Below, piece after piece: positions 1-64,000 of a stretch of 64,000 nt of DNA. The stretch lies in assembly GCF_001983935.1 (NCBI RefSeq), contig NZ_CP017641.1, positions 3,968,001 through 4,032,000 on the forward strand, written 5' to 3'. The position numbers and the translations under genes are program-made. Position 1 is the first letter of the stretch; each line of letters starts with the position of its first letter. This stretch comes from Fuerstiella marisgermanici. Its GTDB lineage: Bacteria; Planctomycetota; Planctomycetia; Planctomycetales; Planctomycetaceae. The notes under the pieces were generated by a model. That model saw nothing but the letters and a program-made list of their open reading frames with translations. It searched no databases and was not told the DNA's origin.

Positions 1-86
1 TCAACAATGGAGCGGACGATCTCCAAGCCAATCAGGTTCACTACCCCTGCGATGACAAAGAAAACGGTAATGGCTCCCCAGTTCAT
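1..86 (-). CDS. Membrane protein, N-terminal part only
   Basis: An ATG at 86 opens a reading frame that leaves the window at its left edge after 28 codons. The visible peptide starts MNWGAITVFFVIAGVVNLIG and is strongly hydrophobic, so it looks like a first membrane segment or signal anchor. The start lies two bases past the stop codon of the GNAT gene, as expected for the next gene of the same minus-strand cluster. Nothing more can be said about function because the rest lies outside the window. Confidence 0.5.
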   Translation of the reverse strand, partial: MNWGAITVFFVIAGVVNLIGLEIVRSIV

Positions 87-88
87 GG

Positions 89-607
89 CTACCCAAACGC
101 TCCGAATGGCGGAGAATACTTGACCGAGCCGATCACGCCTTCCAACGCACCGGGAACAAGTTCCAACGCCATCCATGCTTCCCCGCCGCCAAATGGGGAC
201 GCCAAGGGCTGGGCCAGTTCGGCACTGAATCCGAATCGTGGATAGAACTCGGTATGGCCAAGCACGACAACGATCTTGTGGCCCAATTTCCGGCAGGCAT
301 CCAATCCAGCTTCTACGAGCTTTGTACCGATCGCTTGCCGCTGGTGCTCGGGTGCCACGGCCATTGGGGCGAGCGACAGGGCATTCACCGGCCCCGTATT
401 TGTATTGATGGTTACTCTGCTGAACAGAATGTGCCCGACGATCTGCTGATCGCACTCAGCCACAAGCGAAACCTCCACGAAGCCACCATCTCGTAGTGCA
501 TAGACGAGGTTGGCTTCATCGACGCCATTAAATGCCGCTTGATTGACGTTCCAGATGTCCTGCTGGTCTTCGTCAGTCTCATGTCGGATTGTCGCTGTGG
601 CGTTCAT
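89..607 (-). CDS. GNAT family N-acetyltransferase (YhbS-like)
   Basis: 172 residues, the usual length of a single-domain GNAT enzyme that moves an acetyl group from acetyl-CoA to an amine. The motif A region reads LSLAPMAVAPEHQRQAIGTK at about residues 78-97, with the Q/R-x-x-G-x-G/A pyrophosphate loop in the form QRQAIGT. A later stretch, HTEFYPRFGFSAE, is the Y-x-R-x-G-F pattern typical of YhbS-like members. The substrate cannot be predicted. The ATG shares a base with the stop of the upstream gene (TAATG), so the two are probably translationally coupled. Confidence 0.9.
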   Translation of the reverse strand: MNATATIRHETDEDQQDIWNVNQAAFNGVDEANLVYALRDGGFVEVSLVAECDQQIVGHILFSRVTINTNTGPVNALSLAPMAVAPEHQRQAIGTKLVEAGLDACRKLGHKIVVVLGHTEFYPRFGFSAELAQPLASPFGGGEAWMALELVPGALEGVIGSVKYSPPFGAFG

Positions 608-1116
608 TATGTCCCCACTGATGTCAGACGCTCAAAGGCATCCTTTGGCTTGCCGTAACCATGATCGCCATCGGCGGCGATGGCCGACAGAAGGAAGTCG
701 TTGAGGAACGTGCCAACGCTATGTGGAGCCACGTCATCTGACAGCACAGCATCAGCCGCCATCACAAGCTCATTCATCGAGCCAATGACAGAACGATTCA
801 GCGACTTCGCAAACGTCACCGATCTCGTCGCCGGAATGATGTGTTGCTCATAAACGCTCTCCTTGCCATCGTCTTCCATGAACTCACGAATCAGGCTCAG
901 CGATCTCTGAATGAACGTATTGTCGTTGGTGATTCCGTTTCCGTACATCACACACGAATACATCGATTTCGTGTTGCACAAAATGACGTACTGAGTTCGC
1001 CCCACATTAAAGACGTTGGCAGACCAGTCAGCGTACTGGTTCTCATCGAGCGGCTTCTCAACGAGTTTGCTGACCTTGATCTTCTTGGCGAGTTTCTGGG
1101 AAAGGCGAATGATCAT
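607..1116 (-). CDS. DUF6933-like protein of unknown function
   Basis: 169 residues beginning MIIRLSQKLAKKIKV, an N-terminus I associate from memory with the DUF6933 family; the match should be treated as tentative. There is no signal peptide or membrane segment. The sequence looks like a compact mixed alpha/beta cytosolic protein, with no recognisable catalytic motif. It sits between a SMI1/KNR4 gene (22-base gap) and a GNAT gene (1-base overlap), so all three are probably co-transcribed. No clear Shine-Dalgarno sequence precedes the ATG. Confidence 0.75.
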   Translation of the reverse strand: MIIRLSQKLAKKIKVSKLVEKPLDENQYADWSANVFNVGRTQYVILCNTKSMYSCVMYGNGITNDNTFIQRSLSLIREFMEDDGKESVYEQHIIPATRSVTFAKSLNRSVIGSMNELVMAADAVLSDDVAPHSVGTFLNDFLLSAIAADGDHGYGKPKDAFERLTSVGT

Positions 1117-1137
1117 GGGGGATTCGGAATAGTTGGA

Positions 1138-1923
1138 TTATCGTAGAAACCACTCACGGGCTAGGGCAAGCAGGACGCCGAGCACAATGAGTAGTAACAG
1201 GGTTAGCAAATCCCGATGAAGCGGAACTCTGGGGTGAGCCCCGTAAATTGAGGATGGTGTCAAAATCCGACCTTCGCCCGATTCGATTTTCGTCAACCAA
1301 TTTGAGTACCAGTCAGTAAACGTGACCTGATCGCCGTTCTCGTCTTTGACCGGAGCGATTCCACCGTGATCGGCCCGCATGTCATCCCAGACGAAGCCTT
1401 GTTGTTCGCCATGAACCACCAACCACTGAAGCAGACCGCATCCAAGATGGCAGATCGGGATGGCACCGTCCATGATCGCAGGGCTCCAGTACCGCTCCTC
1501 CAGCAGCGAATCCCATTTCTCCACCAGACGGTCTTCATCGTCCCGAGACATCCCCTGCTGAATATCCGGCTCCTGATCAAAGAACTCCTTCCCCAGATTC
1601 CACGCTTCAGAATGGGGGAACGGTGTCCCCGGATCACCAAAGGGTAGATGCTCTCCCCATCGCCCATCCTCCTCGTACCCGAACTGAAAAAAGCCGTAGG
1701 CTGGCCCGGCACCACCGTTGCCGATCTCAGTGACGAAGCGACGATAATCCTCCGGCAGTCGGATGTTGTACTTTGCCTCGAAGACTTCAATCTCAGAGAC
1801 ATCCAGTGGTGACTTCAGAAGATAGTCATGACCCGATGAACCGAACACGGCTCGCTTTCGGTCGGTGTTGCTGAGCACCCTAAGGCGCTCAGTGATGTCA
1901 TCTTTTTTGAGCTTGGTATTCAT
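1138..1923 (-). CDS. SMI1/KNR4 (SUKH) domain protein with C-terminal membrane anchor
   Basis: The SUKH signature is visible around residues 40-90 (LPEDYRRFVTEIGNGGAGPA, then FFQFG). The family is known for immunity proteins against contact-dependent or polymorphic toxins and for regulatory adaptors. The last 25 residues (HRDLLTLLLLIVLGVLLALA, then a basic tail) form one membrane helix, so the domain is probably tethered to the membrane. I start the gene at the ATG at 1923, which lies one base past the stop of a small upstream ORF; the longer frame would begin with a TTG inside that ORF. No toxin gene is visible nearby. Confidence 0.8.
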   Translation of the reverse strand: MNTKLKKDDITERLRVLSNTDRKRAVFGSSGHDYLLKSPLDVSEIEVFEAKYNIRLPEDYRRFVTEIGNGGAGPAYGFFQFGYEEDGRWGEHLPFGDPGTPFPHSEAWNLGKEFFDQEPDIQQGMSRDDEDRLVEKWDSLLEERYWSPAIMDGAIPICHLGCGLLQWLVVHGEQQGFVWDDMRADHGGIAPVKDENGDQVTFTDWYSNWLTKIESGEGRILTPSSIYGAHPRVPLHRDLLTLLLLIVLGVLLALAREWFLR

Positions 1924-1924
1924 T

Positions 1925-2038
1925 TCAAAGGTATGTGCTGAATTCATCACCAAACATAACGATCAACAGGCCGAGAATCGCCAGCCCAATCCCAAGAGGT
2001 GTCAGCGGCGTCAAGCGATGGAAGTCGAATAAAGACAC
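1925..2038 (-). CDS. Small membrane ORF upstream of the SMI1/KNR4 gene
   Basis: A 37-codon frame starts with GTG at 2038 and stops at 1925, one base before the ATG of the SMI1/KNR4 gene. The centre, PLGIGLAILGLLIVMFG, would form a single membrane helix. A GGAG lies about 11 bases upstream of the GTG. Precise coupling to the next gene and the hydrophobic core support it. Its shortness and lack of known relatives leave real doubt. Confidence 0.35.
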   Translation of the reverse strand: MSLFDFHRLTPLTPLGIGLAILGLLIVMFGDEFSTYL

Positions 2039-2150
2039 TACATCCAAGCTCCACAACATCTTCCCCAAAGACCCATTGAATCTCGGAGCACTGATGTCGA
2101 GTTAAGATGAATTAAAGCTATTGGCAGCGGATTCAAATGTTGGAGGGTCG

Positions 2151-2849
2151 CTACATGCCATTCGACTCGCCAGCACGGGACACCGATACAGGCAAACACT
2201 TCATGACACTCTCGGCTACCTGCTTTGCCTGAGCCACTTTGCCCTTTCCGTTGAAGTGAGTCCCATCGCCTGAATACCAGTCGGGATCCTCTTCCACGAG
2301 CCCAAACAGATCGTTCGTGGAGATTCCATGTTCTTTCATGATCTCAGCAGCAATCAGATTCCGTTCTTTGACTCTCGCTGTCCGATCCCCGAACTTTTGC
2401 AGATCGCTTCTATCACGCACTGGTGTCGTCGTTGCCCAGATGAACTTCGCATCGGCTGCATGTTTCTTCACGGCAGCAACAGTCTTAGCGAGACCTTCTC
2501 GATATTGCTCTTCGGTGTAGCCCCAACCGTGGAGACCGTTATTGAAGTGGATCACCGAGAAGTTGTATTGTTTCAGCAGCAACTGAAGATCGTCATTGAA
2601 AGTCGGGGCAGAGACACACTTGGAGGTGGTTAAGCGAGCACAGGATGCCTTTCCGGCGAGAAGCTTTTCTGTTCCGCCGAAATACCCTCGTGTGATCGAA
2701 TCACCAACCAGCAGAACTCGTGGCAAGTCATCTTTGTTGGCGTCGGTGACCCAGATGTCGATCCACTCGATGCGTTCACGGATGGGCTCCTCAGCAGCAA
2801 GGAACTGTGCCACAAGAATGGTGGTGAGCAGGATGGCGATATGTTTCAC
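2151..2849 (-). CDS. Secreted SGNH/GDSL hydrolase
   Basis: Block I is clear in LLVGDSITRGYFGG, which holds the nucleophile serine, and block V in DGTHFNGKG, which supplies the Asp-x-x-His pair. Such enzymes are usually esterases acting on acyl groups of lipids or polysaccharides. I place the start at the GTG at 2849, because AGGA lies about nine bases upstream and the resulting N-terminus (MKHIAILLTTILVAQFLAAE) is a good signal peptide. The longer frame up to 2975 would bury that signal. Substrate is unknown. Confidence 0.85.
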   Translation of the reverse strand: MKHIAILLTTILVAQFLAAEEPIRERIEWIDIWVTDANKDDLPRVLLVGDSITRGYFGGTEKLLAGKASCARLTTSKCVSAPTFNDDLQLLLKQYNFSVIHFNNGLHGWGYTEEQYREGLAKTVAAVKKHAADAKFIWATTTPVRDRSDLQKFGDRTARVKERNLIAAEIMKEHGISTNDLFGLVEEDPDWYSGDGTHFNGKGKVAQAKQVAESVMKCLPVSVSRAGESNGM

Positions 2850-3306
2850 TTGTGATGTCCTTGTGCGGCTCAGATCTTTATTGGTGCTGTCGTGGCGACA
2901 GGCAAGTTTTGTTTCTGAAAACAGTGACGGTACTTGTTGGCACGACACTACTTTAACGCAGATCACTTTTCTCAAGGGGCATGATAACTCGCCTTCTGAA
3001 AACTAAAGAACAACTTTTGGACTGAAAGTCGAAACAAGAATTGCTCTGTCCAGAAAATGGCGATTTTGTTAAGATCCCTGCTCAGTCACCGTAAAAACTA
3101 CAGCGAAAAATCGCACATCGACTGACGCCCTGCGTCCAAGCGTTTTGAACCTCTTCGGCGTCCCGCTGACCACCGGCACCGGCTCAGCACTTCCCAGTCA
3201 ATTCCGTGGCACCGTTTTGCGCCGCAGTCAGGGAATATTGAAAAACGCTGCCGAATTTTTTCACCACGTTACTACATAAAAGTAACAAACATTGCGTGGA
3301 GGGTAC
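2850..3306. promoter_or_regulatory. Gene-free region with candidate operator before the AlpA-like gene
   Basis: No supported gene in this 457-base stretch. At 3268-3286 there is a perfect inverted repeat, GTTACT-7-AGTAAC, about 20 bases before the proposed start of the HTH gene, a natural place for an operator. At 3059-3067 GGCGATTTT is the reverse complement of a nine-base core found twice at 15693-15823, on the other side of the presumed mobile element. This might mark its left end, but nine bases is weak evidence. Confidence 0.35.
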
Positions 3307-3516
3307 GTGCGAGCAACACCAGCAGAAAGAAGAAATGTCCTTGGCCTATTCAATGTGTCTGAGGCCGCTCGTCAACTCGATGTTGGCATTCAGCGGCTTC
3401 ACAGGGACATAAGGGCTGGTCGTGTGCCATCGCCACAAACGTGCGTTGGCAGACGATACTACTTCACTGCGGACGCTCTGACGAACCTCGCCACGCATTA
3501 CCAAGAAAGGAATTAG
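3307..3516 (+). CDS. AlpA/MerR-like small HTH protein (excisionase-like)
   Basis: 69 residues from a GTG at 3307, preceded by GGAGG at a good distance. The core FNVSEAARQLDVGIQRLHRD is a winged-helix/MerR-type helix-turn-helix, followed by GRRYYFTADAL, the usual wing and tail of AlpA/excisionase proteins. In P4-like elements such proteins control excision and expression of the replication genes. The position directly upstream of a P4-type primase fits. A longer TTG start at 3292 is possible but lacks a ribosome site. Confidence 0.7.
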   Translation: MRATPAERRNVLGLFNVSEAARQLDVGIQRLHRDIRAGRVPSPQTCVGRRYYFTADALTNLATHYQERN

Positions 3517-3518
3517 CG

Positions 3519-3830
3519 ATGAAAAATAAAACAAGGAGAGTGACTGTGGATATTCAGGGCCAAGAAGAGATTCGCCATATTCGCAGTGTGATTATGGAAG
3601 TCCCAGAGGACATGCTCGACGAGGAGGTTGAATGCGTCAACGCTGATCACTTCAACCAAGTTGAAGAACGATCCGAGTGGGAAGTCGATGACTCCAGCGG
3701 AATCTATGCTGAAGGATTTCCAACACTCGTCGGACCCGCTGCTCCAGACGCAGAGCCCGACCTAATTGTCGTCAGGGACGACAACGGTGAGTTCCGTGTA
3801 TGTGGCAACGAAAAATTCTTGTTGTCCTAA
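3519..3830 (+). CDS. Hypothetical acidic protein of the mobile element
   Basis: 103 residues from the ATG at 3519, with AAGGA just upstream and its start two bases past the HTH gene stop. Basic at the N-terminus (MKNKTRRVTV) and very acidic after that, rich in Glu and Asp. No motif is recognised. It probably shares a transcript with the HTH gene and ends at a strong terminator. DNA mimicry or a structural role are possible for such a charge pattern, but this is speculation. Confidence 0.7.
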   Translation: MKNKTRRVTVDIQGQEEIRHIRSVIMEVPEDMLDEEVECVNADHFNQVEERSEWEVDDSSGIYAEGFPTLVGPAAPDAEPDLIVVRDDNGEFRVCGNEKFLLS

Positions 3831-3839
3831 AACAACAAA

Positions 3840-3880
3840 CCGCCAGCGATGAGTCGTCGCTGGCGGTCTTTGGTCTTTTT
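3840..3880 (+). terminator. Rho-independent terminator
   Basis: A perfect ten-pair stem, CCGCCAGCGA with TCGCTGGCGG (3840-3849 and 3857-3866) around a seven-base loop, is followed by TCTTTGGTCTTTTT. It closes the HTH/acidic-protein transcript and separates it from the primase gene. Confidence 0.85.
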
Positions 3881-3928
3881 AACTTTTGAAATGTTCCGAC
3901 TGGTGGTCAGTCGGAGAAGGACATCCTT

Positions 3929-6385
3929 ATGTATTTAAGTAACACCGAACCAATTCTCGTTGACGAAAGCACGAGAAATCACAGAACAGAGATCGTCTCT
4001 CGGCTGTACGAAATGAATTTCAATCTGATCCCGATGAACGGTAAGAATCCGTGCGTCGAATGGAACGAGTTTCAGACTCATCGAGTAACGCCACAAGACC
4101 TCAGGAAATGGCTGACCGGCAAGTTTCCGACCAAGGACGGCAGGCGAATTTGGAAAGCAAGAAACCACAATTTCGCTTTGCTTACCGGTGCCATCCCATG
4201 GTCAGACGACAATCCCGGCATCATCGTCGTGGACAGCGATGACGAAGAAGCTGAAGAGCTTGTTCGGAATCACTGTCCACCAACGCCAATGATGCAGGTT
4301 ACAGGCAGTGGTAACAAGCAGTTTGTCTATCGACGACCGCCAATCGAGGCCCAGCCGTTCATCGGTAGTCCGACAAAGCTGCGACTGGATGGCAAACAGT
4401 ACAACCTCGACATTCGGGGCGATGGCGGGCTTATCATGATCCCCGGATCGATTCATCCGAAGACAGGGAGCATGTACGAGGAAGTAACATCGTGGACCAT
4501 GGAGCTTCTGATGGAGTGCCCTGTCTATGATCCAGCGTGGTTGCCATATGAAAGGGCGAAGACAAAGAAGACATCTGCCTTCATCACAGCAGACATCATT
4601 TCCGATGAACACGAAGATCTCATTGCTCAGGTTCAGACGGAAGTCGAAGAACGTGAGTCGCAGGCTCGGTGTTATCTGGATTCTGTTCCCGGAACACAGG
4701 AAGGCACTGGTGCTGATAATAAGTGTTCAGCATTGACCATGAAGTTACTCTACGGCTTCGCTTTGCCAGTAAACGTCGTTCAGGAAATGCTGAGCGAATG
4801 GGGACGCAAACCGGACCAGTTTGACGCTTCCTGTGCTTGGTATCCGTGGACCGACGACGAAATTGCCAGAAAGATCGATTGGTGTCTCGGACAGTCCTAC
4901 GAGGGCAGAATCGCAGACCGACTGTCACCGTTTCGTGATGTTGGTCCCATGGAAGCCAAGGTTGACGACGTTGTTAAGCCAGTTGATGACAACCACACCA
5001 TTGATCCCAAGAACCATCTCGAAACTGCCGAACTGTTTCGGCGGGAATGCTTTGCTCACAATCACAAGCCAACACTGATTCATCATCAGGCGACATGGCA
5101 TGGCTGGACAGGAAAGCTGTATGAGGTCATCAGTGATGACGACATAAAGGCTCGTCTGTGGAAGTGGCTGGCGACTTGCAAAACGTGGAGCAAGGATAAG
5201 CGGACGACATTCAAGCCGACAAGGAATGTTGTCGGTGGTGTCATGGACGGTTTAAAGGCGGTGACCAATCAGTCTTCTCAACTTGAGGCACCCTGCTGGC
5301 TTTCAAATGGACCAGAAGAGATCATCGCCTTTGACAACGGCTTGCTAAATGTCCGGGAGTTTCTTTCTGGGAAAGACAACCTCCTTTCGCACACGCCGAA
5401 TTGGTTTTCACCAAATTGTCTGCCACACCGGTTTGATCACCACGCAAACTGTCCCACATGGCTGGATTTTCTGAACCAAGTCTTCGATGAAGATGAGGAA
5501 CGGATCAACACGCTACAGCAGTGGTTTGGCTACAACCTTGTCAGTGACAACCGTCAGCACAAAATCGCTATGCTGATTGGCCCACCTCGAAGTGGCAAAG
5601 GCACCACGATGGCGATGATGTCAGCAATGCTCGGTCGTCATAACATCGCCAACACTTCATTGGCTTCACTTGGAGGCAGATTCGGGCTGGAACCACTTGT
5701 CGGGAAGATGTCTGCTCTGATTGACGAAGGTCATCTTGGCAGGTACAGCGACAACTCGCTAATTCTGGAGCGACTGAAGGCCATCTCTGGCGGTTCTGAA
5801 CAGACGGTGGACCGAAAAGGTGTGAAGGCAATATCCAGTGTTGCAATGAAAGTCAGGTTCACCATGGCGGTCAATGAACTGCCACGGTTGTCGGATTCTT
5901 CAGCAGCATTGAGGTCTCGATTACTGATCATTCCCTTCAACAACACCTACGAAGGCAAAGAGGACTTTGGGCTTGTTGATAGCTTGTTGAAGGAAGTCTC
6001 GGGAATCACCAATTGGTCGCTGAAAGGACTGAAACAGTTGCGAGCCAATGGACGTTTCAAGAATCCGATTGCAGGTGAAAAGATCATGCGTGATTTTGTT
6101 TATCTGTCGTCACCAGTTCAGTCCTTTTTGGACGAGTGTTGTCTTGTTGGATCAGACAAAAGTGTTCGCTTCGATGACATACAGACAGCATGGAAGGCTT
6201 GGTGTGAACAGAACGGGCATGTGTCTGGAAGCAATAACGACTTTGGCCGAAAGCTTCGTGCTGCAATACCACGAATTGATGATGAACGACGCCGAAATGG
6301 TGCCGGGCGAGACCGCTGGTACAAAGGTTTGGGGCTGAATCCTGAAACGATTCTTCAGCAGAATTGTCGTTCGATGATTTCGTAG
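3929..6385 (+). CDS. P4-type primase-polymerase/SF3 helicase (replication protein)
   Basis: 818 residues. The N-terminal half has a bifunctional primase-polymerase domain (about 20-190) with the acidic pair in GIIVVDSDDEEAE and the later DIRGDGGLIMIPGSIHPKTG. The C-terminal half is a phage/plasmid D5/DUF5906-type helicase: Walker A GPPRSGKGT near residue 550, Walker B SALIDEGHLG, then FTMAVNELPRLS and the arginine finger ALRSRLLIIPF. This architecture is known from autonomously replicating satellites and integrative elements such as P4, where one protein both primes and unwinds. It should therefore be the replication initiator of the element. The following non-coding repeats (6386-6769) are a plausible origin. 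Confidence 0.92.
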   Translation: MYLSNTEPILVDESTRNHRTEIVSRLYEMNFNLIPMNGKNPCVEWNEFQTHRVTPQDLRKWLTGKFPTKDGRRIWKARNHNFALLTGAIPWSDDNPGIIVVDSDDEEAEELVRNHCPPTPMMQVTGSGNKQFVYRRPPIEAQPFIGSPTKLRLDGKQYNLDIRGDGGLIMIPGSIHPKTGSMYEEVTSWTMELLMECPVYDPAWLPYERAKTKKTSAFITADIISDEHEDLIAQVQTEVEERESQARCYLDSVPGTQEGTGADNKCSALTMKLLYGFALPVNVVQEMLSEWGRKPDQFDASCAWYPWTDDEIARKIDWCLGQSYEGRIADRLSPFRDVGPMEAKVDDVVKPVDDNHTIDPKNHLETAELFRRECFAHNHKPTLIHHQATWHGWTGKLYEVISDDDIKARLWKWLATCKTWSKDKRTTFKPTRNVVGGVMDGLKAVTNQSSQLEAPCWLSNGPEEIIAFDNGLLNVREFLSGKDNLLSHTPNWFSPNCLPHRFDHHANCPTWLDFLNQVFDEDEERINTLQQWFGYNLVSDNRQHKIAMLIGPPRSGKGTTMAMMSAMLGRHNIANTSLASLGGRFGLEPLVGKMSALIDEGHLGRYSDNSLILERLKAISGGSEQTVDRKGVKAISSVAMKVRFTMAVNELPRLSDSSAALRSRLLIIPFNNTYEGKEDFGLVDSLLKEVSGITNWSLKGLKQLRANGRFKNPIAGEKIMRDFVYLSSPVQSFLDECCLVGSDKSVRFDDIQTAWKAWCEQNGHVSGSNNDFGRKLRAAIPRIDDERRRNGAGRDRWYKGLGLNPETILQQNCRSMIS

Positions 6386-6769
6386 TGGGCCAGACAAACT
6401 GCCGTTCATGTGGGTCGGAACTGCCAAGGTTCCGGCCCATTTGCGTTTTGTGACCTGTTTTCCTTCCATAGTCACCCCCATCAACAGCGTCGGCGGCAAG
6501 GTGGTCCAGACATGGGCCGAACAAAGGTCCGCACATGGGCCAGACAAAAGTGGCAATAAACCCTGTAAAAACAGGGGTGGTCCACATGGTCCTAACGAAA
6601 TCTACTTTCATTTAGATATTTTGAATTGGAAGGATGTAAACAAAACAAGAAGGAGAACTGCGAATTCGTCTGGACCATGTGGACCATCCGGCCCAGCGCC
6701 ACTTTTCTCTTCCCTTGGTAACGCCGCAGGTGCCGTGGGAGACAGTGGCAGTAGCGATGTGTCACCCCA
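6386..6769. other. Repeat-rich non-coding block, candidate replication origin
   Basis: No gene is seen. A hairpin (GGGTCGGAAC at 6412-6421 with GTTCCGGCCC at 6429-6438) lies 26 bases past the primase stop and may terminate it. The words TGGGCCAGACAAA or TGGTCCAGACA recur near 6387, 6485 and 6537. A perfect hairpin CCCTGT-AAAA-ACAGGG occupies 6561-6576. A 15-base word at 6578-6592 (TGGTCCACATGGTCC) returns as its reverse complement at 6672-6686. P4-type origins consist of short repeats recognised by the primase-helicase, so the position fits, but origin activity is inferred. Confidence 0.4.
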
Positions 6770-6783
6770 GTAGCTGGTGTCCG
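6770..6783 (-). repeat. GGACACC motif, copy 1
   Basis: Minus-strand CGGACACCAGCTAC, an exact match to the consensus CGGACACCARCTAC. It lies 30 bases downstream of the stop of the minus-strand gene at 6814. No gene on its own strand follows. Upstream, GGTGTC can pair with the GACACC of the motif itself. Confidence 0.7.
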
Positions 6784-6813
6784 ACACTGAATGACACCGG
6801 TCAACCAATTCCC

Positions 6814-7914
6814 TCAAGACTGCTGATAGTGAGTCGCAGTGGTGCCACAATCACTGCAAATGAAGGCGTAGAAAATCCCTTCCATCATTGGATCAAAGTC
6901 CTCGTTGCTGACCTGCCCAATGAAGACCATCTTCCGAGAACAATCAAGACAGTCAGGGAACTCAGCATCCTGAACCCACGTTGGCAAACCTCCAATTTGC
7001 GAGAACTTGCCGCTTGGAATTCCAGTCCAGCTTGCGGACTCCATGAAATGCCTTGGCTGATTGGCAAGGACCAGCGGACATTCAGGAAGCAAGTCAAAGT
7101 CGTCTGACTCATCCGGGAGATACTCGGGACGTTCGTTTGCAGGATGCCATTCGACACCAGTCTCAGTTGTTTTGCCATAGACCAAGCCGTACGCCGTGCA
7201 AACATCGCACGTCAGGACTTGCCAATGTCTTGGCATCAAGTTCAGGAACGCAACTTTTTCGCTTGCGGCATCAATGTCGAATAGTGATGTCAGTTTTCGG
7301 CTGCACCATGGGCACTTCTCTTCCGAACGCAATCCAACTTCTACGGCACTCGACACATCGTCGTTTCCCGGTTGGACAAGCGGAACCGTTTCTTTGAAGA
7401 AAAGGTTTCGACGCTGACCGTCTGCTGTGAGTTCCCAGCCAGCTTCGTTGGCATAAGCATGAGGTGGAACATAAAGGTCATTCGCCCATTTAGGCTTCTC
7501 CGTTCGCCATTTTGTAAAGGCAGCTTGAGCTTCTTGATTCCCAGCCCACGCAAGGCAAAGTAACAGGTGGTTGCGAGATAGCTGAGCATCCACAGATTCA
7601 ATAAGAGTCGCCAACCTCAATGCCACGGCATCACTCGCATCGAAGTAGATCAGTCCGGGATAGAATATCTCGGCGTCGAGCAATCGTTCATGAAACGGAG
7701 TCAAGCAACCCGGATGAAGACATGACAGGCACGTAAGGTAGTCGCCACCGTTCTCGTCGCCATTCAACGCATCGCTGACAAGACAATCAATGTCGTCATT
7801 CGTGAGCCCACGATAAAGCTCCGTCGCAATCTGAGACTGTGTGACGAGGTTTTCTCGACTTCCAAACGAGCCAGTGCTGTGAAACTGACGGATTTGTTCT
7901 GATGCTTTGCTCAT
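6814..7914 (-). CDS. Hypothetical protein with YwqG/DUF1963-like C-terminal end
   Basis: 366 residues. The middle carries a cysteine pair (CPWCSRKL) and a second (CDVCTAYG), suggesting a zinc-binding module near residues 200-240. The end, SGKFSQIGGLPTWVQDAEFP followed by MVFIGQVSNEDFD and a further CSDCG, resembles DUF1963/YwqG proteins, in which an aromatic and acidic strand pattern of this kind recurs. The next gene downstream in the genome order (7921) is a clear member of that family, and only six bases separate them. No enzymatic function is known for the family, and none is proposed. Confidence 0.75.
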   Translation of the reverse strand: MSKASEQIRQFHSTGSFGSRENLVTQSQIATELYRGLTNDDIDCLVSDALNGDENGGDYLTCLSCLHPGCLTPFHERLLDAEIFYPGLIYFDASDAVALRLATLIESVDAQLSRNHLLLCLAWAGNQEAQAAFTKWRTEKPKWANDLYVPPHAYANEAGWELTADGQRRNLFFKETVPLVQPGNDDVSSAVEVGLRSEEKCPWCSRKLTSLFDIDAASEKVAFLNLMPRHWQVLTCDVCTAYGLVYGKTTETGVEWHPANERPEYLPDESDDFDLLPECPLVLANQPRHFMESASWTGIPSGKFSQIGGLPTWVQDAEFPDCLDCSRKMVFIGQVSNEDFDPMMEGIFYAFICSDCGTTATHYQQS

Positions 7915-7920
7915 AACGCC

Positions 7921-8607
7921 CTACCCACACTGCCACAAAAACTTTGCTTCATCACCAGCTTCGTTCAAAAATGCGTAGCCGACACCGGCATCGCCAAAGT
8001 TGATCGAGAATGGGACGCTGCATGAATCAAGCTGAAGCAACAGTTGGCATGGTCCTTCAAACGGGAATTCATCGCCTTGCATGAAGACAGGCGATCCACC
8101 GATTTTGTTTTCATCGAGTTTCCCAGTGGCTGCTTCTGCATCTTCCTCGGACATCTTGAATCGCTCGTCTTCGGTGACAAACTCGATATCGTCAGACTCG
8201 ACCAACTTGACAGCGAATTCGCAGGTTTGCTTCTGAAGTCGATCCTTTCCTTCCACTTGGACCATCTTGAACAGCGTTGGGCCATCTGTCTTGTTCGCAG
8301 TTGGTGTCCGTGAAGTTCCCGGCTGGAGAACAACAGCATTCTCGCCACCATCGGGCTCATACGTGCCGTCTATAAAGCTGTCGTCTTCCTCTTCCGTCAT
8401 GAACAGGTAGGCCATCTTTGCTGGCGTGGTGAACCCGTACTCTTCACGCAGTTCAACTTGTCCAATGAATCGCATCTGATTGCCGGTTTCTTTGCTTAGC
8501 GGCCAAGCAGGCTCGTCGATCCAAACTGGTTGACCACCAAACTTCGTCACCGGCTCGGTGATGGGCGAGTTGGCTTCGTTGAATTCGATTACTTGCTTCT
8601 TTGGCAT
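7921..8607 (-). CDS. DUF1963/YwqG family protein
   Basis: 228 residues from an ATG at 8607, chosen because AAGGAAG lies just upstream; an ATG eight codons earlier has none. The segments VTKFGGQPVWIDEPAWPLSK, MRFIGQVEL and the closing GVGYAFLNEAGDEAKFLWQC are the features by which YwqG-like proteins are recognised. It is likely cytosolic, acidic, and co-transcribed with the gene at 6814. The role of the family is unknown. A degenerate GGACACC motif lies just upstream. Confidence 0.8.
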   Translation of the reverse strand: MPKKQVIEFNEANSPITEPVTKFGGQPVWIDEPAWPLSKETGNQMRFIGQVELREEYGFTTPAKMAYLFMTEEEDDSFIDGTYEPDGGENAVVLQPGTSRTPTANKTDGPTLFKMVQVEGKDRLQKQTCEFAVKLVESDDIEFVTEDERFKMSEEDAEAATGKLDENKIGGSPVFMQGDEFPFEGPCQLLLQLDSCSVPFSINFGDAGVGYAFLNEAGDEAKFLWQCG

Positions 8608-8637
8608 GGCTGCTTCCTTAGTCGTTTTCATGTCAGT

Positions 8638-8651
8638 TTAGCAGGTGTCCT
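8638..8651 (-). repeat. GGACACC motif, copy 2 (degenerate)
   Basis: Minus-strand AGGACACCTGCTAA differs from the consensus at three or four positions. It lies about 30 bases upstream of the YwqG start at 8607, the same place relative to a gene as the good copies. Confidence 0.45.
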
Positions 8652-8885
8652 TCACTTCTATGACACTGCCTGTCGCCTGTCTCTCTCTGAGGCAGCACAT
8701 TTTGTGGAAATTGCGACAACGATCTTCTGCATCGCCGCATGTTCTTTAATTTTCGGGTGTTTGGGCCACGGGTAGAAACCGGCCTTTAGGTGTCAATCCT
8801 CTGAAACAAAAAGGTGCGACAAACGGCTGCTTGAAACCCAGTCGCATTTCCCACGAGAAAGGAAAACGGTAGTCCAGCCAAATAA
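8652..8885. other. Gap between the two divergent blocks, no gene seen
   Basis: A non-coding stretch between the minus-strand YwqG pair and the first plus-strand cassette. It should hold promoters for both sides, but no convincing -35/-10 pair or hairpin could be picked by eye. Confidence 0.3.
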
Positions 8886-8933
8886 CGGACACCAACTACT
8901 TGAGCGTCAAACACACCACACTTGGAGACGCTC
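8886..8933 (+). repeat. GGACACC motif, copy 3, with hairpin leader
   Basis: CGGACACCAACTAC at 8886-8899. Two bases later comes a seven-pair stem, GAGCGTC (8902-8908) with GACGCTC (8927-8933), ending directly at the ATG of the ArdC-like gene. The ribosome site GGAGA sits in the loop. Confidence 0.85.
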
Positions 8934-9824
8934 ATGCCCAACGCACTTCACACCGAAATCACGAACACGATCATCGAAGCACTGACCACTGGCGACCTTC
9001 CTCCTTGGCGAAAACCATGGTCATGTGATCCGAATGCATCGGGGCTTCACACCAGTTTGTCTTCGGGCAAGCCCTACCGAGGAATCAACCAGTTGATCTT
9101 GATGTGCTCGGCGATGAAGAACAACTTTCGTTCCAAGTATTGGGCCACGTTCAATCAAATCAAGAAACAGAACGGCAGCGTTCTGAAGGGATCGAAAGCG
9201 ACGACTGTTGTCCTGTACCGACCTGTTGACCGCACGAAGATCGACGACACCGGTAACGAAGTTGACGATTCCTTCTTCGTCATGCGATCTTTCAAAGTTT
9301 TCAACGCCGATCAAACAACTCTTGAGCAATTTCAAGTCAGCGACGAGCCAGAAACGGGCGTGCCGTTTGAAAACTACGAAAACGCCGATCGGCTTATCGA
9401 GGACATCGGTGCCGACATTCGATACGGCGGAAGCGAAGCCTTCTACTCGTCAAAAGAAGACTACATCCAGTTGCCTCACCGTGAACGCTTTGATTCAGCA
9501 GAGGCTTTCTACGAAACGGCTTTCCATGAACACGTTCACTTCACCGAGAATGAGAGTCGTCTGAACTGGAATCGAAAGAACGAAGGCTATGCGATGGGTG
9601 AATTGATCGCAGAACTCGGAAGTGTCCTGATGATGGTAGAACTTGGCCTGCCGATCTCAGATCAATCCAATCATGTTTCGTACCTCAAACACTGGCTCAG
9701 TGGAATGAACGACGATCCAAAGTTCATCTTCAAGGCATCGTCGCAAGCCAGCAAGGCAGTTGATTGGCTGCTGGCTTGCAGCAAGCAAGATGCCGAAGTC
9801 CGAGAAGCGGCAATTGTTGTTTGA
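8934..9824 (+). CDS. ArdC-like antirestriction protein (ssDNA-binding plus zincin-like domain)
   Basis: 296 residues from the ATG at 8934, which has GGAGA six bases upstream. The N-terminal ArdC/DUF1738 domain is marked by PPWRKPW and by YRGINQLILM followed by KYWATFNQIKKQNG and LKGSKATTVVLYRP. The C-terminal metallopeptidase-like part has HEHVHFT near residue 198 (HExxH) and a downstream ELIAELGSVLMM helix. Family members travel on plasmids, phages and integrative elements and protect incoming single-stranded DNA from host restriction. That suits an element with its own primase. It is the first gene of the motif-delimited array. Confidence 0.9.
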   Translation: MPNALHTEITNTIIEALTTGDLPPWRKPWSCDPNASGLHTSLSSGKPYRGINQLILMCSAMKNNFRSKYWATFNQIKKQNGSVLKGSKATTVVLYRPVDRTKIDDTGNEVDDSFFVMRSFKVFNADQTTLEQFQVSDEPETGVPFENYENADRLIEDIGADIRYGGSEAFYSSKEDYIQLPHRERFDSAEAFYETAFHEHVHFTENESRLNWNRKNEGYAMGELIAELGSVLMMVELGLPISDQSNHVSYLKHWLSGMNDDPKFIFKASSQASKAVDWLLACSKQDAEVREAAIVV

Positions 9825-9840
9825 GTGGTGTGTTGTCATG

Positions 9841-9860
9841 GCAGCGAACGGAGTCGCTGC
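9841..9860 (+). terminator. Hairpin after the ArdC-like gene
   Basis: A perfect seven-pair hairpin, GCAGCGA-ACGGAG-TCGCTGC, sits 16 bases past the stop and 10 bases before motif copy 4. There is no U-run, so it may be a processing or recombination structure rather than a true terminator. Confidence 0.4.
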
Positions 9861-9870
9861 ATTATCTCAA

Positions 9871-9921
9871 CGGACACCAACTACAGCGTCGTTCCGATCG
9901 GGACACACCGAGAAGGACGAC
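9871..9921 (+). repeat. GGACACC motif, copy 4, with hairpin
   Basis: CGGACACCAACTAC at 9871-9884, followed by GTCGTTCC (9888-9895) pairing with GGACGAC (9915-9921) with one bulged T. No convincing gene follows before copy 5; the interval 9922-10075 looks empty or decayed. Confidence 0.75.
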
Positions 9922-10075
9922 ATCACTGATCGAGTCGCCGCTTGGCTTTGACGCCTATCAAGCAGCATGAATCGAGTTGGCTGGACTGTGCAGCAGCCGC
10001 TTAAGATCACTGCCTCTGCGAAGCTTCAAGCCGCTATTGATCACTGGTGCGTCCTGATTGGTTTTTCAACTTTGA

Positions 10076-10116
10076 CGGACACCAACTACTTCGTCAGACA
10101 CAACCAACAACTGACG
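10076..10116 (+). repeat. GGACACC motif, copy 5, with hairpin leader
   Basis: CGGACACCAACTAC at 10076-10089, then CGTCAG (10092-10097) pairing perfectly with CTGACG (10111-10116). The ribosome site GGAG begins directly after the stem and the ATG is at 10126. Confidence 0.85.
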
Positions 10117-10125
10117 GAGAAAACC

Positions 10126-10542
10126 ATGTCCGACGTTCAAATTGAAAACACGATCGTAAATTGCCAACTGGTAAGCGTCCCCTATTCAACTGTCCTGAAA
10201 GCCATCGAAGCCACTGACAGCGACCCGTTCACCATGAAGATTCGTTGTAAGGTCGAGTGGGTTGCGATTGCTCAGTGCGTCAGTCTGGGCATCGATGCTC
10301 ACCTTGAGGCGTCTTTCATCAAGGGCACGGATGTTTATGACAACGGCACCTGCGAGATATCGCCACATTCGCTCTGCGTGCTGCTGAAGCGACTTGGCGA
10401 CACTGAATTCAAGGCGACTGAAGATCATTCGGCTGACGACCTCTGGGATGCAGCCACATCGCTGCAAAACTCGATCTTCATCGTCTTGGGAATCGACGAT
10501 TACGGCCAATACGTGGGAAGGGAGGCAATGGGTTTGGAATAA
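10126..10542 (+). CDS. Cassette-borne hypothetical protein
   Basis: 138 residues from the ATG at 10126, with GGAG eight bases upstream right after the leader hairpin. The longer frame from 9967 would run through motif copy 5 and is rejected. The protein starts MSDVQIENTIVNCQLVSVPY, is acidic, and has no recognisable domain, signal or membrane segment. It ends in GLE, and its TAA is followed without a gap by motif copy 6. The neighbouring gene also ends in LE-TAA before the motif. Confidence 0.7.
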   Translation: MSDVQIENTIVNCQLVSVPYSTVLKAIEATDSDPFTMKIRCKVEWVAIAQCVSLGIDAHLEASFIKGTDVYDNGTCEISPHSLCVLLKRLGDTEFKATEDHSADDLWDAATSLQNSIFIVLGIDDYGQYVGREAMGLE

Positions 10543-10586
10543 CGGACACCAGCTACCTCATCGAAAGGCAACTCCAACATTTGGAA
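10543..10586 (+). repeat. GGACACC motif, copy 6, with hairpin
   Basis: CGGACACCAGCTAC at 10543-10556, starting on the base after the stop codon of the previous gene. A short stem, TCCAA (10573-10577) with TTGGA (10581-10585), lies between it and the ribosome site of the next gene. The same CTCCAA..TTGGA word recurs after copy 7. Confidence 0.8.
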
Positions 10587-10598
10587 CGGGAGCAAACG

Positions 10599-10904
10599 AT
10601 GGCGTGGGAAATATCAATCACCGCAGAAGGCTGGTCAGAGATTCGTGAAAAACTCGACGACTGGAATCGTGAAGATCTGATCGCAGCGATCACAGACGAC
10701 AAGTTCGATGCGGTCTACGAGAAGGCAGGAATGGATCACGCCAAACGGGCTGCTGATGCTGAACGAAAGCGGATCAACGAACTGCCACATGACGTGCTGG
10801 CTGACCGAGCCTTTGAACTGGTCGAGCAGAACGGTACGTGTGACAACGGTGGCTACGGCTACTGGATCGACCGGGAGGGCTTTCACAAAGTCTGGTTGGA
10901 ATAA
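10599..10904 (+). CDS. Cassette-borne hypothetical protein
   Basis: 101 residues from the ATG at 10599, with GGGAG seven bases upstream. It begins MAWEISITAEGWSEIREKLD and is rich in charged helices; the end CDNGGYGYWIDREGFHKVWL is aromatic. The opening pattern (acting on single genes in mobile elements) gives no clear family. No signal or membrane segment. Its TAA runs straight into motif copy 7. Confidence 0.7.
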   Translation: MAWEISITAEGWSEIREKLDDWNREDLIAAITDDKFDAVYEKAGMDHAKRAADAERKRINELPHDVLADRAFELVEQNGTCDNGGYGYWIDREGFHKVWLE

Positions 10905-10958
10905 CGGACACCAACTACGTGGTTGTCAATGAATGCCAACTCCAACTTTTGGAGTGGC
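10905..10958 (+). repeat. GGACACC motif, copy 7, with strong hairpin
   Basis: CGGACACCAACTAC at 10905-10918 directly after a TAA. The hairpin is the strongest of the set: GCCA plus CTCCAA (10935-10945, one unpaired A) with TTGGAG plus TGGC (10949-10958) around a three-base loop. Confidence 0.8.
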
Positions 10959-10994
10959 CTCAAAATCAACGTCGCTATCTACAGAGAGCCTGCC

Positions 10995-11888
10995 ATGCAA
11001 ATCGAACGCCCACGAACACGAGTCGAAGAGAAACAGGAGCACTTGGCAAACATGGTGCGAATGATTGCTCAGAGCCAATATCACGCCCTGTTTGTGATTT
11101 CACAGGGTGGAACCGGCAAGTCCCGAACCATCACAAACGTCCTTCGTGACGAAGGACAAGACGTTGTGACGTACAATTCGCATACAACGCCGTTGGCTTT
11201 GTATCGGTTGCTTTGGGAAAACTCAAAATCCGAAAAAATAGTTTATATCGACGATTGCGATGAGCTTTACAACAAATCAGGACCGGCACTAGGACTCCTT
11301 CGCAGTGCCTTGTTCGGCCAACCAAACCGATTGGTGACGTACAACAGCAGCACTTTGCCACCTGATCTCCCCGCTCGATTTGAAACCACGTCACGGTTCA
11401 TCTTCTGTGCGAACAAAGTTCCAAAGAAGTGCCCGATCTTCGACGCTGTTGTTTCACGCTGTTTGGTCTACCGAATGGATCTGACCAACCCGGAGATCAT
11501 CGAACAGTTTCGTGTGATGAGTGAGAACGGCTACCCCGGTTGCCCTCCTGAAGCCGCCGAAGAAATCGTTGACTTTATAGAGCAACACGGTGACGAGAAG
11601 CAATTGTCAATGCGACTGCTGACACCAGCGATTCGCATCTACAAGTTTTGCACTGAGAACAACACGGACTGGCGTCCAGTCGTTCTTGCTCAGATGCAAA
11701 ATCTTGGACGACCGGTGTCGGCGACGAAACGACTCAACAACCATGAGCAACAAGAACGGTTACTGGCAGAGGCTCAAGCCAAATTTCCTGATTCAGTGTC
11801 TGAACAACAGCGGTACTTTTGCGACAAAACGAAGAAGTCGAGGGCAACGTTTTATCGGGCGATCAACCGAATGAAGAAAGGTGCATAG
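10995..11888 (+). CDS. AAA+ ATPase of the mobile element
   Basis: 297 residues from the ATG at 10995. Walker A is VISQGGTGKSRTIT near residue 35-45, Walker B IVYIDDCDELY, followed by the sensor-like FIFCANKVPKKCPIFDAVVS with Arg. The C-terminal LSMRLLTPAIRIYKFC and the tail KKSRATFYRAINRMKK look like a winged-helix or HTH end. The closest idea is a DNA-transposition or helicase-loader type AAA protein; a role in replication or maintenance of the element is inferred. An alternative ATG at 10929 would place the leader hairpin inside the gene, so I prefer 10995. The TAG runs into motif copy 8. Confidence 0.8.
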   Translation: MQIERPRTRVEEKQEHLANMVRMIAQSQYHALFVISQGGTGKSRTITNVLRDEGQDVVTYNSHTTPLALYRLLWENSKSEKIVYIDDCDELYNKSGPALGLLRSALFGQPNRLVTYNSSTLPPDLPARFETTSRFIFCANKVPKKCPIFDAVVSRCLVYRMDLTNPEIIEQFRVMSENGYPGCPPEAAEEIVDFIEQHGDEKQLSMRLLTPAIRIYKFCTENNTDWRPVVLAQMQNLGRPVSATKRLNNHEQQERLLAEAQAKFPDSVSEQQRYFCDKTKKSRATFYRAINRMKKGA

Positions 11889-11920
11889 CGGACACCGGCT
11901 ATTTGGCGGACACGGGTATT
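11889..11920 (+). repeat. GGACACC motif, copy 8, tandem degenerate pair
   Basis: CGGACACCGGCTAT at 11889-11902 begins on the base after a TAG. A second, more degenerate CGGACACGGGTATT follows at 11907-11920 and ends where the next, minus-strand gene ends. No hairpin is evident. Confidence 0.65.
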
Positions 11921-12513
11921 CAGGCGGCTGATTCTGAAAGTTCAACACACGTTGCGGATGTTGGACAAAATCGACTTATGTTCTGCAAACCCATTGAAGG
12001 GATCGACACCGGCGATGGCAAAACGTGTATCGCACATCGACCATCTCGATGACTTTCAACGAAGTTGTGGGCTGCTTGCATTCCATTCGGGGACATTCCG
12101 CAAGTGGTGTAAACTAAGATGTCTGGCTGTTCATGGAACGCAGCAGCGATGCCAAGAAGGCCACGAGCATCACCTGCGTTTTGAGGTAATATTGGGCGAA
12201 CATGCACACCAAGCGACTCGATAGTCGCTTTAGCTTGTTCCCTGCTCATGCCACATTTCATCAGCCAGCCGATTGCAGTTTGCTGCCTGAACCCAAACCA
12301 CGACCGAATTGGTTGCGCTGGTCGAGCAATGATCAATCTCTGCTCTCGATCTTCGGCGATCTTCTTCAAACTCCTTTCAAGTGCAGGCATGTCATTGAAG
12401 TGCCCTTCAGAAAAGTGAAGGCACAAGAACGTTCCCGGTGCAGTTGCAAACTCCGGGAGTGCAAGACACCGAGCCTCCTTTTCCTCATCAGGGAACCATC
12501 CTCGTGTTTTCAA
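11920..12513 (-). CDS. Cassette-borne hypothetical protein, inverted, TTG start
   Basis: 197 residues. The frame extends far upstream, but the segment that reads like real protein starts at a TTG at 12513, six bases after GGAGAG. It runs MKTRGWFPDEEKEARC, LCLHFSEGHFNDMPALERSL and SREQAKATIESLGVHVRPIL, and ends FCPTSATCVELSESAA. Charged and hydrophobic residues alternate as in a folded soluble protein. No family was recognised. It is the only gene between motif copies 8 and 9 and is inverted relative to them. Confidence is limited because start and frame were chosen by eye. Confidence 0.6.
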   Translation of the reverse strand: MKTRGWFPDEEKEARCLALPEFATAPGTFLCLHFSEGHFNDMPALERSLKKIAEDREQRLIIARPAQPIRSWFGFRQQTAIGWLMKCGMSREQAKATIESLGVHVRPILPQNAGDARGLLGIAAAFHEQPDILVYTTCGMSPNGMQAAHNFVESHRDGRCAIHVLPSPVSIPSMGLQNISRFCPTSATCVELSESAA

Positions 12514-12559
12514 CGGAACTCTCCTGCAAAGCCTCGCCAGCGCAATCGCCAGATTGTAA

Positions 12560-12612
12560 CGGACACCGGCTACGAAGGTGCAAACAACACTTTCACTTGC
12601 TGGAGTCCTTAA
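12560..12612 (+). repeat. GGACACC motif, copy 9, with weak stems
   Basis: CGGACACCGGCTAC at 12560-12573 directly after a TAA. The following leader can form AAGG/CCTT enclosing GCAA/TTGC before the ATG at 12613. A CAATC-GCCA-GATTG hairpin precedes the TAA. Confidence 0.65.
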
Positions 12613-13008
12613 ATGTGCCAAGTCAAAGCCAACACCAATTTTCACGGGCACGAACTCAGCGACATTGCTGTCATCAATCCGGGTGGATGGTTCGGGAAAA
12701 CATGGCTGATTGAAATCGGTGGCTCCTATTCGTCGTTCTACTTGGTTGTCGAAGCTGGGAGCATGTCTGACGCAATCGACGAATTGGCGGATGACGAAAA
12801 GCACAGCCATCACATCGTCGTCGAAGAAGAAAACCTCGGTGACTACGATTCTGAATCGTGTCACTACGGCCCATCGGGGCAGGTGCTGGATCTCGATCAC
12901 ATCATGATCTACGGGCAGGAAGGCTCGGCCACACCGTTTCCATGCAAGTACACCGGTGGCTGTATCGATGGCGTTTGTCCAACTGAATTTGAATGCGAGT
13001 GTGAATGA
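12613..13008 (+). CDS. Cassette-borne hypothetical protein, Cys-rich end
   Basis: 131 residues, start ATG at 12613 with GGAG about ten bases upstream. The sequence FHGHELSDIAVINPGGWFGK, then DAIDELADDEKHSHHIVVEE, suggests a small acidic alpha/beta protein. The tail has four cysteines in CKYTGGCIDGVCPTEFECEC (six counting all), possibly metal-binding. No family recognised. The TGA is followed at once by motif copy 10. Confidence 0.7.
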   Translation: MCQVKANTNFHGHELSDIAVINPGGWFGKTWLIEIGGSYSSFYLVVEAGSMSDAIDELADDEKHSHHIVVEEENLGDYDSESCHYGPSGQVLDLDHIMIYGQEGSATPFPCKYTGGCIDGVCPTEFECECE

Positions 13009-13042
13009 CGGACACCAACTACATCGGTGTCTACAGCCGATG
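13009..13042 (+). repeat. GGACACC motif, copy 10, with hairpin leader
   Basis: CGGACACCAACTAC at 13009-13022 directly after TGA. CATCGG (13022-13027, using the last motif base) pairs perfectly with CCGATG (13037-13042). The loop contains GGTGTC-like bases that could also pair with GACACC of the motif. Confidence 0.85.
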
Positions 13043-13066
13043 AACGGCAGGGAACAGGAATCAAAT

Positions 13067-13369
13067 ATGATCGCACCAAACAAAAACAACGACAACGACC
13101 CAAAGTTTGAATTGGGACAAGTCGTTGCCACTCCGGGAGCCATCGAGGCCCTCGAAGAATCCGGTGAAACAGCAGACACATTCATCCACCGGCACCACAC
13201 CGGCGATTGGGGCGATGTATGTGCCGATGATGCTCTGGCAAACGAAGAGGCTCTGCAAGTCGGCTTCAGGATTCTCAGCGTCTACCACACTTCAAAGTCT
13301 GTGAAGCTGTACGTGATCACGGAAGAAGATCGAAGTAGCACATGCTTGCTCTTGGCGACTGATTATTAG
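13067..13369 (+). CDS. Cassette-borne hypothetical protein
   Basis: 100 residues from the ATG at 13067, with AGGAA upstream; the longer frame from 12956 would cross the motif. The sequence PKFELGQVVATPGAIEALEE, then FIHRHHTGDWGDVCADDALA and FRILSVYHTSKSVKLYVITE, strongly recalls a family of small plasmid and phage proteins of unknown function that share the DWGD(V/L)..D..N pattern. No catalytic site known. Likely cytosolic. Followed after 52 bases by motif copy 11. Confidence 0.78.
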   Translation: MIAPNKNNDNDPKFELGQVVATPGAIEALEESGETADTFIHRHHTGDWGDVCADDALANEEALQVGFRILSVYHTSKSVKLYVITEEDRSSTCLLLATDY

Positions 13370-13421
13370 ATCAATTCTTTGCCATCTTCTTTGCTTGAGC
13401 AACACCCTTGGCAACTGTGTG

Positions 13422-13464
13422 CGGACACCAGCTAATTCAATGTCGGGGAGTCAACGCCGCATTG
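13422..13464 (+). repeat. GGACACC motif, copy 11, with hairpin
   Basis: CGGACACCAGCTAA at 13422-13435; CAATG (13438-13442) pairs with CATTG (13460-13464). Here the hairpin overlaps the 3' end of an inverted gene rather than leading a plus-strand gene. Confidence 0.7.
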
Positions 13465-14024
13465 TCAAGGGGTGTCGGATTTGCCAGCGTTGCTGAAAAC
13501 TCAAACTGCCGACGAACAGCCTGCATGTTGCTTCGGTCCCAGAGCGTCAAGTGATTCTTCTTATGACTGCGACTTGATGGCTCGTAGTCAATTCGTTTGT
13601 ATACTGCCAAATGCTCAATCGCTTCTGGGTGAACGATTGATTCGTCAATCCCGGACGGATGCAAGGCACCAGCAAGATCACTGAGGTTAACTCGGACTTT
13701 GCGCCACACGACTGGATCAAGACCGCAATTGCGGTCCAGCCACATCAATCCCAATGCTGCCCCGTCTTCATTGATCTCGACGCCTTCCGTGATCGCAGCT
13801 TTGAACAATGGGCTGTCGTACGGGATCTCACTGATGAATGGCAACGTCACTTCAACTCCATCCTCAAGAATCAGGGCGTTTGCCGTCGCTGATGTAACTG
13901 CAACCGGATTGTTGAGTTCTTCGAAGTGCCAAAGCGGAATGGGAGTCCCAGTGAAATATGTTAGGCCCCCGAGGATCAGCACGAGGCACAGCGCCAGCCA
14001 GCGAATATGCCTCAACTGTGTCAT
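13437..14024 (-). CDS. Cassette-borne membrane-anchored hypothetical protein, inverted
   Basis: 195 residues from the ATG at 14024, chosen for the GGAGA upstream and for the signal-anchor it produces (RHIRWLALCLVLILGGLTYF). The remainder is a soluble acidic domain with no recognised family; it would face the periplasm. It is the only gene between motif copies 11 and 12 and runs opposite to them. Confidence 0.72.
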   Translation of the reverse strand: MTQLRHIRWLALCLVLILGGLTYFTGTPIPLWHFEELNNPVAVTSATANALILEDGVEVTLPFISEIPYDSPLFKAAITEGVEINEDGAALGLMWLDRNCGLDPVVWRKVRVNLSDLAGALHPSGIDESIVHPEAIEHLAVYKRIDYEPSSRSHKKNHLTLWDRSNMQAVRRQFEFSATLANPTPLDNAALTPRH

Positions 14025-14128
14025 TGGGGATCTCCATGAAGGACAGCCATTCAAAGAATTGACAGGCCAACAGCATTGTACCTGCTGATCCGTCAGTACC
14101 AACAGAAATTCGATTCCGCTGACTCTAG

Positions 14129-14142
14129 CGGACACCAGTTAG
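14129..14142 (+). repeat. GGACACC motif, copy 12
   Basis: CGGACACCAGTTAG, two mismatches to consensus. CCGCT (14116-14120) can pair with AGCGG (14127-14131), so the start of the motif is part of a stem. The following gene is inverted. Confidence 0.65.
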
Positions 14143-14224
14143 TGACAAAAATGGATAGTCAGAATTTCAGCCGGAGTCGTTCCCTGAAACCCCGAAAAAA
14201 CCAAAGCCTCAAATGCGACAAATA

Positions 14225-14256
14225 GGTGACAACACCGTTGTGGTCTTTTTGTCACC
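14225..14256 (-). terminator. Hairpin after the macro-domain gene
   Basis: An eight-pair stem, GGTGACAA (14225-14232) with TTGTCACC (14249-14256), lies seven bases past the minus-strand stop at 14263. Likely terminator of that gene; no long U-run. Confidence 0.5.
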
Positions 14257-14262
14257 ACAAAG

Positions 14263-14739
14263 TCAGCCGAAATCGTAGACATATGTTTCGATGTCACGAT
14301 TGAGCAATGCCTTTTCGATCAATGGCTCGATCTCTTCCCATTGCCCGCCCGCCAAGCCACAGCCGATTCTCGGCATGTGAACAGATGCGGAATACTCTGC
14401 GGCAAATTTGCCAACGGACTGAAGCCCACGCTCGATAGCCGCATATCTGACTGGAGCTTGCCCTTCCTTGCGACGGAGCCCGTGCTGGCCGATCAAGTTG
14501 GCAACCCAGAGGCCGTCTTCTGCTTTGACGAACTGAACCTCGCCAAGCTCAAACGGTTGGGCACCATCTTCTTTGTGCCAGCGTCGGTACTCCGCTTCCG
14601 GTTCTTTCCATCGTTTCGAGATAGCGACAACGAAGCCCTTCCCCCAACCGCCGATATCGTTGCATACGTGGACGATGATCTTCGGCCCATCGCCAACCGG
14701 CTGGGTGGCGTCGCCTTCGAGGTAGTTGATGGACATCAT
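14263..14739 (-). CDS. Macro-domain protein (ADP-ribose binding or hydrolase)
   Basis: 158 residues, a complete single macro domain. The ADP-ribose loops are visible: INYLEGDATQP at the start, VHVCNDIGGWGKGF, and MPRIGCGLAGGQWEEIEPLI. The pattern is closest to the ALC1/TARG1-like group, which binds ADP-ribose or removes it from acidic residues, but no activity can be asserted from sequence alone. It is inverted in its cassette (between motif copies 12 and 13). An ADP-ribosylglycohydrolase lies 14 kb away at 28474, so the region carries two ADP-ribose functions. Confidence 0.92.
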   Translation of the reverse strand: MMSINYLEGDATQPVGDGPKIIVHVCNDIGGWGKGFVVAISKRWKEPEAEYRRWHKEDGAQPFELGEVQFVKAEDGLWVANLIGQHGLRRKEGQAPVRYAAIERGLQSVGKFAAEYSASVHMPRIGCGLAGGQWEEIEPLIEKALLNRDIETYVYDFG

Positions 14740-14859
14740 TGTTCTTCAATTTGTAAAGTGTCAGTAATGTTCAGATTCTGGTGTGGAATCGATCAGATGC
14801 CCCGAAATCCATGAGACTGGAACTGTAACGGGTCGAGCAAAATTGACAGTTTACATTAA

Positions 14860-14896
14860 CGGACACCAACTACATCGCTGAGTTCACCAGTCAGCG
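14860..14896 (+). repeat. GGACACC motif, copy 13, with hairpin leader
   Basis: CGGACACCAACTAC at 14860-14873, then CGCTGA (14876-14881) pairing perfectly with TCAGCG (14891-14896). GGAG begins on the last stem base and leads the resolvase ATG at 14908. Confidence 0.85.
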
Positions 14897-14907
14897 GAGT
14901 AGGAAAC

Positions 14908-15513
14908 ATGGCGAAGAAGACAGCAATCTATTCGAGGATCAGCAGCCGACAGCAAGATCACCGCAGCCAGATGCCTGACCTTGAGCGTTGGGCTGAAGCA
15001 CACGGTGAACCAGTGGTCTACTTCAAAGACACGTTCACGGGCCGCACCATGGCTCGACCGGGCATGGACAAAATGATGGAAGCCTTGAGAGCAGGCAAGC
15101 TTGACCGCATCGTTGTCTGGCGGCTCGATAGACTTGGCCGAACAACGAAGGGACTCTGCCAACTGTTCGACGAGCTTCACTCACGTGGCGTTGATCTGGT
15201 CAGCATGAAGGATGGGTTCAGCTTGGCATCACCAGCCGGTCGATTGCACGCACGCATATTGGCGAGTGTCGCCGAGTACGAGACCGAGATCAGAGCCGAG
15301 AGAGTTGCCGCAGGTCAGGCAGCAGCACGCAAGCGAGGAAAGACGTGGGGCGGCAGCGACAAGGGATGGCGTTGGAAAGTGACGGTCGATCAGGTCAACG
15401 CAATCCACGAGATGAAATCCGCAGGCCGCAAGATCACGCAGATCGCACGAGTGACGGGGCTGTCACGCCCAACGATCTACCGTGTGCTGCGAGAAGTTGA
15501 ACCGATTGTTTGA
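14908..15513 (+). CDS. Serine recombinase (resolvase/invertase family)
   Basis: 201 residues. The catalytic N-terminal domain has AIYSRISSRQQD, with the nucleophile expected at Ser12, and VVWRLDRLGRTTKGLCQLFD, with the conserved arginines. The E-helix region is ASVAEYETEIRAERVAAGQA. The C-terminus KITQIARVTGLSRPTIYRVL is the DNA-binding helix-turn-helix. Length and layout match small resolvases and invertases that break both strands through a phosphoserine link. It is the last gene of the motif array and carries the same leader as the others. It may move the element, resolve multimers, or act on the motif sites; the sequence does not decide among these. Confidence 0.93.
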   Translation: MAKKTAIYSRISSRQQDHRSQMPDLERWAEAHGEPVVYFKDTFTGRTMARPGMDKMMEALRAGKLDRIVVWRLDRLGRTTKGLCQLFDELHSRGVDLVSMKDGFSLASPAGRLHARILASVAEYETEIRAERVAAGQAAARKRGKTWGGSDKGWRWKVTVDQVNAIHEMKSAGRKITQIARVTGLSRPTIYRVLREVEPIV

Positions 15514-15606
15514 TTGGCGTGGCTCATCCGAGTTCGGGTAGCAAAACCAACAATCCAACAATTAATAACGGAAAGTTGGTGAAGTAAGTCCCCGTCGTAC
15601 GCTCGG

Positions 15607-15633
15607 GAGACACTACGCATGAGTCTCTTTTTT
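15607..15633 (+). terminator. Terminator downstream of the resolvase gene
   Basis: GAGAC (15607-15611) pairs with GTCTC (15623-15627) and is followed by six T. It lies 94 bases past the resolvase stop and fits a short rho-independent terminator. Confidence 0.5.
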
Positions 15634-15816
15634 ATCGAACAACGTTTTTCGACCGCCCTATGCGCTGGTTGTTTCAGACAAATCGGATTCCCAAAATCGC
15701 CGCCGCCAGATTTTCGACGGATCGCAACGGGCGATACAAAAGTTGTTTTATCGCCATCGGCCTGACACAGCCGCATGGCGTAAACACAAAAACAATTCGA
15801 AGATCGAAAAATCGCC
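15634..15816. repeat. Non-coding right flank with palindrome and 16-base direct repeats
   Basis: No gene seen. AAAATCGCCGCCGCCA occurs exactly at 15693-15708 and again at 15808-15823. Between them, 15730-15755 is a nearly perfect 26-base palindrome with GGCGATA and TATCGCC at its ends. Core AAAATCGCC also appears inverted at 3059-3067. These could be element-end or recombinase sites. Confidence 0.4.
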
Positions 15817-15839
15817 GCCGCCAAAACAAATTCGGCGGC
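15811..15839 (-). terminator. Terminator of the ankyrin gene
   Basis: On the minus strand GCCGCC (15839-15834) pairs with GGCGGC (15822-15817) and is followed by GGCGATTTTT. It lies 20 bases past the stop of the ankyrin-repeat gene. Confidence 0.6.
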
Positions 15840-15858
15840 TCAATGATCGACATCCGAC

Positions 15859-17556
15859 TTAAGTCTTGCGAGTCCACTCACCGCATGTCAGATTCAGTAG
15901 GTAAATCTCACTGTTTTCCACGAGTTCTTCATGCCCATTCGTTTCGATACAGACTTTTCCGCCAGAGATCGACAGAACGTGTGGCTCCTGCAACATCGCT
16001 TTATGATCATGAATCCATCCGGGGCTTGCTCCGGTTGTTGGAATCGACTCAATGGCCCATGTTTCGCAGTTCAATCGGTAAACCAGCGTAGTGCCAAATT
16101 TTCTTTCACCGTGGTAACCCAAACTGCCAACGATGTAGATGAATCCGTCAATGAACGTGGCTGAATGGAAGTCCGTGGGAGGGAAGACTTCTTTGGGGTA
16201 GCCCATGATCTGAATCTGACCACCACGTTCGTGAATCAGAACGTCGTTGTAGATGCAGAAATCCGGGTCGTAGAAGTCTTCGTGCTCGCCACCAATTTGC
16301 ACGAATCGGCCATTAGGTAGCTCCGTGAATGAGACTCCATATCTGCTAAAGCACCACGTAGCTTCTGCCATGTTGTCCTCGTCGCCAAACTGCGACTTCG
16401 CCTCGTATGCCGAGATCCCGCATCGCACCATCTCGTGCCAAAACGCAACATCGATCACCTCTGGGTTAGATTTCCCATACCGTGGGCGACAACCGAGTCT
16501 GTATTCGGCTTCGCTGATATTCAGTGGCTTGCCCCCTTCGAGTCCAAGAAGTATCCGTTTCAACTCAGTGTTGATTTCACCGATGTCTTCGCCCGCAGCG
16601 ATAAGCAAACGCATCACCTGCTCAGTCGAAGCCATCGACATCGTACTGTCATCGTATTCGTTCTTCCGATTCGTCTTCGCACCTGCGTCCAGCAGCACCC
16701 TCACGCAACCATCGTGACCTTCCTGTGCCGCAAGCATTAGGGGCGTGTTCTGAGCATCATCGACAGCTTCAATCTCGGCTCCAGAACTGATCAGCCACGA
16801 AAGCATCTCGGCATTGCCTCGTGAAGCGCAGATTGCCAGAGCGGTTGATCCACCACGTTCTCGATCTTCGATATTAGCCCCGGCGGATAGCAAGAATGTT
16901 GCCTTCTCGATGTCTCCAACAACTGACGCCAACAACCAAGGTGTGCGTCCCCATCGATCACGTTGCTCAAGGCCGCTGTCGCCAATAGGAAAAAGCTGCT
17001 TCAGGTCGTCGATTGAGCGCAGGGCGACAGCATTCATTGGCTCCGTCCACTGAAGTCGAGATGGATCGGCCCCAGCTTCGAGCAAAGCTTGCACAGCGTC
17101 AAATCGACCGAAACGGGAAGATACACTCAACGGCGACTCACCATATTGCGTTTCGGTATCAGTGTCCGCACCTAAACTCACCAACAACTTGATCATCGGC
17201 ACGAGATCATCGCTATCGAAAAGGCTGTACATGATATTGACGACAACGGTGTAGCCGCTTGGGGAAACGAAATCCACGTTCGCTCCGGCATTTGCAAGCA
17301 GCATGACCTTTCCCGAACTGCCTGAACACGCAGCCAGATCGAACGGTGATTTCTTCCCTTGATCGACGGGTGCATTAACATCCGCTCCCGAGTCGAGAAG
17401 TAGCCTGAGCAGGGATTCATCAGCGTCTGGACTGCTCGCTGCATAGGCCAGCGGCGTGAAGTCACGCTCATCACGGGAATCCACAGGAACGCTTTTTTGT
17501 AGCTCTTCCTGTACCGCTTCAATATCACCATTTGATGTAAATAGGTGGATATCCAT
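15859..17556 (-). CDS. Ankyrin-repeat protein with kelch-like C-terminal half
   Basis: 565 residues without a signal peptide. From about residue 30 to 310 there are ankyrin repeats, for example TPLAYAASSPDADESLLRLL, TALAICASRGNAEMLSWLIS and TPLMLAAQEGHDGCVRVLLD followed by AGA. The second half (about 390-565) has beta-strand blocks such as VSFTELPNGRFVQIGGEHED, DFHSATFIDGFIYIVGSLGY and TTLVYRLNCETWAIESIP, which look like kelch or propeller blades. The combination suggests a protein-protein interaction scaffold; no enzyme is visible. A terminator follows it. Confidence 0.85.
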   Translation of the reverse strand: MDIHLFTSNGDIEAVQEELQKSVPVDSRDERDFTPLAYAASSPDADESLLRLLLDSGADVNAPVDQGKKSPFDLAACSGSSGKVMLLANAGANVDFVSPSGYTVVVNIMYSLFDSDDLVPMIKLLVSLGADTDTETQYGESPLSVSSRFGRFDAVQALLEAGADPSRLQWTEPMNAVALRSIDDLKQLFPIGDSGLEQRDRWGRTPWLLASVVGDIEKATFLLSAGANIEDRERGGSTALAICASRGNAEMLSWLISSGAEIEAVDDAQNTPLMLAAQEGHDGCVRVLLDAGAKTNRKNEYDDSTMSMASTEQVMRLLIAAGEDIGEINTELKRILLGLEGGKPLNISEAEYRLGCRPRYGKSNPEVIDVAFWHEMVRCGISAYEAKSQFGDEDNMAEATWCFSRYGVSFTELPNGRFVQIGGEHEDFYDPDFCIYNDVLIHERGGQIQIMGYPKEVFPPTDFHSATFIDGFIYIVGSLGYHGERKFGTTLVYRLNCETWAIESIPTTGASPGWIHDHKAMLQEPHVLSISGGKVCIETNGHEELVENSEIYLLNLTCGEWTRKT

Positions 17557-17681
17557 AGGCTATCGTTGCTCCCAATCCCAAAGCGCTCTGGCTTCTGCAT
17601 GAATCTTTCGGGGCCAGCAATGCCCTGATCGCATACTGCCTCGCATCCTCGAAACACCATTTTATCGAAGGTTCGCCTCAC

Positions 17682-17750
17682 ATGAATCCGTCTGATTTGC
17701 TTCGCCGCCTTTACCTACATCGTCAGTGGCTAAGCCACAGGCTTCTGTAA
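17682..17750 (+). pseudogene. Remnant of a duplicated DinB gene, first 22 codons
   Basis: The short frame MNPSDLLRRLYLHRQWLSHR ends in LL and a stop. It matches the start of the intact DinB gene at 23349, MNSTELLRRLHEHRRWANHR, with LL next. The similarity continues upstream: TTATCGAAGGTTC occurs before both starts. The frame stops where similarity ends, so this is a deletion remnant. Confidence 0.8.
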
Positions 17751-17764
17751 TTTAAGTTTCGGGC

Positions 17765-17855
17765 AGCGAGTTCTCTGCTCTCGTGAGCAAGGCAAGCCTC
17801 AGGTTTTGGAATGGCGAACTCTACCTTCGACCTGTAATACATCCATGGCACGTCG
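17765..17855 (-). pseudogene. Remnant of a duplicated HEAT-like gene
   Basis: On the minus strand this segment encodes VPWMYYRSKVEFAIPKPEAC followed by LAHES. It is clearly related to VPRMLWRSKAKFAIPKLEAC and LQHESS in the intact gene at 23937-24785. Both ends are missing. Together with the DinB remnant it keeps the convergent order of the intact pair, with the sequence between them deleted. Confidence 0.75.
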
Positions 17856-17922
17856 GTTGGAATCATCGTTGTCGTGTGCCAGAATCAGCGAGCAGGACGT
17901 TCAACAGCAAAGGAACTCGAAA

Positions 17923-18327
17923 ATGACGATTGAATTCACCGTCTCTGCTGTCATTCCGGCATCGCCTAAAGAAATCTACGATGCATGGCTCAACAGTGAC
18001 GGCCACACGAAGATGACAGGCAGTCCGGCACACTCAACGGCAATTGTCGGTGATCCATTCGATGCATGGGACGGGTACATCAGCGGAAAGTATCTCAAAC
18101 TGGAACCGGGCAAACGAATCGTTCAATCGTGGAGAGGTTCAAGTTACAAAGATTCGGACGCCGATTCGCAGATCGAAGTCACATTCGAGCCAGTCGAAGG
18201 CGGCACAAAGATCACGCTCGCTCACACCAATGTGCCGAACGACCAAGCCAGCCATGAACCCGGTTGGAGGACGCACTGCTTTGCACCGATGCAGAAATAC
18301 TTCGGTGTCTTGGCTGACAAGGATTAG
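17923..18327 (+). CDS. SRPBCC/AHSA1-domain protein
   Basis: 134 residues from the ATG at 17923, with AAAGGAA upstream. Typical activator of Hsp90 ATPase homolog-like features are VIPASPKEIYDAWLNSDGHT, ISGKYLKLEPGKRIVQSWR and IEVTFEPVEGGTKITLAHTN followed by a C-terminal helix with W. Such proteins form a helix-grip cavity for hydrophobic ligands; the bacterial paralogs are mostly of unknown function. The next gene starts three bases after its stop. Confidence 0.9.
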   Translation: MTIEFTVSAVIPASPKEIYDAWLNSDGHTKMTGSPAHSTAIVGDPFDAWDGYISGKYLKLEPGKRIVQSWRGSSYKDSDADSQIEVTFEPVEGGTKITLAHTNVPNDQASHEPGWRTHCFAPMQKYFGVLADKD

Positions 18328-18330
18328 AGC

Positions 18331-18663
18331 GTGAGAAACATCGATGAAGTATTGGTCGCCCGAATCCGTCCGCTGATGAAGCGCCGTAAGGGCTACTCGG
18401 AGAAGAAGATGTTCGGCGGCGTTGCTTTCATGATCAACGGGAATATGTGCGTTGGTCCGTGGAAAGGGTCGCTGATTGTACGGCTCGAAAAGGAAAAGCA
18501 CGACGAGACTCAATGTGAGCCGCATGTGAAGCCAATGGATATCACCGGCAAGGTGATGAAAGGCTGGGCCAGAGTTGAACCCGCCGGTATCGAGTCGGAT
18601 GAAGACCTCAAGGCATGGGTCGAGCGAGCCGTCAGGTTCGTCAGATCATTGCCGCCGAAATGA
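18331..18663 (+). CDS. TfoX/Sxy N-terminal domain protein
   Basis: 110 residues from a GTG directly after the SRPBCC gene. KKMFGGVAFMINGNMCVG is the diagnostic TfoX N-domain strand-loop, followed by LIVRLEKE and the final helix DEDLKAWVERAVRFVRSLPP. In gammaproteobacteria full-length TfoX controls competence; stand-alone N-domains are widespread and have no defined role. Likely co-transcribed with the SRPBCC gene. Confidence 0.92.
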   Translation: MRNIDEVLVARIRPLMKRRKGYSEKKMFGGVAFMINGNMCVGPWKGSLIVRLEKEKHDETQCEPHVKPMDITGKVMKGWARVEPAGIESDEDLKAWVERAVRFVRSLPPK

Positions 18664-18668
18664 TTTCG

Positions 18669-19112
18669 TCAAACGTCGGACGTTAGTTTCCACTCCCAAA
18701 CCGTGCCGTCCTCGTCGTGCTCAACGGTGCCGATGAACCTGAAGCCAAGTTTCCTGAGAATGGAGGTTGATGCATTCTCTGCTGGCAGCGTCTGGGCAGC
18801 GATGGTCACACAGTTGTCAGCGTCCTGAGCACGCTTCACAATCTGTCTCGCCATCCACGTTGCAACCCCCTTGCCCTCGTGCTCCGGGAATGTGAAATAG
18901 GCGATCTCCGCCTGTCCGTTTGCCGGGGGCGACTTGAAGCCACAAGTCCCCAACGCCCGACCATTCTCGACGGCAAGATAGCCGATCCACGGGCGAAGAA
19001 AGCCAACTTTCTGATACAGCGCTACGGTCGAATCAACGACAGCGTTCAGTAATTCGTGTTGATCTCTGAATTCAGCAACGTCTGTTGAGTTTTCGATTTC
19101 GACCAGTTTCAC
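18669..19112 (-). CDS. GNAT family N-acetyltransferase
   Basis: 147 residues. The acetyl-CoA loop is EIAYFTFPEHEGKGVATWMA, and the C-terminal ASTSILRKLGFRFIGTVEHD with DGTVWEWKL is typical of the RimJ/RimL-like group acting on protein N-termini or small amines. The ATG overlaps the previous stop by four bases (ATGA at 19109-19112). It is the last gene of a coupled minus-strand chain starting at 23168. Confidence 0.9.
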   Translation of the reverse strand: MKLVEIENSTDVAEFRDQHELLNAVVDSTVALYQKVGFLRPWIGYLAVENGRALGTCGFKSPPANGQAEIAYFTFPEHEGKGVATWMARQIVKRAQDADNCVTIAAQTLPAENASTSILRKLGFRFIGTVEHDEDGTVWEWKLTSDV

Positions 19113-19666
19113 TTCTTGTAATGCCCCTTGCCCCAGACAGACTGGTTATACGTCCCCGATTCGCCTCTGGGGATTGTGATCGTTTCCCATTCGTCGCCAG
19201 CGAGAACTCTGGCTACCAAAATGATCTGCCCGATGTGGTAGGCACAGTGTGCCAGCGATCTGTGAATTGCCAGAGGGACCGAGTGAGCTTCTCCCCGGAT
19301 CGTGACTGACTTTGACAAGTCTTCGGGCTGAAGTACTGCCAATGTCGCAAAAAGGCAGGCCCATCCTTCCTCCCAGTGATTGAGGATCTCTTCCCGATTC
19401 GTAAACGAATCAATGAACTCGTCGTCCCGATTCCTCCACGACTTTTCACCGTCAGTGCTCAGGAAATCAGTCCACCGGGACTTCAGATTACCGCCAACGT
19501 GCTTCATGATCACCGCAATGCTGTTTGTATTCTCATCCAGTGCAACATGCAGTTTCTCATCGGCGACCTGAGCAATCGCATTGTCCGCCCAACTCTTGTT
19601 GGCTCGAAACGAAGCGGTTGCGCTTGCCGCTATTTCGGTGGCAAGGTTCTCGTAGTCGTTCATCAT
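19109..19666 (-). CDS. DUF1572/DinB-like protein
   Basis: 185 residues of helical sequence. SIAVIMKHVGGNLKSRWTDF and LAHCAYHIGQIILVARVLAG carry the two histidine regions typical of the DinB/YfiT four-helix metal-binding fold. Proteins of this group are thought to be metal-dependent hydrolases or thiol-dependent S-transferases. The ATG shares one base with the TAA of the upstream gene, and the gene ends in an ATGA overlap, so coupling is tight on both sides. Confidence 0.88.
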   Translation of the reverse strand: MMNDYENLATEIAASATASFRANKSWADNAIAQVADEKLHVALDENTNSIAVIMKHVGGNLKSRWTDFLSTDGEKSWRNRDDEFIDSFTNREEILNHWEEGWACLFATLAVLQPEDLSKSVTIRGEAHSVPLAIHRSLAHCAYHIGQIILVARVLAGDEWETITIPRGESGTYNQSVWGKGHYKK

Positions 19667-20772
19667 TAGCCCTCTCTGTTTCGTGCAATCGGCTTCTTAT
19701 TAACTGATTCCCAGATTGACTCGATCTCATCGGGCAGAACGTCTGGCAGGCAGGTTGCAAGCGTCTGGACGGACTCGGCGGATTGCAGAGCGTCCGTCAC
19801 AACAGACAATGGCTCAGGCCAGATCTCCGGGAAGTCAAATTCTCCATCGACATCTGTTGCGAACGCAAGTTGCTCGACCGGGGGACTGAAGTGAGCGTCA
19901 ACGCCTGCTTTGTTTCCACGGGCATCGATTCGATACCAGCCGTACACTGGCAGGTAAACACCGTTCAAGCCGTGGAGGCAGAACGGCGGCTGATCACCGC
20001 TGAGCGTCAAACGCTGATAGCAGAATCCTGCTGGAATTCCGTTGGCCCTCAATAACGCTGCCAGTAGATGACTTTTGGCGTAGCAGTAGCCCGTTCCAAT
20101 TGAACGAACATCGGATGCTCGGCAAGTGACTTCCGTTCGCTGGAAGTCAAGACTGTGCTGAATGTTGTCACGCACCCACTCAAAGCAGAATCTGGCAAGT
20201 GACAGTGTGTCTGGGCTCTGCCCCCTCAATTCCGCAGCGAGAGCCTGAATGTTGGGGTTCTGAAAATCGATGATGTCCGTGGCTTCAAGGAAATCGGGTG
20301 GCACCACATCAAAACGATATTTCGGGATACTTCGTCCGGGAATGCTGGACGGAATGTACTCAATCAACGCTGCGTCAAAGGCGTCGTAGAAACCTGCGGC
20401 ATTGGGGTCGCTCAGTACATTAAGTGATCGCAAACCACGGGGCTGACATTCGGCAAGAGCGTGCCGCAGCAGCATCGAACCGATTCCGCATTTCAAGCGA
20501 GTGGGGTCCACGAACAAGTGTTCCAGTTCACCGGAATCATCGCTGTTGAGAACCACGGTGTAGTATCCAACAAGCCTGCCGGAAGCGGTCGCTCCAAAGG
20601 CAATTCGAGCATCAATCTCTTCACCTGTGATTGTAAGTTCTCTGCGAAAGACTTCCATCTGCTCGGTGGAATATCCCCAGACGGCCTTCGACCGAACCGC
20701 CAGTTCACTCACTTCTTTTGCGTCGGCATCATCGAGTTGTCGTATCCTGAGTTCGCTATTGGGTGGACTCAT
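19666..20772 (-). CDS. Fusion of GNAT acetyltransferase and transglutaminase-like domain
   Basis: 368 residues from the ATG at 20772, chosen for its ATGA overlap with the methyltransferase gene. Residues 1-145 form a GNAT domain (EHLFVDPTRLKCGIGSMLLR). Residues about 190-320 are a transglutaminase-like domain with a full triad: Cys in GTGYCYAKSHLLAALLRA, His in FCLHGLNGVYLPVYG and Asp in WYRIDARGNK. The fused enzyme could acetylate and also cleave or ligate peptide amides, but the substrate is unknown. The unusual pairing is complete and has no frameshift. Confidence 0.88.
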   Translation of the reverse strand: MSPPNSELRIRQLDDADAKEVSELAVRSKAVWGYSTEQMEVFRRELTITGEEIDARIAFGATASGRLVGYYTVVLNSDDSGELEHLFVDPTRLKCGIGSMLLRHALAECQPRGLRSLNVLSDPNAAGFYDAFDAALIEYIPSSIPGRSIPKYRFDVVPPDFLEATDIIDFQNPNIQALAAELRGQSPDTLSLARFCFEWVRDNIQHSLDFQRTEVTCRASDVRSIGTGYCYAKSHLLAALLRANGIPAGFCYQRLTLSGDQPPFCLHGLNGVYLPVYGWYRIDARGNKAGVDAHFSPPVEQLAFATDVDGEFDFPEIWPEPLSVVTDALQSAESVQTLATCLPDVLPDEIESIWESVNKKPIARNREG

Positions 20773-21539
20773 TGCTTTCGACCTCGCTCTTTCCTGAATG
20801 CCAAAACTCGAATACGTCGGTAGTCGGCATACCACGCAGAGTCTCGAAACAGATGTGGACGTGCGATCTCTTCAACCTGCGTCAGAAACTGTTCATGTTT
20901 CTCTTCCGGGATCTGCGTCAACCAATGCTGTCCAAACATGCGTACCCAATTTCGTAGGCCGTCGCTGCCTTCGAGTCGTGTTGGACGATCAATCATCGCA
21001 GCCTGTGTGACTTCCAACCCGTTTCTGTCGAGCAACGAGGCGAATTCGGCGATACTCGGAAAGTACCACGGATGCGGAACGACTTCACCAAGTAGTGATT
21101 GGCTTGTCGCTTCAATGGCACCGGACAGATGGCGAACATTGCCCTGACCACCGAATTCAACCGCCATCCGTCCATTCGTTTTCAGCGAACCTGCGATGCA
21201 TCGGACGACCTTTTCCGGCTCGTTGATCCAATGCAGAGCGGCGTTGGAGAATACGGCGTCAAACGATTCGTCGGTCTGAAAGTCATGAGCGTCTGCCAGC
21301 CTGAATTCGATTTCAGGAAACAGACGGCGAGCTTCATCGATCATTGCCGGTGAGTTATCAAGGCCAACAACGCTGGCTCCCGATTCGGCGATCTGAGCCG
21401 TCAGTTGCCCTGTGCCGCAACCCACATCCAGAATGCGTTCGCTGGGCTGCGGGGATAGCAATTCTATGACGGATGCACCGAACTTCCAGACGAATGAGTG
21501 CTTTCCGTCGTAGAGATTGGGACTCCAAATGTCAGTCAC
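20769..21539 (-). CDS. SAM-dependent methyltransferase (trans-aconitate methyltransferase-like)
   Basis: 256 residues. Motif I is [20 protein letters not shown], followed by [19 protein letters not shown] and the post-motif [20 protein letters not shown]. The N-terminal [17 protein letters not shown] is characteristic of the trans-aconitate/malonyl-ACP methyltransferase group. The methyl acceptor cannot be told from sequence. The gene overlaps its neighbours by four bases on each side. Confidence 0.9.
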
Positions 21540-21952
21540 GCATCACCTCCGGCTTGTCGTGGAGTAATCCAGCACGACTCATGCTTTGTCATTCCAATGT
21601 GCGGATAATACGAAGTGGCGTTGGGTGCCGAGAGCAGAATCAAAGTCGTGCCGAGTCCTGCTGCCTCGTGAGTCCGCCGAATCAGTTCTTTCCCGATACC
21701 GAGCTTCTGAAACTCGACATCGACGGCGAGGTCCGACAGATAGGTGCAGTAGGCAAAGTCGGTGATGGCACGTGACACGCCGACCAGCAATCGGTCTGAA
21801 CGAGCCGTCACGATAAGGTCAGCATGTTGAAGCATTGCCTTGATTGTCTTCGGTTCATTGACCGGACGACGCTCTGATAACGTCGATCTGTGCAGTAAAT
21901 CAATGAACTCCTCGGGCGTCGTTCCCGTTTCAATTTGGTAATCCAGTTTCAT
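21536..21952 (-). CDS. GNAT family N-acetyltransferase
   Basis: 138 residues with the GNAT core [20 protein letters not shown] and [15 protein letters not shown], then [20 protein letters not shown]. This small subfamily is common in bacterial accessory regions and acts on unknown amines. It overlaps the methyltransferase gene by ATGA and is separated from the upstream GNAT gene by 12 bases. Confidence 0.9.
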
Positions 21953-21964
21953 TAAGCATATTCC

Positions 21965-22375
21965 TCAATGATCGTCGCCATCGTAAATCCACATTGCCGG
22001 GCAAACAGAACGCTCGAAGCCACAGCTTTCGTAGAATGCAACAGCGTCTTTGTCCGCCAAAACTGAATGCTGGTGAAAGCCCTCGTAGCGTGCTTTCAAA
22101 CGCAGCACCAATGCTCGCCCGATGCCTTTTCGGTGGTAATCCGGGTGAACGACAACGTGCGGATAGTAGACCACCAAGAATCCGTCCGAAATCGCATTGG
22201 CAAGGCCAACGAGTCTGTCGCCATGCCAAGCTGTCACAAGCGAATGTGAGTTGAGCAGTCCTTGATGCAATTGATCAGGCTTGTTGGCTGACGACCAATG
22301 ATTGGCACGATAGAGGTCCAGCACGGATTCTCTATGCACGTCCTTCGATTCACGAAATTCAATCGATTCAAGCAT
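21965..22375 (-). CDS. GNAT family N-acetyltransferase
   Basis: 136 residues from the ATG at 22375, eight bases inside the end of the PhzF gene. The cofactor loop is PHVVVHPDYHRKGIGRALVL, followed by ADKDAVAFYESCGFERS. It resembles the previous GNAT in size and layout, and an old duplication is possible, although the sequences have diverged. Confidence 0.88.
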   Translation of the reverse strand: MLESIEFRESKDVHRESVLDLYRANHWSSANKPDQLHQGLLNSHSLVTAWHGDRLVGLANAISDGFLVVYYPHVVVHPDYHRKGIGRALVLRLKARYEGFHQHSVLADKDAVAFYESCGFERSVCPAMWIYDGDDH

Positions 22376-23168
22376 CGCCGCCTCCAGCGTCAAGTTCCCC
22401 TCTCACGACCGTGACGGCTCGCCCGCCAAGAAGAACTCGATCACCAGCAACTCGAACTCGCACGACGCCGCCACGGGCCGAAGCCTGAAACGCTGTCATT
22501 TCCGTTTTGCCCAAACGCTCGCTCCAATACGGTCCCAGACAGCAGTGGGCTGATCCGGTAACAGGGTCTTCGTTCACCCCCGCTGCGGGAGCGAAGAAGC
22601 GAGAGATAAAATCGAACTTCGGATCGCCTGACGTGCTGGTGACAATCACACCTCGGCATGCAATCTGACCGAGTTTTCCGAAATCCGGCTTCAGGGAGCG
22701 AACGATTTCTTCGGACTCAACGACGATCAGCTTGTCGAATTTGGAACTTCCAACAAACGACGGTCTGACACCAAGAGCATCGAGGAGTTCCGCAGGTGGA
22801 TCGGCTTCCTGTGCCGGTGTTGCGGGGAAATCCAATTCGACAAGCCCATCGTTGTTGGTGCAAGTCAGGACGCCACTTTTCGTGTGGAATCGGATCGCTT
22901 GATCTGGGTTCACGAGACCCTCGATCCAGAGCACATGAGCCGATGCCAACGTCGCATGACCGCACAATTCGACTTCAAAGACAGGCGTGAACCAGCGGAG
23001 TTCAAAGCCATCGTCGAGCTTGCGGACGAAGGCGGTCTCCGACAGATTCATCTCAGAAGCAACAGATTGCATCCAGTCTGAATCATGACCGCCTTCGAGC
23101 AAACAGACGGCGGCAGGATTACCTGCGAACGGGCGACCAGCGAATGCATCAACGATGAATATCTTCAT
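22368..23168 (-). CDS. PhzF family isomerase/epimerase-like protein
   Basis: 266 residues from the ATG at 23168. The diagnostic N-terminus IVDAFAGRPFAGNPAAVCLL is present, with MQSVASEMNLSETAFVRKLD supplying the catalytic Glu, then FTPVFEVELCGHATLASAHV and later FFAPAAGVNEDPVTGSAHCC. PhzF-like proteins catalyse proton shifts on cyclic or amino-acid substrates; outside phenazine clusters the substrate is usually unknown. It is the first gene of the coupled chain down to 18669. The divergent DinB gene begins at 23349. Confidence 0.93.
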   Translation of the reverse strand: MKIFIVDAFAGRPFAGNPAAVCLLEGGHDSDWMQSVASEMNLSETAFVRKLDDGFELRWFTPVFEVELCGHATLASAHVLWIEGLVNPDQAIRFHTKSGVLTCTNNDGLVELDFPATPAQEADPPAELLDALGVRPSFVGSSKFDKLIVVESEEIVRSLKPDFGKLGQIACRGVIVTSTSGDPKFDFISRFFAPAAGVNEDPVTGSAHCCLGPYWSERLGKTEMTAFQASARGGVVRVRVAGDRVLLGGRAVTVVRGELDAGGGDA

Positions 23169-23348
23169 GTGGTTCTCGTTAAATGAATCGAGCCAGCAGG
23201 ATCGTCTGGCAGTTGCAGTATCATCAAGCCACTTTCCAATCACAAAGGTCTCCAACGTCGCCTAAACGAACCTTTCGACCACAGCATTGTCCTGAGCGCA
23301 TAGCGGCCCACAAATCCGACACCATATCTTATCGAAGGTTCACTCAAG

Positions 23349-23906
23349 ATGAATTCGACCGAATTGCTCAGGCGCCTGCATGAACATCGCCGGTGGGCAA
23401 ACCACAGACTTCTGGATACAGCAGAGCAACTCAATCACGAACAGCTGCACCAAGCATATCCCATCGGCCAAGGCTCGATTTGGAAAACGCTGACTCATCT
23501 TTACGCCGCCGAATACGTTTGGCTGGAAGCACTCACCGGAAATGAGAGCCCGCTGACACCGGGTGACGCACGTGGAAAACTCCCCGGCAATCAGGAAGGC
23601 GAAGGGGCGATGGCTTCGCTTACTGAGTTACGAGCACGATGGCGAGAGCTTGACCAGCGATGGGTTGCGTATCTCGCTGCTCTTGAGCCGGAGTCTCTGT
23701 CAGAAACGGTCTACAAAAATAATTCCGTTTCAGGGCAACGCTTGCCAACGCAGCGAAGTGATATTCTGATTCATGTCTGCACGCACGCTCAATACACGAC
23801 CGCACAACTGGTCAACATGTTGAGACAAGCAGGCCAAACTGACCTGCCAGATGTGATGCTGATTTCGATGGCACGAGAAGGATCAGCTTTCCGGCCAGAC
23901 AAATAG
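23349..23906 (+). CDS. DinB family protein
   Basis: 185 residues with the classic DinB pattern: LLRRLHEHRRWANHRLLDTA at the N-terminus, IWKTLTHLYAAEYVWLEALT in helix two with the first His, and DILIHVCTHAQYTTAQLVNM with the second His pair. Likely a metal-binding four-helix protein. Its promoter region and first 22 codons are partly duplicated at 17625-17750. It is convergent with the HEAT-like gene. Confidence 0.93.
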   Translation: MNSTELLRRLHEHRRWANHRLLDTAEQLNHEQLHQAYPIGQGSIWKTLTHLYAAEYVWLEALTGNESPLTPGDARGKLPGNQEGEGAMASLTELRARWRELDQRWVAYLAALEPESLSETVYKNNSVSGQRLPTQRSDILIHVCTHAQYTTAQLVNMLRQAGQTDLPDVMLISMAREGSAFRPDK

Positions 23907-23936
23907 TTCAGGATCACCCTGTCATTCAGTTCGACG

Positions 23937-24785
23937 TCACAGCCCGAGATAAGGTTTCTCTCCACGAAGTTCAGCAAGCAGGTTTGATTTGTAGAACGCA
24001 TTGATCTCCAGACCTTCGACAAACTGCAACGACTCTTCTCTTTTCGACGGATCGATGATTGCGATTGCTTTCGCACAAAGAGCAGCGAAATCGCTGCTCT
24101 CATGTTGAAGGCAAGCCTCCAGTTTTGGAATAGCGAACTTTGCCTTTGAGCGCCAAAGCATCCGTGGGACGTGGGCAGAAACTCGTTCATCCCAATGGCC
24201 GAGAAGATCAGCGATTTCAACGATCAACTTCTGAAAGTGCGACAGAAGCAACTCCGAGATACAGGTGACTGCAACTAATCGAACTTCAGAATCGTCGTCG
24301 TCGGTGCCGTCGAGGATTACTCGAAGCCCAACGTCGCCGAAGTGAACAAGGATGCTTGCAGCGTCCGAAGTGCGATCTCGATACCGTGGATAGGTTGCGA
24401 ATTCCCTGAGCAGCGACTCGCAGTAAGTTCGCTTCTTCTCAAGGGACCAGTTGTCGGCTTCTTCAGGAGAATCCACGCTGCCGACTGAGACAACCGCTTT
24501 CTGCAATTCACTGGTCACGAAATCAAATCGTTCTCTGAAGCTGCATTTTCTCAGTATGTCGAGTTTGTCTTCAACGTTAAGCTGAAACTTCGCCAACGCT
24601 CGGCGAACCCGAGCCCCCAAGAGCGAAGTCGTGTTCGGCAGTTCTTCCAATACTCCGACAGCCACTTCCCTTCTTGTGGGATCATTCATGATGATCGCCT
24701 TGGCGGCAAGAAATCGATGGTTGGGGTTTTCATCCGTCAGCCATTCTTTCGGCACTCCGTTATTCTCACGTTCTTGTAGTTCCAT
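23937..24785 (-). CDS. HEAT-repeat-like protein
   Basis: 282 residues of helical repeats, for example NPNHRFLAAKAIIMNDPTRR, SEVRLVAVTCISELLLSHFQ and ERVSAHVPRMLWRSKAKFAI. The repeat length and Ala/Leu pattern are those of HEAT/armadillo solenoids, which bind proteins or nucleic acids. No catalytic site. A decayed fragment of a second copy is at 17765-17855. Confidence 0.75.
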   Translation of the reverse strand: MELQERENNGVPKEWLTDENPNHRFLAAKAIIMNDPTRREVAVGVLEELPNTTSLLGARVRRALAKFQLNVEDKLDILRKCSFRERFDFVTSELQKAVVSVGSVDSPEEADNWSLEKKRTYCESLLREFATYPRYRDRTSDAASILVHFGDVGLRVILDGTDDDDSEVRLVAVTCISELLLSHFQKLIVEIADLLGHWDERVSAHVPRMLWRSKAKFAIPKLEACLQHESSDFAALCAKAIAIIDPSKREESLQFVEGLEINAFYKSNLLAELRGEKPYLGL

Positions 24786-24808
24786 TCATCCTCCTGTTTC
24801 ACAGGTAT

Positions 24809-25048
24809 CTATCCCGATGCTTTGAAAACCGGGGATCTTTCCAGCAGATCGGCCAGATCAACTTGAAGACGATCTTGAGCTTGTGAAAGCGGAATCAGGA
24901 TCTCTGTCACTTTGAACGAATTTGGATTCATTCGGATCGTCAGGAGGACGTACTTACCGTCTTGGCACGTAGCTGCGTTTATGGCGAGCAAGTCACACTT
25001 CAATGCCTGCGTCTCAGTCGTTCGATAATTTTCCTTGTCATCGCTCAT
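24809..25048 (-). CDS. Small hypothetical protein
   Basis: 79 residues, with AAGGAG correctly placed before the ATG. It contains LLAINAATCQDGKYVLLTIR and ends LERSPVFKAS; a short mixed alpha/beta protein with no known family. It follows motif copy 14 on its own strand, just as the genes in the main array follow theirs. Confidence 0.65.
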   Translation of the reverse strand: MSDDKENYRTTETQALKCDLLAINAATCQDGKYVLLTIRMNPNSFKVTEILIPLSQAQDRLQVDLADLLERSPVFKASG

Positions 25049-25069
25049 TTCGGCTCCTTTTCTGCGTGT

Positions 25070-25083
25070 GTAGCTGGTGTCCC
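25070..25083 (-). repeat. GGACACC motif, copy 14
   Basis: Minus-strand GGGACACCAGCTAC starts on the base after the TAA of the gene at 25084 and leads to AAGGAG and the ATG at 25048. No hairpin is seen. Confidence 0.7.
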
Positions 25084-25689
25084 TTAGAGTCCATGCCGTT
25101 CGAAGTAGGCTGTCGAGTCACCGTCGTGTCCGTAATTGCACCTCCAGCAAACATCGACGGCGTGCTGCACACGAGACAAGCACCGAGGGCATTGATGAGT
25201 CCAGTTTTCCGGGGGAACGAAGCCTGAATAGGTGGGCTCAGCAAATCCACCGTTCCGAATTAGTTCAGAATCTGGATTTAGAACTCGTGGCAACGTGTCC
25301 CAAAAATAGTGCCCACCTGTCCGAGCCCATTGTTGGTACTCAGGATCGTTTCGGACAATCAGAGTTCCAAACCAAAGGCAAGTCCAGAACAACGCCGTGA
25401 CAATGACGGTGATCCAGAACGGGACAATGAAACAGTCAGCAAAGGTCCAGTAAGTTCTTCCTGCTGCCTCATTTCCGAGCAAGAAGAACAGGAAGAACAC
25501 GAACATGCAGATTCCAAACATGAATCTACCCATGATGGTTGATGGCAGTGTACGAATCCCTCGGCTTGAATCGATGATATGTAGAAATAGAAGCACCAGC
25601 AGTGCCCACCAAATCGATGCCATGAACGAGCAACTGCCGTTCAACCACATCGCCGGGAAAGCTGACAGAAGAAAAATGCGACCGATCAT
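25084..25689 (-). CDS. Membrane protein with C-terminal zinc ribbon
   Basis: 201 residues from the ATG at 25689, which overlaps the upstream stop (ATGA). There are about four membrane segments, including ASIWWALLVLLFLHIID, GRFMFGICMFVFFLFFLLG and FIVPFWITVIVTALFWTCLW. The C-terminal CPRCLSRVQHAVDVCWRCNY is a four-cysteine zinc ribbon. Function unknown. The TAA is followed directly by motif copy 14. Confidence 0.8.
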   Translation of the reverse strand: MIGRIFLLSAFPAMWLNGSCSFMASIWWALLVLLFLHIIDSSRGIRTLPSTIMGRFMFGICMFVFFLFFLLGNEAAGRTYWTFADCFIVPFWITVIVTALFWTCLWFGTLIVRNDPEYQQWARTGGHYFWDTLPRVLNPDSELIRNGGFAEPTYSGFVPPENWTHQCPRCLSRVQHAVDVCWRCNYGHDGDSTAYFERHGL

Positions 25690-26090
25690 TGCCGAACCTC
25701 GCTCAACTGATCCCATTCAATTGAACTGATTACCAGACTGTTGCTTCCGGGGCCAACGCTGTCGGCTGGGTGATCCATGAGTAGTCGGGCTGCACTGAAT
25801 GCCCAAGCACTCAAGTCTGCCACAGAGCAATGATCACCACCGACGAGCCGCAGTTTGATAGGGGCCACAAACGACCGAATTGACGACGGTTCAGCGATCC
25901 GGTTTTGCAACAACAACTTTTGGACTTCTGAGGCGACTTCATTCCAGTCCGTGAATAGCTGTGCGTTGGATTCGGTGTCCGTCCAATCGAATCCGGTCCA
26001 GAACCATCGGTGGTCGTTTCCGATCAGATAACGAGGAAACTGAATGCTTCCTCGGTTGAGGACGGACAGATGAAGTGGTTGTTTGGTCAT
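25686..26090 (-). CDS. Hypothetical protein
   Basis: 134 residues beginning MTKQPLHLSVLNRGSIQFPR. It is soluble and contains WFWTGFDWTDTESNAQLFTD and DHCSVADLSAWAFSAARLLM. No family recognised. It is led by motif copy 15 and a hairpin whose stem ends five bases before the ATG, and it is coupled to the membrane protein gene. Confidence 0.7.
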   Translation of the reverse strand: MTKQPLHLSVLNRGSIQFPRYLIGNDHRWFWTGFDWTDTESNAQLFTDWNEVASEVQKLLLQNRIAEPSSIRSFVAPIKLRLVGGDHCSVADLSAWAFSAARLLMDHPADSVGPGSNSLVISSIEWDQLSEVRQ

Positions 26091-26094
26091 GTTT

Positions 26095-26131
26095 GCCTCA
26101 GTTTGGGTTGAGGCTTCGTAGTTGGTGTCCG
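26095..26131 (-). repeat. GGACACC motif, copy 15, with hairpin leader
   Basis: Minus-strand CGGACACCAACTAC (26131-26118) preceded by TAA. Three bases later GCCTCA (26100-26095 side) and TGAGGC (26109-26114) form a perfect six-pair stem; the next ATG is at 26090. On the minus strand the order is motif, GCCTCA, loop, TGAGGC, ATG. Confidence 0.85.
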
Positions 26132-26189
26132 TTACTGGGACCGATTGTGGAGAATGGTCAGTAATGCTTTGTCGGTCGCCTTCTGCCTA

Positions 26190-26582
26190 TCAAAGCAATT
26201 GCAGGTCGCCCGTGATTACGTCGATCTTCTCAACCAGATCCGGCCCGACCGCCAAGCAAGTGCGAGTTGGCTCGCCGTGGAATTCAGTTTTGCCGCTGTC
26301 GGTAATCAAATAGACCTGAAGCCCGGCTGCTATCGCTTTATCGTGGATCTCCATTAACTCTTCTTCGCTGTTCACTCGGCAACACACTTTGGCGAACGAT
26401 TCGGTGAGCCACGCCTGTTCTGTGTCCGTGAAATCACTGAGTGACATGGTGCCCAACTCTTGCAGTCGTCTGGTGAGAAACGCCATGGAAGCATGTGCTC
26501 CCTGAGCGATCTGCTTGCCTCGCCGCATTTTCAGGTCATGTCGCATCACGATGACTTGTTTGATCCGAGTAGGCTCAGTCAA
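26190..26582 (-). CDS. PTH2-family peptidyl-tRNA hydrolase
   Basis: 130 residues. [20 protein letters not shown] followed by QGAHASMAF is the Pth2 signature, and [20 protein letters not shown] with [18 protein letters not shown] completes the fold. The enzyme frees tRNA from stalled peptidyl-tRNA in archaea and eukaryotes; bacterial cases are scattered. It overlaps the HD-Pnk gene by four bases, so it is the fourth gene of an RNA-repair operon and may recycle damaged peptidyl-tRNAs. Confidence 0.92.
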
Positions 26583-27700
26583 TTCGATTCTCCATTGGTC
26601 AATATCACGGTGTGTGCTTCAGTCCACGTCGGTGGTTCGCACTTAGCCGCCAGCTTTCGGATGACATTTTCCGGCACTGAATTGCTGCGGCCCTTGTTCT
26701 GTTTAAGCAGAAGATTGAACTGCGGCTCAACGTAAACAATTTCAATTGCCGCATTGTAGTCGGCAAACAAATCCAGCCAGCGCTGCCGAGTGTCCTTTTG
26801 TGTGTTCGTCGCATTGAATGCAAATGAAGTTCCCGCCCGCAGATGTTCACGGCAGCGTTCTCGTGCAAGCTGAACGACTTCACCTTGATTATCTGTTGGT
26901 TCGACCTTCATTTCGTTGCGAATTTCGTCCAGCGACACAACAGGAAGATCATCACGATGGCGTGACAGCCATGTATCCTTGCCGCTGCCCGGAAGTCCTG
27001 ACAGCATCGTCACCGTGCAGGAAAAGTCTTCGTGCGGAACGTAGTGAAGATTGGGGTCCGTATTCCGGTAGAACAGGAATCGAGCCTGATCATTGGCAAA
27101 CGGATACGGCTGGTCATAGCAGTCGCTCTCTTCCGCCGTCAATTTCCAGTATTGCAGGTTCTCCTCAGGTCGAGTCATGGAATCTGTATCACGACCACGA
27201 GTGTCAGCCAATGCGAATAAGTAAAGCAGTCGATTGTTGACCAGCCACGATAACCGCACGACTTCATGTGTTGGGTCATCACGCTCCAGCAGGAATGCTG
27301 GCCGACCGTGAAACCGAACCAGCCGGGCGATCTCTTTCCGAGTCATCAGGTCACAATCAATGTCTCGAAGAATGCTTCGTGCCAGATGCTCTCCTTTCAC
27401 GGCGTGTTTGGGGGATGTCACACGTCCTGTATCGGGATCGGTCTGAGAAGTCAGCGGTTTGGCCGCATCATGGAACAACGCCGTGAAGATCAGTACGGTC
27501 TTCTCCTGTTCAGTCAGCGACGGCCATTCTTCAAGCTTCACAAGCTGATGGCAGACCATCTTCGTGTGTGTCCAGACATCGCCTTCGGAATGCCATTCGG
27601 CATCCTGAAGGCAATCAGCCATTGCTCGACACCATGGCTGGGATTCGGCCCAAGCCAAGATGTCGTCCAATGGAATCTGTTTAAGTGTCTGCCAATTCAT
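26579..27700 (-). CDS. HD-Pnk: RNA end-healing phosphoesterase and polynucleotide kinase
   Basis: 373 residues in two domains. The N-terminal HD domain has His45 (WTHTK) and His77-Asp78 (FHDAAKPL). The C-terminal kinase has the P-loop [10 protein letters not shown] at about 235-244, the Asp in [11 protein letters not shown] and an Arg-rich lid. This matches the HD-Pnk enzymes described from Runella, in which HD removes 2',3'-cyclic phosphates and Pnk phosphorylates 5'-OH ends, making broken RNA ligatable. An RNA ligase gene lies directly upstream with a four-base overlap, as expected. Confidence 0.92.
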
Positions 27701-28440
27701 TTCCAGATATCCACGCCGTCAGCCAATTCATTCGGCACCATCTCCTGATGCTGCCAGTGGGTACTCTGCTTAATCTTCTCAACAAATTCAGGCCGTACCA
27801 TTTTCGCCCGCCCTGTCACGACACCGTCTGCTTCTGTTCGCAGATAGAGCCCTTCCATCAGGTTATCCGTTTGATTCGTCAACGGATTGTCGAACCGGCT
27901 ATCGAACTTCGATGGCCCGATCAACTCGTCGAGACAAGATCGCTTCAACGCACCTATTGAAACAACAGGGACCGTTTCGATTCCCGTCCCCTTAAGCAAC
28001 TTCAGACGTTGTTCCAAGTCCAGAAACGCCGCTTCCGTCTTGTCGTAAATGTCGAACTCGAAGAAGTAGTGCGAAAGCTGTCGGTAAAAGACGGAATGCC
28101 GAGCGTACACCCACTCCCCGAACATGATGAAGCGGTTTTCCAGCCGGTCTTCCAGCGTATGCCGCTTCACCGCCGCCCATGACTTGAACAGATCGTACTG
28201 CGGATGCATTCCCTCGGTGATGAGATGACCCCGACATTGCAGGGCCATCTCACCGGATTTCAAGAAATGGATACCCACATTCGTGCCGTCGATCTTTTCC
28301 TCTACGATCAATGACTCATCAGCGATGAAGGCATTGGATTCAGCCTCACCGAGATGTTTGTCATCGTCAGTTCCCTTCGAGCCGAAAAGATGCGGTGTCC
28401 GGGGATACTTCGTGAAAGTTTCGTTTGATGTACCCATCAT
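27697..28440 (-). CDS. ATP-dependent RNA ligase
   Basis: 247 residues. Motif I is [16 protein letters not shown], with Lys49 expected to be adenylated; a downstream [16 protein letters not shown] fits motif III and [20 protein letters not shown] fits motifs IV and V. Size and motifs agree with small Rnl-type RNA ligases. The overlap with HD-Pnk (ATGA) strongly suggests joint production: HD-Pnk heals ends and this enzyme seals them. Confidence 0.93.
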
Positions 28441-28473
28441 GACGCTCTTCTCATTAGCCAGTTGGCGGTAAAT

Positions 28474-29367
28474 TCAATTCGGACGGCTGCTCCAGCCGAG
28501 TGGTTCACGGTTCAGCTTCCAGTCGGCTGGGATTCCTTCAGATCCAACACTCATGGCGACGATTCCACCAATGATGGCGCACGTCGTATCCATATCTCCG
28601 CCGACTCGTGCGGCAGTCCACATTGCTTCGCTGTAGTCATTGAGATGTGCCGCAGCCATCCAAAGGCAAAACGGCACGGTGTCCTGACTGCTGATTTCAT
28701 CCCCACAACCAACTTGTGAGGCTATCGTGTACGCCCACGTATCAAGTGGATATGTCGCCACCCATTCCAGTCGGCGACGAACTTCACTTTGGTCAAGTTT
28801 TGAGATAACCCAAGGAATCAACTCTTCGGGTTGCTCGGATCTACGCCGCCACGCCCAACCAGATGACAGGGCTACTGCGATGGCCCCGACAATCGCTTCT
28901 GGGTGAGTATGCGTAACTTCCGCAGAAAGTGCTGCCTGCTTTATCGTAAGGTCAATGTCATCAGCAAACCATGCGACAAGCGGAGAGACCCGCATCGCCG
29001 CACCGTTACCATGTGAGCCACTGCCACTGAACATCTGTTGGCTCAGCGTCTTCCAGCATCCACCTTCCGCAACGTCTTCAAGGAGCCGTCGAGCACCGGC
29101 TCCGTATCCACGATTCGGTTCTGACTGATATCTTTCGACAAGCTGCTGAACGAAAAACTCCTGATCAACGGACTCGCACACTCTCAGTGTTTCTGTGAGT
29201 GCAATCGCCATTTCCGTATCGTCTGTGTAATTCCACGGTGGTGTTGGTGGGTTGCTGCGTTTTGATTCTGCGGCAACATTCGGTGAGAAAAACTGCTGCC
29301 CAAATGCATCGCCAATGGACAGACCGTCTAACGACAAACACGCTCTACCCAATCGGTCTTCAGTCAT
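28474..29367 (-). CDS. ADP-ribosylglycohydrolase (ARH/DraG family)
   Basis: 297 residues. Metal-binding motifs are PPWNYTDDTEMAIALTETLR near the N-terminus and ARVGGDMDTTCAIIGGIVAM near the C-terminus, both canonical, and GNGAAMRVSPLVAWFADD is also present. The family removes ADP-ribose from proteins, nucleotides or nucleic acids. It sits 33 bases upstream of the RNA ligase gene in the same direction. Its job in this operon may be removing ADP-ribose from RNA or from a repair protein; that is inference. Confidence 0.93.
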   Translation of the reverse strand: MTEDRLGRACLSLDGLSIGDAFGQQFFSPNVAAESKRSNPPTPPWNYTDDTEMAIALTETLRVCESVDQEFFVQQLVERYQSEPNRGYGAGARRLLEDVAEGGCWKTLSQQMFSGSGSHGNGAAMRVSPLVAWFADDIDLTIKQAALSAEVTHTHPEAIVGAIAVALSSGWAWRRRSEQPEELIPWVISKLDQSEVRRRLEWVATYPLDTWAYTIASQVGCGDEISSQDTVPFCLWMAAAHLNDYSEAMWTAARVGGDMDTTCAIIGGIVAMSVGSEGIPADWKLNREPLGWSSRPN

Positions 29368-29495
29368 GTCCCACGCCTCAAGTCAGGAAATCCATTCGTA
29401 GCGAGTAAAGTCTAACAAAACAGCCCACACGGTTGACCTGAACCATGTGGGCCTTGGATGTCAGTCCCTGAAAAAAGTGATCCCGATTCACACCG

Positions 29496-29663
29496 TCAAA
29501 AGCAGCCTTTCTTGAGGCAACACTTCTTGTAGCGTTTGCCCGAATTACACGGACACAGATCGTTACGTCCGAGCTTCTCTTCCAGCAGTTTATCACCGTG
29601 GACGATTCGTACTCCTTGCTTCACCTGAGTTTCGGAGGGGAATCCCCGGCGACGTTTGCTCAT
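29496..29663 (-). CDS. SEC-C motif microprotein
   Basis: A 55-codon frame from the ATG at 29663. Its end, [20 protein letters not shown], is a textbook SEC-C zinc-binding motif (CxC..8..CC), as found at the C-terminus of SecA and in many small proteins. The N-terminus [10 protein letters not shown] is basic. A GAG precedes the start. Likely a zinc-binding adaptor; partner unknown. Confidence 0.85.
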
Positions 29664-29856
29664 CGTCTCGAAAAAAATGGCAGTTCGTCATGTTCATGAT
29701 TTGAGTTTCGCACGGCGCACCTTCCTTTCCTATCTTTCGTTGGTGGAACAATCGACACCGAAATCGAAATCTGGTTCGCCATTTTTGAGCAACATACGAA
29801 CAGGCAGGTCATCTGAGGTGTCCGAAGAATGACTCAAGTGAATGGAGAATGCGGTC

Positions 29857-30540
29857 ATGAAAGCCAATAAGACACCAATTGAAATTGCCCGGAACCTGTA
29901 CCCTTTGGTTTTCCGAACAGACTTCAGTCAGCCGGGATTCGCCTTGCTCAACCTTGGGGCGGACTATGGTTCCGAAGCTCAGCGACAACTGATGGTCGAA
30001 TTGAAACGTCAATTTGATCAGCTTGAAGTTCAATATCGGGGGCGACGGCTTATTTACCAATCAATGGGTAGGTTCGACCAGCAAGTCACGACGAAGCCTC
30101 ACAGAGACGGTGGCCCGAACGAGTCAGTTTTGATGCTGGGATATGAGCCGACGCTTGTGCAAAGTCGTGTGGCAATGTCGGACTATTCGAAGTGTGCTCA
30201 CGCCCTTGGAATTACCCCGGCTGAATTCTTGGATCGTTTCAATCCGATGTTCGTCAGTGGGCAGAATAAACTTGCCGATTACACGACCGAAACCGACGAC
30301 TTCGACAACACCAGCTTTCAAATACTGATCATCAACAACAGCACGAACCCAATTGGCGACGGTCGGCTACTTGGGGTTCTCCACACAGCCGAAATCGTTG
30401 ATCCAAATCCAGATCTTGTGCGAGTCGTCAACTCCACGATGATTGCGTCCGTGTCACTGTCGGCCGATGACGATATTTCAGAGAGTGAACAAGCCGACTT
30501 CGTGACAACGACGGTCGTCCGCAAGGCCGTTTACGGCTGA
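29857..30540 (+). CDS. Hypothetical protein with conserved-looking HRD motif
   Basis: 227 residues from the ATG at 29857; an ATG five codons earlier lacks a ribosome site while this one has GGAG. TTKPHRDGGPNESVLMLGYE has the His-x-Asp spacing seen in non-haem iron oxygenases, and a second His is in GRLLGVLHTAEIV. SDYSKCAHALGITPAEFLDR and FQILIINNSTNPIGDGRLLG are other striking blocks. An iron/2-oxoglutarate enzyme is one possibility, not established. Confidence 0.7.
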   Translation: MKANKTPIEIARNLYPLVFRTDFSQPGFALLNLGADYGSEAQRQLMVELKRQFDQLEVQYRGRRLIYQSMGRFDQQVTTKPHRDGGPNESVLMLGYEPTLVQSRVAMSDYSKCAHALGITPAEFLDRFNPMFVSGQNKLADYTTETDDFDNTSFQILIINNSTNPIGDGRLLGVLHTAEIVDPNPDLVRVVNSTMIASVSLSADDDISESEQADFVTTTVVRKAVYG

Positions 30541-30563
30541 TGGAGCCCTGATAGAATTACGAG

Positions 30564-30947
30564 ATGCTCATCATCCGCCCAATCGCAATCATCTGGGCAC
30601 TGCCCTACACAATTCTCGGTTTGCTGATCGGGCTTTTCGGCCTGTGTACTCGTGGCCGTGTACTTCGGCGTTGGCCGCTGGAATTCTACGGGGGCGGAGT
30701 CGAATGGTTCCTGTCACGACTGCCGAGTGATCTTGTGATGGCGATGACATTGGGCCATGTGATTCTTGGCCGAACCAAGGCTGCTCTCGACATTTCACGA
30801 GAACATGAATTGGTCCATGTTCGTCAATATGAGCGATGGGGGCCATTCCTTGGTCCGGCTTATTGGGCTTGTTCGCTGTTTCTGTGGCTGCGAGGTAAAG
30901 ACGGTTACCATGACAACCCGTTCGAGAAGGAAGCGTGGGGAGAATGA
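30564..30947 (+). CDS. Small membrane protein with HExxH motif
   Basis: 127 residues. IIRPIAIIWALPYTILGLLI and the following GLFGLC form a membrane segment, and WGPFLGPAYWACSLFLWLRG looks like a second. Between them REHELVHVRQYERWG contains HELVH, the zinc ligand and base arrangement of metallopeptidases. It is very short for a peptidase, so it could be a metal-binding remnant of the fold. It follows the HRD-motif gene by 23 bases. Confidence 0.75.
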   Translation: MLIIRPIAIIWALPYTILGLLIGLFGLCTRGRVLRRWPLEFYGGGVEWFLSRLPSDLVMAMTLGHVILGRTKAALDISREHELVHVRQYERWGPFLGPAYWACSLFLWLRGKDGYHDNPFEKEAWGE

Positions 30948-31095
30948 ACAACAGTGATTCTCGATTAAGTTCAGCCTATCGTTGGAGGTCAACGATGGAG
31001 TGCTTGTACACCAGCGATTGACTGCATCCGGCTTCAACATGGACACGAGCGACTTGGCGAATAGACTGTAAGCTCCTTCGATTTTCAGTAACTGA

Positions 31096-32088
31096 ATGAA
31101 CATCCAAATGGGTAAGCGAAAGCAACGTGCAGAGCAGCACGTGATGGAAGACGAATCAATTCAGATCGTTTCGGCGGCGTTACCCAGATCGTGGGTGGTC
31201 CGGCAGTATCGTCCTGACTATGGCCTTGACCTCGCCGTTGAGACCTTTGAAGACTTTGCTGGTTCCGGGCAGGTAGAGACGTTAGGTGAACATTTCTTCG
31301 TGCAGGTGAAATCAGTTGGTAAGTTTTCAACGACAACGTTGACTGCACAACCCCGCCACAACGTAACAAAGCCCCAGCCCACTTCTTACACTAGCGACGA
31401 TGAGACTCAGAACATTGAGGTGGTCAAGCACCAAATTGACACGTCGTTACTTAGAACAGTGCAGGCAATGGGCGCATCCACAGTCGTGATGCTTTTTTTG
31501 GTGTCGTTAGATAGCCGTCGTGTCCTATTCCTATGTTTGAACGACTACATCGACAAAATTGTTGTGCCAGAAAAACCGCTGTACTACGAGCAAGCGACAA
31601 TTACCCTGAACGTTCCTATGAAAAACGAACTGTCTCGAAGTGAAGTTCACGGGGCGGGCACAGCCATTATCCGGTTCATAGCGAAGCGTTCGAAGTTCTA
31701 TTCAGCTTTCAATCTGTTCGCTTACCAACGACACGAACTTTCATTCTGTTCTGACGGGGAAGAGCAAAGGAATACAGCTAAACATTTTCTAGGCAGCCTC
31801 CGCCGACTCGACGTGTGGGGTGGGCATGATTGGAAGATATCGGAAGATTACTTCCGATGGTTGCTGCATCTCGACTCGGTGCTCCCCGGCGTTCCGTTGG
31901 ACGGGTGGTTTGCTTCTCATCCATTCACGCAATGGTCTCTGAATCACTCCCACTCCCGTGAGGAGATGTTTAACCTCGACATGAGCAATTTCTGGAATGG
32001 CCTGAACGTCTTAAGCCGAAACTACGAGGAAGTATGCCGTGAGTGGAATCTACCAACACATCTGGCCGCCTGCCTTGCACAGTGGTAA
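31096..32088 (+). CDS. DUF4365 (PD-(D/E)XK nuclease-like) protein
   Basis: 330 residues. The N-terminal domain shows the DUF4365 pattern: RQYRPDYGLDLAVETFED with the Asp, then EHFFVQVKSVGKF with the Q-x-K, the expected active-site layout of a PD-(D/E)XK fold. The rest is all-helical with aromatic residues and no assigned domain. Relatives are common beside defence genes and mobile elements. It is convergent with the HEPN-like gene at 32183. The ATG at 31108 is an alternative start. Confidence 0.82.
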   Translation: MNIQMGKRKQRAEQHVMEDESIQIVSAALPRSWVVRQYRPDYGLDLAVETFEDFAGSGQVETLGEHFFVQVKSVGKFSTTTLTAQPRHNVTKPQPTSYTSDDETQNIEVVKHQIDTSLLRTVQAMGASTVVMLFLVSLDSRRVLFLCLNDYIDKIVVPEKPLYYEQATITLNVPMKNELSRSEVHGAGTAIIRFIAKRSKFYSAFNLFAYQRHELSFCSDGEEQRNTAKHFLGSLRRLDVWGGHDWKISEDYFRWLLHLDSVLPGVPLDGWFASHPFTQWSLNHSHSREEMFNLDMSNFWNGLNVLSRNYEEVCREWNLPTHLAACLAQW

Positions 32089-32182
32089 GTGGTTTAGAAT
32101 CTGTTTGATCTCAAGCGATTGCTTCAGTGACACGTCGTCACTGAGCGTGAAGAAAGCAGATGAAGCCAACCATGCCAAGTCG

Positions 32183-33061
32183 CTAAGTGTGTGATGCTAA
32201 AAGCGACTTTACCATGCTAACCTGCTCCAGTTGAATTCGTTGAAGTGTCATGTTGACCCCGCCAGAAATCGGCGTGACTTCGGTCAGTACACAAGGAGCA
32301 CCGCTCAAGTGCGACACTTCTTGAACCATTGCTTCGAGTGTGGCGACATGGGGCGAAAGTTGTGGTGCATCGTCTCTGATCACAACTGAGTCAACTCGTT
32401 CAAGGCAGGTGACCATTTCATCGACGTGCTGTGTCACCGGAAACTTCTCTTCCAATTGTTCCAGTTCAGTTTTGACCATCTTCCAATTTGAGAAATTGGT
32501 CAGTAAATGGTCTCGATAGAAAAGTAATTCCAAAGTCGTATCTGGTCGCTCTGTCCCGGGGCGAGCGTCGGCTCGCAGACTCAACTCACCCAGAGGCATA
32601 CCACAATGTTGCGTGAAGTTGCGTAGTAGGTACAAGAACCTGTACGAGAAGCAATCATCGAATTCTTCTGCGGTCTGTTTCTTGAAATTCGTCAGGTTGT
32701 CAGAAGGGTCACCATATTCTCTTTTGATATTTGTTTCGGTGTGATCAAGAAATGTGCGAACCGCTGAAAGAAAATTGAGGATATGTCCATTAACAGTCAA
32801 AATCATCGTGTTTGCACGATCCCATGAAATGGCAGTATCGTCCTCAAATTCTGATCCGAGCGTTCGCAAACAATCGTGGAAAGCGTCACGATTCAGCTCC
32901 ACGATTTGAAACAAGTGGCGTTTGCGGGCAAAACGTCCCAGTGCAGTTGAGGCATCCATGTATGACTTGAATTCGTCTTCGCTGAGTGTTCGAAGAGTCG
33001 AAACAGCTGAAGTCGGTGTTCCAATCTCCCATTTCGACGAACAAACTCCAAGATTTGCCAT
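32183..33061 (-). CDS. HEPN-like helical protein
   Basis: 292 residues, soluble and helical. RFLYLLRNFTQHCGMPLGEL contains R-N-x-x-x-H, the Rx4-6H signature by which HEPN ribonucleases are recognised, following a long helix with TFLDHTETNIKREYG. No nucleotidyltransferase partner is visible, but the convergent DUF4365 gene could belong with it. HEPN function is inferred from one motif only. Confidence 0.6.
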   Translation of the reverse strand: MANLGVCSSKWEIGTPTSAVSTLRTLSEDEFKSYMDASTALGRFARKRHLFQIVELNRDAFHDCLRTLGSEFEDDTAISWDRANTMILTVNGHILNFLSAVRTFLDHTETNIKREYGDPSDNLTNFKKQTAEEFDDCFSYRFLYLLRNFTQHCGMPLGELSLRADARPGTERPDTTLELLFYRDHLLTNFSNWKMVKTELEQLEEKFPVTQHVDEMVTCLERVDSVVIRDDAPQLSPHVATLEAMVQEVSHLSGAPCVLTEVTPISGGVNMTLQRIQLEQVSMVKSLLASHT

Positions 33062-33223
33062 TCTATTGCTCCAAGGTTCAAGTCAGGATGTCATTGTGAT
33101 CTGGTGAGATCAAAGGCGATTCTGATTATGCAATCAAGAGTAGGCCGCCAACGAAAATCGTTGGGCCATTGAAAGCCCGTTGTCACCCGACTCGATTCGG
33201 AACAAATTACGGGACACCGTAGT

Positions 33224-34282
33224 TCACGCCGCCTTCTTCTCGAACGACTTCACCAGCCCTCCGACATGTGACTTCACCACAATTTCATCCAGTTGAATCG
33301 TGTCAATTTCATCCGGTATGTGCCGAATCGGAGGCAGGCTTTCTCGTGAAGAATGCGACCGATGATTGTTGTAATAAGCGACGAATTCGCTGACCAAATG
33401 GTCGAGATGGTGTGTGCCGAAAATTACGAATCTCGCCAAGCACTCCAGCTTTATCGTTTGAATAAACCTCTCGCAGCGTCCGTTCAGATTCGGTGACGCT
33501 TTCGGCAACGCATTTGTTCGCACATCGCTCTCGCCGAGCTTCGTAACAAACTCTTTGGTGAACTTCGTATCCCTGTCGTGAATGACGACAGATGGTTTCA
33601 GTTCACGCTTCGCCGTGCGGCTGAGAAACATCTCAGTCTGTTCGACAACCCACGCAGAATTCGGGTGTTCTGTTCCCGGAGAAACGATTGCTTCTCTGGT
33701 CTCAAGACAGATGAAGGCCAGCAAATACACTTCTCGAATGCCACGTGCGGTCACAGTCTTCACTGAGAAGAAATCACACGCCCACAGTGTCCCCGCATGA
33801 CGTTCCAAAAAGTTCGTCCATGAATCCGAAGTGCGATCAGGACTCGGTTCGATGCCTTCCTCTTTCAGGATGTTGCGAATCGTCTGACGGCTGATCCTCT
33901 TGATCCCCATTTTTCGCAACTCGCCGATTATTCGGGTATATCCGAAGCCGGTTTGTTTGGCGATCTCGATCACTAGCTCACGCAATTCACGTGACTTCCG
34001 TTGACCACCTTTTCGCTTCTTCTTGGGCTCCTCAGATTGATCCCGAATCCATCGATAGAAGGTCGCTGGCTTGACGATGGTGATCAGTTCTTCAATCGCT
34101 TTACCAAGTGCCTTGCCCAATTTCAGCAACCGTTTTCGTTCCTCGGGCTTGGTGTGGACCTGCCCCGGAATGCGTGCCCGGAGAATCTTGTTCTCTTCCT
34201 TCAGATATTCGATGTACCGAGCCAACTCACGGTCGCTGGCTGAGGCAATTAGAGCAAGTAAAGGATGGAATAGTCTGGTCAT
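33224..34282 (-). mobile_element. DDE-integrase-type transposase gene
   Basis: 352 residues from an ATG at 34282; an upstream extension to 34384 looks like non-coding reading. After a helical DNA-binding part (FGYTRIIGELRKMGIKRISR), the rve core has LWACDFFSVKTVTARG, VVIHDRDTKFTKEFVTK and SPNLNGRCERFIQTIKLECL, giving the D, D and E. The protein seems full-length. I could not find matching terminal inverted repeats, so its element ends are unknown; it may be inactive. Confidence 0.88.
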
Positions 34283-34534
34283 CGCCGATATCGTCGAACG
34301 TGCTAAAAAGGCTGGGTGTACACATTCGTTGTACCCCGAAATGCACCTTTTTGGTGAGCGATTTTCGCCCTCAAATCTCCGCATTTTTGAGCCCGGATTT
34401 GGCGACCGTCACAGGCTGCAAAAGTGGGCCGTCTGATGGTGCGATGCCATCGCCATTTGGCATCACGAGCGGCGAAACAGTGCTCGTGAATTCGCAAAAA
34501 GGTACATGTTTCAACCGATACGCCAGCCGCTGGA
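34283..34534. other. Mobile-element debris, no gene seen
   Basis: This stretch between the transposase start and the IS21-like end has no convincing frame. It looks like junction material from nested insertions. Confidence 0.35.
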
Positions 34535-37500
34535 GATCGGCGTGTAAAACGGACCCACTTCGGGGGTCTGATCGGCGCGTAAAATGGACCCACCGGTGAA
34601 CAGGTCGCGTCCGACTTTTGCTTCGCCCAATTCTTCATAGCGGCGTGACACAATTTCATTCAGATCAATGAACAGAGCGCCGGATTGTTTGGCGGCCTCT
34701 CGCGCCCACAGACCGTAGTCTTTGTCCGATCGAATCACGCGGCCGTCCTGCCAGCGGTCGCGCGGGACTTGCGACAAGACGATGGGGATGGCTCCTTTGG
34801 CTTTCGCGTCAGCGATGCATTTCCTTAGATACCAGCCAAAGCTATGAACGGTTTCCGGGTTGCCGGTTGCTTCCACCACCCCGTCGATCGATTCGTCGCT
34901 GTTGCCTTTGATGGATGCACGTGGTCGATCGCCCTCGAACATCTTGCCGCCGTCATTGTGACCGAACTGCATCATCACGAAATCGCCTTCGCGTAATCGG
35001 TCGAGTGATTTCTGCCAAAGCCCTTCCGTCAGATAGGTGCGACTGCTGCGTCCGCCGAGTGCGCGGTTTTCGACTTCCAGCTTTTCGGAATCGAAGTGCT
35101 TGTCGATCAGTTGGCCCCAACCGAACATGCCGTCGTCACCGCGACCCCGGCCGTTCTTGACCGTTGAGTCACCAATCAGAACCAAGCGACGTTTGCCGCT
35201 GTCTGATTCAGTTTTTGACTGCGAAGTTGTTGGATCGACTTCGTTCGGTTTGGCCACACGCTTGGCGCTGACCATGTAGACATGACGCTCGCCATGCATG
35301 TTGGAGCGAAAGACGATCCACTTTCCGTCGGGTGTGAAGGTGACGTTGGGTTCGAGGTCGTAATCGTGCGTGGAGAGATCGACTAATTTCTCTGCCGTCA
35401 CCGTGCCAAGCTTTGCTTGCTCACCACTGAGAGTTCCGGCGTTGAATTCGCTGTCAGGGCGAAACAGATAGATCCACTGGCCATTGCGAGACGGCTTCAG
35501 GCGTCGCTTTTCAGGGAGAGGCGTCTGGTTGGCAACGCTTTCCGGGCCGCCTCCGTCGCCGGCAATCAGTTTGCCGTCGCGCGAAATGTTGTAGTGAACC
35601 GACCATTCTTCGCGTGCGAGGCGATATCCAATCCGCTCGCCGGTCTTGACGTGAACTCCAGCGAGCCAGAATTGATCGGCTCGCGGAGTTTGCAGGTCAT
35701 ACCAAACCCACTGGCCATCGGCGCTGAAAAATTCGTGCCCAGCAATTTCATATTTCTGCTGACGCTTATGCATCAGTTTTGGCTCATCGCTGCCAAAGCG
35801 AATCGTCCAGACACGATCTAGTTCGTGCCACGATCCTTCGTGACAAAACAGCCCAAAGTTCGGATCGGTGGGTGAACATTGCAGATGGTTCAGCCAATCT
35901 CGCGACGGATGAAACGTTTCGAGTTTTCCGGAATCAATCTCGACCGTAAAGAGTTTTCTCAAACGCTCGCGATCGCGGCGGAATTCCTGCATCAATCCAA
36001 ACAACAATGTTTCGTCGGCATTGACGCCGTTGAAACTGGAGCCGCGCGGAAGCGTGACGATCTCGCGAGTCTTCCCGGTGTCGATATGCGTCGCTCGCAC
36101 GACCGTTCCTTCCCGAGACCGTGTGGAGTAATAGACATATCGTGACTTGCGGCCCATTTCGACGCCGCTGCTGCCGCCCATCCGGTAGCTCTGCCTGGGC
36201 ACAACTACTTTCAATTCGCGAGTGTCCAAATCGACAGTCTCCAAGCCACGCGGAGTCGAAACCAGCAGCTTGTCGCCTTCGGGTGAGTAAGCGTTTTGGT
36301 GAAAGTACAAACTCGCACTGCCAGCCTGTTTCGACAGCCGTACAACTCGATGTCCGGTCTTGGGATCGATCCACTCCGTCGGTACCTGATCGGTAGGGTT
36401 TGACGCCTGCTCAAGATCCGGTGCCCTGGCAACCAACGGCCAACCTTCCTCTGACCACGTCAATTCCTGGATCGACAACTTGGATCGACCTCGTTCGGTT
36501 CCATCGTAGTAATGGCAGCTCAATAGATAGCGGTCGCCATCGCGAAAAATATTCGCATGCCCCGGGCCGATGAAGGGTCCTTCGCTGCCGAGCAATAGCG
36601 TGCCGCCACCTTTCGCTAAATCGTCTCCGTCCTTGTCCAGGTACGGCCCCGTGATCTTTCGACTTCGTCCGACGCGAATATTGTAAGTGCTGTCGACGCC
36701 GCTGCAGCATTTGCCCCAATTCACAAACAGGTAAAACCACCCATCATGTTGATAGATTTGCGGCGCTTCGATCTGGCGGTAACTGGCGATGGAACGAACT
36801 GGCTTATCATCTGCAATCCGCTTGCCCGACTGCGGATCGAGTTGGATCAGCTTCAACCCGCTCCAAAAAGACCCGAGTGACATCCAGAACTCACCCGATT
36901 CGGTGCGAATCACCGCCGGGTCAATCGCATTGAAGTCATCTTCGCTGCTGGACTGAATCACGACTCCATGGTCGGTCCAGCCGAATTCAGGGTCCTCGGG
37001 ATTCAACGTCGGGGTCCAAGCAAGGGCGATAGCAGACGTATTCTTTCCAAAGCTGGAGACCGAGTAATAAAGCAGATACCGATCACCCATTTGGATAACA
37101 TCGGGTGCCCAGAAGTGACCGCGCTGGCCGGGAACAACATCGGTCACCCAATTCGGAATCTCAGGGAAAACTTGTGGCCCACGCTGCCAGGTTTGAAGAT
37201 CTTTAGATCGCCACGAAGAGACGCCGGTTCCGGTCGAAAAGAACCAATACTCGTCGCCACACTTGACGATGGATGACGGATCGTGAACGCCGACGTCGCG
37301 TTTGCCACGCAACTTGAGCAGTGCTGCTTCCTGTGCATCGCTAAGTCGAGGCGCGCGCTTCGGCAACGGGCGCTTCAGGGCTTCGGTTGCTCCACGCGGC
37401 AGGTCAAGCTTCGCAGCACCGATGTCTTTCACTTCGACCGTGGTCTGACGCCAACTCGTGCGCCGCCGGTCATCATCGCCGACTGTACCTTCGACTCGAA

Positions 37501-38098
37501 GCACATACTTTGTTAGCACGCCATCGATGATCCAGAAGCGAATAGTGCCCTTCGTATCTCGCACCGATTCTCCCCGACGAGGTGTGTCCAGCCGGTTCTT
37601 TGCGTTATTAACAGACAATGTTCCGACAAGGGCATCACCGCCTGCTTCAAGCGATATCAACTCGGCCGCCAACTCTTTGGCTTCTGCTGCTGGTGTGTCA
37701 ATACCTCGTGCGATCGACGCGGCAAACCCTTCCGAACCATACCCCTGATCGGAAAGCGAAACAGTCTCCCAACGACCATCGTGATTGCTGACCGCAGCTT
37801 TATCTCCATCGATGACAATCTGCGTGGAACGAGGGCCGAACGACAGCGTGGCGTGAATTACACCGCCTTGTACTGTTGCGCCTGTCTCGGGACCGGGGCG
37901 GAAACGTGTTTCCTCAGGAACCGCAGCTTCACTTGTCCAGCGATAGCTTCCCTGCTCGCCGAGTCGCTCGATTGCCTTCGCCAGTTTTATCGTGAGCGCG
38001 TCATTGGCCGACGGTTTCGTCTCGTCCGCTCGACTTTTTGCAGCCAACAGGAAACAGGCAACCAGACACAACGGAAGAGCCAAAAGTGTTTTGTTCAT
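34511..38098 (-). CDS. Pectin-degrading fusion GH43-PL22-CE12, C-terminus replaced by mobile DNA
   Basis: 1195 residues with a signal peptide (LLALPLCLVACFLLAAKSRA). Residues about 270-560 are a GH43 arabinanase-like domain: Asp273 (VHDPSSIV), Asp393 (NAIDPAVI) and Glu444 (IEAPQIYQ). Residues about 570-960 resemble PL22 oligogalacturonide lyase (TGHRVVRLSKQAGSASLYFH, MQEFRRDRERLRKL). Residues about 980-1168 are a CE12 rhamnogalacturonan acetylesterase with GDSTVKNG and MMQFGHNDGGKMF. After KVGRDLFTG, where CE12 normally has its DxxH block, the last 27 residues are encoded by the IS21-like end. The esterase has thus lost Asp-His and is probably inactive, while the other domains may work. Confidence 0.88.
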   Translation of the reverse strand: MNKTLLALPLCLVACFLLAAKSRADETKPSANDALTIKLAKAIERLGEQGSYRWTSEAAVPEETRFRPGPETGATVQGGVIHATLSFGPRSTQIVIDGDKAAVSNHDGRWETVSLSDQGYGSEGFAASIARGIDTPAAEAKELAAELISLEAGGDALVGTLSVNNAKNRLDTPRRGESVRDTKGTIRFWIIDGVLTKYVLRVEGTVGDDDRRRTSWRQTTVEVKDIGAAKLDLPRGATEALKRPLPKRAPRLSDAQEAALLKLRGKRDVGVHDPSSIVKCGDEYWFFSTGTGVSSWRSKDLQTWQRGPQVFPEIPNWVTDVVPGQRGHFWAPDVIQMGDRYLLYYSVSSFGKNTSAIALAWTPTLNPEDPEFGWTDHGVVIQSSSEDDFNAIDPAVIRTESGEFWMSLGSFWSGLKLIQLDPQSGKRIADDKPVRSIASYRQIEAPQIYQHDGWFYLFVNWGKCCSGVDSTYNIRVGRSRKITGPYLDKDGDDLAKGGGTLLLGSEGPFIGPGHANIFRDGDRYLLSCHYYDGTERGRSKLSIQELTWSEEGWPLVARAPDLEQASNPTDQVPTEWIDPKTGHRVVRLSKQAGSASLYFHQNAYSPEGDKLLVSTPRGLETVDLDTRELKVVVPRQSYRMGGSSGVEMGRKSRYVYYSTRSREGTVVRATHIDTGKTREIVTLPRGSSFNGVNADETLLFGLMQEFRRDRERLRKLFTVEIDSGKLETFHPSRDWLNHLQCSPTDPNFGLFCHEGSWHELDRVWTIRFGSDEPKLMHKRQQKYEIAGHEFFSADGQWVWYDLQTPRADQFWLAGVHVKTGERIGYRLAREEWSVHYNISRDGKLIAGDGGGPESVANQTPLPEKRRLKPSRNGQWIYLFRPDSEFNAGTLSGEQAKLGTVTAEKLVDLSTHDYDLEPNVTFTPDGKWIVFRSNMHGERHVYMVSAKRVAKPNEVDPTTSQSKTESDSGKRRLVLIGDSTVKNGRGRGDDGMFGWGQLIDKHFDSEKLEVENRALGGRSSRTYLTEGLWQKSLDRLREGDFVMMQFGHNDGGKMFEGDRPRASIKGNSDESIDGVVEATGNPETVHSFGWYLRKCIADAKAKGAIPIVLSQVPRDRWQDGRVIRSDKDYGLWAREAAKQSGALFIDLNEIVSRRYEELGEAKVGRDLFTGGSILRADQTPEVGPFYTPISSGWRIG
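34535..34593. repeat. Paired 24-base repeats, IS21-like element end
   Basis: A 24-base word starting GATCGGCG and ending GGACCCAC is at 34535-34558 and again at 34570-34593 with two mismatches. Ends with two or more spaced copies of a terminal word are typical of IS21-type elements. No istA/istB genes are present. The adjacent gene reads through into it. Confidence 0.5.
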
Positions 38099-38192
38099 TT
38101 CGGAAATCTCGTCGGACTTTTCTTCGATGGATCACACAAGGTTCGAGCGAACCTGACATGGTGGTTGCAAACCCGGTTACACCTGCCTTAAT

Positions 38193-38212
38193 ATAGTGCG
38201 TATACGCACTAT
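38193..38212. promoter_or_regulatory. Perfect 20-base palindrome, probable MarR operator
   Basis: ATAGTGCGTATACGCACTAT is perfectly symmetrical. It lies between the divergent GH43-PL22-CE12 gene and the MarR gene, 20 bases from the MarR start. Autoregulation and control of the pectin enzyme are the simple readings. Confidence 0.7.
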
Positions 38213-38231
38213 TTGAAAGTGGAGCCGCTCG

Positions 38232-38675
38232 TTGAATCCGAAAGAACAGATCCCGTTGATGCTTCGCGCTGCCTACCTGACGATGCACCGCCGATCCGAT
38301 GCAGCCTTCGTAGCGCACGGCGTGACGGCGGACCAGTTTGTCTTACTGGCAGCTCTTTCTGAGGAAGAGCCTTTGACACAGAAGGAGCTCGCGCTTCGGA
38401 TGCCGTCCGATCCGAGCACTGTCCGAGCGATGCTGGTTTTGCTGGAAGAACGCGGATTGGTTCGTCGAGATGCTCATCCCACCGACGGCCGGGCGCGGAC
38501 GGCAGCATTGACTTCAGCCGGGCGACGAAAGTTTCGCCAACTCTGGGAAGCAGGCGAGTCCATTCGTACGCAGACGGTGAGTGACATCAGCAACGAGGAC
38601 GCGCACGCTCTTGTGCGAATCCTTATGCAGGTCGCTGAGTCGCTGACGCCGCAATCAACCGAAGGTGCCAAGTAG
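38232..38675 (+). CDS. MarR family transcriptional regulator
   Basis: 147 residues from a TTG at 38232 with GGAG upstream. The winged-helix core is TADQFVLLAALSEEEPLTQK, ELALRMPSDPSTVRAMLVLL and the wing RDAHPTDGRARTAALTSAGR. A dimeric repressor, released by a small phenolic or other ligand in studied members. The palindrome at 38193 is its likely site. It is followed after 43 bases by the triple hydrolase gene. Confidence 0.95.
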   Translation: MNPKEQIPLMLRAAYLTMHRRSDAAFVAHGVTADQFVLLAALSEEEPLTQKELALRMPSDPSTVRAMLVLLEERGLVRRDAHPTDGRARTAALTSAGRRKFRQLWEAGESIRTQTVSDISNEDAHALVRILMQVAESLTPQSTEGAK

Positions 38676-38718
38676 ATCAAAGTCCGAGTGCCCGCAAATA
38701 ACGAGTCTGGAGAATGCG

Positions 38719-41382
38719 ATGAATGACCATGCACGCTGGGCGGTGTTGACGCTGTGTCTGTCGGTGATCTTTGCCGGGCCTGTTCGATCGCAGGAACCAG
38801 CTCCAATACAGGAAGACGATGTCAAAGTGATCCATGACATCGCGTATCGCGACGGCCCCAGCAAAGCCTGGCGGCTGGATCTTGCGATGCCAGTAGAACA
38901 AACCGACGCCCTGCGTCCGGCGCTGGTGATCGTTCATGGCGGCGGCTGGCGTGGCGGTTCAAAATCGGTCGACGTCTATCAAAAGATGATGACGGACTAC
39001 GCTGCGAAGGGCTACGTGACCATCAACGTTGAGTATCGCTTGACCGGCGAGGCTCCGTTTCCCGCATGTATTGAAGATGTGAAGTGCGCCGTCCGCTGGT
39101 TGAGAGCTCATGCCGAAAACTATCATGTCGATCCCGAACGAATCGGAGCTTACGGACATTCTGCCGGAGCACACCTGGCTTTGATGCTGGCGATGGCTCC
39201 GAAGTCGGCCCGCCTGGAGGGCGACGGGGGCTGGGAGGAGTATTCCAGTGTCGTCAACGTCGCTGCCGCCGGTTCGCCGCCAACCGAACTGGGACGAGAC
39301 GTTCCCATGGCGAAGTCCAAATGGTGGCCAATCGGCTATATCGCCAAGGATCATCCACCGCTGTTTCTGATTCAGGGAAGCGAGGACCGAATTGTTCGTG
39401 CAGAGCTGACCGATGACTTTGTCAAAAAGATGAAAGCCGCCGGGGCGGGAATCAAATACCTGCGAATCGATGGCGCAGAGCACGGACTGGCCTACAACGA
39501 AAAACTGCACGTGACCGATCCGGCGATCGAGAAATTCTTCGCCGAGCATCTCAAGCCCACGCCGCCAGAAAAGACAGCTTCAGGCAAGACATCTGCAGCT
39601 GCGGAAGTCATGATCGAAGATGGTGGGACTGGTCCGTTTTCGGCAATCGCGACCGAAGATTTATCGCTGGCCGGCATGACGATCTATCGTCCGCGCGACA
39701 TGTCGCCATTCGGCGAAACGCGGAAGTTGCAAATCCTGCTGTGGGGAAACGGAGCTTGTGCGAACACGACTCAGGAACACAAGAACTTTCTCAATGAGAT
39801 TGCCTCGCACGGATACGTTGTTCTGGCAATCGGCCTGCTCGATCAAATTGAAACGCGTAACGAAACTTTGCGGCAGAAGACTAAGTCCAGCCAGCTCACC
39901 ACAGCACTTGATTGGATTGTCGCGGAAGGCAAACGCAAGCAGAGCGACTACTTCGGGAAAGTTGACAGCGGGAAGGTGGCCGCGATGGGCATGTCATGTG
40001 GCGGACTTCAAGCGATCGAAATCTCTGTTGATCCCAGAATTTCCACGACAGTGGTCTGCAACAGCGGTGTGTTACCGGAACCGTCTCCGATTCCCGGAAT
40101 GCCACCGCTCAAGAAAGAAGTGCTGAAGAAGTTTCATGCTCCGGTCCTGTACATCATGGGTGGTCCGTCGGACATCGCCTACAAGAACGCCATGGACGAT
40201 TTTTCCCGAGTCAACCATGTACCGATCGTGATGACCAACTTCGACGTCGGGCACGCTGGAACATATGCGCGACCTCACGGCGGAGAATACACACCAGTCG
40301 CACTCGCCTGGCTCAACTGGCAACTGAAAGGCAAAAGCGAAGCGTCAAAGATGTTCCTCGGTGAAGACAGCACGCTCGCCAAAGATCCAAAGTGGACCGT
40401 CGAGACGAAGAACTTTCCAACCCAGACATCAAAGATGTCCAGCGCTTCGCCAGCTGACGCCACGGTTCGGACCGGTTACCCTCCGGCCATTCCTCATGGA
40501 TGGTCCGACGGCTATCTCTATGCCAATGGCATTCGCCTGCACTATTACCGCGCGGTTCCGGCGGCCGACAAACCGCCGATGGTGATGGTGCATGGCATCA
40601 CCGACAACGGGCTCTGCTGGGCAACGCTGACTTTGAAGCTGCAAGACGACTACGACATCTATATGCTCGATGCTCGCGGACACGGACTCTCCGATCTTTT
40701 CACTGCTTCCGACGACGCAGACACTCTGATCAAAGACGTGGCTGCTGCGATCGACGCGTTGGAATTGAAGAAGCCGATCGTTGTGGGGCACTCAATGGGT
40801 GCTCACACGGTGATGCGTTTGGGCGCGGAGTATCCGGATCTGGCCAAAGCGGTGATCATGCTCGATCCACTGCTGGAAGGCGCTCGAAACAGGGGCGGCC
40901 AACGCGGCAGTCGTCAGCGTCGCTCTGAGGACGGCACAGACCGGCAGGCTGACCGCCCCAAAACGAAACGTCTTACCGTCAGTATGTTCGGTTCAGCAGA
41001 GGAACTTGTTGCTCAGAACAACTACCCCTTTGACGAACTGGTCGCCAAGTGTCGCCGTGACAGCCCCAAATGGGACTTCGTGGATTGCCAGTACTGGGCG
41101 TTGTCAAAGAAGCAATATCACGGCGCTTACTCACGTGAGCAGTTCGCGGTCATGACGGGAGCGATGCGGATTGGTGATTCATTGCAGAAGATTTCCGTTC
41201 CCGCGTTGATATTGAAAACCGATGCGTCTCCTGATGATCGCAAAGCCCACCATGAAGCAGCCAGTGCGATGCAGAACGGTAAACTCGTGCACATCGACAA
41301 CGCGGGCCATAATCTTCACCACGACCAGTTGAACCGTACCTGCGAAGTGCTGTCACAGTTCCTCTCGACACTTTACGAATGA
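38719..41382 (+). CDS. Secreted triple alpha/beta-hydrolase fusion
   Basis: 887 residues from the ATG at 38719, with GGAG six bases upstream, and a signal peptide (WAVLTLCLSVIFAGPVRS). Three alpha/beta-hydrolase domains follow. First (about 30-280), a carboxylesterase-like domain with HGGGWRGG and GAYGHSAGAHLALML. Second (about 300-560), a dienelactone-hydrolase-like domain with AAMGMSCGGLQAIEI. Third (about 590-880), VHGITDNGLCWATL, DARGHGLSD, VVGHSMGAHTVMRL and the final His in NAGHNLHHDQ. All three nucleophile elbows are intact. The enzyme probably removes ester groups from plant polysaccharides or their fragments. Confidence 0.88.
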   Translation: MNDHARWAVLTLCLSVIFAGPVRSQEPAPIQEDDVKVIHDIAYRDGPSKAWRLDLAMPVEQTDALRPALVIVHGGGWRGGSKSVDVYQKMMTDYAAKGYVTINVEYRLTGEAPFPACIEDVKCAVRWLRAHAENYHVDPERIGAYGHSAGAHLALMLAMAPKSARLEGDGGWEEYSSVVNVAAAGSPPTELGRDVPMAKSKWWPIGYIAKDHPPLFLIQGSEDRIVRAELTDDFVKKMKAAGAGIKYLRIDGAEHGLAYNEKLHVTDPAIEKFFAEHLKPTPPEKTASGKTSAAAEVMIEDGGTGPFSAIATEDLSLAGMTIYRPRDMSPFGETRKLQILLWGNGACANTTQEHKNFLNEIASHGYVVLAIGLLDQIETRNETLRQKTKSSQLTTALDWIVAEGKRKQSDYFGKVDSGKVAAMGMSCGGLQAIEISVDPRISTTVVCNSGVLPEPSPIPGMPPLKKEVLKKFHAPVLYIMGGPSDIAYKNAMDDFSRVNHVPIVMTNFDVGHAGTYARPHGGEYTPVALAWLNWQLKGKSEASKMFLGEDSTLAKDPKWTVETKNFPTQTSKMSSASPADATVRTGYPPAIPHGWSDGYLYANGIRLHYYRAVPAADKPPMVMVHGITDNGLCWATLTLKLQDDYDIYMLDARGHGLSDLFTASDDADTLIKDVAAAIDALELKKPIVVGHSMGAHTVMRLGAEYPDLAKAVIMLDPLLEGARNRGGQRGSRQRRSEDGTDRQADRPKTKRLTVSMFGSAEELVAQNNYPFDELVAKCRRDSPKWDFVDCQYWALSKKQYHGAYSREQFAVMTGAMRIGDSLQKISVPALILKTDASPDDRKAHHEAASAMQNGKLVHIDNAGHNLHHDQLNRTCEVLSQFLSTLYE

Positions 41383-41847
41383 TCGACAGTTTTTAAGCGG
41401 CGAAAAGCCAGAAGCTACTGGTGTCGACAAGCCGATACACCTGCGGAACTTGACATTCCGCAGGCAATGGCCCACACGAAACTCAACTCCTGAATTGTTC
41501 ACCGCCGGAGAACGGAGAAGCGATTGTCGTCAGGTTATGTCTGGCCTCTTATGTGCCATGCCGTTGGGCCGCATCTAAACAAAAAATAGAGTACTTGATT
41601 CTCATGACGCCTCTCTCCGGGGTCATCACGGTTTCTGGACCATCGTGAACCCGAAAGCAATTCAAAAATTGGCAGCCAGCGTGTCGACCTGGAAGGCGTT
41701 TGTCGTGCAACGTGAAATGCGTTGTGCCGCACCGAGCTACGCTTCTGGATGAGTTCCGGTATGATGTCGGGAAATTCAGGGGCAGCCGAAGCCGGATAGC
41801 GACAGAAGTGTGTTGCTGCTGGACAGCAAACTCGCGAGGTATGACTA
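41383..41847. other. Gene-free stretch with one strong hairpin
   Basis: No gene is seen in 465 bases. A perfect nine-pair hairpin, CCTGCGGAA (41440-41448) with TTCCGCAGG (41456-41464), lies 58 bases past the hydrolase stop and may act as its terminator, although no U-run follows. The remainder should contain the promoter of the beta-helix gene. Confidence 0.45.
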
Positions 41848-43308
41848 ATGACCAGATTGATGCTGATTGGTGCATTTGTGTTGCTTCATTGCCATTCCGC
41901 AATGACACAAGCCAAGACCTTGCGAGTCCCGTCGGAATACACTTCCATTCAGTCGGCAATCGACGCAGCAGAACAGGGCGACACAGTGCTCGTCGACAAG
42001 GGACGATATCTGGAACGTGTCGTCATGAAAGACGGTGTCACGTTGAAGAGTGCTGGTGATGATGCTGCCCGTAAAATCGGACTCCTTCGAGCTGAGCAGA
42101 CGATCATTGATGGTTCAGCGAGTGTGAAAGGTGCCGGGGTCACGATGGCTGAGGGGTCGGTTTTGGATGGATTCACGGTGACCGGTGTCGGCCAATACGA
42201 TGAGGACAAATGGCGGCATCACCATGCGACTCACGGCAACGAACAAAGTCACGAACACATCGGTGCTCCCGGAACGCCGGGAATCGCCGTGACAAGCGTG
42301 AACTGCATCGTGCGAAACAACATTGTCCATCATATTGGCTACACTGGTATCGCGATCAGCGGAAACGAAAATCTGGACTGCTCTCCTTTAATCGTCAGCA
42401 ACGTCTGCTTCCGAAATATGGGAGGCGGCATCGGTTCGATGAAACAATCGACCGCCACGATCCGAAAGAACGTTTGCTACGAAAACTTCTACGCCGGAAT
42501 TGGCCACGACAACGCCAGCCCACTCGTTGGCGAAAATACATGCTATGGCAACATTCGAGCGGGCATCGGTATCAGCGAAGGTGCCTGTCCCGTTGTACGC
42601 GGTAACAAGTGCTACGAAAATCGCCGCGCAGGGATCGGTGTCCGGACGCTCGAAACGACTCGACCGATCATTGTAGACAACGATTGCTACGAGAACGAAA
42701 TGGCGGGCATCGGATCGGAAGAAGACGCAGCTCCGACGATTTGCAGGAATCGGTGTTACCGCAACAAACTGGCAGGCATCGGAGCTCGAACACGCTCGCA
42801 CCCGACAATCATCGAAAACGAATGTTACGAAAACGCAGCGGCTGGAATCGGTCAGGAGAGTGATGCTGTGACAATCCTCACAGGCAATTATTGTCACGAC
42901 AACGAGGCTGCCGGAATCGGCTTTGCCGAATGTACGAACGGGCAGTCAACACTGACGAAGAACCGGGTGATCAACAATGCAAAGGTGGCCATCGGCATCC
43001 ACCCCGGATGGAACGTGACCGCGACGCGTAACGAACTGTCGCGAGACGGAGGCATTCCTCCGATCGTGATGATCTTTGCCGGCAGCAAAGCATCGTTCGT
43101 CGAAAATACGATTCAAGGCTCGGGAGTTGCTTGCATTCGACTGGCCGGTGAACTGCAAGCTGTCCACAATAACTTCGTCTGTCCCAAACCTCGCAATGGC
43201 GGCCCACCAAATATCGGCATCTGGGCGCTGAAGGGGTCAAGATTGTCACAATCCGACAACACTTTCGAGGGGTGGCGCAACGATGTCCGAACTGACGAAG
43301 CAAAGTAA
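41848..43308 (+). CDS. Secreted right-handed beta-helix protein with CYEN..AGIG repeats
   Basis: 486 residues with a short signal (MLIGAFVLLHCHSAMTQA). YTSIQSAIDAAEQGDTVLVD is the usual start of a parallel beta-helix. From about residue 190 to 370, turns of about 22-23 residues repeat: NVCYENFYAGIG, NTCYGNIRAGIG, NKCYENRRAGIG, NDCYENEMAGIG, NRCYRNKLAGIG, NECYENAAAGIG and NYCHDNEAAGIG. Stacked Cys and Asn ladders on the coil are likely. Similar folds are pectate lyases, epimerases or surface adhesins, but no lyase residues were identified. Confidence 0.88.
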   Translation: MTRLMLIGAFVLLHCHSAMTQAKTLRVPSEYTSIQSAIDAAEQGDTVLVDKGRYLERVVMKDGVTLKSAGDDAARKIGLLRAEQTIIDGSASVKGAGVTMAEGSVLDGFTVTGVGQYDEDKWRHHHATHGNEQSHEHIGAPGTPGIAVTSVNCIVRNNIVHHIGYTGIAISGNENLDCSPLIVSNVCFRNMGGGIGSMKQSTATIRKNVCYENFYAGIGHDNASPLVGENTCYGNIRAGIGISEGACPVVRGNKCYENRRAGIGVRTLETTRPIIVDNDCYENEMAGIGSEEDAAPTICRNRCYRNKLAGIGARTRSHPTIIENECYENAAAGIGQESDAVTILTGNYCHDNEAAGIGFAECTNGQSTLTKNRVINNAKVAIGIHPGWNVTATRNELSRDGGIPPIVMIFAGSKASFVENTIQGSGVACIRLAGELQAVHNNFVCPKPRNGGPPNIGIWALKGSRLSQSDNTFEGWRNDVRTDEAK

Positions 43309-43316
43309 TCTAGCGG

Positions 43317-44414
43317 CTACATCAGATAACGCAGCTTTTCGTACGCTGCCTTCTCTTTCGCCTGATTGTCAACCGCCGCAGCGAGTTCATCGAAGCCGAA
43401 CATGGTCTTAACTCGGTGAGTCAGTAAAGCACGATCGTACGGTACCGACCCAGATTTCCAGTATTCAGCCACGTGAGGCGTGAATTTGGAAACCTGCGTT
43501 GGGCCTTTTTCGTCGGCGACGTTTGGGAGGTTCCTCCAAAGACGAAGATGATGGCGATGCGATTGAATCGCCCGCTGTGCTAATTCGTCGTAACCGCAAT
43601 CTGCAAGATCGACAATTGCGGCGGCATGGTTGATGACATGGACAAGACCTCCGTAACCGCTGCGGTGAACCTCAGGAGTCAATTCAATCGCTTCATCGAG
43701 AACAGCGATCACCATCGAATCGATGTCGTTGTAAGCCGGGGTTCCATCGTCTTCTGGCAGAGTGATCTTGTTCCCGTGTATTCTTCCACGCTTCGCACCG
43801 TAGTAGCCACTACCGGGTGTCTCGTTCGCAAACATAGCCATTAGCCTCCGGATTCCGTCGACGATGGCAGGCGTGGCGAGTTCAGGATGCTGCTTCAGCG
43901 CGCGGATCGCCAAACACGCAAAGATGACGTTGTGCCCGGATTGGCGAGGTTTGTCGATTCCTTTTTCAAGCCCTTCAGCGATGCCATCGATGAGTGTTTC
44001 ATCTGGTTTCTGCTTCGGAAAAGGCTCAAACAACTCTGCGTCCGACAGCGTCGACTTTTTCGACATCTTCTTCCCAAAGACCGACTCGCCGCGGATGACT
44101 CGTGCAAGATCGCCTTCGATGCCCTCGTAAACTGAAGGATCAAGGTTGGGACGCTGCTCGCCGACGAAGTAGCCGGCAATCAGGGAGGCTCCCAGATGCC
44201 CGGCCATCGAACTCATATGGTGAGCGCGCGCCAGTGCATTGAGACCACTTGAAAGAAAAGACTCGGCGATCGGAGTGGCCGTTGCTGCTCGCACATCCTC
44301 GGCGCAAACCGAACGGCTCATAAGCCCCGGCACTGCCATCCCGCTAATGATTCCGGTGGACAGACGGATGAACTCCCGTCGAATGAGTGAACTGCTCTCG
44401 CTTGGTGAGTGCAT
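43317..44414 (-). CDS. Tat-exported hypothetical protein
   Basis: 365 residues from the ATG at 44414. LIRREFIRLSTGIISGMAVP is a twin-arginine signal (RREFIRL). The mature protein is helical and histidine-rich (ARAHHMSSMAGHLGASLIAG, LVHVINHAAAIVDLAD, IQSHRHHLRLWRN), suggesting bound metal or cofactor, which would explain folded export. No family recognised by me. It is convergent with the beta-helix gene (8-base gap). Confidence 0.82.
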   Translation of the reverse strand: MHSPSESSSLIRREFIRLSTGIISGMAVPGLMSRSVCAEDVRAATATPIAESFLSSGLNALARAHHMSSMAGHLGASLIAGYFVGEQRPNLDPSVYEGIEGDLARVIRGESVFGKKMSKKSTLSDAELFEPFPKQKPDETLIDGIAEGLEKGIDKPRQSGHNVIFACLAIRALKQHPELATPAIVDGIRRLMAMFANETPGSGYYGAKRGRIHGNKITLPEDDGTPAYNDIDSMVIAVLDEAIELTPEVHRSGYGGLVHVINHAAAIVDLADCGYDELAQRAIQSHRHHLRLWRNLPNVADEKGPTQVSKFTPHVAEYWKSGSVPYDRALLTHRVKTMFGFDELAAAVDNQAKEKAAYEKLRYLM

Positions 44415-44504
44415 GCTTAACCTTTTGGTTTTAAAACGACTTGCATCTATCCCAGCAATCTTACCATGCGGGCGGCAAAGTTTCCCCTTGGCCAACATCT
44501 GCGT

Positions 44505-45653
44505 TTACCGATTCGGTTGTCGAAACTGTCCCGGTGGCATGCCTTCCAGCTTGCGAAAGAACACGCACATGTATTCGTCGTGCTCGAATCCGGTCCGCCT
44601 TGCAATTTCGGACAACGAGAGATCTGTTTCAGTCAACAACTCTTTGATCCGTTCCAGCTTTAGTCGGGTCAGCTCTTCATGTGGTGACCGACCAAGGATC
44701 TTCTTGAATCGGCTTTCCAGAACTCGTCGCGACAGCGGCACGTGTCGCACGACATCCGCCACGTTGATTCCTTCCAGCGCATGTTCGCGAATGAATCGCA
44801 ACGCGGTGGCGACGTCCGGATCGTCGATGGCCAAAATGTCGGTCGACTGCCGAGTTTGAATGCCCTGCGGAGCGACGAGGACCGGCGCAGAATCAATTTG
44901 TTCACCGTTCATCATGCGGTCCAACAAAGCTGCTGCCTCGAACCCTGTCCTTTGCGTATTGCAAATGATGCTCGACAACGGTGGATCGGAAAGTTCACAC
45001 AGAAGCTGGTCGTTGTCGACTCCCAGCACCGCGATTTGTTCAGGTACGGCGATGTCCAGTTCCCGGCAGACTTCAAGCAGCTTTTGAGCTTGAATGTCGT
45101 AACAGGCAAAGATCCCGATCGGGCGAGGCAGGTCTTTCAGCCATTTTGCAAGGCCTCGTTTCTCACGGTTCCAAGAGTACTTCGGGTCATTGCGCGACAA
45201 CGAATCGTAAACATTGGCAGCGACTCCGGCCGACTCCACAAGCAATCGGAATTTGTCTCGCCTCCAGTTCGACCAGTTGAAACCCGGATCGCCGCAGTAG
45301 GCCAGATTCCGAAAGCCTCGGTCGAGGAGATGCTGGACACCGAGTTCGGCGATGGCCTCGTCGTCGGTTTCCACCCACGGAATATCCGGCAGGTGTCGAG
45401 CAGCACTCACATCGACGACCGGCAACTTGGTTCTTCGCAACGACGCGGCGATCTCGTCGGTTTCGATTCTCGCGATGATTCCGTCACCGCTCCACCGTCC
45501 AAGCCATTGAGGTGGCCTGCCGCCACGTTCCTGTTCGGGCAAAAAGATGGACCATCGTTCATGATGGCGAACGTACTCCGTAATTCCGTCCAACACGCCA
45601 CGAGAGTACGAATTCGAGGTTTCAATCAGTAGGGCAACGCTTCGTCGCGGCAT
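44505..45653 (-). CDS. XylR-like AraC-family regulator with LacI-type sensor domain
   Basis: 382 residues from the ATG at 45653. The N-terminal two thirds form a periplasmic-binding-protein fold: RRSVALLIETSNSYSRGVLD, then GRWSGDGIIARIETDEI and AVLGVDNDQLLCELSDPPLS. The last 100 residues have two AraC HTHs: INVADVVRHVPLSRRVLESR and LSLSEIARRTGFEHDEYMCV. The architecture is that of the xylose-responsive XylR activators. It is divergent from the xylan operon at 45905, with about 250 bases between, and most likely activates it. Confidence 0.93.
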   Translation of the reverse strand: MPRRSVALLIETSNSYSRGVLDGITEYVRHHERWSIFLPEQERGGRPPQWLGRWSGDGIIARIETDEIAASLRRTKLPVVDVSAARHLPDIPWVETDDEAIAELGVQHLLDRGFRNLAYCGDPGFNWSNWRRDKFRLLVESAGVAANVYDSLSRNDPKYSWNREKRGLAKWLKDLPRPIGIFACYDIQAQKLLEVCRELDIAVPEQIAVLGVDNDQLLCELSDPPLSSIICNTQRTGFEAAALLDRMMNGEQIDSAPVLVAPQGIQTRQSTDILAIDDPDVATALRFIREHALEGINVADVVRHVPLSRRVLESRFKKILGRSPHEELTRLKLERIKELLTETDLSLSEIARRTGFEHDEYMCVFFRKLEGMPPGQFRQPNR

Positions 45654-45904
45654 CGAAAAAATACTCAGTAGTTGCGTTTGACGCAGTAGGAGTTGAGCCG
45701 CTTTGCTTCCTGAAAGCCGCAATTTGTCGGTGAAATATCTCAATTATTGTGCGCGATATGTCATGGCGGAACAACTGTTGGATGCGACAATAAGCACAAT
45801 CGGAGTGGTCTCCGCGCCCAGTTCACGCGGTCGGTATGGGCCGTTTACTCGAAATTGTTTCCCAGCGTGTCGTGACTGCACACGTGAATGAAAGGAAGAA
45901 TCCT

Positions 45905-47023
45905 GTGAGTCGTACTGTCAATGCCGCCATGATTGGATTGGGATTCGGTGCTGAGTTTATTCCCATCTACAAGGCACACCCAAACGCAGATGTCACCGCG
46001 ATTTGCCGTCGCAACGAAGCTGAACTGAACAAGTCCGGCGACCAATTCGGCATCGAGAAGCGATACACCGATTACGATCAAGTGCTTGCTGACCCGGACA
46101 TCGACTTCGTCCATATCAACAGTCCGATTCCCGATCACGCGTGGATGTCGCTGAAGGCGCTCGACGCAGGCAAGCACGTGATGTGTACGGTCCCCATGGC
46201 AACGACGATCGACGACTGTCGCCAGATCGTCGAGAAAGTCAAAGAAACTGGTCTGAAGTACATGATGGCAGAGACCGTCGTCTATAGCCGCGAATACCTG
46301 TTCATCAAAGACCTGTACGACAAAGGTGAACTGGGAAAAATCCAGCATCTGGCAGCGTCACATCCACAGGACATGGACGGTTGGCCGAGCTACTGGGAAG
46401 AAATGATCCCGATGCATTATGCGACGCACGTCGTCAGTCCTTGTCTGGGACTAGTTGATGGATTGGCTGAGTATGTTAGTTGTTTCGGTTCCGGCAAAGT
46501 TCGAGACGATATCGCCAAGAAGTCCGGAAACACGTTTGCACTGCAGTCGGCTCACATCAAGGTCAAAGACTCCGATGTTACTGCTCACATCTGGCGTTGT
46601 CTGTACGATGTTGCTCGTCAGTATCGCGAAAGTTTTGATGTATACGGCACCAAGAAGAGTTTCGAGTGGACGCTGGTCGAAAACGAACCTCACGTGATTC
46701 ACACGGCGAAGAAGCCGGAACCAGAGATTCCGGAGAAGATCGAAGTTCCGGACTTCGCACATCTGTTGCCGGAAGAGATTCAACGATTCACGCTTCCTGC
46801 GGAAATTCACGACGCCGAGCACCTGTCGTTCCTACAGGGAGGTGGTCACGGCGGCTCGCATCCACACTTGGTTCATGAATTCGTTTCGGCTCTGCTAGAA
46901 GATCGTGATCCGAAGCCAAATGCGGTCACCAGTGCAAACTGGACATGCGTCGGAATCTGCGCCCATGAATCCGCGACCAAAGGCGGCGAGATCGTTCGTC
47001 TGCCGGAGTTCACCCTTGGCTGA
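45905..47023 (+). CDS. Gfo/Idh/MocA family oxidoreductase
   Basis: 372 residues from a GTG at 45905, with GGAA upstream. The Rossmann start AAMIGLGFGAEFIPIYKAHP binds NAD(P), followed by VHINSPIPDHAWMSLKALDA and GKHVMCTVPMATT (the usual EKP is here TVP). The substrate domain includes HYATHVVSPCLGLVDGLAEY, with a His at the catalytic position. These enzymes oxidise or epimerise sugars and their derivatives; in this operon a xylan-derived sugar or uronate is likely. First gene of the operon divergent from XylR. Loss of the usual Lys in motif EKP is notable. Confidence 0.9.
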   Translation: MSRTVNAAMIGLGFGAEFIPIYKAHPNADVTAICRRNEAELNKSGDQFGIEKRYTDYDQVLADPDIDFVHINSPIPDHAWMSLKALDAGKHVMCTVPMATTIDDCRQIVEKVKETGLKYMMAETVVYSREYLFIKDLYDKGELGKIQHLAASHPQDMDGWPSYWEEMIPMHYATHVVSPCLGLVDGLAEYVSCFGSGKVRDDIAKKSGNTFALQSAHIKVKDSDVTAHIWRCLYDVARQYRESFDVYGTKKSFEWTLVENEPHVIHTAKKPEPEIPEKIEVPDFAHLLPEEIQRFTLPAEIHDAEHLSFLQGGGHGGSHPHLVHEFVSALLEDRDPKPNAVTSANWTCVGICAHESATKGGEIVRLPEFTLG

Positions 47024-53922
<6,899 letters not shown>

Positions 53923-53952
53923 TCCAGACGCCATCCATCCAGGAAGTTTCTC

Positions 53953-55399
53953 ATGAGAAATACCGGAACGCTGTCCATCTTCGGCCTGATAGGACTGTTG
54001 ACGTTCGTAATGCCAGCGTCTGCTCAGGAGTTTGACGGCAAGTGGCATGCACTGTTTGACACGCCTGCCGGACTTCAGATCTACCATTTCGATTTCCAGA
54101 ACAATAGCGGCAAGGTGACAGCCAGGGCGGCCGTGGAGACTGCTGACCGAAAGCGTGATGTCGCGTTCAAGGAAGCAAAACTGGACGGCGACACGCTAAC
54201 TTTTGTGGAGCTGCGAAAATTCGGCGAGCGTGAGCTTCGCATCGAATACACCGGCACGCTGAGCGACAAAGGGATCACGCTCGTACGCAAAATCGGCGAC
54301 TTCGGAAGTCAGGAATCGGTCGCGACCCGGAAAGTTCCCAAGCACGAACCTGCTTCGACTGCTCCGGTGGTCGAAGTTCAAATCGAACGCATTATCAAGG
54401 ATGCCTTCAAGGATTCTTTCCGCATCGGGACTGCAGGCGATTTTCCGGCGCGGTACTCGAGTCACGAACTCAAGGTCGCAGCCGAGCATTTCAACGCCGT
54501 GACACCCGAGAACTGCATGAAGCCTGAACGGATTCATCCGGAAGAAGGCAAGTGGCGATTTGAGCAGTCCGACGCGTTGGTCCAATGGGCGACGAACAAC
54601 AAGATGAGTGTTCACGGACATACGCTCGTGTGGCACGCTCAGACACGTGACTGGTTCTTTCGCGATGGAGAACGCGAAGTTGTGACGAAGCGAATGAAGG
54701 CTCACATCGACACGTTGGTTGGCCGCTACAAAGGGAAAATCCAAAGCTGGGATGTTGTCAACGAAGCAATCAACGATGGCGGCAATCAGGAAACGGGCCA
54801 AACGGAGAACTTGCGGAATTCCAAATGGGTGCAAACGCTCGGGCCAGAGTTTCTGACGTTCGCGTTCAAGTTCGCTGCACGAAGCAGACCCCAACGCCGT
54901 TCTTTATTACAACGACTACAACATCGAATCTGGTCAGAAGCACGACAGTTCGATGGTCCTGCTGAAACGCCTGCTCAAAGACGGAGCGCCGGTTCACGCG
55001 GTTGGAATTCAGGGTCACTGGCGGACCGGAAGCGTCCCTTACGACGACATCGACAAGGCGATTTCGGATTACGCTTCGTTGGGGCTGAAGGTCAGCATCA
55101 CAGAGCTTGACGTCACGATTAGTGGAGCTTCTGGCGGACAATTCGGCCGCGGCTTTGGGCGAAGACGTTTTGGCAACAGGAAACCTCCTTCGGTCGAAGA
55201 CCTAAACGCTCAAGCCAAAGCGTATAAGAAGCTCTTCGCGATCTTCAACAAGCACAAAGACGTGATCGAACGAGTCACTTTCTGGGGCCTCAACGACCGC
55301 CGCACATGGCGCTTCGGACAACACCCCCTGATTTTCGACGCCAACAACAATCCCAAACCCGCCTACGGTGCGATTGTTAATGAACCATCGCGCGACTGA
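53953..55399 (+). pseudogene. GH10 endo-xylanase, frameshifted
   Basis: Signal peptide, then a domain of about 95 residues shared with the end of the giant protein (ELRIEYTGTLSDKGITLVRK), then GH10. The first part has ERIHPEEGKWRFEQSD, HTLVWHAQTRDWFF and the acid/base Glu in SWDVVNEAINDGG. At about 54880 the frame breaks: FKFAA should continue EADPNAVLYYNDYN, which lies in another frame, with two bases apparently missing. The second frame runs on with the nucleophile Glu in KVSITELDVTIS, VTFWGLNDRRTWRF and stops at 55399. Both halves are otherwise intact, so this is either a recent mutation or a sequence error. Confidence 0.88.
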
Positions 55400-55411
55400 T
55401 TGCAATCACAC

Positions 55412-55470
55412 CACGCCCCTCAGTGCCTCCATGAACTGAGCGAGCCCACAACATGGGGCGTGCTGTTTTC
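55412..55470 (+). terminator. Nested inverted repeats after GH10
   Basis: CACGCCCC (55412-55419) pairs with GGGGCGTG (55455-55462), enclosing CTCAGT (55419-55424) with ACTGAG (55435-55440). A short T-run follows. It lies 13 bases past the GH10 stop and may attenuate transcription between two xylanase genes. Confidence 0.45.
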
Positions 55471-55524
55471 AGCAAGTTGGGCGCAGGCGCATAAGCTTGA
55501 ATTGCACGTCACCAAGGTTTCACC

Positions 55525-58500
55525 ATGACAAAACTTGCAATCTCGTTTGTCTCATTCGTGCTGCTGTCTTTCGCAGCTGTATCCGCTCAGGATGTCCCGC
55601 TGGTCTACGACTTGGAAAACACCGGAGAGAAGTTTCCTCAACCGGTGCTGTCGGCTTTCGAGCAATTGCCGGTCGTGCGACCTCTGCCTGATCCGTTTGC
55701 GTGGCCGGACGGCAGCGGGCGTTCCACAAAGTTCGCAGACTGGGCTCGTCGTCGCTCAGAGATCAAAGCTGAGATTGAAAGATACGGGGTTGGGGAAAAA
55801 CCACCGCGTCCGAAAGACATCGCCGCGACCCTCAAAGACGGAACACTCACCGTCAAGGCGACTGAAAATGGCGAGACCCTGACGCTTACCGCGCGAGTGA
55901 GTATGCCGAAGGGCGACGGTCCATTCCCCGCTGTTATCGGAATCGGCTTTGGTGGCGGAACCGGAAGTTTGCCGGCCGACATCTTCACCAGTCGCGACGT
56001 CGCGACGATCTCGTTCGACTTCAAACAGGTGATGGCTCACCAGCAGAAGCGCGGCAACGAACCGATCAACCGGCTCTATCCGGAACTCACACACATCGGA
56101 GCCTACGCGGCCTGGCCGTGGGGGATCAGCCGTATCATCGACGGTCTGGAACTGGTCGAAAAAGACCTGCCGATCGACCGCAAACGACTGGCCGTCACAG
56201 GCTGTTCGTTCGCCGGAAAAATGGCTCTGTTTGCCGGGGCCTTCGATGAGCGGATCACCCTGACCATTGCCCAGGAATCGGGCGGCGGAGGTGCCGCGGC
56301 GTGGCGAGTTTCTGAAACGCTTGGCAACGTGGAAACGCTCGGCAAGACCAGTCGAGCGTGGTTTCGGGAAGACATGTTTGAATTCTCTGCCGCCGTCGAC
56401 AAGCTGCCGTACGACCATCACGAACTGATGGCGATGGTTGCTCCGCGAGCTCTGCTAGTTCTCGGGAACCCGGAATACGAATGGCTGGCGGATGAATCGG
56501 GATACGTTTCCTGCCGAGCCGCTCATGAAGTCTGGAAGACGTTCGGCATCGGCGATCGCTTTGGTTTCTCGATCGTTGCCGGACATCCGCATTGCCAGCT
56601 TCCTGCCAGCCAGCGACCGGAAGTCGAAGCGTTCGTCGACAAATTTCTGCTGGGCAAGTCGGACGTGAAGACAGACGTCACCAAACACCCGTTCGATTTG
56701 GTCGAACACGAATTCTGGTACGACGGTTGGACGAAAGGCAAGTCGACGTTCCCAACGTTGGACGGCGAGAACATCGAGACCTTCACTTTCGAGGCCGAAG
56801 CGATGAAGTCCGGTTCCGACTGGGAAATCAAATCCGCCGAAGACGCTTCCGCCGGAAAGTACATTACGGTCAAGCCCAGTATTGAAAGCCCGCCAGCCGT
56901 TCCCGCAGGCGACAACGCAGCCGTCACAATTCCATTCACAACTACCAAAGACGCGAAGTACTACATCCACGCTCGCGTGAACTGCCCCTCGGCGGACGAC
57001 GATTCATTCTGGATCCAGATCGACGACGAAGGTTTCGTCATGGCCAACGGCCTCGGAACCCAAGGATGGCAATGGGTCAAGCTGGCCACCTTCAAACCAA
57101 CACCCGGCAAGCACACGCTGACCATCAAGTACCGCGAAAACGGAGCCTTCCTCGATCGCATCGGAATCACAACCTACCCGTTCGGAGCAGACGCCCTCGA
57201 CGCGGCCAAAGCTGAACCAAGCTTGAAGAATGCCGTCGACAAGCGGTTCAAGATCGGTGTCGGCGTCGGACATCGGGTTGTTCAGAACGATGAAGACGCC
57301 GCACTGATTCGCAGGCACTTTGAAATTCTGACTCCCGAAAACTGCATGAAGCCGGAGGGCATTCATCCGCAGGAAAATGAATGGAAGTTTGAGCCGAGTG
57401 ATGCGTTCGCCGACTTCGCCCGAGAACACAACATGGAATTGGTCGGCCATTGCCTTGTTTGGGCCAAGGATGACCGAACCGACGAGTGGATGATGAATGA
57501 GGGTGAAAATCCGGTGTCGCGAGAGAAGCTGTTGCAGCGAATTCAAACGCACGTCAAGACCGTCGTCAGTCGTTACGCCGACGTGGCCACTCACTGGGAT
57601 GTCGTCAACGAAGCGATTGGCGATAGCAACGATGATCTGCTGCGCGATTCGGTGTACTCGCAAACGACCGGGATGGACTTCATCGTCACCGCGTTCAAGA
57701 CGGCCCGCGCACACGATCCCGACGCTCTGCTGATTTACAACGACTACAACGGACACAAACCCGGCAAGCGAAAGAAGCTGATTGAACTGCTGACGAAATT
57801 GAAAGCCGCCGGAGCCCCCATCGACGCGTACGGCATGCAGGGGCATTTTGAACTGGGCGACAACTCGCTGCCGGAACTCCGCGCGACCTTCGATGAACTT
57901 CGCAAACTCGGCATTCAGGTCGTGGTTTCCGAACTCGACATCGATGTGGTCAAACGAGGACGCTGGTGGGCGGACGGAAACAAGTATCGCGACGAACTGA
58001 AAACGTTTGATCCGTACAAAGATGGAATGCCACCGGAAATCGAACAGCAGATGGTCAAACAGTACGTCGAATTGTTCAAGCTGTTTCACGAGTACCGCGA
58101 CATCATCGCGCGAGTCTCATTCTGGAACCTGCACGATGGCCATAGTTGGCTGAATTATTTCCCGTGGGAGCGAGTCAATCATCCGCTGCTGTTTGATCGC
58201 CAACGAAAGCCCAAAGCGGCGTTCGATGCGGTTTACGAAATGCTGAAGAAATCATCCGACCAAAAGGCCGCCGTACGTCACACGCCGCTTCAACGCACCG
58301 ATGCGAACTCCAAAAAGGTCCACAAGCAGCTTGTTGCGAAAACGAAGCTTGGCCAAATCGACGTCTACTTCCAGGGCGATTCGATCACTCGCCGCTGGGG
58401 CGCGACGGACTATCCAGAACTGTTGGCTCACTGGAAAAAGTCATTTCATGGCTGGAACGCGGCCAACTTCGCCTGGGGCGGCGACAACACGCATCACATA

Positions 58501-58983
58501 CTGTGGCGAATGCAAAACGGCGAACTCGAAGGCGTTTCGCCGAAAGTCGTTTGTCTGCAAGCCGGAGCCAACAACCTTCCCTGGATCGGCGCGGCCAAAC
58601 AGTCTCACGTGACCGACGTTGTTGAAGGCATCGAAGTCATCATCGCCGAATTTCGTTCTCGATTTCCCGATGTGCCAGTGGTGCTAACCGCCATGTTTCC
58701 ACGAGACCAGAACGCCGCGTTGGCTCCAACAATTGACGCGATCAACAAGAAGCTGAAAGTGATCAGCCAGGCCGACAAACGAATCCACTGGATCAACATC
58801 AACGACGACCCGGCTGGTGCCAGCGGCAAGTTACTGCCAGACGTGTCGTCGGACGGTATTCACTTGGAAAAGGCCGGCTACGAAGTCTGGGCACAAGCGT
58901 TGCGACCAATCCTGACAAAACTCCTCGGCGAACCAGCTGAGGTTGATCGTGCTCCACCAGCAACAGGCAATCCCGGTCTATGA
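55525..58983 (+). CDS. Four-module xylanolytic enzyme CE15-CBM-GH10-SGNH esterase
   Basis: 1152 residues with a signal (ISFVSFVLLSFAAVSA). Residues 25-380 are a CE15 glucuronoyl esterase: Ser228 in VTGCSFAGKMAL, Glu251 in AQESGGGGAAAW and the His in VAGHPHCQLP. Residues about 405-560 look like a galactose-binding-fold CBM (FTFEAEAMKSGSDWEIKSAE, FLDRIGITTYPFG). Residues about 570-905 are GH10 with catalytic Glu in THWDVVNEAIGDS and VVVSELDIDVV. Residues about 930-1140 are an SGNH esterase (VYFQGDSITRRWG, QAGANNLPW, SSDGIHLEKAGYEVW). It would cut the xylan chain, release lignin-linked glucuronate esters and remove acetyl groups. Confidence 0.94.
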   Translation: MTKLAISFVSFVLLSFAAVSAQDVPLVYDLENTGEKFPQPVLSAFEQLPVVRPLPDPFAWPDGSGRSTKFADWARRRSEIKAEIERYGVGEKPPRPKDIAATLKDGTLTVKATENGETLTLTARVSMPKGDGPFPAVIGIGFGGGTGSLPADIFTSRDVATISFDFKQVMAHQQKRGNEPINRLYPELTHIGAYAAWPWGISRIIDGLELVEKDLPIDRKRLAVTGCSFAGKMALFAGAFDERITLTIAQESGGGGAAAWRVSETLGNVETLGKTSRAWFREDMFEFSAAVDKLPYDHHELMAMVAPRALLVLGNPEYEWLADESGYVSCRAAHEVWKTFGIGDRFGFSIVAGHPHCQLPASQRPEVEAFVDKFLLGKSDVKTDVTKHPFDLVEHEFWYDGWTKGKSTFPTLDGENIETFTFEAEAMKSGSDWEIKSAEDASAGKYITVKPSIESPPAVPAGDNAAVTIPFTTTKDAKYYIHARVNCPSADDDSFWIQIDDEGFVMANGLGTQGWQWVKLATFKPTPGKHTLTIKYRENGAFLDRIGITTYPFGADALDAAKAEPSLKNAVDKRFKIGVGVGHRVVQNDEDAALIRRHFEILTPENCMKPEGIHPQENEWKFEPSDAFADFAREHNMELVGHCLVWAKDDRTDEWMMNEGENPVSREKLLQRIQTHVKTVVSRYADVATHWDVVNEAIGDSNDDLLRDSVYSQTTGMDFIVTAFKTARAHDPDALLIYNDYNGHKPGKRKKLIELLTKLKAAGAPIDAYGMQGHFELGDNSLPELRATFDELRKLGIQVVVSELDIDVVKRGRWWADGNKYRDELKTFDPYKDGMPPEIEQQMVKQYVELFKLFHEYRDIIARVSFWNLHDGHSWLNYFPWERVNHPLLFDRQRKPKAAFDAVYEMLKKSSDQKAAVRHTPLQRTDANSKKVHKQLVAKTKLGQIDVYFQGDSITRRWGATDYPELLAHWKKSFHGWNAANFAWGGDNTHHILWRMQNGELEGVSPKVVCLQAGANNLPWIGAAKQSHVTDVVEGIEVIIAEFRSRFPDVPVVLTAMFPRDQNAALAPTIDAINKKLKVISQADKRIHWININDDPAGASGKLLPDVSSDGIHLEKAGYEVWAQALRPILTKLLGEPAEVDRAPPATGNPGL

Positions 58984-59562
58984 TGCGAGAGGGTGACTCT
59001 CAATGTATCCACCGCGCAGCCGTGGTGGTTCGCGTGCGTTCCAATGGCAAAACGGACTCGACCGGCTAACTCTTGTATGCGGAAGTGCTCCGGTCGCCTC
59101 CACCGAAGTCGGATTGATACCTACCGTGGACTTCGTGGTTCGAGTGTCCGGTTAGAACCGGTCAGGACTCTAACCATGATTCCACTCCGAAACCGTTTGA
59201 TGGCATGGGGATACAAACACGCTCACAAAACATGGACTTTGCCATACATCCGAACCGCCGATGAAGGTCCCGAGAGTCTCGCAGTCAAACGACAAAACCC
59301 TCGGCCACAAAAGGACTTGTGACCGAGGGCAATTGGTTTGTTTAGAAAAGCTCCCCGAGGCGGTCTCAAACCGAACCGTGGATTAGTCGGGCTAGGTGCC
59401 TTTCGTACCAGAAGGTTACGGCGAATTGCACACGTTGAATTATTCAAATGGAACTCCATTTCGGAGCAACTTCGCCCCAACACCTTCGGAGAGAAATTTG
59501 TCGCACCGCGGGTCTCCAGTTTGTTCTCATAAATCTGATCATCAGTCGCTTGACGCGAGGTT
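58984..59562. other. Gene-free stretch with bidirectional terminator and repeats
   Basis: No convincing gene in about 580 bases. CCGGTT-AG-AACCGG is at 59148-59161. A long stem, CCCTCGG.CACAA (59298-59310) with TTGTG.CCGAGGG (59317-59329), has one mismatch; on the minus strand it is followed by TTTTGT, on the plus strand by a T-rich tail. It can end transcription from the xylan operon. A tRNA was looked for and not found. Confidence 0.5.
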
Positions 59563-59592
59563 CTACACACTGTAGTTTTACACTTGTAGTTG
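59563..59592. promoter_or_regulatory. BlaI-type operator
   Basis: CTACA-CAC-TGTAG at 59563-59575 is followed by TACACTTGTAG about four bases later. TACA/TGTA dyads are the known targets of BlaI/MecI repressors. They lie 30-60 bases before the BlaI-like gene, as expected for autoregulation. Confidence 0.65.
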
Positions 59593-59621
59593 TTCAAGAC
59601 GGGAGCGGAGGAGGCGTCATC

Positions 59622-60002
59622 GTGAAACTTGGTGGACGGCAATTGTCAGTTATGCGTGTGCTTTGGGAACACGGTGAAGCGACCGTGGCAGAAGTGCAAC
59701 AGTTCTTAGACACAGACCCACCGCTTGCATACTCGACGGTGGCGACAGTGTTGTCGCGTATGGAACGCAAAGGTCTGATCGCTCATCGAACGAAAGATCG
59801 TCAATATTGCTATCGACCTGTGGTTTCAAAAGACGGAGCGGGCCAATCGCTTGTTGGTGAACTGGTTGATCGAGTATTCGGGGGAAGTCCAGCAGAACTG
59901 GTCAACCATCTTTTGGCCAGTGACCAAATCGACAAGGACGAGTTGGAGCGGATCAAAGAGCTTGTCATCGAGCATGCCAAACGAACGAGGAGGAACCCAT
60001 GA
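59622..60002 (+). CDS. BlaI/MecI/CopY family repressor
   Basis: 126 residues from a GTG at 59622, with GGAGGAG upstream. The winged-helix RQLSVMRVLWEHGEATVAEV, LAYSTVATVLSRMERKGLIA and HRTKDRQYCYRPVVS are diagnostic. It represses its operon until cleaved by its sensor protease. It overlaps the sensor gene by ATGA. No beta-lactamase gene is present, so it serves another function, as is common outside Firmicutes. Confidence 0.95.
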   Translation: MKLGGRQLSVMRVLWEHGEATVAEVQQFLDTDPPLAYSTVATVLSRMERKGLIAHRTKDRQYCYRPVVSKDGAGQSLVGELVDRVFGGSPAELVNHLLASDQIDKDELERIKELVIEHAKRTRRNP

Positions 60003-62638
60003 GCATTTCGCCTTGGTTCGTGATGGCGTTCTGCAGCTTTCTGTTGACATATCTCGTTCATTCGACGGTGATCATCGGTGGTATGGTATTGCTTGTCAGC
60101 AGAATCCGGCAATTTCATGCGCCGACGCTGAAAGTTCTGGCCTGGAAATTGGCACTCCTGCTGCCGCTTTTTACAACGACCGTCGTCACTCTTATACCAT
60201 CTCTGCATCTGGGATATCAATATTCATTGAGCGAGTCACACCTTCCATCTGCGACTGGTGAAGATGAGACGCCCTTTGCTGAAGCTTCTCACTCATCAGT
60301 GATCGATCCGACAGTCGCGCTGGCGGTCTCCTCAAGCGATGTCGGCCGCGAAACGGAACGATCACTGGCCAGCCCCGACATCGAAGAGGGAAGACACCCG
60401 AACGTCGAAGTCGAAAGAGCATCCCAAGTTAATTCTCTTTTGACCTGGGAGATTCTTTCACGATGGATCACTGGTCTTTGGGCTGCGACCGTGCTGGCCG
60501 GACTGACTAGACTCTGCATTCACATAAAACGCTTGCACATCCTCCGACTGAGTTCCACACCCATTAACGCAGCCGATCTACAACGCGGCCTAGACCAACT
60601 GGCTCATAAGATGCGAGTGCGGCGCAAGGTGGATTTGCTGGAAGCTGTGGAAGTGACCGGAGCCCTGACTGCGGGCTTTTGGCGTCCTTTCATTGTGGTG
60701 CAAGCACACAGAGACGGAGATTTGAATCGCCTCGATCTTGATTCGGAGTGGGAAGCGTTGTTGGCGCACGAGCTGGCCCACGTTGCACATCGCGATGCCG
60801 AATGGAATCTGTTCAGTCAGATTGTCAGATGTCTCTTTCCGTTCCAGCCGCTGAACCGAGTCGTTAGTCGTCAGCTTCAAATCGCAATGGACTTTGCGGC
60901 GGATGAGTCGGCTGCGCGCGTTCTGGGTGGGCAGGAGGGGCTCATCAAGTGTTTGGTCCGGATGGGAGATCAAATGCTTGATCGGCAAATGTTGCTCTTA
61001 ACACGATCAGGACTTGTTGCCGGAATGGCGGCTTTCCGTTCGACGTTGGGGCAACGGGTTGAAAGGCTCCTTATCCAAAACACCTTCAGCATGGAAGTCA
61101 GTGCGGCGACCAAGCTCAAAGTGCTGACCGGCCTGGCCATGCTTGCCATGACGGTCGCGGCCCTCATCCCTCAAGCCGTCGCCGAGAGACAAATTGGTTC
61201 TTCGGACAATCAAACTTCTTTAGTACAGGGAAACAAGATGAAATCACAGCTTTCGACTTTGGCCGTTCTCATTGGTGTGTCCGCACCGTTGGTTGCCGAT
61301 GAACCTCAGGATTCAAGACCCGCTGAGCAGACGAAAGAACTCAAGGCAACCCCCGATGAATTGCCAGCAGGAATCGAGCGATTCAATGGCATGCTCGTCG
61401 GTCGTCTCGCTGCGAAGGACGTCGAGAAAGGTTCCTTCGTCGTCGTCGTCGACGCTGTTCCACGCGTCTGGCGAAACAGCAAAGCAGAGAATCCGAAGTC
61501 GATCGTGGGGAAATCAATCGAGATCGAGGGAGTCTTCGGGAAATTCCTGGACGTGCTGGTGACCACACGTAAAGGGGAAACCGTTGAGTTCGAGTGCAAG
61601 CACGATGGTGATGAGCTGGTGTTCCCAGGTGAACTTCTGCGAAAAGTTGCTGCTTACAAAGCGGAAGATTATCCCGAATTACCTGAAGCGTTTCGCGGCT
61701 TCCGAGGAGCAGTGGTTGCCAAGATTAAGAAGAAGGATCCAGAAACTTTCGAATTGATTATTGAAGTTCAAAAGGTCGCGGACGTTTGGAAAGAGAGCAG
61801 TGCCAAACAACCGGAGAGTATCGTCGGCAAGCAAATGATGTTGGCGGGATTCTGGAATCGCAAAGAGGCTTACCACAAACTGAAAGTGGGAAACCAAATC
61901 CAAGTTGGGATGCAACATATTGGTCGTCAAAGCGACCACTTGACCGTGGCGGAGTTCGTGCGACCAGACGATCAGGTGGAAATGAAGGAAATGCGTCGCG
62001 ACGCTCCCATCAGCACGAACCAAAAGAATCCCGTCCAAGGCTTTCGAGGCATGCTTGTGGGCCGCCTGGTGAAGAAGGATGTCGAGCGTGGAACATTCAC
62101 CATCACAGTTGACGCTGTTCCCCGTGTCTGGAAGAACAATCAATCGCGGGCACCAAAATCACTCGTCGGAAAAAACGTCGATGCAGCAGGAGTTCCTCCT
62201 CAGCTGCTGGACGCTTTGGTGGTGACTCGGATTGGCGAGACCGTTCAGTTTGGAGCATTGCACGATGGCGGAGATAGCCTGAGAGTGGGCGAAGTGCTTC
62301 GAAAAGTTGCTCCTGTCGAGAAAGGGGATTATCCCGAACTCCCCGACGATTTCCGCGGGTTCAGTGGAGTCTTGCAAGCGAAAGTCGTCAGGAAGGACGA
62401 GCAACTTTGGGAACTGACAGCTGAAGTAACAGACGTTGTGAAGGCATTCGACAAAGATCGGTCACGAAATGCCGAGAGCGTCGTCGGCAAGCAGGTTATG
62501 TTGAGCGGATTTTGGAACAAGAAGGACGCCTATCACAGCATCTCGGTTGGCGACAAAATCCAAGTCGGTGTTGAGCATCCGCAACGACTCGGCGACCAAT
62601 TAAGCGTCATTGAGGGTGTCCGTAAGCTCGACGAATAA
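59999..62638 (+). CDS. BlaR1-like M56 sensor protease with duplicated C-terminal module
   Basis: 879 residues. Residues 1-400 are an M56 domain: membrane segments near the start (FVMAFCSFLLTYLVHSTVII), at about 40-60, 150-170 and 380-395, and the zinc site LLAHELAHVAHRDAEWN near 257. Then comes a linker with what looks like a second signal, MKSQLSTLAVLIGVSAPLVA, at 414, preceded by a GGA. The rest is two copies of about 190 residues (about 458-650 and 680-875): KDVEKGSFVVVVDAVPRVWR against KDVERGTFTITVDAVPRVWK, and MLAGFWNRKEAYHKL against MLSGFWNKKDAYHSI. They replace the penicillin-binding sensor, so the signal is something else. An internal start at 61238 is possible. Confidence 0.9.
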   Translation: MSISPWFVMAFCSFLLTYLVHSTVIIGGMVLLVSRIRQFHAPTLKVLAWKLALLLPLFTTTVVTLIPSLHLGYQYSLSESHLPSATGEDETPFAEASHSSVIDPTVALAVSSSDVGRETERSLASPDIEEGRHPNVEVERASQVNSLLTWEILSRWITGLWAATVLAGLTRLCIHIKRLHILRLSSTPINAADLQRGLDQLAHKMRVRRKVDLLEAVEVTGALTAGFWRPFIVVQAHRDGDLNRLDLDSEWEALLAHELAHVAHRDAEWNLFSQIVRCLFPFQPLNRVVSRQLQIAMDFAADESAARVLGGQEGLIKCLVRMGDQMLDRQMLLLTRSGLVAGMAAFRSTLGQRVERLLIQNTFSMEVSAATKLKVLTGLAMLAMTVAALIPQAVAERQIGSSDNQTSLVQGNKMKSQLSTLAVLIGVSAPLVADEPQDSRPAEQTKELKATPDELPAGIERFNGMLVGRLAAKDVEKGSFVVVVDAVPRVWRNSKAENPKSIVGKSIEIEGVFGKFLDVLVTTRKGETVEFECKHDGDELVFPGELLRKVAAYKAEDYPELPEAFRGFRGAVVAKIKKKDPETFELIIEVQKVADVWKESSAKQPESIVGKQMMLAGFWNRKEAYHKLKVGNQIQVGMQHIGRQSDHLTVAEFVRPDDQVEMKEMRRDAPISTNQKNPVQGFRGMLVGRLVKKDVERGTFTITVDAVPRVWKNNQSRAPKSLVGKNVDAAGVPPQLLDALVVTRIGETVQFGALHDGGDSLRVGEVLRKVAPVEKGDYPELPDDFRGFSGVLQAKVVRKDEQLWELTAEVTDVVKAFDKDRSRNAESVVGKQVMLSGFWNKKDAYHSISVGDKIQVGVEHPQRLGDQLSVIEGVRKLDE

Positions 62639-62692
62639 CTTCGTCAAGAGTTTTGTTTTCTCCTTGCTTAGAACGCTCCACGGGAAATGTAC

Positions 62693-64000
62693 ATGCATCG
62701 ATCCGCTATCGCATCTCGATTCGTCGGCCGGTGCCGCCCGTTTTTTGCTCTGTGCCTGTTCGCACTCTGTGGGACATGGCTCTGGGGAGCCGAAACGCTG
62801 CCGCCCGCCAACCAGCGCTACGAGACGGAGGGGACATCAGAAATTCCAGACTTTCAGCGGCACGTTGTACCGCTATTGGGACGACTGGGATGCAATGGCC
62901 GCAACTGTCATGGGTCGTTTCAAGGACGCGGAGACTTTCGCCTGTCGCTGTTCGGTTACGACTTCAAAATGGACCACCAGGGTCTGCTCGGGAGAGCAAC
63001 CGCCGCGGAAGGTCAGCGGATCGATCGTCGGAACCCTTCGAATAGTCTCATTCTCAAGAAGCCCACGATCGAGATCGACCACGAAGGAGGCGAACGATTT
63101 GCCCGCGGCTCGTGGGAGTATCAGTTGCTTCATCGCTGGATCGAAACGGGTGCAGAGAAGCTGAAGCAGCCTCAGGAGCTGGACCGGCTGGAATTGTTTC
63201 CAAACGAAATCCTGTTTCGAAACGGAAGCGAATCCGCTCAACTCCAAGTCATCGCGATATGGACGAATGGTGATCGGGAAGACGTCACTCCGCTATGCCG
63301 ATTTCGCGCGAATGATGACTCTGTCGCGATGGTCGATCAAGATGGAGTGGTGAGCTGCACCGGTTCGGGCGATACGCACATCATCGCGTTTTACGATAAC
63401 GGTATCGGTTCGGTGCCGGTGATTCGTCCCACGTCATCCAGGGAATACGAGCCCATCGAAATCGAGGAGACTATCGCGTCCATCGATCGGTTTGTCGCTG
63501 CGAAGCTCAATAAGCTCCACATCATGCCGTCGCCGCAGTGTAGCGATGCCGAATTCCTTCGTCGGGTAAGCATCGATCTGACGGGCACGCTTCCGCCTCC
63601 CCAAGAAGTTCGAGAGTTTCTCAGCGATCCACGCAAGGACAAGAGAACTCTCAAGATCAACGAGCTGCTCGATCGTCCCGCCTATGCCGCTTGGTGGACG
63701 AACAAACTGTGCGATTACACCGGTTGTAATCCACGGCAGCAGGCAGAACTTGGCCAGGAACTTTCAGTCCAATGGTACATGTGGATCGTCGCTCGCTTAA
63801 AAGAGAACGTCCCCTACGACGAAATTGTGCGAAGGATCGTGCTGGCTCAAGGCCGGAGTTCCGGACAATCGTTTGCGGATTACACGAGGGAAACTTCATC
63901 CTATTTTCAGAAAGATTACGAAACGGATTTTGCAGACCGGCAGACAATGCCACACTACTGGACTCGCCGGAGCATGGAGGAACCGCAGCGGGCAGCCGAA
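62693..64000 (+). CDS. DUF1549-type planctomycete surface protein, truncated by window end
   Basis: 436 codons are visible from the ATG at 62693, and the frame is open at the window edge. A signal segment (FFALCLFALCGTWLWGA) is followed by a cytochrome-like block with LLGRLGCNGRNCHGSFQGRG, the CxxxxCH variant usual in this family, then a Big2-like segment (SVAMVDQDGVVSCTGSGDTH) and the DUF1549 start (IDRFVAAKLNKLHIMPSPQC, FLRRVSIDLTGTLPPPQEVR). These proteins are abundant in planctomycetes and carry DUF1553 at the C-terminus. Function is unclear; cell-surface electron transfer or polysaccharide use is proposed. Confidence 0.88.
   Translation, partial: MHRSAIASRFVGRCRPFFALCLFALCGTWLWGAETLPPANQRYETEGTSEIPDFQRHVVPLLGRLGCNGRNCHGSFQGRGDFRLSLFGYDFKMDHQGLLGRATAAEGQRIDRRNPSNSLILKKPTIEIDHEGGERFARGSWEYQLLHRWIETGAEKLKQPQELDRLELFPNEILFRNGSESAQLQVIAIWTNGDREDVTPLCRFRANDDSVAMVDQDGVVSCTGSGDTHIIAFYDNGIGSVPVIRPTSSREYEPIEIEETIASIDRFVAAKLNKLHIMPSPQCSDAEFLRRVSIDLTGTLPPPQEVREFLSDPRKDKRTLKINELLDRPAYAAWWTNKLCDYTGCNPRQQAELGQELSVQWYMWIVARLKENVPYDEIVRRIVLAQGRSSGQSFADYTRETSSYFQKDYETDFADRQTMPHYWTRRSMEEPQRAAE

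Follow-up and report, generated by a model that had tools for sequence, protein, structure and literature searches.

Motif-anchored hairpins ahead of genes in a mobile array of Fuerstiella marisgermanici point to a gene-start leader

A short motif, followed in many copies by a hairpin, precedes gene after gene in a mobile array of Fuerstiella marisgermanici, and our results point to an undescribed leader common to almost every gene of this and related arrays. We put at roughly 0.55 the probability that motif and hairpin together form a gene-start leader, that is, a recognition tag plus an mRNA hairpin, present once per array unit on an integrative mobile element. The window, by which we mean the whole 64,000-nucleotide stretch that was analysed (NZ_CP017641.1, positions 3,968,001 to 4,032,000), holds the following features, given in window coordinates:

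6770-6786, minus: lone variant motif copy TGTCGGACACCAGCTAC, no gene after it
8883-8899, plus: motif TAACGGACACCAACTAC, perfect copy in the ArdC gene leader
8901-8934, plus: 8-bp hairpin TGAGCGTC/GACGCTCA, 3′ arm extending to the A of the ATG (8934); covaries among orthologous ArdC leaders
8934-9824, plus: ArdC-like protein (ArdcN PF08401, MPTase-PolyVal PF18818)
9868-9884, plus: motif copy CAACGGACACCAACTAC (the 9871 copy), opening a non-coding unit
9885-10072, plus: structured non-coding RNA unit, about 200 nt including the motif, conserved in 7 genomes
10073-10089, plus: motif copy TGACGGACACCAACTAC
10089-10119, plus: hairpin CTTCGTCAG/CTGACGGAG with one U-G, Shine-Dalgarno GGAG in the 3′ arm (the 10092 stem; 6 Watson-Crick pairs, 9 counting G-U)
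10126-10542, plus: 138-aa protein, no assigned function; stop codon is the first 3 bases of the next motif; 64% homolog in L202
10540-10556, plus: motif copy TAACGGACACCAGCTAC, TAA is the upstream gene's stop; weak hairpin at 10573-10585
10599-10904, plus: 101-aa protein, no assigned function; three genomes encode homologs at 71-73% identity, every one preceded by its own motif
10902-10918, plus: motif TAACGGACACCAACTAC, TAA is the upstream gene's stop
10939-10955, plus: hairpin ACTCCAA/TTGGAGT, 7 bp, 3-nt loop
10995-11888, plus: AAA-type ATPase, PHROG 1250; 83% identical homolog in G738
11886-11902, plus: degenerate motif copy TAGCGGACACCGGCTAT, flanked by convergent genes, without hairpin
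12557-12573, plus: motif copy TAACGGACACCGGCTAC
12574-12594, plus: hairpin GAAGGTG/CACTTTC, one G-U
12613-13008, plus: 131-aa protein, no assigned function; conserved array gene, with 44-70% identity to its counterparts in other arrays
13006-13022, plus: motif copy TGACGGACACCAACTAC, TGA is the upstream gene's stop
13022-13042, plus: hairpin CATCGGT/GCCGATG
13067-13369, plus: 100-aa protein, no assigned function; conserved array gene
13419-13435, plus: degenerate motif copy, minus-strand gene next; its stem (13438) is not above chance
14126-14142, plus: degenerate motif copy, minus-strand gene next, without hairpin
14857-14873, plus: motif TAACGGACACCAACTAC
14875-14897, plus: hairpin TCGCTGA/TCAGCGG
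14908-15513, plus: serine recombinase (Resolvase PF00239); five other arrays have versions at 71-80% identity
25070-25086, minus: motif copy TAAGGGACACCAGCTAC ahead of a 79-aa gene, without hairpin
26095-26114, minus: hairpin GCCTCA/TGAGGC, Shine-Dalgarno GAGG in the 3′ arm
26118-26134, minus: motif TAACGGACACCAACTAC ahead of a 134-aa gene (26090-25686)

The motif tag is confined to the array

The motif is asymmetric, intergenic and oriented along transcription, with 12 full copies. Besides the copies in 8886-14896, minus-strand copies are located at 25083 and 26131, and two more lie beyond the window, at genome positions 3,922.6 kb, ahead of the integrase, and 3,924.3 kb. In a scan of the 8.9-Mb genome, copies with at most one mismatch were confined to 3,922-3,994 kb. 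The motif keeps one orientation with the genes, the exception being four degenerate copies without a same-strand gene downstream. Units of either gene orientation, as well as non-coding units, sit between same-orientation copies in the region 11889-14860. The upstream gene's stop codon often lies on or abuts the motif, the start codon usually follows it by 20-76 nt, and the tag itself lacks a Shine-Dalgarno sequence. Leader peptides ending at the motif's TAA showed no consistent pattern.

Coding and non-coding units alike start with the motif, often with a stem whose 5′ arm begins 0-6 nt past it, as would be expected if the motif were part of an array-specific promoter, with transcripts starting just past the motif and the hairpin serving as a 5′-terminal stem that stabilises mRNAs and non-coding RNAs. 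Some phages encoding distant relatives of the ATPase do have a sigma-70-like promoter ahead of many genes, and such repeats, seen on IMG/VR contigs L212, L213 and L233, resemble the motif in lying just past the upstream gene and ahead of each start. However, they contain a TATAAT box, which these arrays lack. No conserved -35 precedes the motif (the mean information is 0.04-0.07 bit for four of five groups and 0.33 bit for the fifth, which is composed of related arrays), no -10-like box was seen at a fixed distance after it, and a promoter scan gave chance-level results, which makes a promoter improbable.

Hairpins after the motif exceed chance and covary

The stems named in the original prediction were found at 8902 (where pairing extends to 8 bp), 10092, 13022, 14876, 26095 (minus strand) and 10940, with weaker ones at 9888 and 10573; a further one at 13438 did not hold up, since the motif copy ahead of it is degenerate and its pairing is no better than chance (P(shuffle)=0.12). 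The 9888 stem proved to be helix 1 of the structured non-coding RNA rather than part of an mRNA leader. Most of the 12 full copies have a stem whose 5′ arm begins 0-4 nt past the motif, and strong 5′ arms begin, with few exceptions, +12 to +18 from the core of the motif; the stem is anchored more to the motif than to the start codon.

Across the 12 full copies, the motif-anchored stems total 55 Watson-Crick pairs versus 41.5 after dinucleotide shuffling (at most 51 among 1000 shuffles; P<0.001), and five stems of at least 6 bp were found versus 0.39 expected, so that the shuffled-sequence control suggested earlier as a check failed to reproduce them. No comparable stem signal was detected in the sequence 5′ of the motif. 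Structure is stronger in the leaders than at 48 ordinary gene starts from this region (z -1.50 versus -0.06, P=0.004), and arms from the same copy pair better than arms swapped among copies (P=0.0003). A convincing stem is absent at 3 of the 12 copies (25083 minus, L031 16350 plus and L031 14664 minus), and the lack of a strong stem in many leaders is what would be expected of chance pairings in an ordinary repeat; the shuffle, ordinary-start, arm-swap and slide controls all run contrary to this explanation and have already refuted it. Occlusion of the Shine-Dalgarno sequence in this genome was not above that at ordinary starts.

The arms of paralogous leaders could not be aligned by MAFFT for a covariance model of motif plus stem, and we therefore used 16 orthologous ArdC leaders from 14 genomes, aligned on sequence only. 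Base pairing survives base changes in these leaders: 86.6% of cells are paired versus 77.2% after shuffling, 13 cells carry double changes versus 4.9, and the covariation of 0.390 versus 0.228 was reached in 0 of 500 shuffles. Sliding the partner abolishes the signal.

The folding fits the sense strand better, with G-U pairs performing better than A-C mismatches: in this genome the signal rose from z 4.36 to 5.08 when G-U was allowed and fell to 1.67 when A-C was allowed.

Related arrays and non-coding units

The array genes (ArdC, small unknowns, AAA ATPase and serine recombinase) recur in 15 arrays in 14 other genomes of the same class. Gene set and order are partly kept across genomes while the motif changes, each array having a private variant (for example GGCACCYGCTA, GGACACCGGSAA, GACACCCRCAA or ATACCCACTA) that is uniform inside the array and hardly crosses to others, the two arrays of G288 included. 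Because variants are array-specific, searches of 57 relatives and of 392 genomes from the phylum turned up no cluster of the TAACGGACACCAACTAC motif. In the 15 other arrays, an ORF lies downstream of 99 of the 123 motif copies read, and for 75 of these 99 the start codon comes 33-46 nt after the motif ends, with a median of 42. The motif-anchored stem signal in 89 leaders reaches z=13.8 with Watson-Crick pairs (11.7 with G-U and 6.1 with A-C allowed), with 19 stems of at least 6 bp versus 3.5 expected; the median z of these leaders is only -0.4, many being without a good stem, and the two strands cannot be distinguished by total folding energy alone (z -1.08 versus -0.87). Among 34 strong-stem leaders with 33-46-nt spacing, the Shine-Dalgarno sequence falls within the loop 15 times and within the 3′ arm 11 times, and the leader middle is composed of A 0.38, C 0.35 and G 0.07.

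Integron attC sites occur one per unit, abut stop codons, keep their pairing as the sequence varies and fall into array-specific families. The motif shares all four properties, and the array-specific site families recall chromosomal integrons; together with the mixed units in 11889-14860 and the abutting stop codons, this fits a recombination site that folds as single-stranded DNA, in an integron-like array of cassettes, the recombination site being one of two interpretations originally offered. However, the attC core boxes RYYYAAC/GTTRRRY occur in 0 of 12 copies here and 1 of 123 elsewhere, outer pairing is lacking, the motif lacks a partner at the other end, and an inverted motif copy lies downstream in just 2 of 123 cases. 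Furthermore, attC sites fold and recombine on the bottom strand, whereas here the sense strand folds better, and genomes with different motifs share part of the gene set and its order. A recombination site is thus very unlikely, and it is the other interpretation, a leader RNA, that gains from the ArdC covariation, the sense-strand G-U fit and the near-constant spacing. The genome has 40 tyrosine-recombinase matches, all types taken together.

The 9871 copy opens a structured RNA of about 200 nt that is conserved in seven genomes and has no Rfam match, and motif copies open non-coding units of 110 nt and about 220 nt elsewhere; a purely translational role does not account for these. An antisense regulator test, in which the anti-motif was sought in the non-coding units, gave only short matches of at most 6 nt. 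No Rfam match above the gathering score was found in the window, and 13 of the 15 related loci (L206 and L207 left out) yielded tRNA only. The arrays carry at least one structured RNA absent from Rfam.

Outside the arrays, the exact motif gave 50 single matches in IMG/VR, without a cluster and taken as chance, and the exact 17-mer gave 14 single matches in GTDB genomes. The Paenibacillus macerans match belongs to a dispersed repeat of about 100 copies, TAACGGACACCAGCGA, and is considered coincidental; a Rhodopirellula MAG match comes from a MAG without motif enrichment. Integrase homologs in about 12 genomes lack the motif and belong to elements other than this array. Peptide patterns recovered no close ATPase relatives from GTDB contigs, an insensitive approach given that the G738 homolog was found otherwise. 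The direct repeats AATTCCCGGGAATT (L129) and GGGACGCAGATACTAAC (L138) of other elements do not look start-associated.

A proposed leader and its closest known counterparts

The leader that we propose would begin with an anchor of 11-17 nt that is particular to the array and often coincides with, or immediately follows, the previous gene's stop codon. In many copies a hairpin comes next, its 5′ arm starting no more than about 6 nt past the anchor, its loop rich in A and C, and the Shine-Dalgarno sequence usually in the loop or 3′ arm; the start codon, about 42 nt past the anchor, would complete the leader. The hairpin probably works in the mRNA, setting ribosome entry, and may help control when array genes are translated. 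Judged from sequence, control of translation by the leader is likely, and the tag could just as well work at the DNA level. One array-encoded factor might read the anchor and switch the array units together, perhaps upon arrival in a new host, given that ArdC comes first among the genes. Because the anchor differs among arrays and is uniform within one, even where a genome has two, the recogniser should be array-encoded and co-evolving. Intrinsic-terminator-like hairpins between motif and start in four leaders (L200, L204, L205 and L206) suggest a transcriptional layer. More speculatively, the arrays could possess a post-transcriptional switch in which a private RNA-binding factor, or the array's own structured RNA (the unit after ArdC), reads the private tag and jointly opens or closes at least a dozen hairpins of unrelated sequence, turning the gene set on after transfer; we regard this only as a tentative possibility. 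The proposed leader itself would give mobile gene arrays of a poorly studied bacterial class a common and portable means of control, with G288, where two arrays have different tags, as a natural specificity control.

The closest known systems are the stoperators and Start-Associated Sequences (SAS) of mycobacteriophages. Stoperators of cluster A phages such as L5 and TipsytheTRex are asymmetric, about 13 bp long, transcription-oriented, element-specific and located in short intergenic spaces (PMC9283540). The motif shares the asymmetry, intergenic placement, orientation and element-specific sequence, and could by analogy with stoperators, which bind the repressor of their element and block elongation, be a double-stranded DNA operator for a putative array-encoded repressor, blocking initiation or elongation at gene junctions while a hairpin or terminator helps RNA polymerase stop. 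A degenerate inverted half-site, GGTGTC at +17..22 (36 of 72 matches versus 18 expected, 0 of 5000 shuffles), is consistent with this, as are the four terminator-like hairpins right after the motif, and an operator would account both for non-coding units and for motif copies that lie where genes converge. Yet it leaves unexplained the near-constant 42-nt spacing to start codons, the covarying sense-strand hairpin and the Shine-Dalgarno sequence inside it, and we consider an operator rather unlikely. Descriptions of stoperators (PMC9283540) include neither hairpins nor a fixed distance to starts.

The SAS is a 13-bp sequence, GGGATAGGAGCCC, that contains the Shine-Dalgarno and lies 3-9 bp from the start codon (PMC3203893, 2011). 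Like our motif, it is a repeated short asymmetric sequence ahead of the start codons of a subset of mobile-element genes, mostly in one orientation, can include the upstream stop codon and is nearly absent from the host genome. Unlike the SAS, which sits 3-7 nt from the start codon in the comparison made here, the tag lies about 42 nt upstream and holds no Shine-Dalgarno. The accompanying ESAS are imperfect 17-bp inverted repeats with a spacer and a better conserved left half, for which the authors found little support for mRNA hairpins (PMC3203893), whereas the hairpins here covary; a check for an ESAS-type 17-bp repeat in our array returned only the degenerate 6-bp inverted half-site. The hosts of SAS and ESAS differ from those of the arrays, and no sequence relation was seen. 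Since the covariation here shows a selected RNA structure, the arrays provide a test case for the role of start-associated repeats in phages.

Motif copies and leader hairpins in F. marisgermanici

The motif underlying the original prediction is TAACGGACACCAACTAC. A search of the whole genome, a single contig of 8.92 Mb of which the window forms bases 3,968,001–4,032,000, confined copies with at most one mismatch to 3,922–3,994 kb. We analysed 12 full copies, ten in the window and two outside it (locus L031 of the same genome), alongside four degenerate copies.

Motif copies (window coordinates unless stated)
8886, 9871, 10076, 10543, 10905, 12560, 13009, 14860 (+): full copies
26131, 25083 (−): full copies
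L031 14664 (−) and 16350 (+): full copies, one ahead of the integrase and the other ahead of the next gene
11889, 13422, 14129 (+) and 6783 (−): degenerate copies, none upstream of a same-strand gene

The genes behind the motif copies encode ArdC-like, small unknown, AAA ATPase, serine recombinase and tyrosine integrase proteins. In the degenerate copies, a shared G precedes the core and the final C has been lost, which makes them look like fossils of units since replaced. Motif copies of one orientation flank three minus-strand genes (11889–12560, 13422–14129 and 14129–14860).

Every stem named in the original prediction was located, and strong 5′ arms almost never begin outside the interval from +12 to +18, counted from the first base of the motif core. 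In the shuffle control that it had called for, the 12 copies exceeded dinucleotide shuffles in every measure: summed motif-anchored stems gave 55 Watson-Crick pairs versus 41.5 (maximum 51 in 1000 shuffles), stems of at least 6 bp numbered 5 versus 0.39, and stem energy was −95.9 versus −57.0 (s.d. 6.5). The same test gave no comparable stem signal at degenerate copies or upstream of the motif. Pairing of each arm with its own partner beat pairing with partners from other copies (P = 0.0003). By z-score, the leaders show more structure than do 48 ordinary starts from the region (−1.50 versus −0.06, P = 0.004); raw energy before the start codon did not separate the two groups (P = 0.15). The hairpins are thus real in this genome.

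Related arrays and selection on pairing

Within the same class, the 101-aa protein and the ATPase both have homologs, and these led us to 15 related arrays in 14 other genomes. ArdC is present in all 15, followed by varying subsets of the 138-, 101-, 131- and 100-aa proteins, the ATPase and the serine recombinase. Each array carries its own motif directly before its genes (GGACACCGGCCA, GACACCCRCAA, GGCACCYGCTA, GGCACCCCCAA, ATACCCACTA and GGACACCGGSAA among them), with a common core of approximately ACC-N-N-C-N-A. With the patterns used, cross-matches to arrays of another type were rare, and one genome (G288) holds two arrays with different motifs in neighbouring stretches of one contig. Read in the direction of transcription, 99 of 123 motif copies are followed by an ORF with a ribosome site, and in 75 of these 99 the start codon lies 33–46 nt from the motif end (median 42 nt). 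The upstream ORF often ends inside the motif or right beside it, with its stop codon within 12 nt in 48/123 copies and at −3 to −1 in 29/123.

Motif-anchored stems in the related leaders also exceeded shuffles (z = 13.8). The ArdC leaders, 16 from 14 genomes, can be aligned by sequence, and their 7-bp helix had 86.6% of cells paired versus 77.2% in shuffles, 13 cells changed on both sides versus 4.9, and a covariation of 0.390 versus 0.228; none of 500 shuffles reached the observed values, and the signal was lost when the partner was slid. Since kinship of sequences alone can exceed such shuffles even where structure is absent, weight falls on the sliding of the partner and on the separate shuffle tests. 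Taken together, the results are good evidence that pairing in the leaders is under selection. Allowing G-U pairs on the sense strand raised the signal in this genome from z = 4.36 to 5.08, while allowing A-C (equivalent to G-T on the other strand) lowered it to 1.67; for the related arrays the values were 13.8 (Watson-Crick), 11.7 (G-U) and 6.1 (A-C). These scores favour the mRNA-sense strand as the folding strand.

The analysis shows leader position, spacing, array specificity and selected sense-strand pairing; the leader hairpin would most likely act in the mRNA by influencing ribosome entry, and the motif may be a tag read by a factor that the array encodes. Among the 34 related leaders that have the usual length and a stem of 6 bp or more, the Shine-Dalgarno sequence lies in the loop (15), in the 3′ arm (11) or past the stem (8), and the loop region of related leaders is A/C-rich with 7% G. 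Shine-Dalgarno occlusion in this genome is no greater than in controls, strong stems are missing from many leaders, and some non-coding units, too, begin with a motif copy; the tag may therefore have a role in transcription, as an operator, a stoperator or a promoter of unusual type. A promoter of the sigma-70 kind is unlikely. The original prediction also put forward a folded recombination site; an attC-like site is unlikely. Directly after the motif and shortly 5′ of the next start codon, four loci carry hairpins resembling intrinsic terminators, with a stem and T run (L200 12639, L204 12494, L206 12006 and L205 12253; 0-based, transcription direction), which are possible attenuators.

The nearest known kinds are the Start-Associated Sequences of cluster K mycobacteriophages (PMC3203893) and stoperators (PMC9283540). 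The main difference from Start-Associated Sequences and their extended form is the covariation in the present leaders; for the extended form (ESAS), the authors reported little support for mRNA hairpins (PMC3203893). A limited search of open-access literature found no published description of these arrays.

Structured RNA units

The motif copy at 9871 is without a clear gene. Its unit of approximately 200 nt (9871–10072) aligns with units following ArdC in six other genomes (L193, L195, L196, L199, L202 and L207), and the consensus comprises 54 pairs, 24 of them changed on both sides versus 13.3 in shuffles, with 88.6% of cells paired (0/500 shuffles). The structure was derived from the tested alignment and is therefore favoured by the test; the slide control is strong, the signal collapsing on sliding. 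This unit downstream of ArdC is a structured RNA with strong covariation. An ORF seems to follow inside the unit in four genomes, and in three, including this one, the unit seems to stand alone. A second unit of approximately 110 nt, whose long arms are complementary (GATCGCCG..CGGCGATC), is found at a comparable position in five arrays (L194, L200, L203, L204 and L206). Neither unit had an Rfam match in scans of the window and 13 of the 15 related loci.

Carrier element and other repeats

The tyrosine integrase matches PHROG 1, has R257, K283, H365xxR368 and Y400 invariant in eight homologs, and adjoins a duplicated stretch of 47 bp from the 3′ part of tRNA-Arg; this makes an integrative element the most likely carrier of the motif. 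This tRNA-Arg(TCG) part occurs three times in the genome (3,921,050 (+), 4,045,212 (−) and 4,097,365 (−)), each time near an integrase. One copy is inverted; as the orientations are not all alike, the region has been rearranged, and the copies reflect stacked integrations with later inversion. At 17601–17856 and 23268–24175 of the window, inside a run of small genes, segments are imperfectly duplicated (69–77% identical).

Repeats of other kinds were also seen. In three related integrative elements, the 21-mer CCGACGGGCGTCTAGCTGTCG is perfectly conserved in the gap separating the Xis-like gene from the integrase gene (L137 1550 (−), L139 16763 (+) and L135 1856 (−)). In Paenibacillus macerans (L143, genome G757), the sequence TAACGGACACCAGCGA, a 16-mer nearly identical to that of the motif, is dispersed in approximately 100 copies, some of them paired 50 bp apart; the likeness is probably a coincidence. 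Three IMG/VR contigs (L212, L213 and L233), each encoding a protein distantly related to the ATPase of the arrays, have an almost identical sigma-70-like promoter repeat right before many genes (in L212, AACGGTGTACA...TATAAT).

Follow-up and report, generated by a model that had tools for sequence, protein, structure and literature searches.

Two described systems bear on the gene reported here: the rhamnogalacturonan acetylesterase (RGAE) of A. aculeatus (1deo/1k7c) and the IS21 insertion sequences. In SGNH enzymes the acid/base pair sits in block V (PMC9487903), a block that in RGAE holds D192 and H195, and each end of an IS21 element carries two repeats (PMC10122671). We analyzed a window of 64,000 nucleotides of the Fuerstiella marisgermanici chromosome, in which one polypeptide combines GH43, PL22 and CE12 modules and ends in a stretch derived from IS21 (Table 1). 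Its CE12 part has the SGNH fold and blocks I-III in common with RGAE but, unlike RGAE, is without the D192/H195 block. The reading frame is uninterrupted over 1195 codons; its limits, strand and single frame, as well as the 27 codons beyond CE12, had been given exactly in a first-pass annotation of this DNA. Truncation of a module in association with an insertion sequence is commonplace. The gene is an unusual multi-CAZyme with such an ordinary truncation, and its rarer part is the trimodular GH43-PL22-CE12 fusion, seen in the window genome only, among the genomes searched.

Table 1. Features of the fused gene and its junction, in window coordinates, and the three intact PL22-CE12 proteins of relatives
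Feature	Position	Strand	Length or residues	Remarks
Fused ORF	34511..38098	(-)	1195 aa	N-module, GH43, PL22, truncated CE12, 27-aa IS-derived tail
N-module with signal-peptide-like N-terminus	37319..38098	(-)	aa 1-260	Predicted LolA/LprG-like fold
GH43 domain, predicted endo-1,5-alpha-L-arabinanase	36431..37303	(-)	aa 266-556	Pfam and solved relatives
PL22 oligogalacturonate-lyase-like propeller	35249..36388	(-)	aa 571-950	Pfam PF14583 and 3pe7/3c5m
CE12/SGNH domain, cut after Thr1168	34595..35191	(-)	aa 970-1168	Blocks I-III present, block V absent
In-frame codons GGSILRADQTPEVGPFYTPISSGWRIG	34514..34594	(-)	27 codons	IS21 end and a few flanking codons; stop 34511-34513
IS21 right-terminal-repeat remnant	34531..34595	(-)		Two repeat units, outer CA end at 34531; 65/65 identity
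Orphan IS481/IS3-type integrase element	33224..34530	(-)		Abuts the IS21 outer end; ORF 33224-34384 (386 aa) and leader
L136			702 aa	69% identity to window protein
L137			716 aa	65% identity to window protein
L041			686 aa	64% identity to window protein

That GH43, PL22 and CE12 occur in one polypeptide, as first proposed, was borne out by Pfam matches and, for CE12, by alignment with 1deo/1k7c. The GH43 part matches Pfam at residues 272-554 (E=4.6e-41), its closest solved structures are the arabinanases 1wl7 and 6a8i, and its three acidic motifs (HDP, AIDP and IEAP) align with those of arabinanases. The AbnA equivalog is its top NCBIfam match (281 bits, below the cut-off of 480), and we predict an arabinanase of the endo-1,5 type. 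The limits of the PL22 part, at about residues 571-950, were set by comparison with relatives and reach beyond the Pfam match (PF14583, residues 714-944, E 1.8e-9, 37.2 bits against a cut-off of 30). This part is akin to the oligogalacturonate lyases 3pe7 and 3c5m (E about 1e-10), with which its FCHEG and HEF stretches align, at the level of stretches rather than residue by residue on the structure. Production, secretion and activity of the GH43 and PL22 parts should still be expected. The first 260 residues, for which Pfam gave no match, yielded an AlphaFold2 model (pLDDT 83.5) with LolA 2w7q as its best Foldseek match (E 1.7e-6) and LprG 3mh8 also among the matches (range 1.7e-6 to 1e-5); a LolA/LprG-like fold is accordingly only predicted for this N-module. 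GC3 is 0.60-0.65 across GH43 to CE12 and lower, 0.53, in the N-module. The N-module precedes GH43 in L043 and L175 too and, within its wider set (L043, L175-L181), also heads long planctomycete proteins of another family with other downstream domains.

In the CE12 part, the Pfam GDSL match covers residues 975-1152 (E 3.3e-11, profile positions 2-155 of 178). By sequence and by fold alike, the top match is RGAE, either 1deo or the variant 3c1u, an entry titled D192N that departs from 1deo precisely at the block V Asp; the part was assigned to CE12 because of its alignment with 1deo/1k7c. The catalytic Ser of block I (GDS) is present in LIGDSTV, aligned to 1deo, and both ALGGRSSRTY and GHND are conserved in the family alignment. 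Homology stops at T1168: the alignment to 1deo halts at residue 186, ahead of D192/H195, whereas that of an intact relative (L136) continues through DHTHT up to residue 207. After LFT, the full-length CE12 relatives aligned read D-W-T-H-T or D-H-T-H-T, with one D-W-A-H-T, and their CE12 ends, or the next module begins, about 40 residues past LFT (about 30 past block V). The loss of the DxxH block, already recognized at first pass, is thus upheld. Because the alignment ends before block V, the domain is without both the catalytic Asp and the catalytic His and, judging from these missing residues, the esterase should be catalytically dead. A CE12 that is naturally short, working without block V or with a block V from another protein, would find parallels in the Ser-His dyad or altered block V of some SGNH enzymes (PMC9487903), and the AlphaFold2 model of the truncated domain does keep most of the fold (pTM 0.80, 1deo being the best structural match). 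Here, however, the His is gone as well as the Asp, D-[WH]-[TA]-H is kept in every full-length relative aligned, and the tail is IS21 sequence, so that we find this explanation scarcely credible. It is also quite unlikely that the fusion is a working, secreted, lineage-unique pectin enzyme in which a dead CE12 is kept for substrate binding or stabilizing, with the IS21 end as its C-terminus.

Intact PL22-CE12 proteins are present in three relatives (L136/G319, L137/G373 and L041/G146). They have the module order of the window protein, with 64-69% identity over its residues 546-1169, and differ in having their own N-terminus, without N-module and GH43, and an intact block V. The other half has a counterpart in L043/G064 (598 aa), which shares the N-module and GH43 with the window protein (51% identity over residues 2-555) but stops right after GH43, without PL22 or CE12. 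In G373, one contig carries both a GH43 gene and the PL22-CE12 gene, with about 7 kb between them, and the reverse order, CE12-PL22, was seen at two Cytophagales-type loci. The closest CE12 relative, that of Rhodopirellula europaea 6C (L054, 87%), goes on LFT-x-x-D-W-T-H-T. At this locus (contig 183, about 2700-3780) the CE12 begins in the PL22-CE12 linker, against an apparent hsdS part on the opposite strand, and the locus reads like one that was rearranged or misassembled. Outside the window genome, the full fusion was found in none of 397 genomes of the class and 170 of the order, and in none of the best 80 loci of a GTDB pattern scan, from which a genome very close to that of the window may be left out; the fused gene is likewise missing from all seven same-genus genomes. 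An uninterrupted gene in a relative was therefore found for the PL22-CE12 portion and not for the full fusion. Given that no closely related strain with an intact fused gene was present among the genomes searched, we infer the ancestral state from the separate relatives.

Past CE12, the remnant is identical at all 65 bp, from 34595 to 34531, to the right end of a complete IS21 on the same chromosome (E about 5e-26), an identity far beyond chance. The complete copy (genome 1531124-1533792, 2669 bp) has istA and istB above the NCBIfam cut-offs and is flanked by a 6-bp target-site duplication, TTGGAG. The remnant resembles it in having two terminal repeat units, TGGGTCCATTTTACGCGCCGATC and TGGGTCCGTTTTACACGCCGATCTCCA, and a CA end (terminus ...CTCCA), and differs in keeping the right-end repeats only: istA, istB, a pair of ends and a target-site duplication are absent at the fused-gene locus, where the 65 bp of the right end alone were found. 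We take it to be an IS21 end on account of the two terminal repeats and the CA, in keeping with the described ends of these elements (PMC10122671). The terminal repeats are readable in frame for 21-22 codons, and the protein stops 27 residues past CE12. The notion that the tail is a conserved protein C-terminus was rejected, as the tail matches nothing but the IS21 copies of this genome; a search for relatives that share this C-terminus but lack mobile sequence found none. The sequence beyond CE12 is thus IS21-derived, as the first-pass annotation had it, but over the 65-bp repeat region only, after which comes an unrelated integrase element.

The outer CA end of the remnant is directed away from CE12, which meets the interior of the IS with an overlap of at most one or two bases. 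The ORF of the abutting integrase element is IS481/IS3-like, yet below curated cut-offs. A same-genus genome has its leader too, at an unrelated locus (84-89% identity), and the homology begins exactly at the IS boundary. More copies or fragments of this element, some of them interrupted, occur in the window genome as well as in one of the same genus (L013, L014, L015; L196 7074-7488), one of them beside an apparent IS21 left end. Since CE12 is joined to the IS21 interior, the boundary is a deletion or rearrangement junction and not an insertion boundary. The earlier view that CE12 runs into IS21 accordingly holds for the cut after LFT and for the 65/65 match, but not for an insertion, since the outer end faces away. 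Simple insertion of IS21 into the CE12 codons, followed by loss of the other end, would explain why these codons are directly touched by an IS21 end. It predicts, however, an outer terminus next to CE12 and, past the IS, the rest of CE12, whereas the outer CA terminus points to the integrase element, on the side away from CE12, and the leader of that element is found in place of the rest of CE12. Such an insertion is very improbable.

We put the probability of the following account, as a whole, at about 80%. An N-module-GH43 arabinanase would have been fused to a PL22-CE12 enzyme to give a planctomycete pectin-degradation protein, and an IS21 copy would have inserted downstream of the gene, beside the orphan integrase element. 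A later deletion, with one end at CE12 codon 1168 and the other 65 bp into the IS21 right end, would have taken about 40 or more CE12 codons, including those for the catalytic Asp and His, together with any intervening sequence and most of the IS, and the leftover terminal repeats would have chanced to stay in frame, supplying a new 27-residue C-terminus. We infer the deletion mechanism, as we do expression and the activity of each module. One detail speaks against the deletion account: the break in IS21 falls within about 3 bp of the inner border of the second terminal repeat, the remnant being almost exactly the right repeat region, and a random deletion would land there only by coincidence.

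The idea that the missing DxxH part might lie elsewhere in the genome found no support, as a search of all 8.92 Mb with the R. europaea CE12 C-terminus gave nothing significant (best E 0.27). No reciprocal IS21 fragment was found in the genome either; besides the remnant it contains the complete IS21 and a single partial, diverged one. The remainder of the IS21 at this locus appears to be gone, as does the DxxH part, and the missing CE12 end was most likely lost rather than moved within the chromosome. Alternatively, the truncated gene could have come already joined to the IS21 end, through transfer or a larger rearrangement (inversion or translocation) instead of a local deletion. The 0/7 count in the genus would agree with such an arrival, as would the R. 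europaea 6C CE12, which likewise adjoins an hsdS-like remnant at a rearranged edge. The identity of the IS21 end to the complete copy of the same genome nevertheless makes joining in this lineage simpler and, with no reciprocal product found in the genome, we consider a pre-joined arrival unlikely. The gene offers a clear natural case of a multi-enzyme pectin protein after loss of one activity, with intact counterparts of both halves in relatives, and an automatic GH43/PL22/CE12 annotation would credit the protein with too much activity.

Multi-enzyme fusions are recurrent in the window. At 38232-41382 (+), a 905-aa ORF encodes a single polypeptide with three alpha/beta-hydrolase regions (BD-FAE, DLH/PETase-like and Abhydrolase_6), and the frame of a MarR-type regulator overlaps this ORF. 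A xylan-type cluster at 44505-58983 has an XylR/AraC-type regulator, a GFO/IDH/MocA oxidoreductase, an esterase and GH10, along with an 1889-aa ThuA-DUF7133-cytochrome c-esterase protein and a 1152-aa glucuronyl esterase-GH10-GDSL fusion. Toward the left of the window, an 818-aa Prim-Pol/D5-type primase-helicase ORF at 3929-6385 (+) suggests another mobile element.
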